The notes below the pieces were generated by a model. That model was not told the DNA's origin. It saw nothing but the letters and a program-made list of their open reading frames with translations, and did not search any database. DNA of 48,827 nucleotides from Phycisphaerales bacterium (GTDB taxonomy: Bacteria > Planctomycetota > Phycisphaerae > Phycisphaerales > UBA1924): positions 1 to 48,827 of the forward strand of contig JAGQOC010000001.1 of NCBI GenBank assembly GCA_020427745.1. The letters run 5' to 3'. Both the position numbers and the translations under genes were made by a program. Shown piece by piece: positions 1 through 48,827 of this stretch (position 1 is the first letter of the stretch; each line of letters opens with the position of its first letter).

Positions 1-33
1 CGAACTGGCACGGAGCGTGCTACCCTTCGACGC

Positions 34-633
34 ATGAGCAGTGACCAGACCATCACCGGATTCCTCGACGCCCTCGCGGACAAACAACCTACCCCCGGCG
101 GCGGGGCGGCTGCGGCGATGACCGGCGCCACCGCCGCGGCAACGGCGTCCATGGTGGTCTCCTACTCGCTCGGGAAGAAAAAACTCGCAGAGCACGAAGA
201 ATCGAACCAAGCCGCGGGCAAGCAGCTGGCCAACGCCCGAGTGATGTTCCTCAAGCTCGCGGAGGAAGACGCCGAGGGCTACGGCGTGCTCAACGCGCTC
301 TGGTCGCTGGACAAGGATGACCCCAAGCGCGTCGCCCGGTGGGACGCGGCGGTCGCTGGCGCGATCGCGCCGCCGCGGGCCATGCTGGCGCTCGCGGTGG
401 ATCTGTTGATGCGCATCGAGTCGCTTGTGCCGACGACGAACCGGATGCTCAGAAGCGACCTGGGCGTTGCGGCGGTGCTCGCGGAAGCCGCGGCAAGGGC
501 AGCGGCGTGGAATGTCCGCATCAACCTCCCGCTCGTGGATGAAACCGCCGGCGGGCGCATCGGCGAAGAGATCGATGCGGAGCTTGCACACGCGAGCAGC
601 CTGTGCGCCGCCATCGAGAAGGGATGCGCATGA
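34..633 (+). CDS. cyclodeaminase/cyclohydrolase family protein
   Basis: Likely a folate C1 enzyme of the formiminotransferase-cyclodeaminase C-terminal family (FchA/FTCD_C), which handles formimino- or methenyl-tetrahydrofolate in the cytoplasm. The N-terminus carries the family's PTPGGGAAAA glycine-rich segment near residue 20, followed by the long Ala-rich helices typical of the fold. The length of 199 residues matches stand-alone members at about 200. The ATG follows a TACCCT hexamer by 7 bases and has no clear Shine-Dalgarno. It overlaps the next gene by 4 bases (ATGA), which suggests translational coupling. No formiminotransferase domain is attached, so cyclohydrolase or cyclodeaminase activity cannot be told apart. 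Confidence 0.85.
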   Translation: MSSDQTITGFLDALADKQPTPGGGAAAAMTGATAAATASMVVSYSLGKKKLAEHEESNQAAGKQLANARVMFLKLAEEDAEGYGVLNALWSLDKDDPKRVARWDAAVAGAIAPPRAMLALAVDLLMRIESLVPTTNRMLRSDLGVAAVLAEAAARAAAWNVRINLPLVDETAGGRIGEEIDAELAHASSLCAAIEKGCA

Positions 634-1133
634 TGGCGGGCGGACGCGATCTCACGAAGCCCTGGTACAACCAGAAGGATCCTACGGGGAAGACCACAAC
701 CGAGGAGGTCGGGCTGCGGTTCACCTGCACCCAGTGTGGCAACTGCTGCACGGGTCCGACGGGGTATGTGAAGTTCACCGACAAGGAAGCCGCCGCGATG
801 GCCCGGGACCTCGGCATCACCGTCGATGCGTTCATGGCCAAGTACACCCACGACACCGAGGCCGGGCAATCGCTGACCGAGAACTACACACGCGGTTTCG
901 GCTATGACTGCGTGTTCCTCGTCCGCGATGAGAACGGTAAATCGGGCTGCAGCGTCTACAAGTCCCGCCCCGCGCAGTGCCGAACCTGGCCCTTCTGGGA
1001 GGGCAACCTCTATTCCAAAGCCGCGTGGGAGCGGGCTGCGAAAGGCTGCCCCGGCATGAACCAGGGCAGGCTGTACGCGCCCGAGCAGATCCGCATCAGC
1101 TGCCGAAAGGCGACAGAATCCGAATCGGACTGA
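630..1133 (+). CDS. YkgJ-family cysteine-cluster protein
   Basis: A small soluble protein of the YkgJ (CxxCxxCC, probable Zn/Fe-chelating) family. Near residue 35 it shows CTQCGNCC, the family signature, and further on GCSVYKSRPAQCRTWPFW with the two later conserved cysteines. The reading frame is open upstream to a GTG at 603. The ATG at 630 is preferred because GAGAAGGG lies about 7 bases before it and it overlaps the upstream stop; ATG at 633 is equally possible. Biochemical function of the family is unsettled, with metal or Fe-S binding inferred from the cysteines. The gene is probably co-transcribed with the cyclodeaminase-like gene before it. Confidence 0.85.
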   Translation: MMAGGRDLTKPWYNQKDPTGKTTTEEVGLRFTCTQCGNCCTGPTGYVKFTDKEAAAMARDLGITVDAFMAKYTHDTEAGQSLTENYTRGFGYDCVFLVRDENGKSGCSVYKSRPAQCRTWPFWEGNLYSKAAWERAAKGCPGMNQGRLYAPEQIRISCRKATESESD

Positions 1134-1186
1134 GGTTTCGCGCCGGATTTCTGGGCCGCGGGGGCGTGATCGCCCAATGATAGATT

Positions 1187-3025
1187 ATGGACGCGTTCTG
1201 GCATTTCGCAAAGATGATGCTCCGGTGGCGTTGGTACCTCGCCATGGGCCTCGCGTTCGCGATGGTCAGCGCGGGCGGGATGGCAACGGGCGTCGCGGCG
1301 ATCCAGCCCGTGCTCGACACCGTGCTCGAGCCCAACCACAGCGGGCTGCCGGACCTGGCGCGTGAGTACGAATGGACCACGCGGTTCGTGCCTCAGTCAT
1401 GGATCGATCATCTCCCGCGCGGGCAGTTCACCGCGATCGCGTGGATCATGGGCGTGCTGGGCGTACTCACGCTCTTCGGCGCGTTCGCCAAGTTCATGCA
1501 CCAGTTCGTGTCGTTCACCGTCGTTCATAAAACAATCGCGCGGATCCGGCGTGAGGCGTTCGGACGCGTGATCCACCTGCCGCTCAAAACGATCGTGCAG
1601 GAAGGACCGACCGACGCGATCTCGCGGATCGTCAACGATACCGAGGCGCTCGGCGCTGGATTTGTTGTGCTGCTGTCCAAAGCCGTCGCCCAGATCCTCC
1701 AGGGCGCGATGATGCTCGTCCTCGCGTTCCTCATCAACTGGCAGCTCGCCCTCGTCTCCCTGACCGTGATGCCCATCCTCGCGACGGTCATCCGCAAGCT
1801 TGGCAAACGCATCCGGCGTGCGTCCAACCGCGTGCTCACCTCGCGGGCGGATCTCTACCGCGCCTCGACCGAGGCGCTCCAGGGGCTACGGGTTGTCAAG
1901 GTCCACACGACCGAGCGCTACGAGTCCGGGCGCTTCGCCAGGATCAACAAGGAAGTCCTCCGCCAGCAGCTCAAGGTCCGCACCGCCCGCTCGCTCGCTG
2001 GCCCGCTCGTTGAGATCATCGCCGTGCTCGCGCTCGGCGCGATGGTCATCCTCGCGGTCAAACTCATCCTCGACGGGCTGCTCGACAAAGAAGAGTTCAT
2101 GACCACGCTCGTCGCGCTCGGCGTCGCGGGCGCGAGCGTAAAACCGATCTCCGGAATGGTCAACGACATCCAGCAATCCGGCGCCGCCGCGGACCGGCTC
2201 TACAAACTCATGCAGGCCGAGACCGAGCCCGGGCACGACCAACGGATGCCCAAGCTCGCCCGCCACCACGAGTCGATCGTCTTCGAGAAGGTCTCCGTCA
2301 TCTATCCCGGCGCGACGCACCGCGCGATCGCGGATGTCAGCCTCCGCATCAACCACGGCGAGACCGTCGCGTTTGTCGGGCCCAATGGGTGCGGGAAGAC
2401 CACCCTGCTCAGCCTCGTCCCGCGTCTCTTTGACCCCAACGAAGGACGCGTGCTTATCGACGGCACGGATATCGCACGCGTCCGCGTCCGCTCGCTCCGT
2501 CAGCAGATCGGTGTGGTCACACAGGAGGTCATCCTCTTCAAAGGCACGATCCGCGACAACATCGCGTACGGCAACCCGTCGGCGACGGATGAACAGATCC
2601 GCGAAGCGGCCGAGCAAGCGCGTGCAACCGCATTCATCGACCGGCTCCCCGAGAAGTTCGACACGATGGTCGGCGAGCAGGGGCTCACGCTCTCCGGCGG
2701 GCAACGCCAACGCCTCGCGATCGCGCGCGCGATCCTCCGAGACCCCGCGATCCTCATCCTCGACGAGGCGACCTCGATGGTTGATGCGCAGTCCGAACGC
2801 CTCATCGGAGAAGTCCTCGGCGGGTTCTGCAACGGACGCACCAGCCTCATCGTTGCCCACCGGCTCAGCACCGTGCTCGGCGCGGACCGGATCGTGGTGA
2901 TCGAGCAGGGACGCGTCGTCGGGCAGGGCACGCACGAGGAGCTGATGGAGGGCTGCCCGCTCTACCGCGAGCTCGCGACGCACCAGCTCGCGGTGCCGAC
3001 CGAGGACACCAGCGATGCACAATGA
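1187..3025 (+). CDS. MsbA-like ABC exporter (TMD-NBD half transporter)
   Basis: A 612-residue inner-membrane ABC half-transporter, expected to work as a homodimer exporting lipid or another hydrophobic substrate. Transmembrane helices fill residues 1-310. The nucleotide-binding domain follows, with Walker A GPNGCGKT near 398, an intact LSGGQ signature, Walker B ILILDEATS and an H-loop in IVAHRLST. Architecture and length resemble MsbA/LipA exporters, but the substrate cannot be read from sequence. The ATG at 1187 has no Shine-Dalgarno; an AT-rich patch (GATAGATT) lies directly before it. The last 11 bases overlap the next gene, so the two are probably co-transcribed. Confidence 0.93.
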   Translation: MDAFWHFAKMMLRWRWYLAMGLAFAMVSAGGMATGVAAIQPVLDTVLEPNHSGLPDLAREYEWTTRFVPQSWIDHLPRGQFTAIAWIMGVLGVLTLFGAFAKFMHQFVSFTVVHKTIARIRREAFGRVIHLPLKTIVQEGPTDAISRIVNDTEALGAGFVVLLSKAVAQILQGAMMLVLAFLINWQLALVSLTVMPILATVIRKLGKRIRRASNRVLTSRADLYRASTEALQGLRVVKVHTTERYESGRFARINKEVLRQQLKVRTARSLAGPLVEIIAVLALGAMVILAVKLILDGLLDKEEFMTTLVALGVAGASVKPISGMVNDIQQSGAAADRLYKLMQAETEPGHDQRMPKLARHHESIVFEKVSVIYPGATHRAIADVSLRINHGETVAFVGPNGCGKTTLLSLVPRLFDPNEGRVLIDGTDIARVRVRSLRQQIGVVTQEVILFKGTIRDNIAYGNPSATDEQIREAAEQARATAFIDRLPEKFDTMVGEQGLTLSGGQRQRLAIARAILRDPAILILDEATSMVDAQSERLIGEVLGGFCNGRTSLIVAHRLSTVLGADRIVVIEQGRVVGQGTHEELMEGCPLYRELATHQLAVPTEDTSDAQ

Positions 3026-3380
3026 ATCCGCCGAGGGCGAGGCCTACTTCGTCTGTGATTTCTGTCTGAACACCTGGTCCGACGATCGCCCGATGGTCGA
3101 GGGGCACCGCGGCTCGCTCGTGTGCGCGCACTGCCTGTCGATCGCGTTCTCCGAGCTTGTGCATCTGCGATCCGGTTCTCCGGTCAAGCCCGGGGAGACC
3201 TGCGTGCTGTGCCTCGAGCCCGACCGCCCGGGGCTGCACTGGCGTTCGCCCGTGCGTGACGAGGCGATCGCGTGTGTCCGCTGCATCAAGCAGAGCGCGG
3301 GCGTGCTGCATAAAGACCCGGATTACGCATGGACCAAACCCGCGCCGATCGGCGAATCTGATGGATCGGATGACGACTGA
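3015..3380 (+). CDS. small double zinc-ribbon protein
   Basis: An unrecognised 121-residue protein with four CxxC pairs (CDFC, CAHC, CVLC, CVRC), enough for two zinc-ribbon or treble-clef sites. The first half resembles ClpX-type C4 zinc fingers in spacing. The C-terminus is acidic (GESDGSDDD). No DNA-binding or catalytic domain is visible, so an adaptor or protein-interaction role is inference only. It starts inside the end of the ABC exporter gene in another frame, which implies coupled translation, and ends 3 bases before a convergent chemotaxis-type gene. Confidence 0.75.
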   Translation: MHNESAEGEAYFVCDFCLNTWSDDRPMVEGHRGSLVCAHCLSIAFSELVHLRSGSPVKPGETCVLCLEPDRPGLHWRSPVRDEAIACVRCIKQSAGVLHKDPDYAWTKPAPIGESDGSDDD

Positions 3381-3383
3381 TCG

Positions 3384-4283
3384 TCAGTGCTGCTGCTCGG
3401 CTTCCGACGGGCACGCGGCGTCGTAGATCGCCTCGAGGTCCGTGATCAGGACATACCCGCCGTCGTCCTCGTGGACGAGCCCCTTGAGGAACTGGTGGTT
3501 GTCCGCGGATTCGGGGAGTGCCTCGATCGAGCTGCAGCTCACATCCTTGACGGTGTAGACCGCGTCGACGAGCATCGCCGCCTTGCGCGATCCGAGCTCG
3601 GTGATGATCATCATCGAGACATGCGTCTTCTTGATCGTCTCCTTCGCCCGCCCAAACAGGTCCTGCATTGCCTTAAGATCTGTATCCCACGCTTCCTGGA
3701 TAACTGCACAGGCCTTTTCCTGCTCGCCGTGCTGCGCAAGCTCGAGAACCCGTTTCCCGATCGAGTGGATCCGTGCGTGCGGCGCCTTGAAGTATTCGAA
3801 CAGGCTCTTGAGGGAAGCATCCCCCTTGGTGATCGCGTTGAGCTTGCTCGCCGAGCCCATCAGCTCGTTGTACCACTTGCCGAACGCGCACATGTTCGGG
3901 TCCAGCGCCTTGGTAAACGCCGCCCCCTCGCGGACGCAGCGCCGGAGCTCGTTGAGCCAGTCGATGTGGTCCTGCTCGCGCTGGGCGAGCATTGAGACGA
4001 GCGCGTCGACCTCCGACTTGTTGGTCTGGAACCCGAGGAGCTTGCGCGAGTCGATGACCGGGATGATCGAGCCGCGGTGGTTAATGACGCCGGAGATGTA
4101 CTCGGGCGAGTGCGGCACACGGGTGATCCTCGCGGTATTGGAACCCATCAGCTCGACCGTCGAATCGGTCGTGATGCCGTAGCGGTTCTTGTGCACACCC
4201 ACGACAACATACCGAGCGATCGGCTCGCTGTGGGTGACGGGCTCTTGGTCGAGGACGGCTTGGTTGGTTTCGGTCTGGCTCAT
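3384..4283 (-). CDS. CheW-like protein with an inserted CZB zinc-sensing domain
   Basis: A soluble chemotaxis-type coupling protein. Residues 22-88 look like the first half of a CheW domain (ARYVVVGV, ISGVINHRGSIIPVID) and residues 222-290 like the second half (SRKAAMLVDAVYTVKDV, FLKGLVHEDDGGYVLITDLE). Between them, residues 95-205 match a CZB domain with likely zinc ligands His106, Cys132 (in CAFGKW), His169 and His173. CZB domains bind zinc, and some sense zinc or hypochlorous acid; here the sensor sits inside the coupling domain. No CheA, receptor or CheY gene lies nearby, so its kinase partner is unknown. Convergent with the zinc-ribbon gene, 3 bases apart. Confidence 0.88.
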   Translation of the reverse strand: MSQTETNQAVLDQEPVTHSEPIARYVVVGVHKNRYGITTDSTVELMGSNTARITRVPHSPEYISGVINHRGSIIPVIDSRKLLGFQTNKSEVDALVSMLAQREQDHIDWLNELRRCVREGAAFTKALDPNMCAFGKWYNELMGSASKLNAITKGDASLKSLFEYFKAPHARIHSIGKRVLELAQHGEQEKACAVIQEAWDTDLKAMQDLFGRAKETIKKTHVSMMIITELGSRKAAMLVDAVYTVKDVSCSSIEALPESADNHQFLKGLVHEDDGGYVLITDLEAIYDAACPSEAEQQH

Positions 4284-4333
4284 GCCCCATCAATCGACGC
4301 GAACCCCGCCCGGGCTCAGCACGGATCGCTGAT

Positions 4334-5413
4334 TCACGAGAATTTCAGGACCGGGCCATGAAACCCAATGAAGGGCAAGATCGCCTCTGAATGCATCAGC
4401 TGCGCGTCGTGCATCGGCCCGGGCGAGAGCGTTCCGATAACCGCTCGTGCCACCGGCTTATCGCCCCCCAGAACGCGAACACCAAGACCCGCGAGCACGC
4501 CCCGGACAACATCCTCCCCTTTGCCTGGGCACACGATCCGCACCGGATCTGTGGAACCACCCAGCACCCGTCGGAGTTGACCCTCGCAGGCAGCCCGTCC
4601 GATAAACCGCTCATAGACGCTCGGATCCATCGCCCGGCTCGGCTGACCCTCGATCGTCCGCGTCAGCTCCTCCAACCCGGCATCGAAGCCCGGCAATACA
4701 TGTTCCTTCTCCGCGATCCAGCGATACCGCTCGATCATCTGGTCCATCGCGGTCTGATACATGCCCGTCGGTGTGTACCGCCGGATCACCCAGCCGTTGT
4801 TGCGGACCAAGCGATGGATGATCCGCTCGAACGACCGGTTCTGTGCGCTCTTTCGGTGCTCGAACCGGAGCCCCGCACTGTGCACGACACGACCGCCGCC
4901 GAGCAGGATCCGCGCGCACAGATCGTATTCCTCGGCGTAAAAATCGAACGACGGGTCGTACCCGCCCAAGGCGTTGAACACATGTGTTCGGTACGCGCAG
5001 CCGCAGCCGATGACGACCTCGGGCAGCCCGCCCGATTCGTGCTTCCCGTCCGGAAGAAAGATCTCGCCACCCACCACGTGTACATCCGCGGGCATCGCAC
5101 GCAGCGTCGCGACCGCCGGGCTCCGCTCCAGCGACGAGTCGTCGTCGAGCATCACGATCCAGTCGCCCCTCGCCTCGTGTGCGCCGATATTCCTCGCGGC
5201 GGCGGAGCGGTTCTCCGGGAGAAGAATCACGCGGATCTCGATCCCGTTTCCCAGCGACTTTGGTGGCTCGGGCGGATGGTCGGATCCGTTGTCAACGATG
5301 ATGAGCTCGCAGCGATCGCCGACAGTATGGTCGTCGAGCCGCGCGAGTTTTTCGAGTGTCTCCGCGAGGACTCCTGCGCGGTTGTGGGTCGGGATGACGA
5401 GGCTCAGGTCCAT
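4334..5413 (-). CDS. family 2 glycosyltransferase
   Basis: A 359-residue GT2 (GT-A fold) glycosyltransferase. The start MDLSLVIPTHNRAGVL is the typical nucleotide-sugar-binding strand, VMLDDDSSL near residue 95 is the metal-binding DxD region, and GYDPSFDFYAEEYDLCAR near 170 contains the ED acceptor/catalytic motif. The C-terminal 120 residues are not a recognised domain. The chosen ATG overlaps the end of the HldE-like gene by 10 bases; a longer open frame upstream of it is only a shadow of that gene. Co-transcription with an ADP-heptose enzyme suggests it builds a heptose-containing or other cell-surface glycan, which is inference. Confidence 0.88.
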   Translation of the reverse strand: MDLSLVIPTHNRAGVLAETLEKLARLDDHTVGDRCELIIVDNGSDHPPEPPKSLGNGIEIRVILLPENRSAAARNIGAHEARGDWIVMLDDDSSLERSPAVATLRAMPADVHVVGGEIFLPDGKHESGGLPEVVIGCGCAYRTHVFNALGGYDPSFDFYAEEYDLCARILLGGGRVVHSAGLRFEHRKSAQNRSFERIIHRLVRNNGWVIRRYTPTGMYQTAMDQMIERYRWIAEKEHVLPGFDAGLEELTRTIEGQPSRAMDPSVYERFIGRAACEGQLRRVLGGSTDPVRIVCPGKGEDVVRGVLAGLGVRVLGGDKPVARAVIGTLSPGPMHDAQLMHSEAILPFIGFHGPVLKFS

Positions 5414-7026
5414 GCCGGTGGAGTCTCGGGGAGTGGCTTGATCTCTTGTTGCGAGCCCGTCCGCGGCGCGAGTGTTCGTCGGATCATCGAGACAAGCTGC
5501 TCGTGCGTGATCGGCGCGTTGCCCATCGTCGACGCCTGGATCGCGGCACCGAGCGACCCGAGCACAAGCGATCGGCACGGGTCCTCCCCGGTGGTCAGCG
5601 CCGCGGTGGTGATCGCCAGCAGCGTGTCGCCGCACCCGAGCGTGTCGATGGGGTGCCGGGCGAACGACGGGATGTGGACGGAGTTGAGCCGGTTGGCCCA
5701 CGCGTCTTGCTCGCCGAGTTCCTCGATCGCCCGCCGCGAGAAGTGGATCACCCCTTCCTCGTTGAGCGTCACCGCGAGTGATCGCGCCCGCGTGGATTCG
5801 AGCGTCTTCCAAACCACCGCGGGGAGCGACGAGTCGTAATCGCCCGACGCGAAGCGGAGCTCGTGCTCGGACGGGCAGAGCATCTCCGCCCCGCGCATCG
5901 AGAGGAGCGAGGAACGGCGCCCGGAGACATCGCCCGACAGAATCGGCGTGCGGTCACGCGCTGCACTCGAGGCGCGAACCAACGAGCGGGGTGTGAACAT
6001 CCCGAGCCCGTAATCCGCGATGATGCACGCGTCCGCGCCGAGCGTGTGCTCCTCGATCAACGCGATGAGCGTCTCGCGGGCGCGGGTGTCCAGCGTGAGG
6101 TCCGACGCGTGATCGATCTTCATCTTCTTCTCGCGCCCGACGAGGTAGCGGTCCTTGGCCGGGATCCGGTCCCCGCTGTGCACCGCGTGGACGCGAACTC
6201 CCGCGGCATCCATCCGCTCGATGAATGCCTCGCCCTCACTTGAGCCGGGGAGTGTTGTGATCAGCACGGGCTCCACCCCGAGCGCCGCGAGGTGCAACGC
6301 GATCACGGCGCACCCGGCGTCGAAGCGTGAGCGCTCGAGCGGGCGAAGCGAGAGCATCGGCGACTCGCTGGAGACCTCGGGCCAGGTGCACTGGATATAG
6401 GTATCCAGGATCGTCTCCCCCACCACCACGATCCGCTTGCCCGCGATCCGCCCGAGCGTACCCTCCAAGGCCGACGGGCTCAGGTCGTAAGCCCGGTCGA
6501 GCATCCGCAGCTTTGCGCGGGTGGAGTCCGCCTCCTCGACGCGCTCGACGAGCGCCGACGACGAGAACACGACATCGGACGAAGAGAACACGACACGCCC
6601 GCCGTGGGTCTCGACAATCGCCCGTTCCTCGGCGAAACGCGGATCATTGTTCCCCTCGTACTCAGCGCCCTTGACATAGACATCGGGCTGCGTGATCGTC
6701 AGGAGCTCGCTGGCGGTCTGCTGGTCGTTGATGTACACCCAGTCCACAAACGACAACGCCGCGAGGTTGTCCGCGCGGAGGTCCTCGGTGAAGACCGGGC
6801 GTCCGGCACCCTTGTTGACAAACCGGTCGGCGGTGATGGAGACCAGCAGCCGATCGCCCTGGGCCGCCGCCGAGCGGAGATGGCGGATGTGTCCCGGATG
6901 GACAATATCGAAGCAGCCGTGGCACTGGACGACCCGCTGCCCGCCCCTGCGGGCGTCGGCGCGGCGTTCGACAAGCCGGTCGAGGGTAAGGATCTTCTCA
7001 GCGGGTGTGTGTGCGTGGTCATCCAT
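5404..7026 (-). CDS. HldE-like bifunctional enzyme, cytidylyltransferase then PfkB kinase
   Basis: Probably makes ADP-heptose precursors for envelope glycans. Residues 30-160 form a cytidylyltransferase-type domain with HGCFD and the HPGH (HxGH) site at 43-46. Residues 190-525 form a PfkB/ribokinase-type sugar kinase, ending in the GCGD anion-hole and catalytic Asp467. E. coli HldE has the kinase first and the transferase second, so the order is reversed here. The usual glycine-rich GGAxNVA segment of the kinase is poorly kept (DAGCAVIAL), so substrate choice may differ. No Shine-Dalgarno is seen; TATGAT lies 11 bases before the ATG, so the leader may be very short. Operon with the GT2 gene downstream. 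Confidence 0.85.
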   Translation of the reverse strand: MDDHAHTPAEKILTLDRLVERRADARRGGQRVVQCHGCFDIVHPGHIRHLRSAAAQGDRLLVSITADRFVNKGAGRPVFTEDLRADNLAALSFVDWVYINDQQTASELLTITQPDVYVKGAEYEGNNDPRFAEERAIVETHGGRVVFSSSDVVFSSSALVERVEEADSTRAKLRMLDRAYDLSPSALEGTLGRIAGKRIVVVGETILDTYIQCTWPEVSSESPMLSLRPLERSRFDAGCAVIALHLAALGVEPVLITTLPGSSEGEAFIERMDAAGVRVHAVHSGDRIPAKDRYLVGREKKMKIDHASDLTLDTRARETLIALIEEHTLGADACIIADYGLGMFTPRSLVRASSAARDRTPILSGDVSGRRSSLLSMRGAEMLCPSEHELRFASGDYDSSLPAVVWKTLESTRARSLAVTLNEEGVIHFSRRAIEELGEQDAWANRLNSVHIPSFARHPIDTLGCGDTLLAITTAALTTGEDPCRSLVLGSLGAAIQASTMGNAPITHEQLVSMIRRTLAPRTGSQQEIKPLPETPPAWT

Positions 7027-7114
7027 GACGAGCCGTCATCATACCGCGGGTGGGCGGATCGTGCCCTCGGGTCTATTCTTTCCTTCCGGGCGGCATAGAT
7101 GACCGCCCCACCAA

Positions 7115-7201
7115 GGTGCGGTGGCTGAGCGGTTGAAGGCGCTCGACTTGAAATCGAGTGACCCTGAAAGGGGTCCGTGGGTTCGAATCCCTCCCGCACC
7201 G
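7115..7201 (+). tRNA. tRNA-Ser (anticodon UGA)
   Basis: An 87-base class II tRNA. Acceptor arms GGTGCGG and CCGCACC pair perfectly, with discriminator G and no encoded CCA. The anticodon stem CTCGA/TCGAG encloses CTTGAAA, giving anticodon TGA. The long variable arm (ACCC/GGGT) is the serine hallmark, and the T-loop is TTCGAAT. The T-stem GTGGG/CCCTC has one T-T mismatch (7178 with 7192). It reads codons UCA and UCG and its relatives. Confidence 0.97.
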
Positions 7202-7226
7202 TTCTGGATCGCTCTGGTTCCCCGCC

Positions 7227-9263
7227 TCAGGGGCACCCGGCGCTGTAGGCATCGAGGAACGCAAAGACATCGAAGATGTCCAACACCCCGTCGCCCGTGA
7301 AATCCGCTGCCGGATCGAGAAGCCCGAACAAATCGAGGTAGGCAAACACATCGGCGATATCGAGAATGCCATCCCCGGTAATATCTACCGGGCATTGCGA
7401 GCAGTGGGTGCCCATCCGGACGATCTCGAGCCCGAAGTCGCCGGTGAGATACCCGATCGAGTCTCCGATCTGGATTCCTGAGTACTTATTGCGGTAGTCG
7501 CCATAGGTTGCACGCAATACCGGCTCCGTGGGATCCTCGACATCGAGGATGTCTATCCCACCGGTTCGCCGAGCGGCGAAGATCCGTGAATCTCTCAGAA
7601 AAAGCTCCAGATAAGAATACGCATCGTTGTTCGAATACTCCGCGACCATGCGCATCATTGCGGGATCCCGGATATCGACCACCACCATCTGCAGCGCACC
7701 ACGCCCGGGATCGCTCTCGGGATTCCGTATACCAATGTAGGCGTAGTTCCCGTCGGACTGCACCGCGGTCAGGTTGTGGGGGATCAAAAGCTCCCCCAGC
7801 TGCTGCGGGTTCTCCGGGTCCTCGATATCGATCGCCGTGAGCACAGCACTCCCCGTCGCGAACAGCAGGTTGTCCTTGAGAGAGAAGTTATCAAACCTCC
7901 GATCCCGCTGAAAATACCCTCTCTCAATCGGTGACTTTGGATCAGAGACATCGAGGATCCGAATCCCTCCGTTCTCACCAACAACGACCATGTCGCCTTC
8001 TGCCGTGATACTGAGTGGAGGATTCGGCGTCATGTACTCCCAGAGAAAGCTCGGGGCCGCTGGATCCGAGACATCCACCGAATGAATCAGCGCTGATACC
8101 GCATCAACGGTGTACACCGTATCCCCCGAGACTGAAACCCAATCAACGCGTTCCATCCCCGAGTAGCTCCCGACTTGTACCGGATTCTCTGGATCCTCGA
8201 CGCTCACAACCCGCAGACCCGCGTCCAAATCCGCGATGAATGCCGTGCTCCCGCGGACCACGAGATCCGCGGTCGAAGTCTCGAGCGGGAGCGAACTGAC
8301 GAAGGTATCCGAAGCCTGAAGCGGATCGATCCGCCACACCCCGGACCCGCTCGCAACAATGAGACCCGAACCGACCGAAACCAACTCGAGTGCGTAGCCG
8401 TCGCAAGCAATCGAGCCGGCGTAGACCGGGAGTGATGGATCGGCTACATCATACTCGAACACGCCGTAGCCCCCTGCGGGTGCATACAGCGTGTCGCCGA
8501 CAAGCCTCGGACGCTCGAGCCGAATCGGAGTTTGGGCAGAGCCCAGATGGTTCGGAGACGCGGGGTCTGCAAAGTCGACGATATTCAATCCGCTCTCATT
8601 AATGATGTAGGCGATCGTGTCATCAAAATCGAACAGAACCCTCCCCGAACCCGGCGCCGAGTATGTCCCGAGGAGCCGCAGAGGTGAGGGAATCGCCGCA
8701 TCTATCACGATGATGTCCGAACCGACGCCGTTGATATACACACGGGTGCCAACGACCTGCATCTCCTGAATATCAAACGACGGGTGGTAGAACCCGATCA
8801 GCACAGGAGAAGTCGGATCCTCGATATTGTAGATGGAAAGCCCGCGTGTCCCGAGGAGGTATGCGCGGGAGTCAACAATCTGGATCTCCTCAAGATGGCT
8901 CCCGATATCCAGCGCGTACTGAAAAGCCGGGTTTGAAGGATCGCTGATATCGACAACCTCAAAGCCGAGATTCACCGAGAGAAACGCGAGGTCTCCCAAC
9001 ACTTCGATATGCCGAACCCGTGAACCGGTCTGATAGCTCCCGACCAGCACCGGCGAATCGGGGTCGGATGCGTCGAATATCTCCATTCTGTTCCCGGCGG
9101 CAAAGACCAGGTCCCCCGACCGAGTAATCCGGTCGGCCCACGACTCCGAGATCTGCAATCCGGGATCCGTGCACAAGAGCCCGTTTCCATCGGCGTCGCT
9201 CCCCACTTGTGCGTGGACAGCGAAGGATACGAAACAAAGCAAAGACAACCCGCATCGGATCAT
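7227..9263 (-). CDS. secreted LVIVD-repeat beta-propeller protein with dockerin-like C-terminus
   Basis: A 678-residue exported protein. It opens with a short signal peptide (MIRCGLSLLCFVSFAVHA). The bulk is about ten LVIVD-type repeats, recognisable by recurring V(V/I)DISDPxxP blocks such as ILDVSDPKSP and IYNIEDPTSP, expected to fold as a beta-propeller. The last 55 residues, opened by a CSQC pair and closed by GCP, hold two DxTGDGxLDxxDVFA calcium-binding repeats, the dockerin-like anchor common in Phycisphaerae. ATG at 9263 is preferred over GTG at 9269 because GAGGG sits 5 bases upstream. A cell-surface or extracellular-matrix role is likely; no enzyme motif is seen. GC content is visibly lower than in the neighbours. 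Confidence 0.88.
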   Translation of the reverse strand: MIRCGLSLLCFVSFAVHAQVGSDADGNGLLCTDPGLQISESWADRITRSGDLVFAAGNRMEIFDASDPDSPVLVGSYQTGSRVRHIEVLGDLAFLSVNLGFEVVDISDPSNPAFQYALDIGSHLEEIQIVDSRAYLLGTRGLSIYNIEDPTSPVLIGFYHPSFDIQEMQVVGTRVYINGVGSDIIVIDAAIPSPLRLLGTYSAPGSGRVLFDFDDTIAYIINESGLNIVDFADPASPNHLGSAQTPIRLERPRLVGDTLYAPAGGYGVFEYDVADPSLPVYAGSIACDGYALELVSVGSGLIVASGSGVWRIDPLQASDTFVSSLPLETSTADLVVRGSTAFIADLDAGLRVVSVEDPENPVQVGSYSGMERVDWVSVSGDTVYTVDAVSALIHSVDVSDPAAPSFLWEYMTPNPPLSITAEGDMVVVGENGGIRILDVSDPKSPIERGYFQRDRRFDNFSLKDNLLFATGSAVLTAIDIEDPENPQQLGELLIPHNLTAVQSDGNYAYIGIRNPESDPGRGALQMVVVDIRDPAMMRMVAEYSNNDAYSYLELFLRDSRIFAARRTGGIDILDVEDPTEPVLRATYGDYRNKYSGIQIGDSIGYLTGDFGLEIVRMGTHCSQCPVDITGDGILDIADVFAYLDLFGLLDPAADFTGDGVLDIFDVFAFLDAYSAGCP

Positions 9264-9398
9264 GCACACCCTCTCTCTGCACCCAGCATTCCCGATTAAC
9301 AGGCTTCGAGTTCACACCGATAAACGCGCAGCGTACTGCATCGCACAAAGCCAGACAAGCCCGATCCGGTAGACGAATGGAAAATCGCGACCCTTCTT

Positions 9399-12185
9399 CT
9401 ATTCGCCGGCCGCCCCCGAAGCATCACCCTCAACATACGCCCGGATCGCCGGATCTTTGAAGGCCTTGTCGAGCTTGTCGAGGGTGTCCTCGATGTACTT
9501 GATCGCCGCGGCGTAGTAGAGCTCGGTGTGGAAGAAGTACTTCGCTACATCCGAGTCGATCACACTGACCTTCTCCTCGTCCATCTTGGGGACATGGAGG
9601 ATCTTGCCGATCGTGAAGTTTTTCAGCGAGAGCGATTCCTCGCCGCCGTTGAGCAGGACGATCTGCTTGAGCATGATCGCACGCTGGAGGCGTTCGATGT
9701 CCTTGGGCGAGTTGATCAGCACGCTGTACCGCTGGATGCCGTCGGCGCTGGGCTGGTTGAGATCCCAGAGCAGCTGCTGCCACGCGTCGCGGTCCGGGCA
9801 GTCGACGATGCTCAGGTCCGGGATCGGCTCGGAAGCGAGCCGCGATTGCTCCATCGAGTCGCGGTCATAATGGTAAGTAATCGCGAGGGCCTTGCCCGGG
9901 TTGTTCTCGAAGAAGCTGGAGGCGTCCTCGCCGCCGCCGAGCAGAGCGAGCGCGCGGTCGAGGAACTGCACATGGTACCCCTCGACATCTTTTTCCTCGA
10001 AGAAAATCACCCGCGCGGGATTCACACGCTGGTCGACCTCCGTGCGTTTGATGACCTCGTAGATCATGCGGTGCACGAGGATCTCCTCGCCCGGGATCTG
10101 GTCCTCGGCGAAGGCGCTGAATGGCGCCGTGTACGCGAGCCGGAAGTTGTGCTTGATCGCCTCGCGGGTCATCTCGCGGTAGAGCGTCAGTCGTTTGTTC
10201 TCCGCGAGGAAGCTCAGGTCGAACACATCCTCGGCGCGGATCCGGTACGCATCACGGAAGAGCTTGTTGCCCGTGTTGTCGAACAGGTCGTCGTCCTTGG
10301 GCAGAGCACGGTTGATGACATTGTAATCATCGAGCACATACGGCGTGAGCACGATGATCACCTCACGCTTGAGCGTCGTTGTCCGCTCGCTCCGGAACGC
10401 GGGCCCGATCAGCGGAAGATCACCAAACAGCGGGACCTTGTCCTGCACAACGCTAAGATCACGCGAGACCAGCCCACCGATAATGAACGGCGTCTTGTTC
10501 GCGATGCGTGCGTAAGTCTGCACCCGGCGTGTCGAGACCGTCGGCGCCGACGCGAGCAGATCCCCATCAGTCGAGCGGATCTCGAGATCCCGTCCCGGGA
10601 CCTGAGCAGAGACCACGGTATCGACGAGCATCGAGACCTGATCGCCCTCCTCCGTCATGCGCGGGCGGATGTTGAGCAGGATGCCGGTCGCGATGTACTT
10701 GAAGTTGAACGCGACCTTGTTGGAGTTGTTGCTGAATCCTTCCGAGCTCGTCGCGATCGGGATGTCCTCGCCCACACGGATCGTTGCCTGGCGGTTGTTC
10801 ATGGTGAGCACGGACGGGCGGGAGAGGATCTCCGCCTTGCCGTCCGAGACGAGCGCCCGGATCTTGACGCCCCAGTCCCGCGCGGCGTCGACCGAGTCCT
10901 GACTGTTCACGGTAACCGTGTCCGTGAGCCCGGTCGGATCGAGCGAACCGATGAGCAGATCGGTGGGCCCCTCCTTGAAGTTCCACTCAACGCCGAGCTC
11001 ATCGAGCCCGTCCTCGGAGATCTCGAGAACAAGCCCTTCGACAAAGACCAGCCTCGCCGGTCGATCGATGTACTCGTCGAGGATCGAACGCACGGTGGAG
11101 AACTGCTCGGGATGCGCGGGGTGGTAGAGCACCATGAGCTGCGAGGTCGGGGCGGCGTTCACCTCCGAGTTCAGGTTGCTCGCCTTAGCGGGTGTGCTCG
11201 TCTCGCCGAACGAGCCCCGCGCCGTGCTCTCGTCGCCCACGAGCCCGGTTTCCGCGGCGCTCGGGCCGGGCATGACGGTCACGAGCGGGAGTTGGTCATA
11301 GTTCATCGTCGCGGGGAGCGCATCGACCGAGCCGACCGTATTAATGCCGAGCCCCTTGAGGGTCTTGAGCGCGCTGTCCGTATTGGTATAGCTCAGCTGG
11401 ATAAGCTCGCGCGAGACATCCGCCTGCGTCAGCCCGGTCCGCATCTCCTCGACCTGCCCGAGCGCGGCATCAATATTCCCCTGCACCCCATCGAGATCCG
11501 GGTTCACGCTCGCATTCATGTCCTTGTCGACCACGATCCCCATCGCCCAGAGCTGGGGGAGCTGCGAGAGGTAGCGTGTCGATCCGTAGCGCAGCAGCGA
11601 CAGCGAGCCGTCGGCGTTCGATCGCGCATAACAATCGCCCGGCATCACCCCCTCGGGGACCGCCCCGAGCATCGCACGCTGGTCCGCGTCCGCGACCCGG
11701 TAGCCCATCTCCGCCTGTGTGCGGAGCCCGAGTGACGCGATCAGGTCCGCGACCTCCTGACGCGAGAGCTTCTTGAGGCTGATCAGCCGACCGGCATTGG
11801 GAGGCAGCGCCACCGGGGACTCCACCGCTGAGCCGATCACACGCATCTGCGATTCCGCATCGCGCTGACGCGCCTCACGCTGCTCATCGATCGACGCCAG
11901 CACGCCGGGCGCGATCCGCGGCTCGGCGAGCATCGCAACAACCGAATCCACCCGCTCGAGCGATTCGCCGCTCGGGCTATCCACCAGCACACCCCGTGTA
12001 GCACGCGGCTGCCTCATCTCGATCAACTGAGTACGCGACTCGTTCTGGACACACCCACCCAGCGCGGAGAGCCCGATCGCGCTGACCGAGAGCACCCGGA
12101 GCAGCACCGGCATCGAAACCACTCGGCGCGACGAACCGATCATGCACCAATCTGCGGGCGTCCGGTCGTCGCGGGTCTTGGGCAT
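9399..12185 (-). CDS. secretin-domain outer-membrane lipoprotein with long C-terminal extension
   Basis: A 928-residue protein related to type II/III secretion and type IV pilus secretins. The N-terminus has a lipoprotein-like signal ending in ALGGC (Cys45). The secretin core spans about residues 380-625: VEGLVLEISEDGLDELGVEW, then SRPSVLTMNNRQATIRVGED, and the hallmark VPLFGDLPLIG near 583 followed by EVIIVLTPYVL. After the core come about 300 residues unlike any secretin tail known to me. ATG at 12185 follows GAGGAG by about 7 bases; longer open frame upstream overlaps the ABC gene and is rejected. It follows that ABC exporter by 10 bases. No other secretion-system genes are nearby, so its partner machine is unknown. 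Confidence 0.85.
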   Translation of the reverse strand: MPKTRDDRTPADWCMIGSSRRVVSMPVLLRVLSVSAIGLSALGGCVQNESRTQLIEMRQPRATRGVLVDSPSGESLERVDSVVAMLAEPRIAPGVLASIDEQREARQRDAESQMRVIGSAVESPVALPPNAGRLISLKKLSRQEVADLIASLGLRTQAEMGYRVADADQRAMLGAVPEGVMPGDCYARSNADGSLSLLRYGSTRYLSQLPQLWAMGIVVDKDMNASVNPDLDGVQGNIDAALGQVEEMRTGLTQADVSRELIQLSYTNTDSALKTLKGLGINTVGSVDALPATMNYDQLPLVTVMPGPSAAETGLVGDESTARGSFGETSTPAKASNLNSEVNAAPTSQLMVLYHPAHPEQFSTVRSILDEYIDRPARLVFVEGLVLEISEDGLDELGVEWNFKEGPTDLLIGSLDPTGLTDTVTVNSQDSVDAARDWGVKIRALVSDGKAEILSRPSVLTMNNRQATIRVGEDIPIATSSEGFSNNSNKVAFNFKYIATGILLNIRPRMTEEGDQVSMLVDTVVSAQVPGRDLEIRSTDGDLLASAPTVSTRRVQTYARIANKTPFIIGGLVSRDLSVVQDKVPLFGDLPLIGPAFRSERTTTLKREVIIVLTPYVLDDYNVINRALPKDDDLFDNTGNKLFRDAYRIRAEDVFDLSFLAENKRLTLYREMTREAIKHNFRLAYTAPFSAFAEDQIPGEEILVHRMIYEVIKRTEVDQRVNPARVIFFEEKDVEGYHVQFLDRALALLGGGEDASSFFENNPGKALAITYHYDRDSMEQSRLASEPIPDLSIVDCPDRDAWQQLLWDLNQPSADGIQRYSVLINSPKDIERLQRAIMLKQIVLLNGGEESLSLKNFTIGKILHVPKMDEEKVSVIDSDVAKYFFHTELYYAAAIKYIEDTLDKLDKAFKDPAIRAYVEGDASGAAGE

Positions 12186-12195
12186 GAAATGCTCC

Positions 12196-14103
12196 TCAGT
12201 TCTCGTCGTGGCGACGGCTCTCTTGGGTGGTCTGCTCGTCCTGCTCGGGGCAAGGCTCGTCGCCCGGATCCAAGTGGACCGCGCGGGAGGAGGGACGCCC
12301 CGTGTACATTGTCGGCTCAAGGATCCGATCGTCTTTGGAGATCGCGCTCGACAAGAACGCCGCCGGCTCGTAGCGGGCGTACGCCTGAGGTGTCCCGTCG
12401 AACACCACCCGCCCGTCCCGGATGCACACCACCCGATCGACAAGGTCCAGCAGATGCGTCTCGTGGGTCACCATCAGCACGGTCCGATCGCGCATCCGCT
12501 GGAAGACGGAGTCCATGATCGCTCGTGACGATCCGCGATCGATCGATGCCGTCGCCTCATCGAGGATCAGGATCTCGGCGTTCTTGAGCAGCGCCCGCGC
12601 CAGCGTGATCCGCTGTTTTTCGCCGCGCGAGATCTCCGCCCCGAAGTCCGCCAGGCGCGTGTTGTATCCATCGGGGAGGCGTGCGATGACCTCGTCCGCA
12701 CCCGTCAGTCGGCAGGCCTCGCGGACCTCCTCGAGCGTCGCCCCTTCGCGGGCGTATCGGATGTTCTCATAGATCGACGCGTTAAAGAGGAACACCTCCT
12801 GGAACGCCAGCGCGATCGACGAACGAACCGCGGTCGCCGGGACCGTCGAGAGATCCACCCCACCGATCAGGACCGTGCCCTCCGTCGGGGCAACGAACTT
12901 GGGCAGCAGCTTGATCGTGGTGCTCTTGCCCGAGCCGCTCGGCCCGGTGATCGCCACCCGCTCGCCCGGGGTGATCTTGAGGCTGATGTTGTGCAGGACC
13001 TCGGCCGAGTCGTCGTAGCTGAACGACACGCCGCGGAGCTCGATCGCCCCGCCCTTGATAACCGCGTTCGAGCCGTGGATCTCGCGGTGCTCCTGGATGG
13101 GTTCCTCGAGCATCTCGAACACACGATTCACCGACGACACCGCCTTGGACGAGTGCCCGACGCCCGAGATGATCTCCAGCACCGACGGATAGAGCATCAT
13201 GACATACCCGAAGAACATCATGAAATCCCCGCCCAGCATGCGCCCCTTGATCACCTCGAACGCGCCGTAGGCGATGAGCATGATCGTCCCCAGACCGACG
13301 AGCAGATCCGCGGTAACCTTCTGCGCGAAGTGGAACTGCTGGGACCTGATCTGGCTCTTGCGGGTCTCGTCGATCGCGCGGTTGAAGGTCGCGCTCTCGC
13401 GGGCCTCGGCGCTGAAACCCTTGACGACCTCCATCCCGAGGAACTTCTCGACGAGCGAGCCGTACGCGATCGAGAGGTTCTCCTGCGCCTCGCTGTGGCT
13501 CTTGCGGATCGGCGCGCGGAAGAAGCGGTAGGTCACAAACTGCAGCGGCAAGATGATGATCGCCGCCAGCGCGAGCCGGATATTCATCATGCAGATCACG
13601 ACCACCAGGATCTGGAACTTGAGCAGGTTGAGCATCAACAACGGGAACTTGTCCTGGATGAAGCTCTGGATCTTGTAGGTGTCGTCCATCACCCGCGCGC
13701 CGACCTGCCCGGGCTGGTTGGCGCGGTAGAACCGCAGGCTTAGCTGCTGGAGATGATCGAACAGACGCTTGCGCAGCGAGAAGCTCACATCCTCGCTCGT
13801 CTTCAACGCGAGCATCCGGCTGTAGTAAAACAACGCGTTGCGCGCAACATAGCTCATAAACAGCCCGAGCAGGATCAGCCCGAGCATCCGACCACGCCCG
13901 CCCATCGACACCGCACGCGCGGATTCGGCGAACACATCATCGATCAGCAGCTTGATCGCGAACGGCGGGGCGAGGTCCGTCAGCACCAGCATCACCAGCA
14001 GCCCCAGCACCCCCAGCAAACGCCCAGAATATGGGCGCAACAATCCCACCACGCGCCCGTTGCTGCTCAGATCCTGCGATGACCCGCCATGTCCTGATGA
14101 CAT
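12196..14103 (-). CDS. ABC exporter with divergent signature motif
   Basis: A 635-residue half-transporter: transmembrane domain at about 25-330, nucleotide-binding domain after it. Walker A is GPSGSGKST near residue 386 and Walker B is ILILDEATA, with TH as the H-loop. The ABC signature is ISRGEKQR instead of LSGGQ, a divergent but still plausible form. The C-terminal 60 residues are hydrophilic and acidic. ATG at 14103 is preferred, with AGGA 7 bases upstream; the frame is open further upstream to 14406 but that part overlaps the ketosynthase gene. It ends 10 bases before the secretin gene, suggesting co-expression. Export of a lipid or peptide is inferred from the family. Confidence 0.88.
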   Translation of the reverse strand: MSSGHGGSSQDLSSNGRVVGLLRPYSGRLLGVLGLLVMLVLTDLAPPFAIKLLIDDVFAESARAVSMGGRGRMLGLILLGLFMSYVARNALFYYSRMLALKTSEDVSFSLRKRLFDHLQQLSLRFYRANQPGQVGARVMDDTYKIQSFIQDKFPLLMLNLLKFQILVVVICMMNIRLALAAIIILPLQFVTYRFFRAPIRKSHSEAQENLSIAYGSLVEKFLGMEVVKGFSAEARESATFNRAIDETRKSQIRSQQFHFAQKVTADLLVGLGTIMLIAYGAFEVIKGRMLGGDFMMFFGYVMMLYPSVLEIISGVGHSSKAVSSVNRVFEMLEEPIQEHREIHGSNAVIKGGAIELRGVSFSYDDSAEVLHNISLKITPGERVAITGPSGSGKSTTIKLLPKFVAPTEGTVLIGGVDLSTVPATAVRSSIALAFQEVFLFNASIYENIRYAREGATLEEVREACRLTGADEVIARLPDGYNTRLADFGAEISRGEKQRITLARALLKNAEILILDEATASIDRGSSRAIMDSVFQRMRDRTVLMVTHETHLLDLVDRVVCIRDGRVVFDGTPQAYARYEPAAFLSSAISKDDRILEPTMYTGRPSSRAVHLDPGDEPCPEQDEQTTQESRRHDEN

Positions 14104-14333
14104 CCGCACATCCTGTGATAGGTCCGAGAACTCATCAGGATGCACCGAAACGCACACCCCGCATGTCCGCCGGGAGCGATCGCCCGGGTCCCACACCGAT
14201 TGATTCGGCCCGAAACCACTTCCGGGCGCACAAAAAACACCGATCGGCCGGTCACTGTACCAAATGAACCGACCAATCGAAAGCGTTCTCTTGCAAGATC
14301 GTTGGGAGAATTCAGCCCAACACGGGCACGCGC

Positions 14334-15665
14334 TCAGCCGCCCTCGAAGCGGCGAACACAAACCGAGTTGTTCTGACCGCCGAACCCGAACGAGTTGCTC
14401 AAGCACACACCCACGCCGCCCTTATCGCGGAGATCCCTCGCCGCGCCCGGCACATGGTCCAGCCCGCACAGCGGATCAACCTCGGTCAGGTTCGCCGTCA
14501 TCGGGATCATCCCCGTGCGGATCGCCTGCACGCAGGTGATCATCTCGACCGCCCCCGCCGCCTGGATCAGGTGCCCCATCATCGACTTGATGCTCGAGAA
14601 CGGCACACGCCCCGCCGACTCCCCGAAGACCGCGCGGACACCCGCCGACTCGGTCTTGTCGTTCTCCTGCGTGCCCGTGCCGTGCGCGTTGATCCAGTGC
14701 ACCAGCGGGCGTCCGTCCGAATCGACCCCACACGGATCGATCCCCGCCTGGTCGAGCGCCGCCTTCATGGCCCCCGCGCCGCCCTTGCCGTCCGGATGGA
14801 TGTCCGTGATGCGGTACGCGTCGGCCGTCGAACCGAACCCCGCGAGCTCCGCGAGGATCGTCGCGCCGCGCGCCTTGGCGTGCTCCAGCTCCTCAAGGAT
14901 CACGATCCCCGCGCCCTCGCCCATGACGAACCCATCGCGCGAGACATCGAACGGACGCGAGGCCGTCGCCGGGTCGTCGTTGCGTGTGCTCATCGCGGTG
15001 AGACGCATGAACCCGGTCATCCCGAGCGGGTGGATCATGGAGTGCGCCCCGCCCGCGATCATGACCTCCGCGTCCCCGCGCCGGATGATCTCGGACGCCT
15101 CGCCGATCGCCTGCGTGCTCGCCGCACACGCCGTCATGCAGCACAGCGCCGGCCCTCGCGCGCCGAACTGCACCGCCAGATGCGTCGCCGTCAGCTGGGG
15201 CTCCTGCTCGACCTCCGCCTCGGGACGCATTCCTTTATACGCCTTCGTCGCCCACGCCGGAGCGTTGAGCCCGCGGCTCTCATGGTCCCAGCCCGCGAAG
15301 TTCGCCGCCATATACGGCTCATAGTCCAGCACACCCTCGCCCGCGCCGAGGTAAATCCCCACACGATCGAGATCAACCGACCCATCCAAACCCGCCTGGT
15401 CCCAGGCGTTTTTGCACGCGCCGAGCGCAAACCGGGTGCTCAGCCCCGCACGATCATGCATCCTGGCCCGATCGCCAAGGAACCGCGTGAGATCAAAGTC
15501 CTTCACCTCCGCAGCGAAGGTTGTGATACAGGTCGACGCATCAAAGCGTGTCACCGGCGCAACCGCCGTCTCCCCCGCGAGCAGACGGGCCCACACCGCG
15601 TCGATGTCATCGCCCAACGGCGTAACCCAACCGACACCCGTGATGACGACGCGTCGATCCGTCAT
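14334..15665 (-). CDS. beta-ketoacyl-ACP synthase II-type (FabF-like)
   Basis: A 443-residue elongating ketosynthase, which condenses malonyl-ACP with an acyl chain. The Cys-His-His triad is complete: Cys180 in TACAAS, His328 in NAHGTGT and His365 in MGHLIQAAG. GFGGQNNS near the C-terminus is the usual nucleophile-loop partner. It is slightly longer than E. coli FabF (about 412). Its ATG overlaps the stop of the GxxExxY-like gene by one base (TGATG type junction read as ATGA), so translation is probably coupled. Together with the inactive ketosynthase homologue two genes upstream it may form a KS/CLF heterodimer rather than serve bulk fatty-acid synthesis; that part is inference. Confidence 0.9.
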   Translation of the reverse strand: MTDRRVVITGVGWVTPLGDDIDAVWARLLAGETAVAPVTRFDASTCITTFAAEVKDFDLTRFLGDRARMHDRAGLSTRFALGACKNAWDQAGLDGSVDLDRVGIYLGAGEGVLDYEPYMAANFAGWDHESRGLNAPAWATKAYKGMRPEAEVEQEPQLTATHLAVQFGARGPALCCMTACAASTQAIGEASEIIRRGDAEVMIAGGAHSMIHPLGMTGFMRLTAMSTRNDDPATASRPFDVSRDGFVMGEGAGIVILEELEHAKARGATILAELAGFGSTADAYRITDIHPDGKGGAGAMKAALDQAGIDPCGVDSDGRPLVHWINAHGTGTQENDKTESAGVRAVFGESAGRVPFSSIKSMMGHLIQAAGAVEMITCVQAIRTGMIPMTANLTEVDPLCGLDHVPGAARDLRDKGGVGVCLSNSFGFGGQNNSVCVRRFEGG

Positions 15666-16153
15666 CAGTCCTCGTCCTCGTCTTCATACTCGTCGTCTTC
15701 ATCGTCATCGCCGCGGAGCGCATCGGGGTTGAGCACGCGGACGAGCCCGTCCTTGAGCCGGCGTTGCCCGAAGTTGATAATCAGCCCGAGCTCGAGATCC
15801 GCCGCGCGGAGCTGTGCGCGGAGCACCGAGCGTTCGTGCCCGCCGACCTCGCCGTAGAAGTTGCAGAGCATCACAAGGAACCGCTCCCCGGCGTAGATAT
15901 CCGCGACGACCTCGCCGATGACCTCGCCGTCGAACTCCACCTCGATTTTGTAGTCCTCCTGGGCCGCGACCTCTTCGTGCTTCATCTCGTACACGAGCGC
16001 TTTCTTGTAGATCTCCAGCGGGTACCCCGGGCCGAGCTCCTTATGCACCTCGATCGCGCACCCGATGACCTTGCGGCTCACCTCGGTCAGCGCGGGGTCG
16101 AGATCCGCCAGCGGGGTGGATCGGCGTCGTGTCGATTGCGGGTTCTGATTCAT
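15665..16153 (-). CDS. GxxExxY-like protein with acidic tail
   Basis: A 162-residue member of the GxxExxY family, a widespread group of unknown function with a PD-(D/E)XK-like fold. Family marks are VIGCAIEVHKELGPGY, YKKALVYEM, and the C-terminal LRAADLELGLIINFG. The name motif is altered: GYPLEIY has three residues between Gly and Glu and one between Glu and Tyr. The last 20 residues are almost all Asp and Glu, an unusual tail. It lies between two ketosynthase genes and overlaps the start of the FabF-like gene. The ATG at 16153 is the first in frame. Its role in that operon cannot be predicted. Confidence 0.82.
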   Translation of the reverse strand: MNQNPQSTRRRSTPLADLDPALTEVSRKVIGCAIEVHKELGPGYPLEIYKKALVYEMKHEEVAAQEDYKIEVEFDGEVIGEVVADIYAGERFLVMLCNFYGEVGGHERSVLRAQLRAADLELGLIINFGQRRLKDGLVRVLNPDALRGDDDEDDEYEDEDED

Positions 16154-16229
16154 GCGTCGTTCGTCTCCGTGAATAAATAATCAATCTGGTCAGTGATTCA
16201 TAGGCCCCGCACAAAGCCGGGCAACACGC

Positions 16230-17588
16230 TTATCCGATGCCCGCCCGCTTGAGCACAACCGCCCCCGCCTGCCCCCCCAGCGAGCCCGAGCACACAAGCA
16301 CATACTCCAGCGCCGCGTCGCGGGCCTCAGTTTTCCCGGCATCGAGCCCAGCCCTCGGCGTCCCGCCGTGAACACGCGCGGGCAGTTTCTGATGGTGCAG
16401 ACACATCGCGCCCGCCGCGACCATCAGCCCGCCGTGACCCGCCATCGTGTTGCCCACATTCGGGCACAGCGTCACCATCGGCACCGACCCGAGCTGGTCG
16501 CCGAAGACCGCCCTCAACGCACCCGCCTCCAGGTCATCGAACTGCTTGACACCCAGCCCCATCGGCACAATCGCATCGATCTTCCCCGCGTCGATCCCGG
16601 CGTCCTTCAACGCCCAGTTGATCGCCCGGACCAACCCGCCGTCGATCGGCTCGGGGTCCGGCTCATCAAACACCCCCGGGAACACCGGTGCCCCCATCTG
16701 CGCCGCACCGAACCCGGCAAAAGATGCGTAAACCCTTGCACCCCGATCCTTTGCGTGCACCGACTCCTCAAGCACAACCATCCCGCCCGACTCACCCATC
16801 AACGAGCCCGTTGCTTCCGGATCGAACGGCAGCACGATCCGCGAGCCGTCCGTCTCGTCGTGTGTCGGCGCGAGACGACCCGTGTAATCCCAGCGGAGCA
16901 TCCCCAGCGGGTTGATCCGCGACTCGGCCCCGCCCGAAAAACAGATGTCCGCGCTCCCGCGCTCGATCACCCGCGTGCTCTCCCCGATGCTCAGGATGGC
17001 ACCCGCCTCACCGCCCATGATCGTGTTCGACGGGCCCTCGCACCCGTGGATAATCGTCACATGGCACGCGAGCATGTTCGGCAGGTACTTGAGCAGCCAC
17101 AGCGGCGGCAGGTTGTCCATCCCGCCCCCGCCACCCGCGCCCGAACCCCACGCCTTCATATCAAACAGCCCGTCATCACCCTCCGCGGTCACCGCCGCCC
17201 GCGCCAGCTCCTCCGTGTCCGCGGCGATCAGCCCCGCCCCGATCTGACACCCCGTCCGGGATGGATCGATCGAGAACCCGCTCGCGCCCTCGGGCGAACC
17301 CCGCGTTACAAGCCCCGCGTCGTCGGCAGCGAGCTGGGCGCTCATCACCGCCAGCTCCGTGTCCCGCGCCATCACCTTGGTCGCCTTGCGATAGCTCTTG
17401 GGCACACAGTCCCGGATATCGATCCCGCGGACCTCGCCGGCGAGCTTTGAGCGGAACCCGGACGCATCGAGGGCGGAAATCGGCCCGATCGAGCTCGCAC
17501 CCTGCGCAATCGCATCCCAGAACGACCCGGCGTTGTTGCCGATCGAACAGACCGAACCGATCCCTGTAATGCTCACTCCGCGGCGCAT
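16230..17588 (-). CDS. ketosynthase homologue lacking catalytic Cys and His (CLF-like)
   Basis: A 452-residue thiolase-fold protein of the KAS I/II family. KYLPNMLACHV near residue 168 is a typical KAS block. Aligning GPSNTIMGGEAGAILSIGES with the normal GPN-T-TACA-G-IGEA stretch puts Glu194 where the catalytic Cys should be. The HGTGT segment is GLGVK, so the first His is gone, while GHGG (His385) is kept. This resembles chain-length factors (KS-beta), in which Cys is replaced by Gln. The start is ATG 17588; no Shine-Dalgarno is seen and TATCAT lies 5 bases upstream. Upstream open frame (to 17660) is not used. Likely partner: the FabF-like protein in the same operon. Confidence 0.85.
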   Translation of the reverse strand: MRRGVSITGIGSVCSIGNNAGSFWDAIAQGASSIGPISALDASGFRSKLAGEVRGIDIRDCVPKSYRKATKVMARDTELAVMSAQLAADDAGLVTRGSPEGASGFSIDPSRTGCQIGAGLIAADTEELARAAVTAEGDDGLFDMKAWGSGAGGGGGMDNLPPLWLLKYLPNMLACHVTIIHGCEGPSNTIMGGEAGAILSIGESTRVIERGSADICFSGGAESRINPLGMLRWDYTGRLAPTHDETDGSRIVLPFDPEATGSLMGESGGMVVLEESVHAKDRGARVYASFAGFGAAQMGAPVFPGVFDEPDPEPIDGGLVRAINWALKDAGIDAGKIDAIVPMGLGVKQFDDLEAGALRAVFGDQLGSVPMVTLCPNVGNTMAGHGGLMVAAGAMCLHHQKLPARVHGGTPRAGLDAGKTEARDAALEYVLVCSGSLGGQAGAVVLKRAGIG

Positions 17589-17709
17589 AAGGGATGATAT
17601 CCCCCCGCGCGATCGGTTTGGACGAAGCTTTATGAACAAACCTTGATGAAGGGCACACATTTCGCCGGCATCTCACGCACAACCCTGCCCCAGGAGACGA
17701 CAATAGCCC

Positions 17710-18993
17710 ATGGACCTGCATCCACGCATCCCGGAGGAATCAAAGCCGAACGCGGACGCGGGCAACGCCCTGCTCCCGGCGTCGATCCTTCTGGGCGCGA
17801 TGATCCTCGCGATCTTCATCCCGCTGATGCTCCTCTTCGCGTTCGCAGCCCTCCTCTGGCTCGCCGCCGTCGCCTATCAGCGCCACATCATCATCGATCG
17901 TCAGCGAGCTCGCCTCGAGCACGCCGAGGAAGCGGCCGCCCAATCCGGTATCAACGCCAAACGGCTCGGGTCCATCCTCAGCGCCTCCGATCTCCCGATC
18001 CTCGCGACCGACCAGCACGGGGTCATCACCAACTCAAACGGCGCCGCCCACCAGATCCTCGGCGGCGGACGCTCGCTGCGGGGTGTTGCGCTCGACGAGC
18101 TCATCACCCACAAGCCCGTGCTCGAGCTCGCCCGTCACGCGCTCTCGGGGGAATCCGGTCACGCCCGGTTCTCGCTGCCCATCCTCGGACAGACGCACGA
18201 GCTCGATGTCGCCGCCGATCCGCTCCCAGGAGCCGACGGCTGCGTGTTCACTTTCCGCGACATCACCGAGCTGACCAAGGCCGTGGCGCTCAAGGCGGAC
18301 TTCGCCGCCAACGCGAGCCACGAGCTCCGCACCCCGATCGCCTCGATCCGCGGCGCGGTCGACACACTCATGGGCCCGACCCCGCCCCCGGAATCGATGC
18401 GTGTGCGCATGATCGAGATGATCTCCGGCAACGCGACACGCCTCGAGCTGCTCGTCAACGATCTCCTGGATCTCTCGAAGCTGGAATCAACCGACGCGCC
18501 GCCGACGATCGAGCCTATCGATCTGGATACGCTGATCTCTGGGATCGCCGAGCAGTTTGCGCCGATCTGCATGCGCCGATCGATCACGATCGAGCCAACG
18601 ATCGAGGAGCCCGTGCGCACCATCCACAGCGACCGATCCCTGATCGGGCTCATCCTCCGCAACCTGATCGAGAACGCCACGAAGTTCGCCAACGAGGGCA
18701 CCAGCATCCGTGTGAGCGTGCGTCCGGCAGAAATCGGCGTCGTCATCGAGGTCGCCGACAAAGGGATCGGGATCCCCATCGCCGACCAGCAACGAATCTT
18801 CGAACGCTTCTACCAGGTCGACGACGCCCGATCGGGCACCAGCGTCAAACGCGGCACCGGGCTCGGGCTCGCGATCGTCAAGCACGCCTGTCGACGCCTC
18901 GGCGGATCCATCGGTGTCCGCTCCGTCTACGGACAGGGCACCACGATGCGCGTCACCCTGCCGGACCGCCACCCATCAGCATCCACTCAGTAG
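17710..18993 (+). CDS. PhoR-like sensor histidine kinase
   Basis: A 427-residue membrane histidine kinase. Hydrophobic residues 22-56 form one or two membrane spans with almost no periplasmic part. Residues 85-187 look like a PAS domain. The dimerisation box is ASHELRTPIAS with phospho-acceptor His204. The ATPase domain shows the N box NLIENATKF, G1 DKGIGI, F box ERFYQVD and G2 GTGLGLAIVKH. With no sensing loop outside, it may depend on a partner such as a transporter, as PhoR does with Pst-PhoU; this is inference. No response regulator lies in the window. GGAGA lies about 11 bases before the ATG. Its last 7 bases overlap the convergent lipoprotein gene. Confidence 0.92.
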   Translation: MDLHPRIPEESKPNADAGNALLPASILLGAMILAIFIPLMLLFAFAALLWLAAVAYQRHIIIDRQRARLEHAEEAAAQSGINAKRLGSILSASDLPILATDQHGVITNSNGAAHQILGGGRSLRGVALDELITHKPVLELARHALSGESGHARFSLPILGQTHELDVAADPLPGADGCVFTFRDITELTKAVALKADFAANASHELRTPIASIRGAVDTLMGPTPPPESMRVRMIEMISGNATRLELLVNDLLDLSKLESTDAPPTIEPIDLDTLISGIAEQFAPICMRRSITIEPTIEEPVRTIHSDRSLIGLILRNLIENATKFANEGTSIRVSVRPAEIGVVIEVADKGIGIPIADQQRIFERFYQVDDARSGTSVKRGTGLGLAIVKHACRRLGGSIGVRSVYGQGTTMRVTLPDRHPSASTQ

Positions 18994-19499
18994 TCCACAC
19001 CCTCGTGCTCGATCGCGTGCTGCCGGACGAGCGCCGCCTGGATCCGCTCGATCAGTTCCTTCTCGTGCTCTTGCAGCCCATGCCGACCGAGTCGGCACTC
19101 CAGCGTGAGCCCGTCGGACGGCTCGATCCCCAACCCCACGCCTCGCCGCGTCACGACCAGCTCTCCCGGTTGCCCCTTAAGGGTCCGCAGTGTGTAGTTC
19201 CGCGTTGTTACACCCTCGGTCTCGCCCGGTCGGGCGATGATGAGCATCTCCATCGCCGCGCCGGAAACCGCCGCGTCGACGGGCTTCCACCCGTGATGGG
19301 GGGTCCGCGCAGGATCCACGCCTTCCGCCCGGAGATGACCGCTGCGGAAGAGCGGAATCGCCGGCGAAACCGCCGTTTCCGTCGATTGACACCCCCCAAG
19401 AACAAACACCACAAGCCCGATCAGCACGACCGACCCGCGGACAGAACGGGCGATCATGGATTTCGTGGAGGCGGTACGGGTGCGGTGGGGAGATGTCAT
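18987..19499 (-). CDS. hypothetical lipoprotein
   Basis: A 170-residue protein with a lipoprotein signal ending in FVLGGC (Cys37). After the cleavage site no known domain is recognised; the middle part looks beta-rich and the C-terminus is helical (LQEHEKELIERIQAALVRQ). The ATG at 19499 is chosen because TAGAAT lies 6 bases before it, as if the message were leaderless; ATG at 19457 would give a more usual 22-residue signal and is a real alternative. It overlaps the 3' end of the histidine kinase gene by 7 bases on the opposite strand. Confidence 0.65.
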   Translation of the reverse strand: MTSPHRTRTASTKSMIARSVRGSVVLIGLVVFVLGGCQSTETAVSPAIPLFRSGHLRAEGVDPARTPHHGWKPVDAAVSGAAMEMLIIARPGETEGVTTRNYTLRTLKGQPGELVVTRRGVGLGIEPSDGLTLECRLGRHGLQEHEKELIERIQAALVRQHAIEHEGVDY

Positions 19500-19511
19500 A
19501 GAATCATTCTA
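19499..19511. promoter_or_regulatory. TAGAAT-C-ATTCTA palindrome between divergent genes
   Basis: A perfect 6+1+6 inverted repeat. Each arm reads as a -10 hexamer (TAGAAT). The minus-strand arm is 6 bases from the ATG of the lipoprotein gene; the plus-strand arm points toward the 7TM-HD gene 120 bases away. It may be two overlapping -10 elements or an operator. No good -35 was seen. Confidence 0.4.
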
Positions 19512-19624
19512 CCGATCCCCCGACCCGGTGCATGCCGGTAAGAGGACCCGGGCGAGATTCAAACCGGACCGGATCGGTCCCCCCAAAGTGCCGATAGAAC
19601 GGCGGACGGACCCAACCAAAGCCC

Positions 19625-22075
19625 ATGCCCAAAGAGACCACCAAAACCGCGAGCAAGCCCGCCCCCAAAACCGGGCAGGGTACCCCGCGCCGGGTTGTCG
19701 TCCGGATCGGGGACCGCTCGCTGCGACACCGGATCGCGGACTGGATCGCGTCGCCCAATCTCTTCTGGGGTGTCGTGGTCTTCACGATCTTCGTGCTGCT
19801 CGTCGGCGTCGTCACCATCTGGACACGGAGCCAGCCGCTCGTAGCCGTGGACCAGATCGTCCGCCAGACACGGATCTCCCGGGTGGAGTTCAGCGCCGAG
19901 GACCTCCAGCAGACGGATCGGCTCAAGGAAGACGCGAGGCAGAATGTCCCGAGGGTCTACGCCGCGGATCTGCCGGTACTCGAGGACATCCGCGCCTCGC
20001 TCGCCAACCTCCCGCGGACACTCGCCGGGGTCGAGGAGTTCGACAAGGTCGACGCGAATATCCGTCGCGAGTTCGGGCTCAGCGAGCCCGCGTTCGCGGC
20101 GCTCGTAGCCGTCAACAACGACGAGACCGCCGCAGCGGCGTTCAACGCGAGCGTGCAATCGCTCGACGGCATGCTCCGCCGGCGCCCGATGATGGACCGC
20201 CAGACCTGGCAGCGCGCCACCCAAGAGGGGCGGAACCCGCAGATCGAGCTCCGCTACGGGCCCGCGGAGGAGCACATCGCGGACCCGCTGCGTGTAAGCC
20301 GCAACGACGCGGTGAACATTGAGAACGCGGAGCAGTTCGGGGTCGAGGTCGCGCGGATTATCGAGATCGCGGGTTTCACAGACCCGATCGCATCGATCGT
20401 CCGCGAGCGTCTGATGCGCAACGCCCGCCCGACTTTTACCGCCGACAGCGGGGCGACGATCGTTTCGCAGAACATGGCCGCCGACCAGATCCTGCCCGTG
20501 CGCCGGGTGATCACGGTCGGGCAGCGCCTCTACGCACGCGGCGACATCCTCGAGCAGTCCGCGCTCGAGCTGGCGCGACAGGAAACCCGAGAGTTCCACC
20601 GCCAGGGCAAGCTCTCTCGCCGTGTCCTCAGATGGATCTCGATCTTCGGGTTTATCGGTGCCCTCGCCATCGGGCTGGGCGGGTACATCATGGTCTATTG
20701 CCCGAAGATCGCCCTGCGCCCGGCGCGGTTCGGGTGGATGGCGGCGTTGATGATCATCGCGGTCTACGGCGCATCGCTCCTCGGTGCCAACGACCCGAGG
20801 TTGATGTGGCTCAGCGCGATCACCCCCGTCGTGCTTGTCGCGGTGCTCGTGTGTGTCGCCTACGACCAGCGGACGGCGTTGATCGTCTCGACGGTCACCG
20901 CGATCCTCATCGCGATGTCGCTGCGTCTGGAGACGAGCATGGTCATCATCATGTTTGTCGGGATCGGCTTCGCGGTGGCGCAGCTGCGGGAGATCCGCGA
21001 GCGACGAACACTCATCCGCATGTCGATCGTGACCGCCCTCGCCCTCGCGGTCGCGACCGTGTTTGGGCAGCTGATCGACCTCCCGACCGTCGGCGCGGGG
21101 GGGACCGCGATCATCGGCGCCGTGCTCTTCGCGGGCCTGCAGGCGATGATGGCCGGCCTTGTCGTCGGCGGGATCGCGCTATTCATCCTGCCGTTTATCG
21201 AGCGCGTCTTCGACATCACCACCGGGATGACACTCATCGAGCTGCGCGACCCCAAGCAACCAATCCTGCGAGAGCTCCAGCAGCGGGCACCGGGAACCTA
21301 CAACCACTCGCTCAATGTCGCATCGATCGCGGAGAGCGCGGCCGAGTCGATCGGCGCCGACGCGCTGCTCACCTATGTCGGATGCCTCTACCACGACATC
21401 GGGAAGATGAACAAACCCGGGTACTTCATCGAGAACCAGTCCGGCGGACGCAACAAGCACGACAAGCTCACGCCCGCGATGTCCCTGCTCATCATCATCG
21501 GACATGTCAAGGACGGGATGGAGATGGCCCAGGAACACGGGCTTCCCAAGGCGCTCCGCCACTTCATCGAGGCGCACCACGGCACGACGCTCGTTGAATA
21601 TTTCTACCACCGCGCCCGCGAGCAGGCATCGGGCGAGGGCGAGCAGCGGACCGCCGAGCAGATCCTGAAGGACAACGCCGAGCAGCTGCCCGACGAGGTC
21701 GACTACCGCTATCCCGGGCCCAAGCCGCGGACCAAGGAGGTCGCGATCACGATGCTGAGCGACGCGGTGGAGAGCGCAACGCGGACACTCGCCGAACCCA
21801 CCCCGGCGCGGATCGACGCGCTCGTGCGCACGCTCGCGAACAAACGCATGAGCGACGGACAGTTCGACGAGTGTGACCTGACCTTCCGCGAGCTGAGCAC
21901 GATCTGCGAATCGATCTCCAAAACCGTCGCGAGTATCTACCACGGACGGATCCGCTACGCGAGCACGGACACCGAAAAAGGGAAGGACAAGCCCAAGCCG
22001 AAGCCCGAGGCAGTGAAACCCGAGCCCGCCGCACCCAACGGCGGGCAAGAGGCAGAGGGCGAGCCCAACAGCTGA
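19625..22075 (+). CDS. 7TM-HD family phosphohydrolase (PgpH/YqfF-like)
   Basis: An 816-residue membrane enzyme. One membrane span near residue 48 is followed by an extracytoplasmic 7TMR-HDED-type domain (about 75-320), a membrane block of about seven helices (330-540) and a cytoplasmic HD domain (545-770). The HD pair is His590-Asp591 in CLYHDIGKM, with other metal-site motifs in TYNHSLNVA and EAHHGTTLVEYF. In Firmicutes this architecture (PgpH) degrades c-di-AMP; substrate here is inferred from the architecture only. The last 50 residues are a Lys/Pro/Glu tail. No Shine-Dalgarno precedes the ATG. It ends 3 bases from a convergent small gene. Confidence 0.92.
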   Translation: MPKETTKTASKPAPKTGQGTPRRVVVRIGDRSLRHRIADWIASPNLFWGVVVFTIFVLLVGVVTIWTRSQPLVAVDQIVRQTRISRVEFSAEDLQQTDRLKEDARQNVPRVYAADLPVLEDIRASLANLPRTLAGVEEFDKVDANIRREFGLSEPAFAALVAVNNDETAAAAFNASVQSLDGMLRRRPMMDRQTWQRATQEGRNPQIELRYGPAEEHIADPLRVSRNDAVNIENAEQFGVEVARIIEIAGFTDPIASIVRERLMRNARPTFTADSGATIVSQNMAADQILPVRRVITVGQRLYARGDILEQSALELARQETREFHRQGKLSRRVLRWISIFGFIGALAIGLGGYIMVYCPKIALRPARFGWMAALMIIAVYGASLLGANDPRLMWLSAITPVVLVAVLVCVAYDQRTALIVSTVTAILIAMSLRLETSMVIIMFVGIGFAVAQLREIRERRTLIRMSIVTALALAVATVFGQLIDLPTVGAGGTAIIGAVLFAGLQAMMAGLVVGGIALFILPFIERVFDITTGMTLIELRDPKQPILRELQQRAPGTYNHSLNVASIAESAAESIGADALLTYVGCLYHDIGKMNKPGYFIENQSGGRNKHDKLTPAMSLLIIIGHVKDGMEMAQEHGLPKALRHFIEAHHGTTLVEYFYHRAREQASGEGEQRTAEQILKDNAEQLPDEVDYRYPGPKPRTKEVAITMLSDAVESATRTLAEPTPARIDALVRTLANKRMSDGQFDECDLTFRELSTICESISKTVASIYHGRIRYASTDTEKGKDKPKPKPEAVKPEPAAPNGGQEAEGEPNS

Positions 22076-22078
22076 TCG

Positions 22079-22246
22079 CTATTTCTTGCGTTTCTTGCTC
22101 CCGCCGCGTCCGGCGCCGCTCGCGCCCTTGCCTCGCATCTTGCCCGTGCTCCGCTTCGTCCCCATCTCGGTGAACATCGCGACAAAGAGCACCAGCGAAC
22201 CAACCACCACCACGACGAGAATCAGGATCAACAGCCAGCTGGGCAT
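22079..22246 (-). CDS. 55-residue single-pass membrane protein
   Basis: An unrecognised small protein: a strongly hydrophobic N-terminal span (MPSWLLILILVVVVVG then LVLFVAMF) and a basic, glycine-rich tail ending in SKKRKK. The start is well supported, since GGAGGT lies 5 bases before ATG 22246; the longer open frame to 22297 is rejected. The basic tail should stay in the cytoplasm and could bind nucleic acid or phospholipid head groups, which is inference. Convergent with the 7TM-HD gene. Confidence 0.7.
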   Translation of the reverse strand: MPSWLLILILVVVVVGSLVLFVAMFTEMGTKRSTGKMRGKGASGAGRGGSKKRKK

Positions 22247-22308
22247 CGCGCACCTCCGGCGGGCAGTATACCAGATCCCCCACCCGCCGCAAGACAACCT
22301 ATACTTCC

Positions 22309-23058
22309 ATGATGCTCACCAAGCTCCGTCTCATCCAGCGCGCCCACCGCTACAAGCGCCGCCACGATCCCGCCGAGATCGCCGAGATGCTCAGGCGCAT
22401 CCCCAGCGGGGGCACCGCGATCGACATCGGTGCGCACAAGGGCGCGTACTCCTACTGGATGGGCAAAGCCGTCGGCCCAAAGGGGCGTCTGGTCGCGATC
22501 GAGCCGCAGCCCGATCTCGCGCATCGACTCAAAGAGTACTACAAGTCCAACCCACGCGTCCGCGTCCGCCACAGCGCGGTGTCGGACAGCACGGGCACGA
22601 TCACGCTGCACATCCCCGACGCCGGCCCCTCGCACGGCGCGACAATCCGCGAGCTCAAACCGGGCGAGAGCGTCCGCGTCATCGAGGTCCCGAGCATCGC
22701 GTTCAGCGAGCTGCCCGGCGAGTTCGCGCTGCGCCGGATCGACTTCATCAAGTGCGACTGCGAGGGCGCCGAGCGGGTGATCTTCGGATCCGGAACGGAT
22801 GTCCTCGACAAGTTCAAGCCGACCGTGCTCGTGGAGTGCGAGAAACGACACGCCGAGGAGCACTGCGACCCCGTCGGCGAGCTCTGGGAGATCTTCCGCT
22901 CGCTCGGATACAACGGGCACTGCTTCGTCGGCGGGCGGCTCATCGACATCAACAACTTCGATTACGCGACGCACCAGCGCGACCCGAAGGACAAGCCGAA
23001 CTACGGCAACAACTTCCTCTTCGTGCACCCGCAGAAATCAAGCATGCTGATCCGCTGA
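22309..23058 (+). CDS. FkbM-family methyltransferase
   Basis: A 249-residue SAM-dependent methyltransferase of the FkbM type. Motif I is AIDIGAHKGAYSYW near residue 38, followed by VAIEPQPDLAHRL (acidic loop binding the SAM ribose), then SAVSDSTGTITLHIP and FIKCDCEGAE, all typical of FkbM proteins. Such enzymes often O-methylate sugars of surface glycans or natural products; the target here is unknown. The gene starts with ATGATG; TATACT ends 3 bases before the first ATG and 6 before the second, so a leaderless start at 22312 is possible. Its last 21 bases overlap the convergent DinB-like gene. Confidence 0.9.
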   Translation: MMLTKLRLIQRAHRYKRRHDPAEIAEMLRRIPSGGTAIDIGAHKGAYSYWMGKAVGPKGRLVAIEPQPDLAHRLKEYYKSNPRVRVRHSAVSDSTGTITLHIPDAGPSHGATIRELKPGESVRVIEVPSIAFSELPGEFALRRIDFIKCDCEGAERVIFGSGTDVLDKFKPTVLVECEKRHAEEHCDPVGELWEIFRSLGYNGHCFVGGRLIDINNFDYATHQRDPKDKPNYGNNFLFVHPQKSSMLIR

Positions 23059-23628
23059 ATCAGACCCGCCCCCCATCAGTTTCTCGTTGAACGCTTTCGT
23101 CGCGCCCGGCGGGAGGGTGAACCATACCCATCGATCTGTGCCGACGAGTTGGCGGGCGATGATGTTGATCTGCCCGATGTGGAAGCTGTAGTGATCGAGC
23201 TGGCGGGCGACGGCCGCGTGCACGGGGTGCGGCACCGAGCGGATCGTGACGATCTTTGAAAGATCCGCCCGCGTCAGCCCATCCAACGCATCAAACAACC
23301 GGCCCCACCCGGCGTTCCACCGCTCCATGATCCGTGCGCGTTCGCCCCCGGAGTGCTCGGTCGGCGGGTCGAACTCATGGTCGCGGTCGCGTGAAGGCTT
23401 CTCGCCGTCGGTAGTGAGAAAGTCCGTCCACCGGCTCAGCATGTTCCCGGCCAGATGATTCGCGATCACCGCGCACGAGTTGAGCCCCGGCGAGAGGACC
23501 GCGAAAAACTGTTCGTCGTCGAGCTGGTCAAACGCGTGCTCGCCGAAGGCCTTCTGACGCTCGAAGACCTGTTTCCATACGCTGATCATGTCGGATGGCA
23601 GAGGCTCCGCAAACTGGGTATTGCTCAT
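23038..23628 (-). CDS. DinB/DUF1572-like protein
   Basis: A 196-residue four-helix-bundle protein of the DinB superfamily, closest by eye to DUF1572. Family features are the helix LNSCAVIANHLAGNMLSRW with an inward His, and QLDHYSFHIGQINIIARQL with the conserved HxxxHxxQ metal-site pattern. Members bind a divalent metal, and some are thiol-dependent transferases, which may fit the BshB1-like gene found 1.8 kb away (inference). ATG 23628 follows GGAGGA by 6 bases. It overlaps the dihydrouridine synthase stop (ATGA), so the two are translationally coupled. Confidence 0.85.
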   Translation of the reverse strand: MSNTQFAEPLPSDMISVWKQVFERQKAFGEHAFDQLDDEQFFAVLSPGLNSCAVIANHLAGNMLSRWTDFLTTDGEKPSRDRDHEFDPPTEHSGGERARIMERWNAGWGRLFDALDGLTRADLSKIVTIRSVPHPVHAAVARQLDHYSFHIGQINIIARQLVGTDRWVWFTLPPGATKAFNEKLMGGGSDSADQHA

Positions 23629-24908
23629 TGGTTTTCCTCCTGCCCATACCATATCCGCAACACTTCCCCCCACTCCTCCAGGCTCTTCACCTGGATAAAC
23701 GCCCGCTTGACCTCCTCGCCATTCGGGTGGTGGGCCGCGAAGCGGATGCCGAACTTCCGCATGTTCTTCGCGGTGTGCAGCTCCGGGTCGCGCATCGACT
23801 GGTTCACCGCCAGCGCGAGCTCGAAGTGCTGCTCGAGCACCTCACGCTGCTCCTGCAGTGTCGGCGGCATCGGCTCTCGCCCCTCCAGCAGCGAACGCGC
23901 CTGGCGGAACACCCACGGGTTGCCGATGCATCCGCGCGCGACGCTCACCCCCGCGAGCCCGGTGTACCCGATCATCCGGAAGATCTGCTCGCTGTCCCAG
24001 ACATCGCCGGACCCGAAGATGATGCGTTCGGGGTTGCGCTCGACGAGGTGCTTGAGCGGATCCCACCGCGAGGGCCCGATGTACTTCTGCTCGACCGTGC
24101 GCCCGTGGACGGTCGCCCACGCGATCCCGATGTCGTACGCGGCATCGAACAGCCTGAAAAAGTTCTCGACCATCTCGGGCGTGTCGTCATAAGACCGGCG
24201 GATCTTCATCGTCACCGGGATCTCCGCGGGCAGCGCCTCGCGCACGGCTTCGAGGATCCTGATCGCGCCGTCGGGCTCGCGGAGCCAGTGCCCGCCGCGG
24301 GCCTTCTTCGAGATCTTCTTGACCGGGCACGCGAGGTTCACATCGATCGCGGCGAAGGTCGTGCTCTCGGGCTCGGCTTCGAGTTGCGGTGTGTGCGTTG
24401 CGCGGGATCCGCCGCGCTTCTCGCGGAAGAAGTCCGGCGTGCCTTCTTTATACGCGGCCTTGCGGTAGTGCTTCGCGCCGCGTTTGCCCTGCTCGATCAT
24501 CATCACGGCGGCCGCCGCCATCTCGGAGGGCTCGCTGCCCATGATCTGCCCGATCAGCGGCTGATCCTCGACGCCGCCCGGGATGTTGTCGTGGATGTCG
24601 CCGAGGTCGGCCTTGGCGAACCCGCGTCCGCCGGCCAGGAGTGTGCGATCGAGCAGCGCCTCGGTGACGCAGATCGGGCACCCGTGACGGCGCGCGATAA
24701 TCCGCATCGCGGCGTCGGAATAGCCCGCCAACCCCGCCTGATAGAACGGCGCATCGAACGACGGGAGGATCTGGCGCACACGCGGATCCATCCCGCCTGC
24801 TCCGAAACGCTCGACGAGCGATTCGGCGACCCGCCGCGGATCGATTTCCTGCGCCCCGGCCGCGATCGCGAAACTCGGGGGCGTCGCGTTGTTGCCATCG
24901 CAGCCCAT
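23625..24908 (-). CDS. tRNA-dihydrouridine synthase family protein
   Basis: A flavin-dependent TIM-barrel enzyme that reduces uridine to dihydrouridine in tRNA. Visible family marks are FYQAGLAGYSD (FMN-binding start of the barrel), VNLACPVKK with the catalytic Cys, IPVTMKIRRSYDD, TVHGRT and ARGCIGNPWVF. About 45 extra residues (GKRGAKHYRKAAYKEG and on, roughly 130-180) precede the catalytic strand. ATG 24908 is used here, with TATCGT 7 bases before it; ATG 24791 would remove 39 poorly conserved N-terminal residues and is plausible. Which Dus class it belongs to cannot be judged. Confidence 0.88.
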   Translation of the reverse strand: MGCDGNNATPPSFAIAAGAQEIDPRRVAESLVERFGAGGMDPRVRQILPSFDAPFYQAGLAGYSDAAMRIIARRHGCPICVTEALLDRTLLAGGRGFAKADLGDIHDNIPGGVEDQPLIGQIMGSEPSEMAAAAVMMIEQGKRGAKHYRKAAYKEGTPDFFREKRGGSRATHTPQLEAEPESTTFAAIDVNLACPVKKISKKARGGHWLREPDGAIRILEAVREALPAEIPVTMKIRRSYDDTPEMVENFFRLFDAAYDIGIAWATVHGRTVEQKYIGPSRWDPLKHLVERNPERIIFGSGDVWDSEQIFRMIGYTGLAGVSVARGCIGNPWVFRQARSLLEGREPMPPTLQEQREVLEQHFELALAVNQSMRDPELHTAKNMRKFGIRFAAHHPNGEEVKRAFIQVKSLEEWGEVLRIWYGQEENQ

Positions 24909-24926
24909 AGGGGGGACGATAGGAGG

Positions 24927-25394
24927 GTGAAGACCACGCCACAAACATCCCGACGCGTCCGCACCGCTGCGATCACCCTCCTCGGCTCCCTGATGCTCGG
25001 CTCACTCACGGGCTGCCAGCTCTTCAGCGAGAAGCTCACCGCCGAGCCCGGGCCCGTCTACCCCGAAGCCATGCCCCACGGCGAGGTCTTCGATGTGCAG
25101 GTCTTCCGCGAGGTCGCAGAACTCCGATTCACCAACTCCACCCCGATCGATTTCGGGCCCTCCACCGTCTGGCTCAACAAACGCTTCTCCCAGCCGATTG
25201 CCGGCATCGCGTCGGGCGAGACCGTCACGATGGACCTCCGACTCTTCGTCGACCAATGGGGCGAAACCTTCCGCGCCGGCGGGTTCTACGCACAACGCGA
25301 TCCCTCGCCGGTCGTGCTCGTCGAACTCGAAACCGGCGAGGCCGCAGAGCAAATCCTGCACGGATTCGTGATTGTCGAGAATATCTACAACTGA
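24927..25394 (+). CDS. hypothetical lipoprotein
   Basis: A 155-residue predicted lipoprotein with signal VKTTPQTSRRVRTAAITLLG leading to GSLTGC (Cys30). The mature part looks beta-rich (VAELRFTNSTPIDFGPSTVW, GETVTMDLRLF), perhaps an immunoglobulin-like fold, but no family is recognised. The only in-frame start is GTG 24927, with AGGAGG directly touching it, too close to act as a normal Shine-Dalgarno. It is divergent from the dihydrouridine synthase gene by 18 bases and is followed 17 bases later by the BshB1-like gene, so those two probably share a transcript. Confidence 0.75.
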   Translation: MKTTPQTSRRVRTAAITLLGSLMLGSLTGCQLFSEKLTAEPGPVYPEAMPHGEVFDVQVFREVAELRFTNSTPIDFGPSTVWLNKRFSQPIAGIASGETVTMDLRLFVDQWGETFRAGGFYAQRDPSPVVLVELETGEAAEQILHGFVIVENIYN

Positions 25395-25411
25395 TCCGGG
25401 GTTCACCGCAC

Positions 25412-26152
25412 ATGACCAGGATCCTCGTTGTCGGCCCGCACCCGGATGACCAAGAGCTCGGGATGGGGGGCACCATCATCAAGCTCGCCCAGCAGGGGCA
25501 CGACATCCTGCTGCTCGATGTCACCAACGGCGAGCCAACGCCGCTGGGATCCGTCGAGACCCGCAAACAGGAAGCCGCCGACGCGCTCGAGATCCTCCGG
25601 CGTGATGCGACGGGCACAATCGAACGCTGGCTGCTCGATCTCCCCAACCGCTTCGTCGAGCACACGATCCCCAACCGCCACGCGATCGCCGGCGTCATCC
25701 GCGCGTGGCAGGCGGAGATGATCTTCACAACCTACGCGACCGACGCCCACCCGGACCACCGCGCCGTCACGCGCTGCGTCGAGGACGCACGCTTCGACGC
25801 CAAGCTCTCCAAGATCGACATGCCCGCGCCCGTCGACGCGTGGACGGGCGAACAGAAAACCCTCGGCCCGACGATCTACCCCAAGTGGTTGATGTACTAC
25901 TACGCGACCCACCTCCGCTGGGTCGCGGACCCGAGCTTCGTGTTCGACATCTCGGGAGCGGTCGAGCAGAAGCTTGAATCGATCCGGGCCTACCACACCC
26001 AGTTCGTCCTGCCGGAGAAGAACCGCAAGGCACTCAACTGGATCGAGGCGTCGGCAACATATTTCGGATCCCGCATCGGGACGGACGCCGGCGAACCTTT
26101 TTTCACGAACGAACCCATCGGTCTCCACGCCCTGAACGGGCTTGTGATGTAA
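25412..26152 (+). CDS. PIG-L/LmbE family deacetylase, BshB1-like
   Basis: A 246-residue zinc-dependent N-acetylglucosaminyl deacetylase family protein. The zinc site is GPHPDDQELG (His10, Asp13), with the third ligand in DAHPDHRA. The C-terminal block FGSRIGTDAGEPFFTNEPIG is characteristic of BshB1, which removes acetate from N-acetylglucosaminyl-malate in bacillithiol synthesis. BshA and BshC are not in the window, so the pathway assignment is inference; a mycothiol-S-conjugate amidase or other LmbE activity is possible. The ATG lies just after the lipoprotein gene and shows only a weak GGGG upstream. Confidence 0.85.
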   Translation: MTRILVVGPHPDDQELGMGGTIIKLAQQGHDILLLDVTNGEPTPLGSVETRKQEAADALEILRRDATGTIERWLLDLPNRFVEHTIPNRHAIAGVIRAWQAEMIFTTYATDAHPDHRAVTRCVEDARFDAKLSKIDMPAPVDAWTGEQKTLGPTIYPKWLMYYYATHLRWVADPSFVFDISGAVEQKLESIRAYHTQFVLPEKNRKALNWIEASATYFGSRIGTDAGEPFFTNEPIGLHALNGLVM

Positions 26153-26293
26153 ATTTGTGTGGGCTTTGATCGGTTTCCAGAGAATTTGGGTGGTTTTTTG
26201 CCTGTCTCTCGGTCATACTTATCGGTGCTCGGGAGAGCGCGGCCGAGCCCCACGACCACACACCAATCCGCGCCGCAACAGGAGACCCAGATT

Positions 26294-26932
26294 ATGAATC
26301 TCAAAGATACCCTTCCATTCCTCGCGGGCATTGCCGCGGCATCGGGCATCGCCGTCCTCGTCGCGGCGGGACCGGAACACGACTCCCACGGCATGGACCC
26401 GGTCACCACCGACGAGATGAACGAAATGATGGAGATGTCCCCCGAGGACATGATGGCCGCCATGGCCAAGATGAGCGAGCCCGGCGAGCATCACAAAGAA
26501 CTCGGCGAGATGGTCGGCAACTGGCACGCCAAGACCAGTTTCATCATGGACCCCTCCGCGCCCCCTATGGAGGGCGAGGGTGAGATGAGCGTCAAGTGGA
26601 TCCTCGGTGGGCGCTTCCTGCAGTCCAACTTCAAGATGGACTTCATGGGGCAGCCCTTCGAGGGGCTCAGCTTCATGGGCTACGACAACGCCCACGGGGA
26701 ATATGTCTCCACCTGGATGGACTCCATGACCACGAAAATCACCTACATGACCGGTGAGAAAGAGGACGGCGCGCTCGTCATGCACGGCATCTCCACCACC
26801 CCCATGGGCGACAACCCCATGAAGATCGTCACCACCTCCAACGAGGACGGCACCGTCACCGACAAGTTCTACGACCAGATGCCCGACGGCACCTGGATGA
26901 ACTCCGGCACGATCGTCTACACACGCAAGTAA
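26294..26932 (+). CDS. DUF1579 family exported protein
   Basis: A 212-residue protein with an N-terminal signal or membrane anchor (PFLAGIAAASGIAVLVAAG) and a Met/Glu-rich linker (MNEMMEMSPEDMMAAMAKM). The rest is DUF1579: GNWHAKTSFIMDP, WILGGRFLQSNF, GLSFMGYDNAHGEYVSTWMD, and the closing DGTWMNSGTIVYTRK. DUF1579 proteins are beta-barrel-like and common in planctomycetes, with no known activity. GGAGA lies 8 bases before the ATG. A perfect 12-bp hairpin lies just after the stop. The upstream 141 bases hold no gene. Confidence 0.85.
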   Translation: MNLKDTLPFLAGIAAASGIAVLVAAGPEHDSHGMDPVTTDEMNEMMEMSPEDMMAAMAKMSEPGEHHKELGEMVGNWHAKTSFIMDPSAPPMEGEGEMSVKWILGGRFLQSNFKMDFMGQPFEGLSFMGYDNAHGEYVSTWMDSMTTKITYMTGEKEDGALVMHGISTTPMGDNPMKIVTTSNEDGTVTDKFYDQMPDGTWMNSGTIVYTRK

Positions 26933-26953
26933 TCCGCAATCGCAACCACGCCT

Positions 26954-26980
26954 GCGGCCCGCGCATCATGCGCGGGCCGC
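26954..26980 (+). terminator. GC-rich hairpin without T-tract
   Basis: GCGGCCCGCGCA, loop TCA, then TGCGCGGGCCGC: a perfect 12-bp stem located 22 bases after the DUF1579 stop. No run of T follows, so it is an incomplete intrinsic terminator or an mRNA 3'-end stabiliser. Confidence 0.55.
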
Positions 26981-27002
26981 TGTGCGTTCGGAGCAACCCG
27001 GC

Positions 27003-27311
27003 ATGAACGACGAACAACAGTTCATCTGCTTCCTCGAGCCCACACGCGAGGAGATGCCCGACGACCCGACCGAAACAGAAGCACAGGCGGCACGCGACCA
27101 CTTCGCCTACTACAAAGAACTCCACGCACGCGGCACGCTCGTGCTCGCGGGGCGCACGCAGCAAGCGCCCCACATCGGCATCATGGTCTTCGAGGCAAAG
27201 GATATGGAAACCGCGAAACGAATCGTCGAGAACGATCCCGCGATCGTCGCCGGCATCTTCCGCGCACGCATCCAGCCCTACCGCGTCGCGCTGCTTCAGG
27301 GACGAGACTGA
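27003..27311 (+). CDS. YciI family protein
   Basis: A 102-residue YciI-like protein (dimeric alpha-beta fold). Family traits are FICFLEPTRE at the start, AARDHFAYYKELHARGTLVLAG with the conserved His, and IVENDPAIVAGIFRARIQPY at the end. The family is linked loosely to catabolism and stress, and the enzyme activity is unknown. GGAG lies 9 bases before ATG 27003; an in-frame GTG at 26982 falls next to the hairpin and is less likely. It ends one base before the convergent phosphofructokinase gene. Confidence 0.85.
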   Translation: MNDEQQFICFLEPTREEMPDDPTETEAQAARDHFAYYKELHARGTLVLAGRTQQAPHIGIMVFEAKDMETAKRIVENDPAIVAGIFRARIQPYRVALLQGRD

Positions 27312-27312
27312 A

Positions 27313-28572
27313 TCAGATCCGCTCGTAGAGCGGCAGCTTCCCAACAAGCGGTCGGCAGTAATCCAGGAACAACTGGCTCACATTGTTGTGCCCATCAATA
27401 AACTCGCTGGGCATGTGCTTGGTCTTCGCCGCGACATCGCCGAGCTCGATCCGCTTGTACTGACCGGCGTAGGGCTGACCCTCGCCGATCGGGCTCGTGC
27501 GGATAATCGCAACCGATCCGTCCAGATCACCACTCGTCGCGAGCCTTGCCGCGTAGCGCCCCACGCCGCGCGCCTCGCGCTGGTCGAGCGGCGACTGGTC
27601 GGGGAAACACCGCTGAACATACCCGAAGGTGTCCGCCCGCACTCGCGGGGCTTTTCCCCCGACCGGCGTGAGCTTTTCTTTGAGCAGATCGGACAAGCCG
27701 TCACCGATCGCGCCGGACCCCGAGAGCTGCACATTGCCGTGCGCATCAACCTGCCCGTTCTTGATGAGCTGGGCACCGATCGCGTTGCCTTCCTTGTCGC
27801 TGATGCCCTCGCTCACCGCGATGTGAACCCGCTGGCGTTTGTCGTAGATCCTGGCGACATCCTCGACGAACCGCTCGGTATCGAACGGCACCTCGGGGAG
27901 ATAGATCAGCTGGGGCCCGTCGGTCGACCCGCCCTCGTACTCGTACCGATCGTCACGACGCGCCAGCGCACTGGCCGCGGTCAGGAACCCCGCGTGGCGC
28001 CCCATGATGACATTGATCTTGATGCCGGGCAGCGAGATGTTGTCGAGGAAGTCCGCCATGCACGCCTTGGCGACGAACCGCGCCGCGCTCGGGAAGCCCG
28101 GCGTGTGGTCGTTGATCATCAGATCGTTGTCCACCGTCTTCGGGATATGGAAACACCGCAGCTCGTAGCCCTTCTCGTTGGAGAGCTCGTTGACGATCCG
28201 GCAGGTGTCCGAGCTGTCGTTGCCCCCGATGTAGAAGAAGTAGCGGATGTCGTGCTTCTGGCACGCCTCGAAGATCCGCTCGCAGTACGCCGCATCGGGC
28301 TTGTCGCGGGTTGAGCCGAGCCCGGCGCTGGGGGTCTGGGCGAGCAGCTGGAGCCGGTCGTGCGGATAATCAGTGAGGTCGTAGAGGTCATCGTTGACGA
28401 GCCCGGTCACGCCATGACGCATCCCGAGGACCTTTTTGATCGCGTTGCCCTCGGTCCCCGCCCCCGCGGCTCGGAGCCCCTCGATCACACCCACAAGCGA
28501 CTCATTGATGACGGCGGTGGGCCCGCCCGACTGCCCGATCACCGCGTTGCCCCTGACCAGATCAACTGCCAT
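27313..28572 (-). CDS. PPi-type 6-phosphofructokinase
   Basis: A 419-residue phosphofructokinase acting on fructose 6-phosphate in glycolysis, probably reversible and using pyrophosphate. The phosphoryl-donor loop is GGNDS (116-120): Asp119 stands where ATP-type enzymes have Gly, the mark of PPi dependence. The catalytic block is PKTVDND (144-150), and MGRHAGFLTAASAL is the substrate-binding MGR motif. The length fits the PPi-PFK group rather than the short ATP enzymes (about 320). AGAGGG precedes the ATG by about 6 bases. The gene faces YciI with one base between the stops. Confidence 0.92.
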   Translation of the reverse strand: MAVDLVRGNAVIGQSGGPTAVINESLVGVIEGLRAAGAGTEGNAIKKVLGMRHGVTGLVNDDLYDLTDYPHDRLQLLAQTPSAGLGSTRDKPDAAYCERIFEACQKHDIRYFFYIGGNDSSDTCRIVNELSNEKGYELRCFHIPKTVDNDLMINDHTPGFPSAARFVAKACMADFLDNISLPGIKINVIMGRHAGFLTAASALARRDDRYEYEGGSTDGPQLIYLPEVPFDTERFVEDVARIYDKRQRVHIAVSEGISDKEGNAIGAQLIKNGQVDAHGNVQLSGSGAIGDGLSDLLKEKLTPVGGKAPRVRADTFGYVQRCFPDQSPLDQREARGVGRYAARLATSGDLDGSVAIIRTSPIGEGQPYAGQYKRIELGDVAAKTKHMPSEFIDGHNNVSQLFLDYCRPLVGKLPLYERI

Positions 28573-28720
28573 TGCTGCCCTCTTTCTCCGGATTGCCCGT
28601 CAAGCGGGCGGCGATTCTCAACCAGACCGAAGCGTAGGGGGATTCGACGGGTTTGTGCACCAATTCTTGCCGCGCCGGGCCCGGTTCCTCGGTACCATGG
28701 TGCCCAAGGAGTCCTGATTT

Positions 28721-31700
28721 ATGAAATCTGCATCCGTTCTCGCCGCCCTCGCGATCGCCGCCCTCCACGCCGGCGCCTCCGACCCGCTCGCCCCCCGTCC
28801 CAACGGCATGGCGCCCGCGCGACCGGGCACCTACCTCATCACCGACGCCACCATCCACACGGCACCCGGAAGCACCCTCGAGGACAGCGACCTGCTCATC
28901 GTTGACGGACGCATTGCCAAGATCGGAACGGATCTCCAAGCTCCAGGTGCGCAGCTCATCGACCTCGACGGGGTGCACCTCTACGCGGGCTTCATTGATC
29001 CATATATCGTCGTTGACGCTCCTGCTCCGAGTGCGTCATCCGCGGGCAGACACTGGAACGACATGGTCACCCCCCAACGCGACGCGCTCAGCGGCACCGG
29101 ACTCAGCGGTGACCAAGCCGAAAAACTCCGCGAACAGGGATTCACCAGCGCGATGATCGCCCCCGGGCACGGCGTCTTCCGCGGCTGGTCCGCGATCGTC
29201 TCCACCGCCGAACCCTTCGACGACCCCTCCATGGGCTCAACACCCGTCTACAAAGCGCGCGCCGCCCAGATCCACGGCTTCGAAACCTCCGACTGGTCCT
29301 CCGGCGCATACCCGACGAGCCACATGGGCGTCATGGCGCTGCTCCGCCAAACCTTTATCGATGCGGAACACCGCGCCGCATCCGAGCACGCCGACGCGTC
29401 ATGCCTCGATTCTGTCAGCGGCAGCAACCTCAATATCTACGACACCCGCCACGAGCTCGAAGCGCTCCTCGCGGGCAAGGTCGCCGGCGAGTTCCACCAC
29501 GAGCATGTCGCGATCGTCGGCAACGGCAACGAGCACCGCCGACTCGACGCGCTCAAGGATCTTGGCTTCCCGATCATCACCCCACTGAACTTCCCCAAGG
29601 CCCCCGATGTGTTCTCGATCGGTGCCGCCGACAGCGTGGACCTCGCAGAACTCCAATCCTGGGAACGCGCCCCCGCCAACGCCCGCTGGCTCGACAACTC
29701 GGGCCTCACCGTCGCCCTGACCACAAGCAAGCTCCCCAAGGGACAAAAATTCTGGGACAACCTGCACACCGCGATCGAGAAAGGGCTCGCCCCCGACCGC
29801 GCCCTCGCGATGCTCACAACAAACCCCGCCGAGATCCTCGGACTCAACGACCAGGGCACCCTCGCCGTCGGCCACCCCGCGAACATCGTCCTCGCCTCGG
29901 GCAATCTCTTCGACCCGGAAGCCGACGCCAAGATCCTCGACCTCTTCGTCGATGGACGCAAGCACCACATCAGCGACGCCGAGTCCGACCATTTCGATGG
30001 GCACTGGACCATCCGGATCGTCGGTGCGCCATTCACCATGTGGATGGACATCGACGGCAACACGATCACCGCGACCGAGGGAGAGGGCGATGACGCCGCC
30101 GTCGGCAAAGCGCGCAAGGTCACCATGGACCACAACACGCTGTCCTTCCTCATCGATGACGACGACGATGGCACGGGCACCTATGTCATGACCGGCACGC
30201 TCCTTCCCGACGGGATGATCCGCGGCACCGGGATGGCCGCGGACCAATCCACCTTTGAATGGACCGCGACCAAGGACGCCGACACCGTCACCACCAAGGA
30301 TTTCGCGGGCACCTGGGATGCGACACTCAACAACCGCTTCGAGCTCAGCTTCAAGGTCAAGGGCGACAAGGTGACGGTGGTTGAGCACACCGACGCCGAT
30401 GACATCACGCAGGACGCCACCGAGGTCCGCGTCGAGGACGACCAGCTCAAGTTCAACTTCGAGCACAAGCCCTTCGGCATGGAGGGCGTCTTCCGCATCG
30501 CGCTCGCCCCACCCACCGACGACGCGCTCACCGGCGACGGTGAGATGCCGGGCGGCAAAGCATTCCCACTCTCCGCCGTCCGCGCGAGCAAGGACAAGCC
30601 CGACGCCGACAAGCTCCCCGATCTCCCCGAAGCACCGTTCGGGTCGTATGCCTACACCGAAGAACCCAAGAGCGGCATCACCCTTATCACCGGCGCCACA
30701 ATCTGGACCCAGACCGACGACGGCATCCTCGAAGACGGATGGATCCTCGTCCGCGACGGCAAGATCATGTCCGTCGGCACCGGGGGTTACCCACGCATCG
30801 CCGTCGACCAGCAGTTCGACGCGACCGGCATGCACATCACCCCCGGGCTCATCGATGCCCACTCGCACACCGGGCTCTTCCGCTTCGGCGTCAACGAGTC
30901 CGGACAAGCCGTCACCAGCGAGGTCCGCATCAGTGATTCCCTCGACCCCGCCCACCCCGGTTTCTACCGCGAGCTCGCCGGCGGCTTGACCACCGCCAAC
31001 CTCCTCCACGGCTCCGCCAATCCCATCGGCGGGCAGTCGCAGACCATCAAACTCCGCTGGAACGCCGACAAACCCGAGGACATGTTCTTCGAGGGCGCCA
31101 AGCCCGGCATCAAGTTCGCGCTCGGCGAGAATGTCAAGCAATCCAACTGGGGTGACGACAACACCACCCGCTACCCCCAGACCCGCATGGGTGTCGAGAC
31201 CATCATGCGCGACCGATTCACCAAGGCGCGTGAGTACGCAACAAATCGTGTACGAAGTGTGAAACTCACTCAACAACTCGATCAACTGGACACACGCCTA
31301 CAAAACCTAAAAAGCGAATTAGTGAAAGAAAATGAACGGCAGAGCCCGTACTACCAAATACTCGATCAAAGGCAGCAACTTCAACGGACAATCAATGAGT
31401 TATCTGCCCGCGACCTCGAGCTCGAAGCCCTCGCAGAGATCCTCGCCGGCGATCGCCTCGTGCACTGCCACTCCTACCGCCAGGACGAGATCCTGATGCT
31501 CTGCCGACTCGCCGAGGAGTTCGGTTTCAAAATCGGCACCTTCCAGCACGGGCTCGAGACCTACAAGGTCGCCGAGATCGTCAAGGAGCACGCGATCGGC
31601 GCCTCCATCTTCTCCGACTGGTGGGCCTACAAGGTCGAGGTCCAGGACGCGATCCCCTACGCCGGCCCGATCAACCACGCCGTCGGGCTGCTCACCAGCT

Positions 31701-32221
31701 ACAACTCCGACTCCGACGACCTCGCCCGCCGAATGAATGTCGAAGCGGGCAAGGCATTCAAATACGCCAAGATGTCCGGCATCGAGATGACCGAACAGGA
31801 GGCCCTCGCCTTCGTCACCACCAACCCCGCGATCCAGCTCGGTATCGATGCCCGCGTCGGCACGCTCGAACCGGGCAAGGACGCCGACATCGCGGTCTGG
31901 ACCGGCAACCCGCTCTCCTCGCTCTCACGCTGCGAGATGACCTTCGTCGACGGCAAGCTCCTGTTCTCCCGCGAGCTCGACGCGCAGATGCGCACCGCCA
32001 TCGCCACCGAACGCCAACGCCTCATCCAGAAGATCCTCACCGAGGGCAAGCCGGAACCCAAGCCCGAGAAGGAAAGCAAGGACGACGACACCAAAGCCCC
32101 CGAGCTCGTCGACCCCAACTACGCCGACCATTACAGCAACACCCACCAGGGCGACTGCGGCTGCAACACCCTCCACACCCACTGGACCGACGCATACACC
32201 AGCACCGAAAGCGGAAACTGA
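28721..32221 (+). CDS. two-part secreted amidohydrolase, inactive-like half plus active-like half
   Basis: A 1166-residue exported protein. Residues 1-19 are a signal peptide. Residues 30-420 are amidohydrolase-like but lack the HxH metal motif (YAGFIDPYIVVD where GLIDAHxH is expected). Residues 425-640 are beta-rich repeats resembling a small barrel. Residues 655-1110 form a second amidohydrolase with the metal pair GLIDAHSH (His714, His716), LVHCHSYRQDE, and a C-terminal EPGKDADIAVW. A 55-residue coiled-coil insert of low GC occurs near 840-895. The tail GDCGCNTLHTHW could bind metal. AAGGAG lies 9 bases before the ATG. The next gene starts 3 bases after the stop, so both are one operon. 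Substrate unknown; a peptide or imide hydrolase is a guess. Confidence 0.88.
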   Translation: MKSASVLAALAIAALHAGASDPLAPRPNGMAPARPGTYLITDATIHTAPGSTLEDSDLLIVDGRIAKIGTDLQAPGAQLIDLDGVHLYAGFIDPYIVVDAPAPSASSAGRHWNDMVTPQRDALSGTGLSGDQAEKLREQGFTSAMIAPGHGVFRGWSAIVSTAEPFDDPSMGSTPVYKARAAQIHGFETSDWSSGAYPTSHMGVMALLRQTFIDAEHRAASEHADASCLDSVSGSNLNIYDTRHELEALLAGKVAGEFHHEHVAIVGNGNEHRRLDALKDLGFPIITPLNFPKAPDVFSIGAADSVDLAELQSWERAPANARWLDNSGLTVALTTSKLPKGQKFWDNLHTAIEKGLAPDRALAMLTTNPAEILGLNDQGTLAVGHPANIVLASGNLFDPEADAKILDLFVDGRKHHISDAESDHFDGHWTIRIVGAPFTMWMDIDGNTITATEGEGDDAAVGKARKVTMDHNTLSFLIDDDDDGTGTYVMTGTLLPDGMIRGTGMAADQSTFEWTATKDADTVTTKDFAGTWDATLNNRFELSFKVKGDKVTVVEHTDADDITQDATEVRVEDDQLKFNFEHKPFGMEGVFRIALAPPTDDALTGDGEMPGGKAFPLSAVRASKDKPDADKLPDLPEAPFGSYAYTEEPKSGITLITGATIWTQTDDGILEDGWILVRDGKIMSVGTGGYPRIAVDQQFDATGMHITPGLIDAHSHTGLFRFGVNESGQAVTSEVRISDSLDPAHPGFYRELAGGLTTANLLHGSANPIGGQSQTIKLRWNADKPEDMFFEGAKPGIKFALGENVKQSNWGDDNTTRYPQTRMGVETIMRDRFTKAREYATNRVRSVKLTQQLDQLDTRLQNLKSELVKENERQSPYYQILDQRQQLQRTINELSARDLELEALAEILAGDRLVHCHSYRQDEILMLCRLAEEFGFKIGTFQHGLETYKVAEIVKEHAIGASIFSDWWAYKVEVQDAIPYAGPINHAVGLLTSYNSDSDDLARRMNVEAGKAFKYAKMSGIEMTEQEALAFVTTNPAIQLGIDARVGTLEPGKDADIAVWTGNPLSSLSRCEMTFVDGKLLFSRELDAQMRTAIATERQRLIQKILTEGKPEPKPEKESKDDDTKAPELVDPNYADHYSNTHQGDCGCNTLHTHWTDAYTSTESGN
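31238..31400 (+). other. low-GC coiled-coil insert inside the amidohydrolase gene
   Basis: A 160-base stretch in frame within the gene. By hand count, 31261-31380 has 52 G or C of 120 (43%), well below the flanking sequence, and uses A-ending codons the flanks avoid. It encodes a heptad-like Leu/Gln/Glu helix (QQLDQLDTRLQNLKSELVK). It looks like a recent replacement or insertion between AREYA and RDLELEALAEIL. Confidence 0.7.
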
Positions 32222-32224
32222 ACC

Positions 32225-33541
32225 ATGAACCTCTTGACCACCACCATCGCCGCCGCCATGCTCGCAACCGCGTGCGCCTCCGCCCAGGACCTCGCACCCG
32301 CCGCACCCGCGCAGGACCACCCGATCATCCTCATCGGCGCAACCGTACATACCGTCTCCGGCGACAACATCGAGAACGGCGCCGTCGCTTTCACCAACGG
32401 ACGCATCGAGTATGTCGGCCAACGGATGCACATCGACCTGAGCGACCCCGCCCCCAACACGCAGATCATCGACCTCACCGGGAAACACATCTACCCCGGG
32501 CTCATCGACTCGGTGACGCGATTGGGTCTCGAAGAGATCTCCGCCGTCCGCGCCATGAACGACTACAACGAGGTCGGCGACATGACCCCCGAGGTCCGCG
32601 CCTATGTCTCTGTCAACCCCGACTCCACCGTCATCCCCACCGCCCAGACCAACGGCGTCCTCACCGTCGGCGTGTTCCCCTCCGGGGGCACCATCCCCGG
32701 ACGCGCCTCCGTCCTCCGCACCAACGGATGGACCACCGAGGACATGGCCATCTCCCGTGACGCCGGCGTCATCATCAACTGGCCCCGCATGCGCGCCCCA
32801 GCCAACAGCAACGACACATCCAGGTTCAACAGCAACCGCGACAAACGCCTCGCCAAGCTCGACACCCTTATCGATCAAACAATCTCCTACGCCGCGGCTC
32901 ACAATGCGACCGATCTCCAGCTCGACGCGATGACCACCATCCTCCCCGGTGAATCACAGAACCCCGTCTACATCAACGCCGACGACTACGACCAGATCAC
33001 CACCGCCGTCAACTGGGCAATCTCCCGCGGACTCCGCCCAGTCATCGTCGGCGGACGCGATGCCCACCTCTGCACCGACCTGCTCGCATCCACAAACACC
33101 CCCGTCATCGTCGGCGGCACCTACAACTTCCCCAAACGCAACGACGCCGCCTACGACGAACCCTACACCCTCCCCGCCAAGCTCGAGGCCGCCGGCGTGA
33201 AGTGGTCGCTCACCATGTCCTCGCGCCACGCCCACGAGCGCAACCTCCCCGACGCCGCCGCGATCGCCGTCGCCCACGGGCTCGATCACGACGCCGCCCT
33301 CCGCGCGATCACACTCACCGCCGCCGAGAACCTCGGCGTCGCCGACCAACTCGGGTCCATCGAACAGGACAAACTCGCAACCCTCATCATCACCGATGCC
33401 GACATCCTCGATGTCACCACCATCGTCGAGGGCGCCTATATCGACGGCCGCAAGATCGATCTCCGCAACAAGCAGACCGATCTCCGAGACAAGTACCTCG
33501 AAAAGTACCGGCAGCTCGACATGATTGAATCAGAGGACTGA
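32225..33541 (+). CDS. secreted amidohydrolase-like protein without HxH
   Basis: A 438-residue exported protein with signal peptide MNLLTTTIAAAMLATACASA. It has the composite beta-sandwich of amidohydrolases at both ends (LIGATVHTVSGDNIENG and QDKLATLIITDADIL) around a barrel domain. The first metal-binding motif is absent: HIYPGLIDSVTRLGL replaces GLIDAHTH, and later His residues (GGRDAHLC, SSRHAHERN) are not in clear ligand positions. It is therefore probably non-catalytic or differently metallated, and may act with the preceding protein as a pair. It ends 4 bases before the convergent capsid cassette. Confidence 0.85.
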   Translation: MNLLTTTIAAAMLATACASAQDLAPAAPAQDHPIILIGATVHTVSGDNIENGAVAFTNGRIEYVGQRMHIDLSDPAPNTQIIDLTGKHIYPGLIDSVTRLGLEEISAVRAMNDYNEVGDMTPEVRAYVSVNPDSTVIPTAQTNGVLTVGVFPSGGTIPGRASVLRTNGWTTEDMAISRDAGVIINWPRMRAPANSNDTSRFNSNRDKRLAKLDTLIDQTISYAAAHNATDLQLDAMTTILPGESQNPVYINADDYDQITTAVNWAISRGLRPVIVGGRDAHLCTDLLASTNTPVIVGGTYNFPKRNDAAYDEPYTLPAKLEAAGVKWSLTMSSRHAHERNLPDAAAIAVAHGLDHDAALRAITLTAAENLGVADQLGSIEQDKLATLIITDADILDVTTIVEGAYIDGRKIDLRNKQTDLRDKYLEKYRQLDMIESED

Positions 33542-33545
33542 CCGC

Positions 33546-34058
33546 CTACCGCAGCACATACTCGTCCTGCAGCACCACCGCTTCCCCGTCAGCCAGCGCT
33601 GTCCGAAACAGCACACGGATCCGCCCGCGCGAGCCCTCCCCCACACGGACCGCCTTGTCCAGCCAAGCAGGAAGCCCGCCGAGCACCACCCGGTAGGTCC
33701 GCGTCGCGGAATCAAAGTACCCGACATTAGAATCCAGCTCCCGCAGATCCACATCCCAACGCACCCGCTCGTCGCCCTCCGCGCTGCCGCGGAGCTGAAC
33801 CTGCAACGCACCAACCCCCTTGACCGTGTCGCCCCAGGAGTCCTTGAGCTCGACATGCAGCACGATCCGCGCGTTATCCGCCGTGTCCAGCTCCGTGTGC
33901 GTCAACGGGTGCACACGCATCACCCTTGGCGCGAACGGCCCCGGCACCGCGAGCCCATCCTCCGTACGCACCACCTGCTCACGCACGATCTGCACACGCG
34001 AACACCCGACACCAAAGCCGACCAGCAACAACCCGACAGCAAGCACGCACCGCATCAT
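33546..34058 (-). CDS. lipoprotein at the end of the capsid cassette
   Basis: A 170-residue predicted lipoprotein: MMRCVLAVGLLLVGFGVGC (Cys19) followed by a soluble, beta-rich domain (RIVLHVELKDSWGDTVKGVG, YRVVLGGLPAWLDKAV). No family is recognised. The start ATG overlaps the stop of the preceding gene (TGATG), with AGGA about 8 bases upstream, so it is translated together with the head cassette. In phages, a lipoprotein here could be a spanin-like or superinfection-exclusion protein; a host function is equally possible. It ends 4 bases from the convergent amidohydrolase gene. Confidence 0.7.
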   Translation of the reverse strand: MMRCVLAVGLLLVGFGVGCSRVQIVREQVVRTEDGLAVPGPFAPRVMRVHPLTHTELDTADNARIVLHVELKDSWGDTVKGVGALQVQLRGSAEGDERVRWDVDLRELDSNVGYFDSATRTYRVVLGGLPAWLDKAVRVGEGSRGRIRVLFRTALADGEAVVLQDEYVLR

Positions 34059-34345
34059 CACCCAATCCTAGCGCCGCCCGCGTTGCCTGTTGTCGATCCG
34101 CCCAGACGCTCGATCGCCGCAACCAGCCCCCGCTGCCCCGCCTCCAAACTCGCCATCGCCCGCGTGTTGTCCCGCACGACTTCAATCACAGCACTCTGCC
34201 CCCTCGACGATTCCATCAACGCGGTGTGCGCCTGTGTGAGCTCCCGCTCTCGCTCCGCCGACGATCTCCGCTCGACCAGCCACATCCAGCACACCATCCC
34301 CGCGACCCCGAACTGCGCCGCCGTCGCCATGATCTCCGCTTCCAT
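34058..34345 (-). CDS. small membrane/coiled-coil protein, holin-like in layout
   Basis: A 95-residue protein with one N-terminal membrane span (MATAAQFGVAGMVCWMWLVE) and a long charged helix after it (RRSSAERERELTQAHTALME). This layout, a single span followed by a coiled coil, resembles BhlA/UviB-type holin-like phage proteins, but no sequence signature proves it. ATG 34345 is chosen over TTG 34357. It overlaps the downstream lipoprotein gene and follows the 128-residue cassette gene by 12 bases. Confidence 0.6.
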   Translation of the reverse strand: MEAEIMATAAQFGVAGMVCWMWLVERRSSAERERELTQAHTALMESSRGQSAVIEVVRDNTRAMASLEAGQRGLVAAIERLGGSTTGNAGGARIG

Positions 34346-34357
34346 ACCACGCCCCAA

Positions 34358-34744
34358 TCACCCAGATGCCAGCACACCGAACATCGCCGTGTACCCGACC
34401 GAGACCGTCCGCCCCCGATCCGTCTCCCCGCTCGGCTCAAAGCTCAGCAGCTTCACACCGCTCCACTCGTGCCCGTGCGCATCCTCGAGCAGCCCCGACC
34501 CGACCGAGCTGTCCGCCTCGTCCGTGATCGCATCGCGGAGCGACCAGAGCCCAGCCTCCGTCGCGGATACCAGCCGACCACGCACCTCGACGCGCAACTC
34601 ATAGTCCCCGTACTCCGCCGATCCATCCTGCGTCACATCCCCCGCCACCGCCGCCAGTGAGACGACGCGCCGCCCGCGCCGCTGCTCCCTGAACACATGA
34701 GGCCCGGACCCAAACAGATCCTCGCCCTTATACGAACTCCCCAT
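34358..34744 (-). CDS. hypothetical phage-cassette protein
   Basis: An unrecognised 128-residue protein, mostly predicted beta (DYELRVEVRGRLVSATEAG, WSGVKLLSFEPSGETDRGR). The alternating pattern suits a tail-terminator, stopper or other head-tail joining protein, but no motif confirms this. The start is strongly supported by AGGAGGT 4 bases before ATG 34744. It lies 9 bases after the preceding cassette gene. Confidence 0.6.
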   Translation of the reverse strand: MGSSYKGEDLFGSGPHVFREQRRGRRVVSLAAVAGDVTQDGSAEYGDYELRVEVRGRLVSATEAGLWSLRDAITDEADSSVGSGLLEDAHGHEWSGVKLLSFEPSGETDRGRTVSVGYTAMFGVLASG

Positions 34745-34753
34745 CGCAACCTC

Positions 34754-35155
34754 CTAGTTCGCGTTCGTCACCGTCACCGGATCCGCATCTCCAGCATCCG
34801 AAACACACACCAGTATGATCGTTCGCTCGCTCCGCGATCCGCCAACGGCATACGAAACCGACTCCACCACCGCGTCAGCCCTCACGATCTTCCGATCGAC
34901 ATCGCTCCCACCAGAAACCTCAATCCGGAGTTCCTCCATCTCCCCAGGGATCGGCGACTCCAGATCTGTTGTCTCAAACGATTGAATAACCCGCGCCTTC
35001 ACGCGAATACGCGATACATCCGCGAACACCAGTTGAGCCCCCTCGTCGCCCCACTCCTCGATCGTCCGTGTGCCGAACCGATCAAACGACACCCGCTGCA
35101 CACCTTCCCAATCGTTACTCCCGAACCGCACCAGGTCCGGCCTCAACACAACCAT
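34754..35155 (-). CDS. hypothetical phage-cassette protein
   Basis: An unrecognised 133-residue protein with alternating strands (VQRVSFDRFGTRTIEEWGD, MEELRIEVSG). Its place between connector-like genes suggests a head-closure role, inferred from order only. ATG 35155 is chosen because AGGGGGT lies about 5 bases upstream; the longer frame to 35224 would overlap the preceding gene. It starts 10 bases after that gene. Confidence 0.6.
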   Translation of the reverse strand: MVVLRPDLVRFGSNDWEGVQRVSFDRFGTRTIEEWGDEGAQLVFADVSRIRVKARVIQSFETTDLESPIPGEMEELRIEVSGGSDVDRKIVRADAVVESVSYAVGGSRSERTIILVCVSDAGDADPVTVTNAN

Positions 35156-35165
35156 CACCACCCCC

Positions 35166-35795
35166 TTATCCGCGCGAAAGCACAAACACATTCGCCCGCC
35201 GCGCCGTATCCGCGATGCCGTCACCGTCCAGATCGATCATCGCGACCACCCGCTCACGCTCGCTACTGAACCGCTCCTTGTACATCCCCGCCCGCTGATC
35301 AAACCTCGCGCCCCCACGACCCGGCGCGCCCGCGGCCGCATAAATCAGATGCAACGCCCCCAGCGCCTCCAGCCGCGAGAGCGCACCAGGATTCGTTACC
35401 GCGTCCTCATCGATCTCACCAAGCCCGTCGGGATCGATCCCGAGCATCGCAAGCACCTGCCGATGCACCAGCCCGATCTGAGGCGTAAAAGTCCAGACCT
35501 CCACCGTTCGATTCGACGCATCCCCAGCACCCACCGGCGCGCTCGCCGTGCTCCCACGCATGATCGAGACCGTCGCCGTCGTCGCCGTATCAACGCTCAC
35601 CACCTCGAGCGCAGTCCCGTTGAACACCACCACATGCCCCGCGTCCACGCCCGCATCCACAAACGAGCCACTGGATATCGTCAGTGTCGTCCCGCTCAGC
35701 GTCCCCGTCACATCGAGCACGCGCTGCCCCGCCCAGCCGACATCCCGCATCAGCCCGGGCTCGAGCACCACCAGATCCCTGTCCTTCGCAAACAT
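35166..35795 (-). CDS. phage-cassette protein with EF-hand-like C-terminus
   Basis: A 209-residue protein following the capsid gene, where phages usually encode a head-tail adaptor. The first half is beta-rich (GTLSGTTLTISSGSFVDAG); the second half is helical (LVHRQVLAMLGI, LSRLEALGALHLIYAAAG). The C-terminus contains DLDGDGIAD, a calcium-binding loop pattern like EF-hand, dockerin or thrombospondin type 3 repeats. The ATG at 35795 (after an in-frame GTG) has AGGGGGT upstream. Adaptor function is inferred from gene order. Confidence 0.65.
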   Translation of the reverse strand: MFAKDRDLVVLEPGLMRDVGWAGQRVLDVTGTLSGTTLTISSGSFVDAGVDAGHVVVFNGTALEVVSVDTATTATVSIMRGSTASAPVGAGDASNRTVEVWTFTPQIGLVHRQVLAMLGIDPDGLGEIDEDAVTNPGALSRLEALGALHLIYAAAGAPGRGGARFDQRAGMYKERFSSERERVVAMIDLDGDGIADTARRANVFVLSRG

Positions 35796-35899
35796 CACCC
35801 ACCCCCTTCAACCAGAATCCCAAACCCGGGGCACCCGTCTCCGAGCACCCCGAGCACCCCGGCTCTCCCACCAAGGCCCGCACCATCAACGCAGCACCA

Positions 35900-37075
35900 T
35901 CAGACACCCAAGCCGGTAATCATCCCGTGCGCGTTCTCGTTCTTGAACTCCAGCGTGTACTCCCCGATCACCTGCCCGTTGACAGAGTCCCCCGTCGCCG
36001 CCAGCGGCTTGTAATGGAAACTCCGACCCTGCATCGGCATCACGCTGATCCGCGACGAATCCAGAAGCAAAATCGTGTCCGTAGGCACCCACCGGCTCAT
36101 CACCACCCGGCACACACCGAAGTCACTCTCGTACACGCTGATCATGTCCGAATAGGTCTGATCCTCCGGCAAATACGCGCGGCTCCCCGTTGCGAACCCG
36201 TTGATCTTCCGCTTCTGCGCACCGCCAACAACAATCGTGTCCACGCCCCCGCTGCTCTGATCCCAGATCTGCTTGAGCGCCGCATTAATCACCGCCTCGT
36301 TCAGCTCGTCGCTCCCCGTTCCATCCCCGTCCGGGATCCCCCCAACACCGGGCTCAAAGATGTTCGTCTCGATCGAGTGCACGATCCCGTTCATCGATCG
36401 ACGCACCGTGCTCGAACCCTGCTGCGTGCTCGTCGGTGCAACACCATTAATCACGCAGTTCTCCAGATCACGAAGCAGTTCACGCATCCGCTCCTGCTTC
36501 TGGTAATCCACCTCGTCCGCGATCCCGTACGCCCTGCTCGCCTGCATCGAGCCCGAGACATCAATCCCCGCCGTAAAAATCTGCGTGTAGTTCGACTTGC
36601 GGACCCGGCTCGTAAACCGCGCCTCCGGAGCCGCGTCCCCCTCGAGCGCCGCGTTCCCAAGAATCGTCAGCACCATGTTGTCCGCGAGCGTCGCGCCAAC
36701 AGTCCCCCCGTACGACCGCGTCACCCCAAGCGTGTTGCTGCCCGTGTTCACACTCCCCACCAGCATCACCTCGCTCGTGTTCCCGGGACGCACAAGATCC
36801 CCCACCCGGAACACGCTCGCGTCGTCCACAATCAGCCCCACCGCCGTCTCCGGGTCCGGCGTAAAACTCGTCTGATTCAGCGTCCCCATATTCCCGAGCA
36901 GCGTGTCCTCGATCCACTCATGCACCGTCGACAACGCCGAACGCTTCGCATCCCCCAGGTGATCAAGCAACGGCACCTCGAACGGGCTCACAATCCCGAT
37001 GATGTCGCTCACATCCTCCACCAGCTCGGGCAAGCCCGCCCCCGCCCCGTATGTCGCCTTCCCAGTAAAACTCAT
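35900..37075 (-). CDS. major capsid protein (SU10/DUF5309 type)
   Basis: A 391-residue protein matching the SU10-type, HK97-fold major capsid family (DUF5309). Evidence by eye: LVEDVSDIIGIVSPFEVPLLDHLG at the N-terminus (the family's domain start, roughly residues 16-41), VHEWIEDTL, GVTRSYGGTVGA, and a closing AHGMITGLGV. No N-terminal delta domain is attached, which fits a separate scaffold gene upstream. GGAGG lies 5 bases before the ATG. The coding sequence is intact, with no stop or frameshift, so it is probably under selection or recently acquired. Confidence 0.8.
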   Translation of the reverse strand: MSFTGKATYGAGAGLPELVEDVSDIIGIVSPFEVPLLDHLGDAKRSALSTVHEWIEDTLLGNMGTLNQTSFTPDPETAVGLIVDDASVFRVGDLVRPGNTSEVMLVGSVNTGSNTLGVTRSYGGTVGATLADNMVLTILGNAALEGDAAPEARFTSRVRKSNYTQIFTAGIDVSGSMQASRAYGIADEVDYQKQERMRELLRDLENCVINGVAPTSTQQGSSTVRRSMNGIVHSIETNIFEPGVGGIPDGDGTGSDELNEAVINAALKQIWDQSSGGVDTIVVGGAQKRKINGFATGSRAYLPEDQTYSDMISVYESDFGVCRVVMSRWVPTDTILLLDSSRISVMPMQGRSFHYKPLAATGDSVNGQVIGEYTLEFKNENAHGMITGLGV

Positions 37076-37134
37076 CTCGCCTCCTCAATGCGCACCAACG
37101 CGCTCCCTCTCAAAGCCCAACACCAATACGCCCG

Positions 37135-37644
37135 CTAACAGCACGCCCGACGAGCCTGCAGATACCGCAACAACGCCCCTCGATCACCGCTCGCCCGCGC
37201 TTCCCCGGCCATCGTGTCCAAATCCTCCGACCGACCACGCTGCACCATCGCACTCATCAGCGATCCACCCGTTCTCTTTGCGCCAGACCCGCCCGCAAAG
37301 AGGAACGGCTTCTTGCTCCTCAGTTCCCGCACAGCGATCGCCACATCCGGCTCATCCATCCCCGCGATCGCCACCTCCGTCAGCAGACACGCCGTCTCCA
37401 GATCCACCGCGTTCGCCCGCGACACTTCCTGCTCGATCTGCGATCGACGCTCTACCGCCGCGACCGCCTCGTTCGCCGCCGCAAGCTCCTCGCGGAGCGA
37501 GGCAACCGTCCGCTTCAGTTCCGCGATCTCCGCTTGCGCCTCCTGCTCCTCTTCCAGCAGCTCCGGGCTCACCGGCGGACGCGTCTCTACAGCCTCTCCG
37601 CCCCCGCCACCACCGAACTGCTGGCCGCCATCAACCTTCGACAT
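37135..37644 (-). CDS. coiled-coil protein, scaffold-like
   Basis: A 169-residue protein between portal and capsid, the usual site of the scaffolding gene. After a Gly-rich N-terminus (residues 8-16) comes a long coiled coil (about 30-75, EEEQEAQAEIAELKRTVAS and on), then a charged, basic C-terminus ending in RRACC. Scaffolds commonly have this shape: a helical middle and a basic C-terminal capsid-binding end. No protease signature is seen. GGAGGT lies 5 bases before the ATG. Confidence 0.65.
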   Translation of the reverse strand: MSKVDGGQQFGGGGGGEAVETRPPVSPELLEEEQEAQAEIAELKRTVASLREELAAANEAVAAVERRSQIEQEVSRANAVDLETACLLTEVAIAGMDEPDVAIAVRELRSKKPFLFAGGSGAKRTGGSLMSAMVQRGRSEDLDTMAGEARASGDRGALLRYLQARRACC

Positions 37645-37661
37645 CCCACACCTCCATTCGC

Positions 37662-39155
37662 TTACACAACCCCAGGATCAACACGCCCGTACCCGAGCTC
37701 CGCGATCACCGTCTCCGCGGGAACACCAAGCTCGATCTTCCCCTTCGCCGCGGCAACCGTCTCCCGCTCGTCCGCTACCGCGAACTCGGGCCACACCACA
37801 CGCACACCGCGCTCACTCGGATCCGTCGAGAGCACCCCCGCCGCATCCAACGCCGTCAGGATCATCCCGCACACCTTCTCCATACCACGCCCGTACCCGA
37901 CGCGTTTGCGCCGCGTCTTCGCGATCAATCCCATCAGCGTCACCCGCAGCGCATTGCCACTCGAAAGATTCCCGAGCTTCGCACGCACCACGCCCCCCGC
38001 AAGCGGCGGCACCCCGCTCACCTTGTCCATCGCCTCACGGATCTCCGTGATATGGCTCTCCTCACTCGGGCTGTGCATGTCCCCGCCGAACCGCTCGATC
38101 GAAGCGTCCGGGTTCTCCGTGCTCCACACCACGCCAGGCCCAACCCCCGCGCCATTGAACCCCTCGATCCCCTTCGCCAGATACATCTGAAAACTCTGCA
38201 GCGTCACCCGGTTCGCCCGATCACTTAGCCGCGTATTCAGCTCGTCCTGAAGCGCCACCAGTGGCTCCACCTCGCCTATCCCGCCATACACAAACGGCTG
38301 ACGCATATTCTGGATGTGCACTACCGGCACCTCGCCCCCAAGCAGCGTGCTCGCTGACCGCGCAACCTCTTCCCCGTTCTCAAACCGACGCCACCCGCTC
38401 CTCCCGAAGACCTCCGTCACCGTCCCCTGCCTGCGTTCAACGCGGGACCCGCCCGAACCGCCGCGTCCACCAAAGAGCCGACCAACACGCCCGCCGCGCC
38501 CCCGCGATCCCTCGACCTCGTTGAGCTCCCGCTCAAAGTGCACCGCGTACCCATCAAGGACGCGATAATCGTCCGCGGAAACCAACGCAACCCCCCGCCG
38601 AGCATCGATCGGCTCGATCGTGATCCACTCCGACGCGCCCGCGAGTGTCGCGCCCCCGAGCCCCTCCGCATCGATGCGAACAAGCAGATCCACATGCCCG
38701 AACACATGCCCCAGGATCGCCAGGTCCTGCAGGAGCGCGATTCCCCCGCTCGCCTCCCACACCGCTTCGAGTACCGATTCAACCGCCAACTTCACACCCG
38801 CATCCCCCGCCGTGCTCTCAAAGCGGATCGGATCACCGAACATGAAATCAACCATCGTCTGCACACGCCAACCGATATCGTTCTCGATCACCACCTCGCG
38901 CCGCCCACGCTGATCGCCGTACACTCCGCTCCCGTTGCCCCTAATCCGTTCCGGCAACCCGATCTCCTGCGCCGCGCGATACCACCCCTTACCGCCCGCC
39001 GTGCCCGACACGCCGACCAACTCGAGCGGGTTTCGAAAATACGCCCACATCTTCTCATGCCGGGGAATCTCCCGGCTCGCATGCTCGCCGATCGCGAGCT
39101 GCACAAGCGCCCAATCCGGGTCAGCGTCAAACCTCATCTCGAGTTGGTCGGCCAT
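37662..39155 (-). CDS. phage portal protein (SPP1 gp6-like)
   Basis: A 497-residue protein of the SPP1-type portal family, which forms the dodecameric DNA gate of the capsid. Supporting blocks are MWAYFRNPLELVG, NDIGWRVQTMVDFMFGDP, LGHVFGHVDLLVRID, GIGEVEPLVALQDELNTRLS and VSGVPPLAGGVVRAKLGNLS, which follow the wing, stem and crown order of such portals. An Arg/Gly-rich loop sits near residues 220-245. The start at 39155 is supported by GGAGGAGGG directly upstream; the longer frame to 39233 is rejected. No terminase gene precedes it; a terminator and housekeeping genes lie upstream instead. Confidence 0.82.
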   Translation of the reverse strand: MADQLEMRFDADPDWALVQLAIGEHASREIPRHEKMWAYFRNPLELVGVSGTAGGKGWYRAAQEIGLPERIRGNGSGVYGDQRGRREVVIENDIGWRVQTMVDFMFGDPIRFESTAGDAGVKLAVESVLEAVWEASGGIALLQDLAILGHVFGHVDLLVRIDAEGLGGATLAGASEWITIEPIDARRGVALVSADDYRVLDGYAVHFERELNEVEGSRGRGGRVGRLFGGRGGSGGSRVERRQGTVTEVFGRSGWRRFENGEEVARSASTLLGGEVPVVHIQNMRQPFVYGGIGEVEPLVALQDELNTRLSDRANRVTLQSFQMYLAKGIEGFNGAGVGPGVVWSTENPDASIERFGGDMHSPSEESHITEIREAMDKVSGVPPLAGGVVRAKLGNLSSGNALRVTLMGLIAKTRRKRVGYGRGMEKVCGMILTALDAAGVLSTDPSERGVRVVWPEFAVADERETVAAAKGKIELGVPAETVIAELGYGRVDPGVV

Positions 39156-39355
39156 CGGTCCCTCCTCCGCTCCCTGCGTGTCACCATCGCACGCCACACC
39201 CATTCCCCCGCCGACCATCAACCGCGCGCACAAACACCATCACCCGATCCCACGCCCCGATCGCAAACCCGTGCAAACACACACATCAAACTTTTTCAGA
39301 ATCTCAGCCAAGCCCACACGCCCGCGGCCTCACCGTGCGCACAAACCAAGCGCAT

Positions 39356-39382
39356 AAAAAACGCCGCCCAGAGAGCGGCGGC
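39356..39382 (-). terminator. intrinsic terminator (minus strand)
   Basis: Read on the minus strand: GCCGCC, an 8-base loop, GGCGGC, then G and six T. It follows the 83-residue gene by about 26 bases and separates the phosphohexomutase operon from the capsid cassette, so the cassette probably has its own promoter. The 200 bases between this hairpin and the portal ATG hold no gene or clear promoter. Confidence 0.8.
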
Positions 39383-39408
39383 ATCAGCTCATCACACGGA
39401 ATCCCAAC

Positions 39409-39660
39409 TCAGATCGCCTCGACCACCGAGTACCGGTCCAGATTCACGACAACCAACTCGCCGTCATCCCGACGCAACTCCATCCGGTCCAACCACAGCT
39501 TCTTGTCCTTCGCGTGCGCGAACCACGAGCCGGTCTTCTGCTGCCCAACGCGGAGCACCTCGCCCTCGACACTCACCGCGCTGCCGCTGGTCCCGCGCAT
39601 CACCTGCTGCGTCACCCGCACCCGCATCCCCGCCTCGATCTGTACCGTCTCGTTGCTCAT
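39409..39660 (-). CDS. hypothetical 83-residue protein
   Basis: An unrecognised small soluble protein, probably beta-rich (RVRVTQQVMRGTSGSAVSVE, GELVVVNLDRYSVVEAI), in the size range of SH3-like or KOW-like folds. Gly-rich and QQK segments in the middle could be an RNA-binding loop, but no motif proves it. It starts 16 bases after the phosphohexomutase stop, so the two are probably co-transcribed; a GGGAG lies 12 bases before the ATG. It ends shortly before a clear terminator. Confidence 0.65.
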   Translation of the reverse strand: MSNETVQIEAGMRVRVTQQVMRGTSGSAVSVEGEVLRVGQQKTGSWFAHAKDKKLWLDRMELRRDDGELVVVNLDRYSVVEAI

Positions 39661-39676
39661 GCCCAACAATAGCTCC

Positions 39677-41230
39677 CTAGCCACGGACCTTCCCGATCTC
39701 GCTGTTCACCGCCGCCACCGTTTCCCGCGCGACCGCCTCCGTCGGCGCCTCCACGATCACCCGCATGATCGGCTCCGTGTTGCTCGCCCGCACATGCGCC
39801 CACACGCCTTTCTCGTCCCAATCCACCCGGATCCCGTCCTGCAGATCCACCCGGCATCCCGCCATCCCGCCATACACCCGGGCAAGATGCTCCACCACAG
39901 GCACCGCGTCCGCCTTGCTCGCCAGCGAAGCCTTCTCCTTCACGATGCAGTACCCATTCCCCCCAGGCCCCATCGAATCGATCAGCTTCACGAGCTCACC
40001 AACCGTCTTCCCTGTCATCGCCATCAAGCTCAGCACGAGCGCCATCCCGGAAAGCGAATCCCGCACATAGGTCACCTCGGGCCAGATCACCCCGCCGTTA
40101 CCCTCGCCCCCGAGAACAACATCACGCCCCTCCTGCTTCAGCCGCTTCATCGCCTCGACGACATTCGCCTCACCCACAGCCGTCCGCACCACCTCCGCCC
40201 CGTAGTGCTTCGCCACATCATCGATCATCCGCGAGGTCGACAGGTTCACCACAAACGCCGGCCTCCCGTCCCCCCCGCCGCCGTTCGTCTTTCGTCCCTC
40301 CATGATCGCCACCGCGCACAGCACCAGCGTGTACTCCTCGCCGATGTATCCGCCGAGCTCATCAACAACCGCCAGCCGATCCGCGTCCGGGTCCTGAGCA
40401 AACCCCACATCCGCCTTCAACCCCGGCACCGCATCACACAACCCGCCAGCACCCGAAAGATTTTCCTTCGTCGGTTCAGGTGTGTGCGGAAAGCGCCCCG
40501 TGTTCTCACCATGAATATGAATCGCCCGGCAAGGCGTGTCTTCAAAGAACAACTGACTGATAAGCCCGCCGCTGCAGTTCACCGAATCGATCACAACCGT
40601 CGGTTTCAACAACTCCTCAAAGCCTGACCAGAAGTATCCCTCGTCAGATCCGACAACCCGCTCGCAAGCGCTGATGACCCGCAGACAATGTGGATCTTCG
40701 ACATCGTTGTCCACCGTCGAATCATTGATCTCGTCGCCCGCCCACCAACCGATCGTCCCTTCGCGATATCGCGTCACGATCACCTCTGCGGTCGCCGCAT
40801 CCGGCGCGCACGCATCGCTGATCGTTTGTTCAACTCTTCGCCCGTCGATATCCGCATCGCCCCATCCCGCACGCCGAATCAGGATCTTAATCCCGTTCCA
40901 TTCCTGCGGATTATGACTTGCCGTGATGATCAATGCCGCGTCCGCACCGAGATAATCGCATTGCATCCCGACCGTCGGCGTCATCGCAACACCAAGCCGA
41001 CACACCCGACACCCCGTCGCGAGCAGCCCGCTGATCGCCGCCGTGTAGGTTGATTCACCGCCGATCCGTCCGTCCCGAGCAACCAAGACATGCGGCTCAC
41101 GATCCCCGACCTGCTCCTGCAGCCAGGTCCCCACCACCGCCGCATACCGCACCGCAACCTCAGGCGTCAGGCTCTCCCCCACAATCCCACGCAGCCCGCT
41201 CACACCCAGAATCAGCCCCGAATCGCCCAT
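39677..41230 (-). CDS. phosphohexomutase (phosphoglucosamine/phosphomanno-mutase family)
   Basis: A 517-residue alpha-D-phosphohexomutase, which isomerises sugar 6-phosphate and 1-phosphate. The phosphoserine loop is TASHNPQEWNG (Ser105), the metal-binding loop is DPDADRLAVVD, the sugar-specificity loop is GEGNGG, and the phosphate-binding loop near the C-terminus is ASNTEPIMR. GEGNGG resembles the GlmM/PMM specificity loop (GEGSGH or GEMSGH), so glucosamine- or glucose/mannose-phosphate are the likely substrates. It is longer than GlmM (about 445). GGAGGT lies 5 bases before ATG 41230; GTG 41233 is rejected. Confidence 0.88.
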   Translation of the reverse strand: MGDSGLILGVSGLRGIVGESLTPEVAVRYAAVVGTWLQEQVGDREPHVLVARDGRIGGESTYTAAISGLLATGCRVCRLGVAMTPTVGMQCDYLGADAALIITASHNPQEWNGIKILIRRAGWGDADIDGRRVEQTISDACAPDAATAEVIVTRYREGTIGWWAGDEINDSTVDNDVEDPHCLRVISACERVVGSDEGYFWSGFEELLKPTVVIDSVNCSGGLISQLFFEDTPCRAIHIHGENTGRFPHTPEPTKENLSGAGGLCDAVPGLKADVGFAQDPDADRLAVVDELGGYIGEEYTLVLCAVAIMEGRKTNGGGGDGRPAFVVNLSTSRMIDDVAKHYGAEVVRTAVGEANVVEAMKRLKQEGRDVVLGGEGNGGVIWPEVTYVRDSLSGMALVLSLMAMTGKTVGELVKLIDSMGPGGNGYCIVKEKASLASKADAVPVVEHLARVYGGMAGCRVDLQDGIRVDWDEKGVWAHVRASNTEPIMRVIVEAPTEAVARETVAAVNSEIGKVRG

Positions 41231-41286
41231 CACAAACCTCCAGAATCAGTCACCCACTCTAGGTTCCCACCACCCTATCCTCCCCC

Positions 41287-41580
41287 ATGCCCGATTCCCT
41301 CCAATCCTTCCTCTTCTCCTACTACGGCCTCGACTGGGCCGCCGCCGTCTTCATGTTCCTTTCCATGTACCGCCTCGGGCACCACAAAAAAGACGGCTTC
41401 GTCTACGCCGCCCTCGCATCCATCTGCTGGATCGCCTTCAACCTCATCGCCCACTCCGCCGCGGGCGTCATCGCCAACCTCATCATCGCCGCCATGGCCT
41501 TCCGCTCACTCACCCAGTGGAACGCCAAGGACGCCAGCCAACCCCAAGAACACACCCTCCCCATCACCCCCGAGCCCTGA
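41287..41580 (+). CDS. small membrane protein
   Basis: A 97-residue protein with about three membrane spans (DWAAAVFMFLSMY, FVYAALASICWIAFNLIAH, GVIANLIIAAMAFRSL) and a hydrophilic C-terminus ending in PITPEP. No family is recognised. It ends 2 bases before the PTPS-like gene, so the two are probably one transcript; a link to pterin metabolism is not shown by the sequence. It is divergent from the phosphohexomutase gene by 56 bases. Confidence 0.7.
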   Translation: MPDSLQSFLFSYYGLDWAAAVFMFLSMYRLGHHKKDGFVYAALASICWIAFNLIAHSAAGVIANLIIAAMAFRSLTQWNAKDASQPQEHTLPITPEP

Positions 41581-41582
41581 CC

Positions 41583-41957
41583 ATGTTCACCATCACCGTC
41601 CAGACTGAGTTCTGCGCCGCCCACACCATCTCCATCGCCGGCAACCCCGAACCGGTCCACGGGCACAACTGGCGCGTCACCGCCGCCGTCGAAGCCGAAA
41701 CCCTCGACGAGGACGGTTTCGTCTGCGACTTCCACACCGTCGAGGACACCCTCCACGAGATCATCACCCCCTTCATCAACAACGACCTCAACGCCACCCC
41801 CCCCTTCGATACACTCAACCCCACCGCCGAGCACATCGCCAAGCACATCGCCGACGAACTCGCCGCACACCTCGACGAGCCCCTCGCCCCGCATGCCCGC
41901 GTCGCGTGGGTCTCCATCACCGAAGCCCCCGGCTGCGTCGCAACCTACCGCCGATGA
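41583..41957 (+). CDS. 6-pyruvoyltetrahydropterin synthase family, PTPS-III-like
   Basis: A 124-residue pterin enzyme. Zinc ligands are His14 (CAAH) and His26 and His28 (VHGHNW). The residue before them is Glu23 in EPVHGH, i.e. the E-x2-HGH pattern reported for PTPS-III, instead of the Cys-x3-HGH of QueD. PTPS-III enzymes cleave dihydroneopterin triphosphate to a folate precursor and can replace FolB. Cys11 is present but not at the QueD catalytic place. The C-terminal TEAPGC matches the family's conserved Glu. It begins 2 bases after the membrane-protein gene. QueD or PTPS-I function is the alternative. Confidence 0.85.
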   Translation: MFTITVQTEFCAAHTISIAGNPEPVHGHNWRVTAAVEAETLDEDGFVCDFHTVEDTLHEIITPFINNDLNATPPFDTLNPTAEHIAKHIADELAAHLDEPLAPHARVAWVSITEAPGCVATYRR

Positions 41958-41994
41958 ACCCCTACAATCCCCCACTTTTCTGGAGGATTGAACC

Positions 41995-43230
41995 ATGACC
42001 GCCGCAACAACCACCCCCTTCGCCGTCCGCACCCGCGAAACCCTCGAAATGCTCGAATCGAGCGGGCAGACCAAGGTCCTCCAGACCCTCGACTCCCCAA
42101 TGGACGCCGTCGTCAAAATGGTCGACCCCGACGGCACCACCCACGAACGCGTCTGCATGTGCTCCAACAACTACCTCGGGCTCGCCAACCACCCCGCCGT
42201 CGTCGACGCGGGCATCGAAGCCCTGAAAACCTACGGCGCGGGCACCGCCTCCGTCCGCTTCATCTGCGGCACCTTCTCCCCCCACCACACACTCGAACAA
42301 ACCATCGCCGAGTTCATGGGCACCGAAGCCGCCTACACCTTCGTCTCCTGCTGGAACGCCACCGAAGCCCTCTTCCCCACCGTCTGCGAAGCCGGCGACA
42401 TCATCATCTCCGACGAGCTCAACCACGCCTGCATCGTCGACTCCATGCGCCTCACCCCCGTCATCAAGAAGGGCGTGAAAAAAGCAATCTACAAGCACGA
42501 CAACCTCGACTCCGTCAAGCAAGCACTCGAGAACGCCAAGAACGACCCCGAGGTCACCGGACAGATCTGGCTCATCACCGACGGCGTTTTCTCCATGGAA
42601 GGCGACATCGCCGACCTCCCCGCGCTCCGCAAACTCTGCGATGAATACGGCGCACTCCTCTGCGTCGATGACTCCCACGGGCACGGCGTCATGGGCAAAG
42701 CCGGACGCGGAACCCACGAACACTACAACATGATCGACGAAAACGGCAAAGCCCAGATCGATGTCTTCACCGGCACCCTCGGCAAAGCCCTCGGCGGCGG
42801 CGCGGGCGGCTTCATCGCCGCCTCCCAGGACCTCATCGACCTCATCATCCAGCGCGGGCGCCCGACACTCTTCTCCAACGCCCTCCCCGTCACCGTCGCC
42901 GCCAGCGCCAACGCCGCGATCCGCACGCTGATGAACGAGCCCGAGCGTGTCGAAAAACTCCGCGACATCGTGAAATACTGCCGCGAGCAGATCAAATCCA
43001 GAACCGACTTCGATGTCCTCGAATCCCCCACCGCGATCTGCCCCATCATCGTCGGCGACACCGCCAAAGCCATCGCGATGTCCAAAGCACTCCTCAACCA
43101 CAACATCTTCGTCATCGGCTTCGGCTTCCCCGTCGTCCCCGAAGGCGCCGCAAGACTCCGCATCCAGATGTCCGCCGCACACACGCAGAAGCATGTGGAC
43201 CAGCTTGTCGAGGCGCTAACCAAAATTTGA
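41995..43230 (+). CDS. alpha-oxoamine synthase, Kbl-like (glycine C-acetyltransferase)
   Basis: A 411-residue PLP enzyme of the KBL/BioF/ALAS/SPT family. PLP-binding marks are SNNYLGLANHP, His144 in DELNHACI, Asp225 and His228 in DDSHGHG, and the Schiff-base Lys264 in GTLGKALGGGAGG. By eye it resembles 2-amino-3-ketobutyrate CoA ligase, which turns 2-amino-3-oxobutyrate and CoA to glycine and acetyl-CoA. No threonine dehydrogenase gene is adjacent, so serine palmitoyltransferase-type activity cannot be excluded. GGAGG lies 8 bases before the ATG. The next gene starts at the base after its stop. Confidence 0.9.
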   Translation: MTAATTTPFAVRTRETLEMLESSGQTKVLQTLDSPMDAVVKMVDPDGTTHERVCMCSNNYLGLANHPAVVDAGIEALKTYGAGTASVRFICGTFSPHHTLEQTIAEFMGTEAAYTFVSCWNATEALFPTVCEAGDIIISDELNHACIVDSMRLTPVIKKGVKKAIYKHDNLDSVKQALENAKNDPEVTGQIWLITDGVFSMEGDIADLPALRKLCDEYGALLCVDDSHGHGVMGKAGRGTHEHYNMIDENGKAQIDVFTGTLGKALGGGAGGFIAASQDLIDLIIQRGRPTLFSNALPVTVAASANAAIRTLMNEPERVEKLRDIVKYCREQIKSRTDFDVLESPTAICPIIVGDTAKAIAMSKALLNHNIFVIGFGFPVVPEGAARLRIQMSAAHTQKHVDQLVEALTKI

Positions 43231-43674
43231 ATGAGATACTGCACAAAGTGTCATTACGATTTTCAAGGGCTTGGGCCGTCTACAAGATGCCCCGAATGCA
43301 ATAGTAAAGAACGAATCAACTACCCGCGCAGCACACCCAAAAGATCTCTTGTCAAAGCGGCGGTTTTGTTCTGCATCAGCATACTAATCTTTGTTGTTTT
43401 TGTGTATGGTGCCGGCCCTCTCGCAATCGCGGGTACTCCTGCCATGGCGCCACCAACTCGCTTCCCTGATTCTGCAAATACCCTGCTATTTGTGTTGCTG
43501 GTAACCGCCGTGACATTGTGCGGCTTCTTTTTATTCTCAATGGCAACCTACACAATTTCCATCCCAAAATGGATTCGCATGATCATCGATATTGGCCTGC
43601 TTGGGGTTTCATTCTGGATCGGAATGCATTTGATTGGTTTCATCTGGCTGTTTGTGTCATTCGTACTTCCCTAG
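43231..43674 (+). CDS. zinc-ribbon membrane protein
   Basis: A 147-residue protein with an N-terminal zinc ribbon (CTKC and CPEC, residues 4-24) and about four membrane spans after it (AAVLFCISILIFVVFVYGAG, LLFVLLVTAVTLCGFFLFS, MIIDIGLLGVSFWIG, MHLIGFIWLFVSFVLP). The MRYCTKCHYDFQGL start is a style seen often in planctomycetes. Function is unknown. GC is much lower than in the neighbours (hand counts of 45-48% in two 60-base lines), so it may be acquired or fast evolving. Its start codon touches the Kbl-like stop. Confidence 0.75.
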   Translation: MRYCTKCHYDFQGLGPSTRCPECNSKERINYPRSTPKRSLVKAAVLFCISILIFVVFVYGAGPLAIAGTPAMAPPTRFPDSANTLLFVLLVTAVTLCGFFLFSMATYTISIPKWIRMIIDIGLLGVSFWIGMHLIGFIWLFVSFVLP

Positions 43675-43701
43675 CCCCCAAAAACAATCGCTGTACCTAC
43701 C

Positions 43702-43729
43702 AAAAACCCGCGGCTACCCGCGGGTTTTT
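43702..43729. terminator. bidirectional intrinsic terminator
   Basis: AAAAACCCGCGG, loop CTAC, CCGCGGGTTTTT: a perfect 12-bp stem with A and T runs on both sides. It can stop transcription on both strands and lies between two convergent genes, 28 bases after the zinc-ribbon stop and 25 bases from the dodecin stop. Confidence 0.88.
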
Positions 43730-43753
43730 CAATACACAATCGAGGCCCCCAAC

Positions 43754-43963
43754 TCAATCCTCAAGCACAAAGGTCACCTTCATCGTCACGCGCCAACGAA
43801 CGACCTTGCCGTCCTCGACATCGACCTTCATCTCCTTCACCCACGCGCCCGACACATTCTTCAGCGTCTTGCTCGCACGCTCGATCCCCTTCTCCACGGC
43901 GTGCTCAAAGCTCTTGCCGCTGCTCGCCGAGATCTCCGTAATCTTCGCAACTGTCGCACCCAT
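43754..43963 (-). CDS. dodecin
   Basis: A 69-residue dodecin, a flavin-storing dodecamer in the cytoplasm. The whole sequence fits: VAKITEISASSGKSFEHAVE at the N-terminus, ERASKTLKNVSGAWVKEMKV in the middle, and GKVVRWRVTMKVTFVLED as the final strands. The Trp in GAWVKE is the residue that stacks on flavin. AAGGAG lies about 6 bases before ATG 43963; the frame open to 43999 is rejected. Confidence 0.93.
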   Translation of the reverse strand: MGATVAKITEISASSGKSFEHAVEKGIERASKTLKNVSGAWVKEMKVDVEDGKVVRWRVTMKVTFVLED

Positions 43964-44034
43964 CACAATCTCCTTTGGTAAGTAACCGTCCCCAGACACA
44001 CTCTACCAAACAACCCGCCCGGGGCAAACACAAT

Positions 44035-45588
44035 TCATGCAAGCTCGTCGTCCGCGACATGATAAGTCGGGTCCTCGAGCACATTGACCTCCACCAGATC
44101 CCCCGCCTTGTGCAGCAGCAGCCGGCACTCCGCGCTCAGATGCCGGAGATGCAGCGTCTTGCCCGCCCGCCGATACTTCTCGGCGACCGCCTCGATCGCC
44201 TCGATCGCCGAGTGATCCACCACCCGCGAGTGACGGAACTCGATCACCACATCACCCGGGTCATTCGCCGGATCAAAGAACGACTTGAACTCGCGGATAC
44301 ACCCGAAGAACAACGGCCCATTCAGCTCGTAAGTCCGCGACCCATCCTCGTCATCCCGAACAACCACATGCAGATGCTTCGCGTGCTCCCACGCAAAGAT
44401 CAGCACCGAAACAATCACGCCGACGATCACCGCAATCGCCAGATCCGTCGCCACCGTCACCGCCGAAACCAAGACCAGCACAAACGCATCCTTCAGCGGG
44501 ATCTTGCGCAAAATCCGGAAACTCGACCACTCAAAGGTCCCGATCACAACCATGAACATGACGCCAACAAGCACCGCCATCGGGATCATCTCGATGTATT
44601 CCGATGCAAACAGGATAAACGCGAGCAGGAACACCGCCGCGCTGATCCCGGACAACCGCCCGCGCCCGCCGGAGTTGATGTTGATCATGCTCTGCCCGAT
44701 CATCGCGCACCCGCCCATGCCGCCGAACAGCCCACACACCGCGTTTGCAATCCCCTGCCCCACACACTCCTTGTTCCCGCGCCCGCGTGTGTCCGTCATC
44801 TCATCAATCAGCGTGAGCGTCAGCAGCGATTCGATCAGCCCCACCGCCGCCAAAATAAGCGAGGTCGGCAGGATGATCCAGAGCGTCTTTAGGTTCAACA
44901 GATCCGAGCCAATCGGATGAAACGAGGGGAACCCACCCTTGATCGAAGCGAGATCACCCACGGTCTTCGTGTCCAGCTTCAGCCCGATCACCACCAGCGA
45001 GATCACAACGATCGCCGCCAGCGACGAGGGCACCACCCTCGTCAGCTTCGGCAGAAAGAAAATAATCGCCATCGTCGCAGCAATCAGACCAAGAAACAAA
45101 TACAACTGCTCGCCGCTCATCCAGACAGTCCCGCCATCCTCCCCAGGGATCCTGAACTGCTTGAGCTGTGCCAGGAAGATCACAATCGCGAGCCCGTTCA
45201 CAAACCCCAACATCACCGGGTGAGGCACAATCCGGATGTACTTCCCGAGATGCAGCACCCCCACCGCGATCTGGATCAACCCCGCGAGCACCACCGCAGC
45301 GAACAAATACTCCACCCCATGCTCCGTAACGAGCCCGACCATCACCACCGCCATCGCACCCGTCGCGCCGGAGATCATCCCGGGACGGCCACCGAAGAGC
45401 GCAGCGAGCAACCCGACCATAAACGCCGCATACAAACCAACCAACGGCTGCACCCCCGCGACAAACGCGAACGCCACCGCCTCGGGCACCAACGCCAACG
45501 CCACCGTCAACCCCGACAGGAGCTCCACCCGAGCCCCCGCCCCCATCACACCGCCGGGGATCTTCGCCGCCGCATCACCGCTCTTCAT
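44035..45588 (-). CDS. SulP-family anion transporter with STAS domain
   Basis: A 517-residue inner-membrane transporter of the SLC26/SulP family. About a dozen membrane segments fill residues 15-405, including [20 protein letters not shown] and [17 protein letters not shown] typical of the substrate-binding helices. The cytoplasmic STAS domain follows (420-505: [32 protein letters not shown]). Substrate could be sulfate, bicarbonate or dicarboxylate; none can be chosen from sequence. The ATG lies 103 bases after the PIN/TRAM stop with a terminator between, so it has its own promoter. Confidence 0.9.
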
Positions 45589-45619
45589 CAGTCACCGATC
45601 ACTAAAACTATTCCGAAAG

Positions 45620-45650
45620 AAAAAAAACGCCGCAACCTCGTCGCGGCGTT
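45620..45650 (-). terminator. intrinsic terminator (minus strand)
   Basis: Read on the minus strand: AACGCCGC, a 9-base loop, GCGGCGTT, then a run of T. It lies 42 bases after the PIN/TRAM gene and before the SulP gene, both on this strand. Confidence 0.85.
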
Positions 45651-45691
45651 CTCCGGCACGATCCTAGCCCCCAAGCAGCAAGCCCGCACAA

Positions 45692-46777
45692 TCAGCCCTC
45701 GTCCCCATCATCCGAACCCACCATATCGAGGCGGGCAAACAGCAGCCGCCCCGCCGCGGTCTGCATCGAACTCGTAATCACCATCTCCCTCGTCTCTCCA
45801 ATGTGCCCGTGCCCGTCCTCCGCGACAACCATCGTCCCATCCTCGAGATACCCCACCGCCTGCCCCGCCTGCTCGCCCGGTTTAATAAGCTCTACCCGGA
45901 TCGACTTACCGGGGATCACGGCGGGCTTGAGCGCGTTGGCGAGCTCATTGATATTCAAGAGCTCTACCCGCTGGATCCCCGCCACCCGCGCCAGAGGCAT
46001 ATCCATCGTCACCAGCATCGCCGGCATCATCTTCGCGAGCTCAACAAGCGCCGAATCCACCGCCTTCTTCTGCACCGGGGTCTGGTCGATCACCACATCC
46101 ACTGTCCCCATCCGCTGCAGCTGCGCCACCACCTCCAGCCCACGCTTGCCCTTCGCGCGCTTCATACGATCGCTCACATCCGCTAGTGTCTGCAGCTCCT
46201 CGATCACAAACTCCGGAATCACAATCGTCTGCTGCACAAGCCCCGTCGCCGCGATGTCCGCGATCCGAGCATCAATCAACGCCGAAGTATCCAGCAACAA
46301 CGGCCTCGGCCCGCGGATCTGCTTGGCGAACTCCACATACGGAATCACCAACCGAAACTCATCCTGCGTCTGCAGAACCGTCGTGATCCCCAGATAACAC
46401 AGACTGATCCCCAGCAGCAGCTTGAACGCCGTGATGATCTCATCAAACGCCTGCAGCTCCCAGCTCCGTACCACCAAGTCAATCACGATCCCCAGCACCC
46501 AAGCCGAAACAAGCCCCGCGACCAGGCCGATCACCACCCCCGAAACAATCGAGATCTTCTTCTGAGGCGTCAGAATATCAATCGTCAGGAAGACCCCCGC
46601 CAACACCAGCGATACCACAACAGGCACCCACCAGCGGATCCCCACCCCCACCGAAAGCGCGTCCGCGTCCCGCGCAGAAATACTCAGGATGTACAGCAGC
46701 GTCACCACCAGCAGCATCGAAACGAACCCGATCCGCACCACCCGCAGCAAAAACACGCTCTGACGATCATCGCTCAT
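45692..46777 (-). CDS. PIN/TRAM domain membrane protein (YacL-like)
   Basis: A 361-residue protein with four membrane spans (residues 10-150), a PIN domain (about 165-290) and a C-terminal TRAM domain (about 295-345). The PIN start is LLDTSALIDARIADI, carrying the first catalytic Asp, with later acidic residues in ADVSDRMKRAKG and LVTMDMPLARVAG. TRAM is visible in GKSIRVELIKPGEQAGQAVG. Members related to YacL are suspected RNases at the membrane. ATG 46777 is preferred over 46819, with GGAAGGG 11 bases upstream. Confidence 0.88.
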   Translation of the reverse strand: MSDDRQSVFLLRVVRIGFVSMLLVVTLLYILSISARDADALSVGVGIRWWVPVVVSLVLAGVFLTIDILTPQKKISIVSGVVIGLVAGLVSAWVLGIVIDLVVRSWELQAFDEIITAFKLLLGISLCYLGITTVLQTQDEFRLVIPYVEFAKQIRGPRPLLLDTSALIDARIADIAATGLVQQTIVIPEFVIEELQTLADVSDRMKRAKGKRGLEVVAQLQRMGTVDVVIDQTPVQKKAVDSALVELAKMMPAMLVTMDMPLARVAGIQRVELLNINELANALKPAVIPGKSIRVELIKPGEQAGQAVGYLEDGTMVVAEDGHGHIGETREMVITSSMQTAAGRLLFARLDMVGSDDGDEG

Positions 46778-46806
46778 CGGATCTGAATCCCTTCCCTTCG
46801 ATTGCC

Positions 46807-46829
46807 GTAGAATCCGCAAGCTATTCTAC
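46807..46829. promoter_or_regulatory. inverted repeat GTAGAAT-N9-ATTCTAC
   Basis: Seven-base arms, perfect complements, in the 95-base region between the divergent PIN/TRAM and ppk1 genes. Each arm includes TAGAAT, a good -10 hexamer, facing its own gene (30-46 bases to PIN/TRAM, 60 to ppk1). No convincing -35 was found. It could be paired -10 elements or an operator. Confidence 0.4.
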
Positions 46830-46872
46830 ACCAAAGCACAAACACCCGATCCAGCACGAACCAACACCGATC

Positions 46873-48827
46873 ATGCCGCCGAAAAAGAAATCCAAGCCCG
46901 TCCAAGAACCCAAGCTCGCCCAGGACCGCTTCCTCAACCGCGACCTCTCCTGGCTCGAGTTCAACGCTAGAGTCCTCAACATCGCACTCGACGAGCGCAC
47001 CGCCCTGCTCGAGCGGGTCCGCTTCCTTGCTATCTTCGCATCAAATCTCGATGAGTTCGTCATGAAACGCATCGGACTCCTCAAACACCGACACACCCAA
47101 GGCGTCGCCCACGCCCCCACACGCCCCGGCGAGCTCCCCCCCATCCAAACCCTCAACGCCTGCCGAGCACGAATCGCAGAACTCGAATCCCAGCTCTCAA
47201 GCTGCTGGCATAAAGAACTCATCCCCGCACTCCACCAGCACCACATCCGCATCATCACCTACAAGGACCTCACCAAAAAGCAAGCCAAAGCCGTCGCCTC
47301 CTGGTACCGCGCCAATGTCTTCCCCATCCTCACACCCCTCGCCGTCGACCCCGGACACCGGTTCCCCTTCATCTCCAACCTCTCCGAGAACCTCGGCATC
47401 CTCCTCGAATCCACCAACCCCGACGAGCCCAACCAGACCCGCTTCGCCCGCCTCAAAATCCCCGACATCCTCCCCGGCTACACCCGCGTCGACACCCTCG
47501 CCACCGATGACGAAGAGGACGATACCCCACCCACCGAGGAAGCCCCCGCGATCTACATCGCCCTCGACGAGATCATCACCAACAACCTCGACGACCTCTT
47601 CCCCGGCATGCGCATCGTCGACATCCTCCCCTTCCGTGTCACCCGCTCCGCCGCCGTTGAGCTCGACGACGATGAAATCGAAGACCTCCTCGAGCATGTC
47701 GAAGAAGAACTCCGCGCACGGCGCTTCGCCGACGCGATCCGGATTGAAACCCCCCCCGACCCCTCGCCCGAGATCCTCCGCTTCCTGCTCAACGAACTCG
47801 GACTGACCACCCAAGACCACAGCGCCCACAAGCCGCCCCTCGCATTCGCCGACCTCTTCACCATCGCGGACATGGACCGCCCCGAGCTCAAGGACCCCAC
47901 CTGGCGCCCCGTCCGCCCACCGGCGCTCGCCGACCCCGAGACCAACATCTTCGCCCAGATCCGCGCCGGCGATCTCCTCGTCCACCACCCCTACGAGTCC
48001 TTCACCGACTCCGTCGAACGCTTCATCCACGACGCCGCCCACGACCCCGATGTCCTCGCGATCAAGCAGACCCTCTACCGCACCTCTCGCGACTCCCCTT
48101 TCGTCGACTCACTGATCCACGCCGCCGAAGAAGGCAAACAGGTCGCATGCCTCGTCGAACTCCGCGCACGATTCGACGAAGAAAAGAATGTCACCTTCGC
48201 CCGACAGCTCGAAGCCGCGGGTGTCCATGTCGCCTACGGCGTGCTCGGGCTCAAAACACACTCCAAATGCTCCATGGTCGTCCGACGAGAAAAAATCGAC
48301 GGCTCATGGGGAATCCGCACCTACGCCCACCTCGGAACCGGCAACTACCACCCCCAGACCGCCCAGCTCTACACCGACCTCGGGCTCTTCACCTGCGACC
48401 CCGAGATCACCGCCGATGTCGTCCGCCTCTTCAACATGATCACCGGGCTCAGCGCCGGACAGGAATACAACCAACTCCTCGTCGCGCCGGACCACATGCG
48501 CAACCGCTACCTCGAGCTCATCGAGAACGAGATCGCAAACGCCAAAGCAAACAAGCCCGCACGCATCATCGCGAAGATGAACGCGCTCGAGGACCGGATG
48601 ATCACCGAGTCCCTCTACCGCGCATCCAACGCGGGCGTAAAAATCGATCTCATCGTCCGGGGTTTCTGCTGCCTCCGCCCGGGCGTCAAGGGCATGAGCG
48701 CCAACATCTCTGTCCGCTCGATCATCGGACGCTTCCTCGAGCACTCCCGAATCTTCGTCTTCGCCAACGCTTCGAGCGATCCGCAGGACTACCTCTACTA
48801 TTTCGGCTCCGCCGACTGGATGTACCG
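46873..48827 (+). CDS. ppk1: polyphosphate kinase 1 (partial, 3' end outside window)
   Basis: The first 651 residues of Ppk1, which makes inorganic polyphosphate from ATP. After a Lys-rich start (MPPKKKSK) the N domain shows RFLNRDLSWLEFNARVLNIA and FASNLDEFVMKRIG. The middle domain includes IRAGDLLVHHPYESF and ALKQTLYRTS-like DVLAIKQTLYRTS. The catalytic loop is YAHLGTGNYHP with His486. The final visible part, YYFGSADWMYR, is the second PLD-like motif region. About 50-100 residues are missing because the window ends. No Shine-Dalgarno is seen upstream of the ATG. Confidence 0.95.
   Translation, partial: MPPKKKSKPVQEPKLAQDRFLNRDLSWLEFNARVLNIALDERTALLERVRFLAIFASNLDEFVMKRIGLLKHRHTQGVAHAPTRPGELPPIQTLNACRARIAELESQLSSCWHKELIPALHQHHIRIITYKDLTKKQAKAVASWYRANVFPILTPLAVDPGHRFPFISNLSENLGILLESTNPDEPNQTRFARLKIPDILPGYTRVDTLATDDEEDDTPPTEEAPAIYIALDEIITNNLDDLFPGMRIVDILPFRVTRSAAVELDDDEIEDLLEHVEEELRARRFADAIRIETPPDPSPEILRFLLNELGLTTQDHSAHKPPLAFADLFTIADMDRPELKDPTWRPVRPPALADPETNIFAQIRAGDLLVHHPYESFTDSVERFIHDAAHDPDVLAIKQTLYRTSRDSPFVDSLIHAAEEGKQVACLVELRARFDEEKNVTFARQLEAAGVHVAYGVLGLKTHSKCSMVVRREKIDGSWGIRTYAHLGTGNYHPQTAQLYTDLGLFTCDPEITADVVRLFNMITGLSAGQEYNQLLVAPDHMRNRYLELIENEIANAKANKPARIIAKMNALEDRMITESLYRASNAGVKIDLIVRGFCCLRPGVKGMSANISVRSIIGRFLEHSRIFVFANASSDPQDYLYYFGSADWMY

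Follow-up and report, generated by a model that had tools for sequence, protein, structure and literature searches.

A hypervariable low-GC arm in an exported amidohydrolase of Phycisphaerales and the possible replacement of its alleles

Hypervariable surface loops of mosaic bacterial genes, such as those encoding porins and pilins, are exchanged by recombination. The palindromic elements of Rickettsia are short in-frame inserts within protein genes. Intervening-sequence elements of the S23 type, with an open reading frame for a four-helix bundle, are represented by the 23S IVS of Coxiella (PMC4990558). For the amidohydrolase loop described here, we found no account in the literature. The best match to the catalytic domain, in sequence (E 1.8e-50) and in fold, is the amidohydrolase of Thermotoga maritima with PDB entry 3ooq, which has a single domain, whereas the protein studied here has two. 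At the site of the loop, between the helix RDYFTKVKNY and the segment DLKMEV, 3ooq has only about 15 residues.

The amidohydrolase, its low-GC arm and neighbouring genes

The window is one entire contig of 48,827 nucleotides from a MAG of a Phycisphaerales bacterium (2.56 Mb in 263 contigs). The features of the locus are listed in Table 1. The encoded protein belongs to the amidohydrolase superfamily (PF01979, 87.3 bits against a curated cut-off of 25), and a linking region joins its two domains. The second domain has all of the motifs DAHSH, VHCH, QHG and SDSDD, that is, the HxH after strand 1 and the later His and Asp ligands. The first domain has no HxH metal motif and may be a non-catalytic partner that the relatives examined retain.

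Table 1. Coordinates of the features at the amidohydrolase locus, numbered from the first position of the window.
Feature	Position	Strand	Basis and remarks
Exported two-domain amidohydrolase ORF, 1166 aa, signal-peptide-like N-terminus	28721..32221	+	sequence; Pfam Amidohydro_1 and Amidohydro_3
First amidohydrolase-like domain, residues 36-423, IDPYI in place of the HxH metal motif	28826..29989	+	sequence
Amidohydrolase domain 2, of catalytic type and with DAHSH (residues 641-1098); best relative of solved structure, PDB 3ooq	30641..32014	+	sequence and structure match
Conserved left flank with AREY at its end, predicted helix alpha-4	31184..31237	+	homologue alignment and structure prediction
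Hypervariable arm, own allele, 56 residues (ATNRVR...NELS), GC3 0.38, predicted helical hairpin, orphan in searches	31238..31405	+	
Direct repeat, copy 1 (CAACAACTCGATCAA)	31271..31285	+	84 nt upstream of the second copy
Direct repeat, copy 2 (CAAATACTCGATCAA)	31355..31369	+	
Conserved right flank (ARDLELEALAEILA), GC3 normal	31406..31447	+	homologue alignment and composition
Downstream amidohydrolase paralogue, 438 aa, without length-variable island among congeners	32225..33541	+	comparison of syntenic genes

An earlier note made from the DNA letters had described a low-GC segment, in frame between GC-rich flanks, that encodes a charged helix, and both parts of this description are borne out. 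The anomalous codons extend over residues 840-895 (31238 to about 31405), between AREY and ARDLE, with a GC content of about 43%; positions 31240-31359 have 41.7% GC against 61-66% on either side. The 56-residue peptide is rich in Q, K, E and L and is predicted to be helical. The GC3 of the segment (0.38, or 0.40 over 58 codons) is the minimum of the contig among 12,867 windows of 53 codons in predicted ORFs (mean 0.83, sd 0.09). The comparison of codon use that the note had proposed gives 23 codons ending in G or C, while 48.7 are expected for these amino acids (z = -9.4), and the mean codon adaptation of the segment is below that of all 9,124 background windows. In a survey of 20 stretches of the same genome (293 kb, 230 ORFs), the segment shows the largest flanked GC3 drop (0.42), followed by a drop of 0.37 in a coupling-protein-like gene of mobile type. 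The compositional edges are sharp and coincide with those of the loop. The 15-nt direct repeat inside the arm is a weak sign of an internal duplication (codon-shuffle p of about 0.02-0.03).

AlphaFold models of the barrel were poor (pLDDT 56 and pTM 0.44 for the domain of this genome, pLDDT 47 for the domain with the WLD allele described below), and only the local helix prediction was therefore used. With local pLDDT values mostly of 70-90, the arm is modelled as extending the helix ending in TKAREY, turning, and coming back as a second helix that precedes LELEALAEIL and the strand LVHCH. It is thus predicted to be a helical hairpin that lengthens helix alpha-4, placed between this helix and strand beta-5. 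In a TIM barrel, links from a helix to the following strand are found at the side of the barrel remote from the active site. From this topology, the arm would project from that side, which makes an outside contact likelier than a catalytic role. The arm therefore probably serves oligomerisation, binding of a partner, or escape from phages or predators rather than catalysis.

Some other genes further along the window were noted as well. A 147-aa ORF without a Pfam match lies 3' of an aminotransferase gene (43231-43674, plus strand; GC 47%, GC3 0.52). A gene for a major capsid protein of the SU10 type (PF17236, E 5.8e-87; 35900-37075, minus strand) is located next to a phosphoglucomutase gene and the amidohydrolase operon, together with a gene that has a weak scaffold match (37135-37644, minus strand) and one for an SPP1-type portal protein (37662-39233, minus strand; E 4.3e-16). 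The capsid gene is present in 144 of 163 genomes of the family (108 of the 112 good ones), mostly as a single copy and with 54-86% identity, and by its distribution the cluster looks like a vertically kept, domesticated one. Many genera have the capsid gene in two pieces, with the break at about residues 57-64. In two loci (L179 of genome G160, 219-12387; L180 of G116, 254-12419), its parts are separated by about 11 kb of DNA that encodes an AAA protein, a large serine recombinase and its own Mu-like capsid protein (PF25209), and in L179 also a DNA methylase. In these two cases a phage-like element has apparently integrated into the capsid gene of the host.

Alleles of the loop in related genomes

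The amidohydrolase gene is present in 149 of the 163 genomes of the family, and its locus is syntenic among the congeners. Loops were taken from the loci retrieved, class-level relatives included, and their length was counted from directly after RDRF to directly before LEALAEIL. Among the homologues extracted, the loop varies from 16 to 187 residues, in frame every time and between conserved flanks; the site is hypervariable in both length and sequence, and no short loop of constant size. Over seven syntenic genes of 15 congeners, it is the sole length-variable island of at least 12 residues, apart from start-site differences and one unreadable stretch.

A 21-residue loop type with the pattern xRGxKTxxGxxDxE, called KT, occurs in seven congeneric genomes and also in the genera g40 and g42. 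Because it is common to these three groups, the KT type is probably ancestral and the long arm derived. The 16 congeneric genomes contain about eight loop types that are mutually unalignable, and eight of these genomes, the studied one included, have long loops of 54-78 residues. The earlier note had expected a short loop in homologues, which is only half right: half of the congeners have long loops, and loops elsewhere in the family reach 187 residues, mostly of unrelated sequence. The long loops of the studied genome and of G142, G130, G136 and G138 are each unalignable to the others, and G135, G127 and G139 have in common a long type of about 76 residues, called WLD. All eight long alleles of the genus are low in GC3 given their amino acids (z from -3.8 to -10.8), whereas most long alleles of other genera are not. 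The loop of G141 has 17 residues. The 16-17 residue loops of G141 and G096 (loci L035 and L069) have GC3 values of 0.12 and 0.00, calculated from very few codons.

The history of the alleles was compared with a tree of the flanks and a tree of four neighbouring genes, which agree on the main groups of the genus. The KT and WLD types are each found in both subclades of the neighbour-gene tree, in conflict with the species tree; G134 and G126, with the KT type, are nested next to the WLD-bearing G135 and G127. Between G135 and the pair G134 and G126, the loop is wholly different, while the surrounding flanks are about 0.8-0.97 identical. Likewise, the studied genome and its sister species G142 have a loop identity of 0.33 against mostly 0.77-0.90 in the flanks, and the loop of G142 is unrelated. 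The claim that the low-GC segment is recent holds only in this sense, that the sister species has a different allele.

Two genomes with the WLD type, G135 and G127, differ in 28 of 39 amino-acid-identical codons of the loop, compared with 223 of 843 elsewhere in the gene (p = 1.1e-8). Synonymous divergence in the loop is 2.7 times that of the rest of the gene, and none of 804 windows is as high. The loop proteins of this pair are 69% identical (dN 0.20), and synonymous sites are saturated. In the WLD comparisons with G139, the synonymous excess is weak or non-significant (p = 0.03 and 0.32), and no excess was found in the KT loops. By these substitution patterns, the WLD loop of G135 and G127 looks older than the surrounding gene and under purifying selection.

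The codons of the studied loop fit those of the AT-rich congener G141 (GC3 0.46) far better than those of the host (-0.03 vs -0.62 per codon). For the loops of several congeners, the codon usage of their own host fits nearly as well as any other.

Origin of the arm alleles

We consider it fairly likely that the segment is the form that a hypervariable surface arm takes in this species, and that such arms are exchanged for those of other lineages, which are often richer in AT. The exchange would probably proceed by recombination in the conserved AREY and RDLE flanks, and the AT-rich codons of an arm would mark the donor lineage. Replacement by flank recombination is suggested by the incongruence of the trees together with the synonymous excess. 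Several observations count against it. No donor or relative of the studied allele was found in 163 genomes of the family, 294 genomes of the phylum, phage records or viral contigs, the synonymous excess is strong for one pair only and absent from the KT loops, and the codon fit of several congeners' loops to their own hosts is nearly as good as to any other. The greatest difficulty lies in the sharp compositional edges: recombination should often bring in the flank of the donor too, which leaves room for drift in place or illegitimate capture. The earlier reading as a stretch with foreign composition that stays in frame is supported, and the arm is derived relative to the probably ancestral 21-residue KT form; a one-off splice does not fit, the segment being one allele of a repeatedly replaced arm.

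A rather unlikely alternative is fast evolution in place, in which a tolerant helical arm drifts by substitutions and in-frame indels while relaxed codon selection lowers GC3 to the mutational optimum. It would account for the sharp boundaries, for the GC3 poverty of every long allele of the genus whatever its sequence, and for the narrow range of lengths of these alleles. Variable columns elsewhere are also slightly GC3-poorer than conserved ones (0.79 vs 0.89 in the amidohydrolase gene), but neither they nor the variable C-terminal tail are GC3-poor to speak of. Intergenic GC is 0.61-0.66, so the segment lies below even the non-coding DNA here, and relaxation alone should not produce a GC3 of 0.38. 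Drift in place also agrees poorly with the conservation of one retained type as a protein and with the recurrence of the KT and WLD types in both subclades. A chimeric contig produced by assembly or binning is a possibility that the fragmentation of the MAG invites, and it is very improbable: the frame is open over both junctions, the flanks match orthologues at one syntenic locus, and congeners assembled independently hold long, in-frame, GC3-poor alleles at the same site.

Non-homologous capture, with a mobile element or random fragment landing in the tolerant loop, being kept in frame and decaying to the present remnant, would agree with the orphan sequence of the studied loop and its sharp edges, and the loop of G105 shows directly that such a site can take up a whole mobile element in frame. 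That loop has 187 residues, and its +1 frame encodes a four-helix-bundle gene of the S23 type (TIGR02436, E 1.8e-30; locus L052, about 1613-2115), one of eight TIGR02436 matches in the G105 genome. The gene is flanked by inverted arrays of the octamer CGACGGAG, and the amidohydrolase reads through it out of its frame. The studied arm has neither such an ORF nor inverted repeats, its genome has no TIGR02436 match, and the arm is single copy and looks like a coherent amphipathic helix in the frame of the gene; capture as its origin is quite doubtful.

Several specific elements were considered and rejected. An S23/IVS four-helix-bundle element is set aside by the same lack of TIGR02436 matches. 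The arm resembles the Rickettsia elements as a short in-frame insert, but it has no palindrome and no second copy elsewhere in its genome, and a palindromic mobile insert was rejected on these grounds. An intein would need at least about 130 residues compared with the 56 present, and the insert has no Pfam domain above cut-off. The variable region of a diversity-generating retroelement is contradicted by the differing allele lengths and the missing template copy. In a six-frame comparison, derivation from other loop alleles by frame shift or in antisense gave only chance-level matches for the studied loop.

Comparison with mosaic surface loops

From the sequence comparisons, the best reading is that the arm acts like a recombining mosaic surface loop, although the searches for a donor of the studied allele found none. 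In a conserved enzyme of uncultured Phycisphaerales, the arm differs from one close species to the next, and the remainder of the gene is stable. Should the exchange be adaptive, the arm would mark an outside contact of the enzyme and give a direct handle on the selecting agent. We speculate, with little confidence, that the loop could be a dedicated cassette-exchange site in an exported metabolic enzyme of a planctomycete lineage, with a phage, a predator or a competitor binding the arm as the selecting agent. As a caution, a low-GC in-frame segment spotted by eye may represent one allele of a hypervariable site instead of an isolated foreign insertion.

Compared with mosaics of the porin and pilin type, the carrier here is an exported amidohydrolase of metabolic type and not a known surface antigen, and most of its alleles cannot be aligned and differ greatly in length. 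As in those genes, a conserved scaffold carries loop alleles that depart from the species tree, with a local shift in composition and, strongly in one pair of genomes, excess synonymous divergence.
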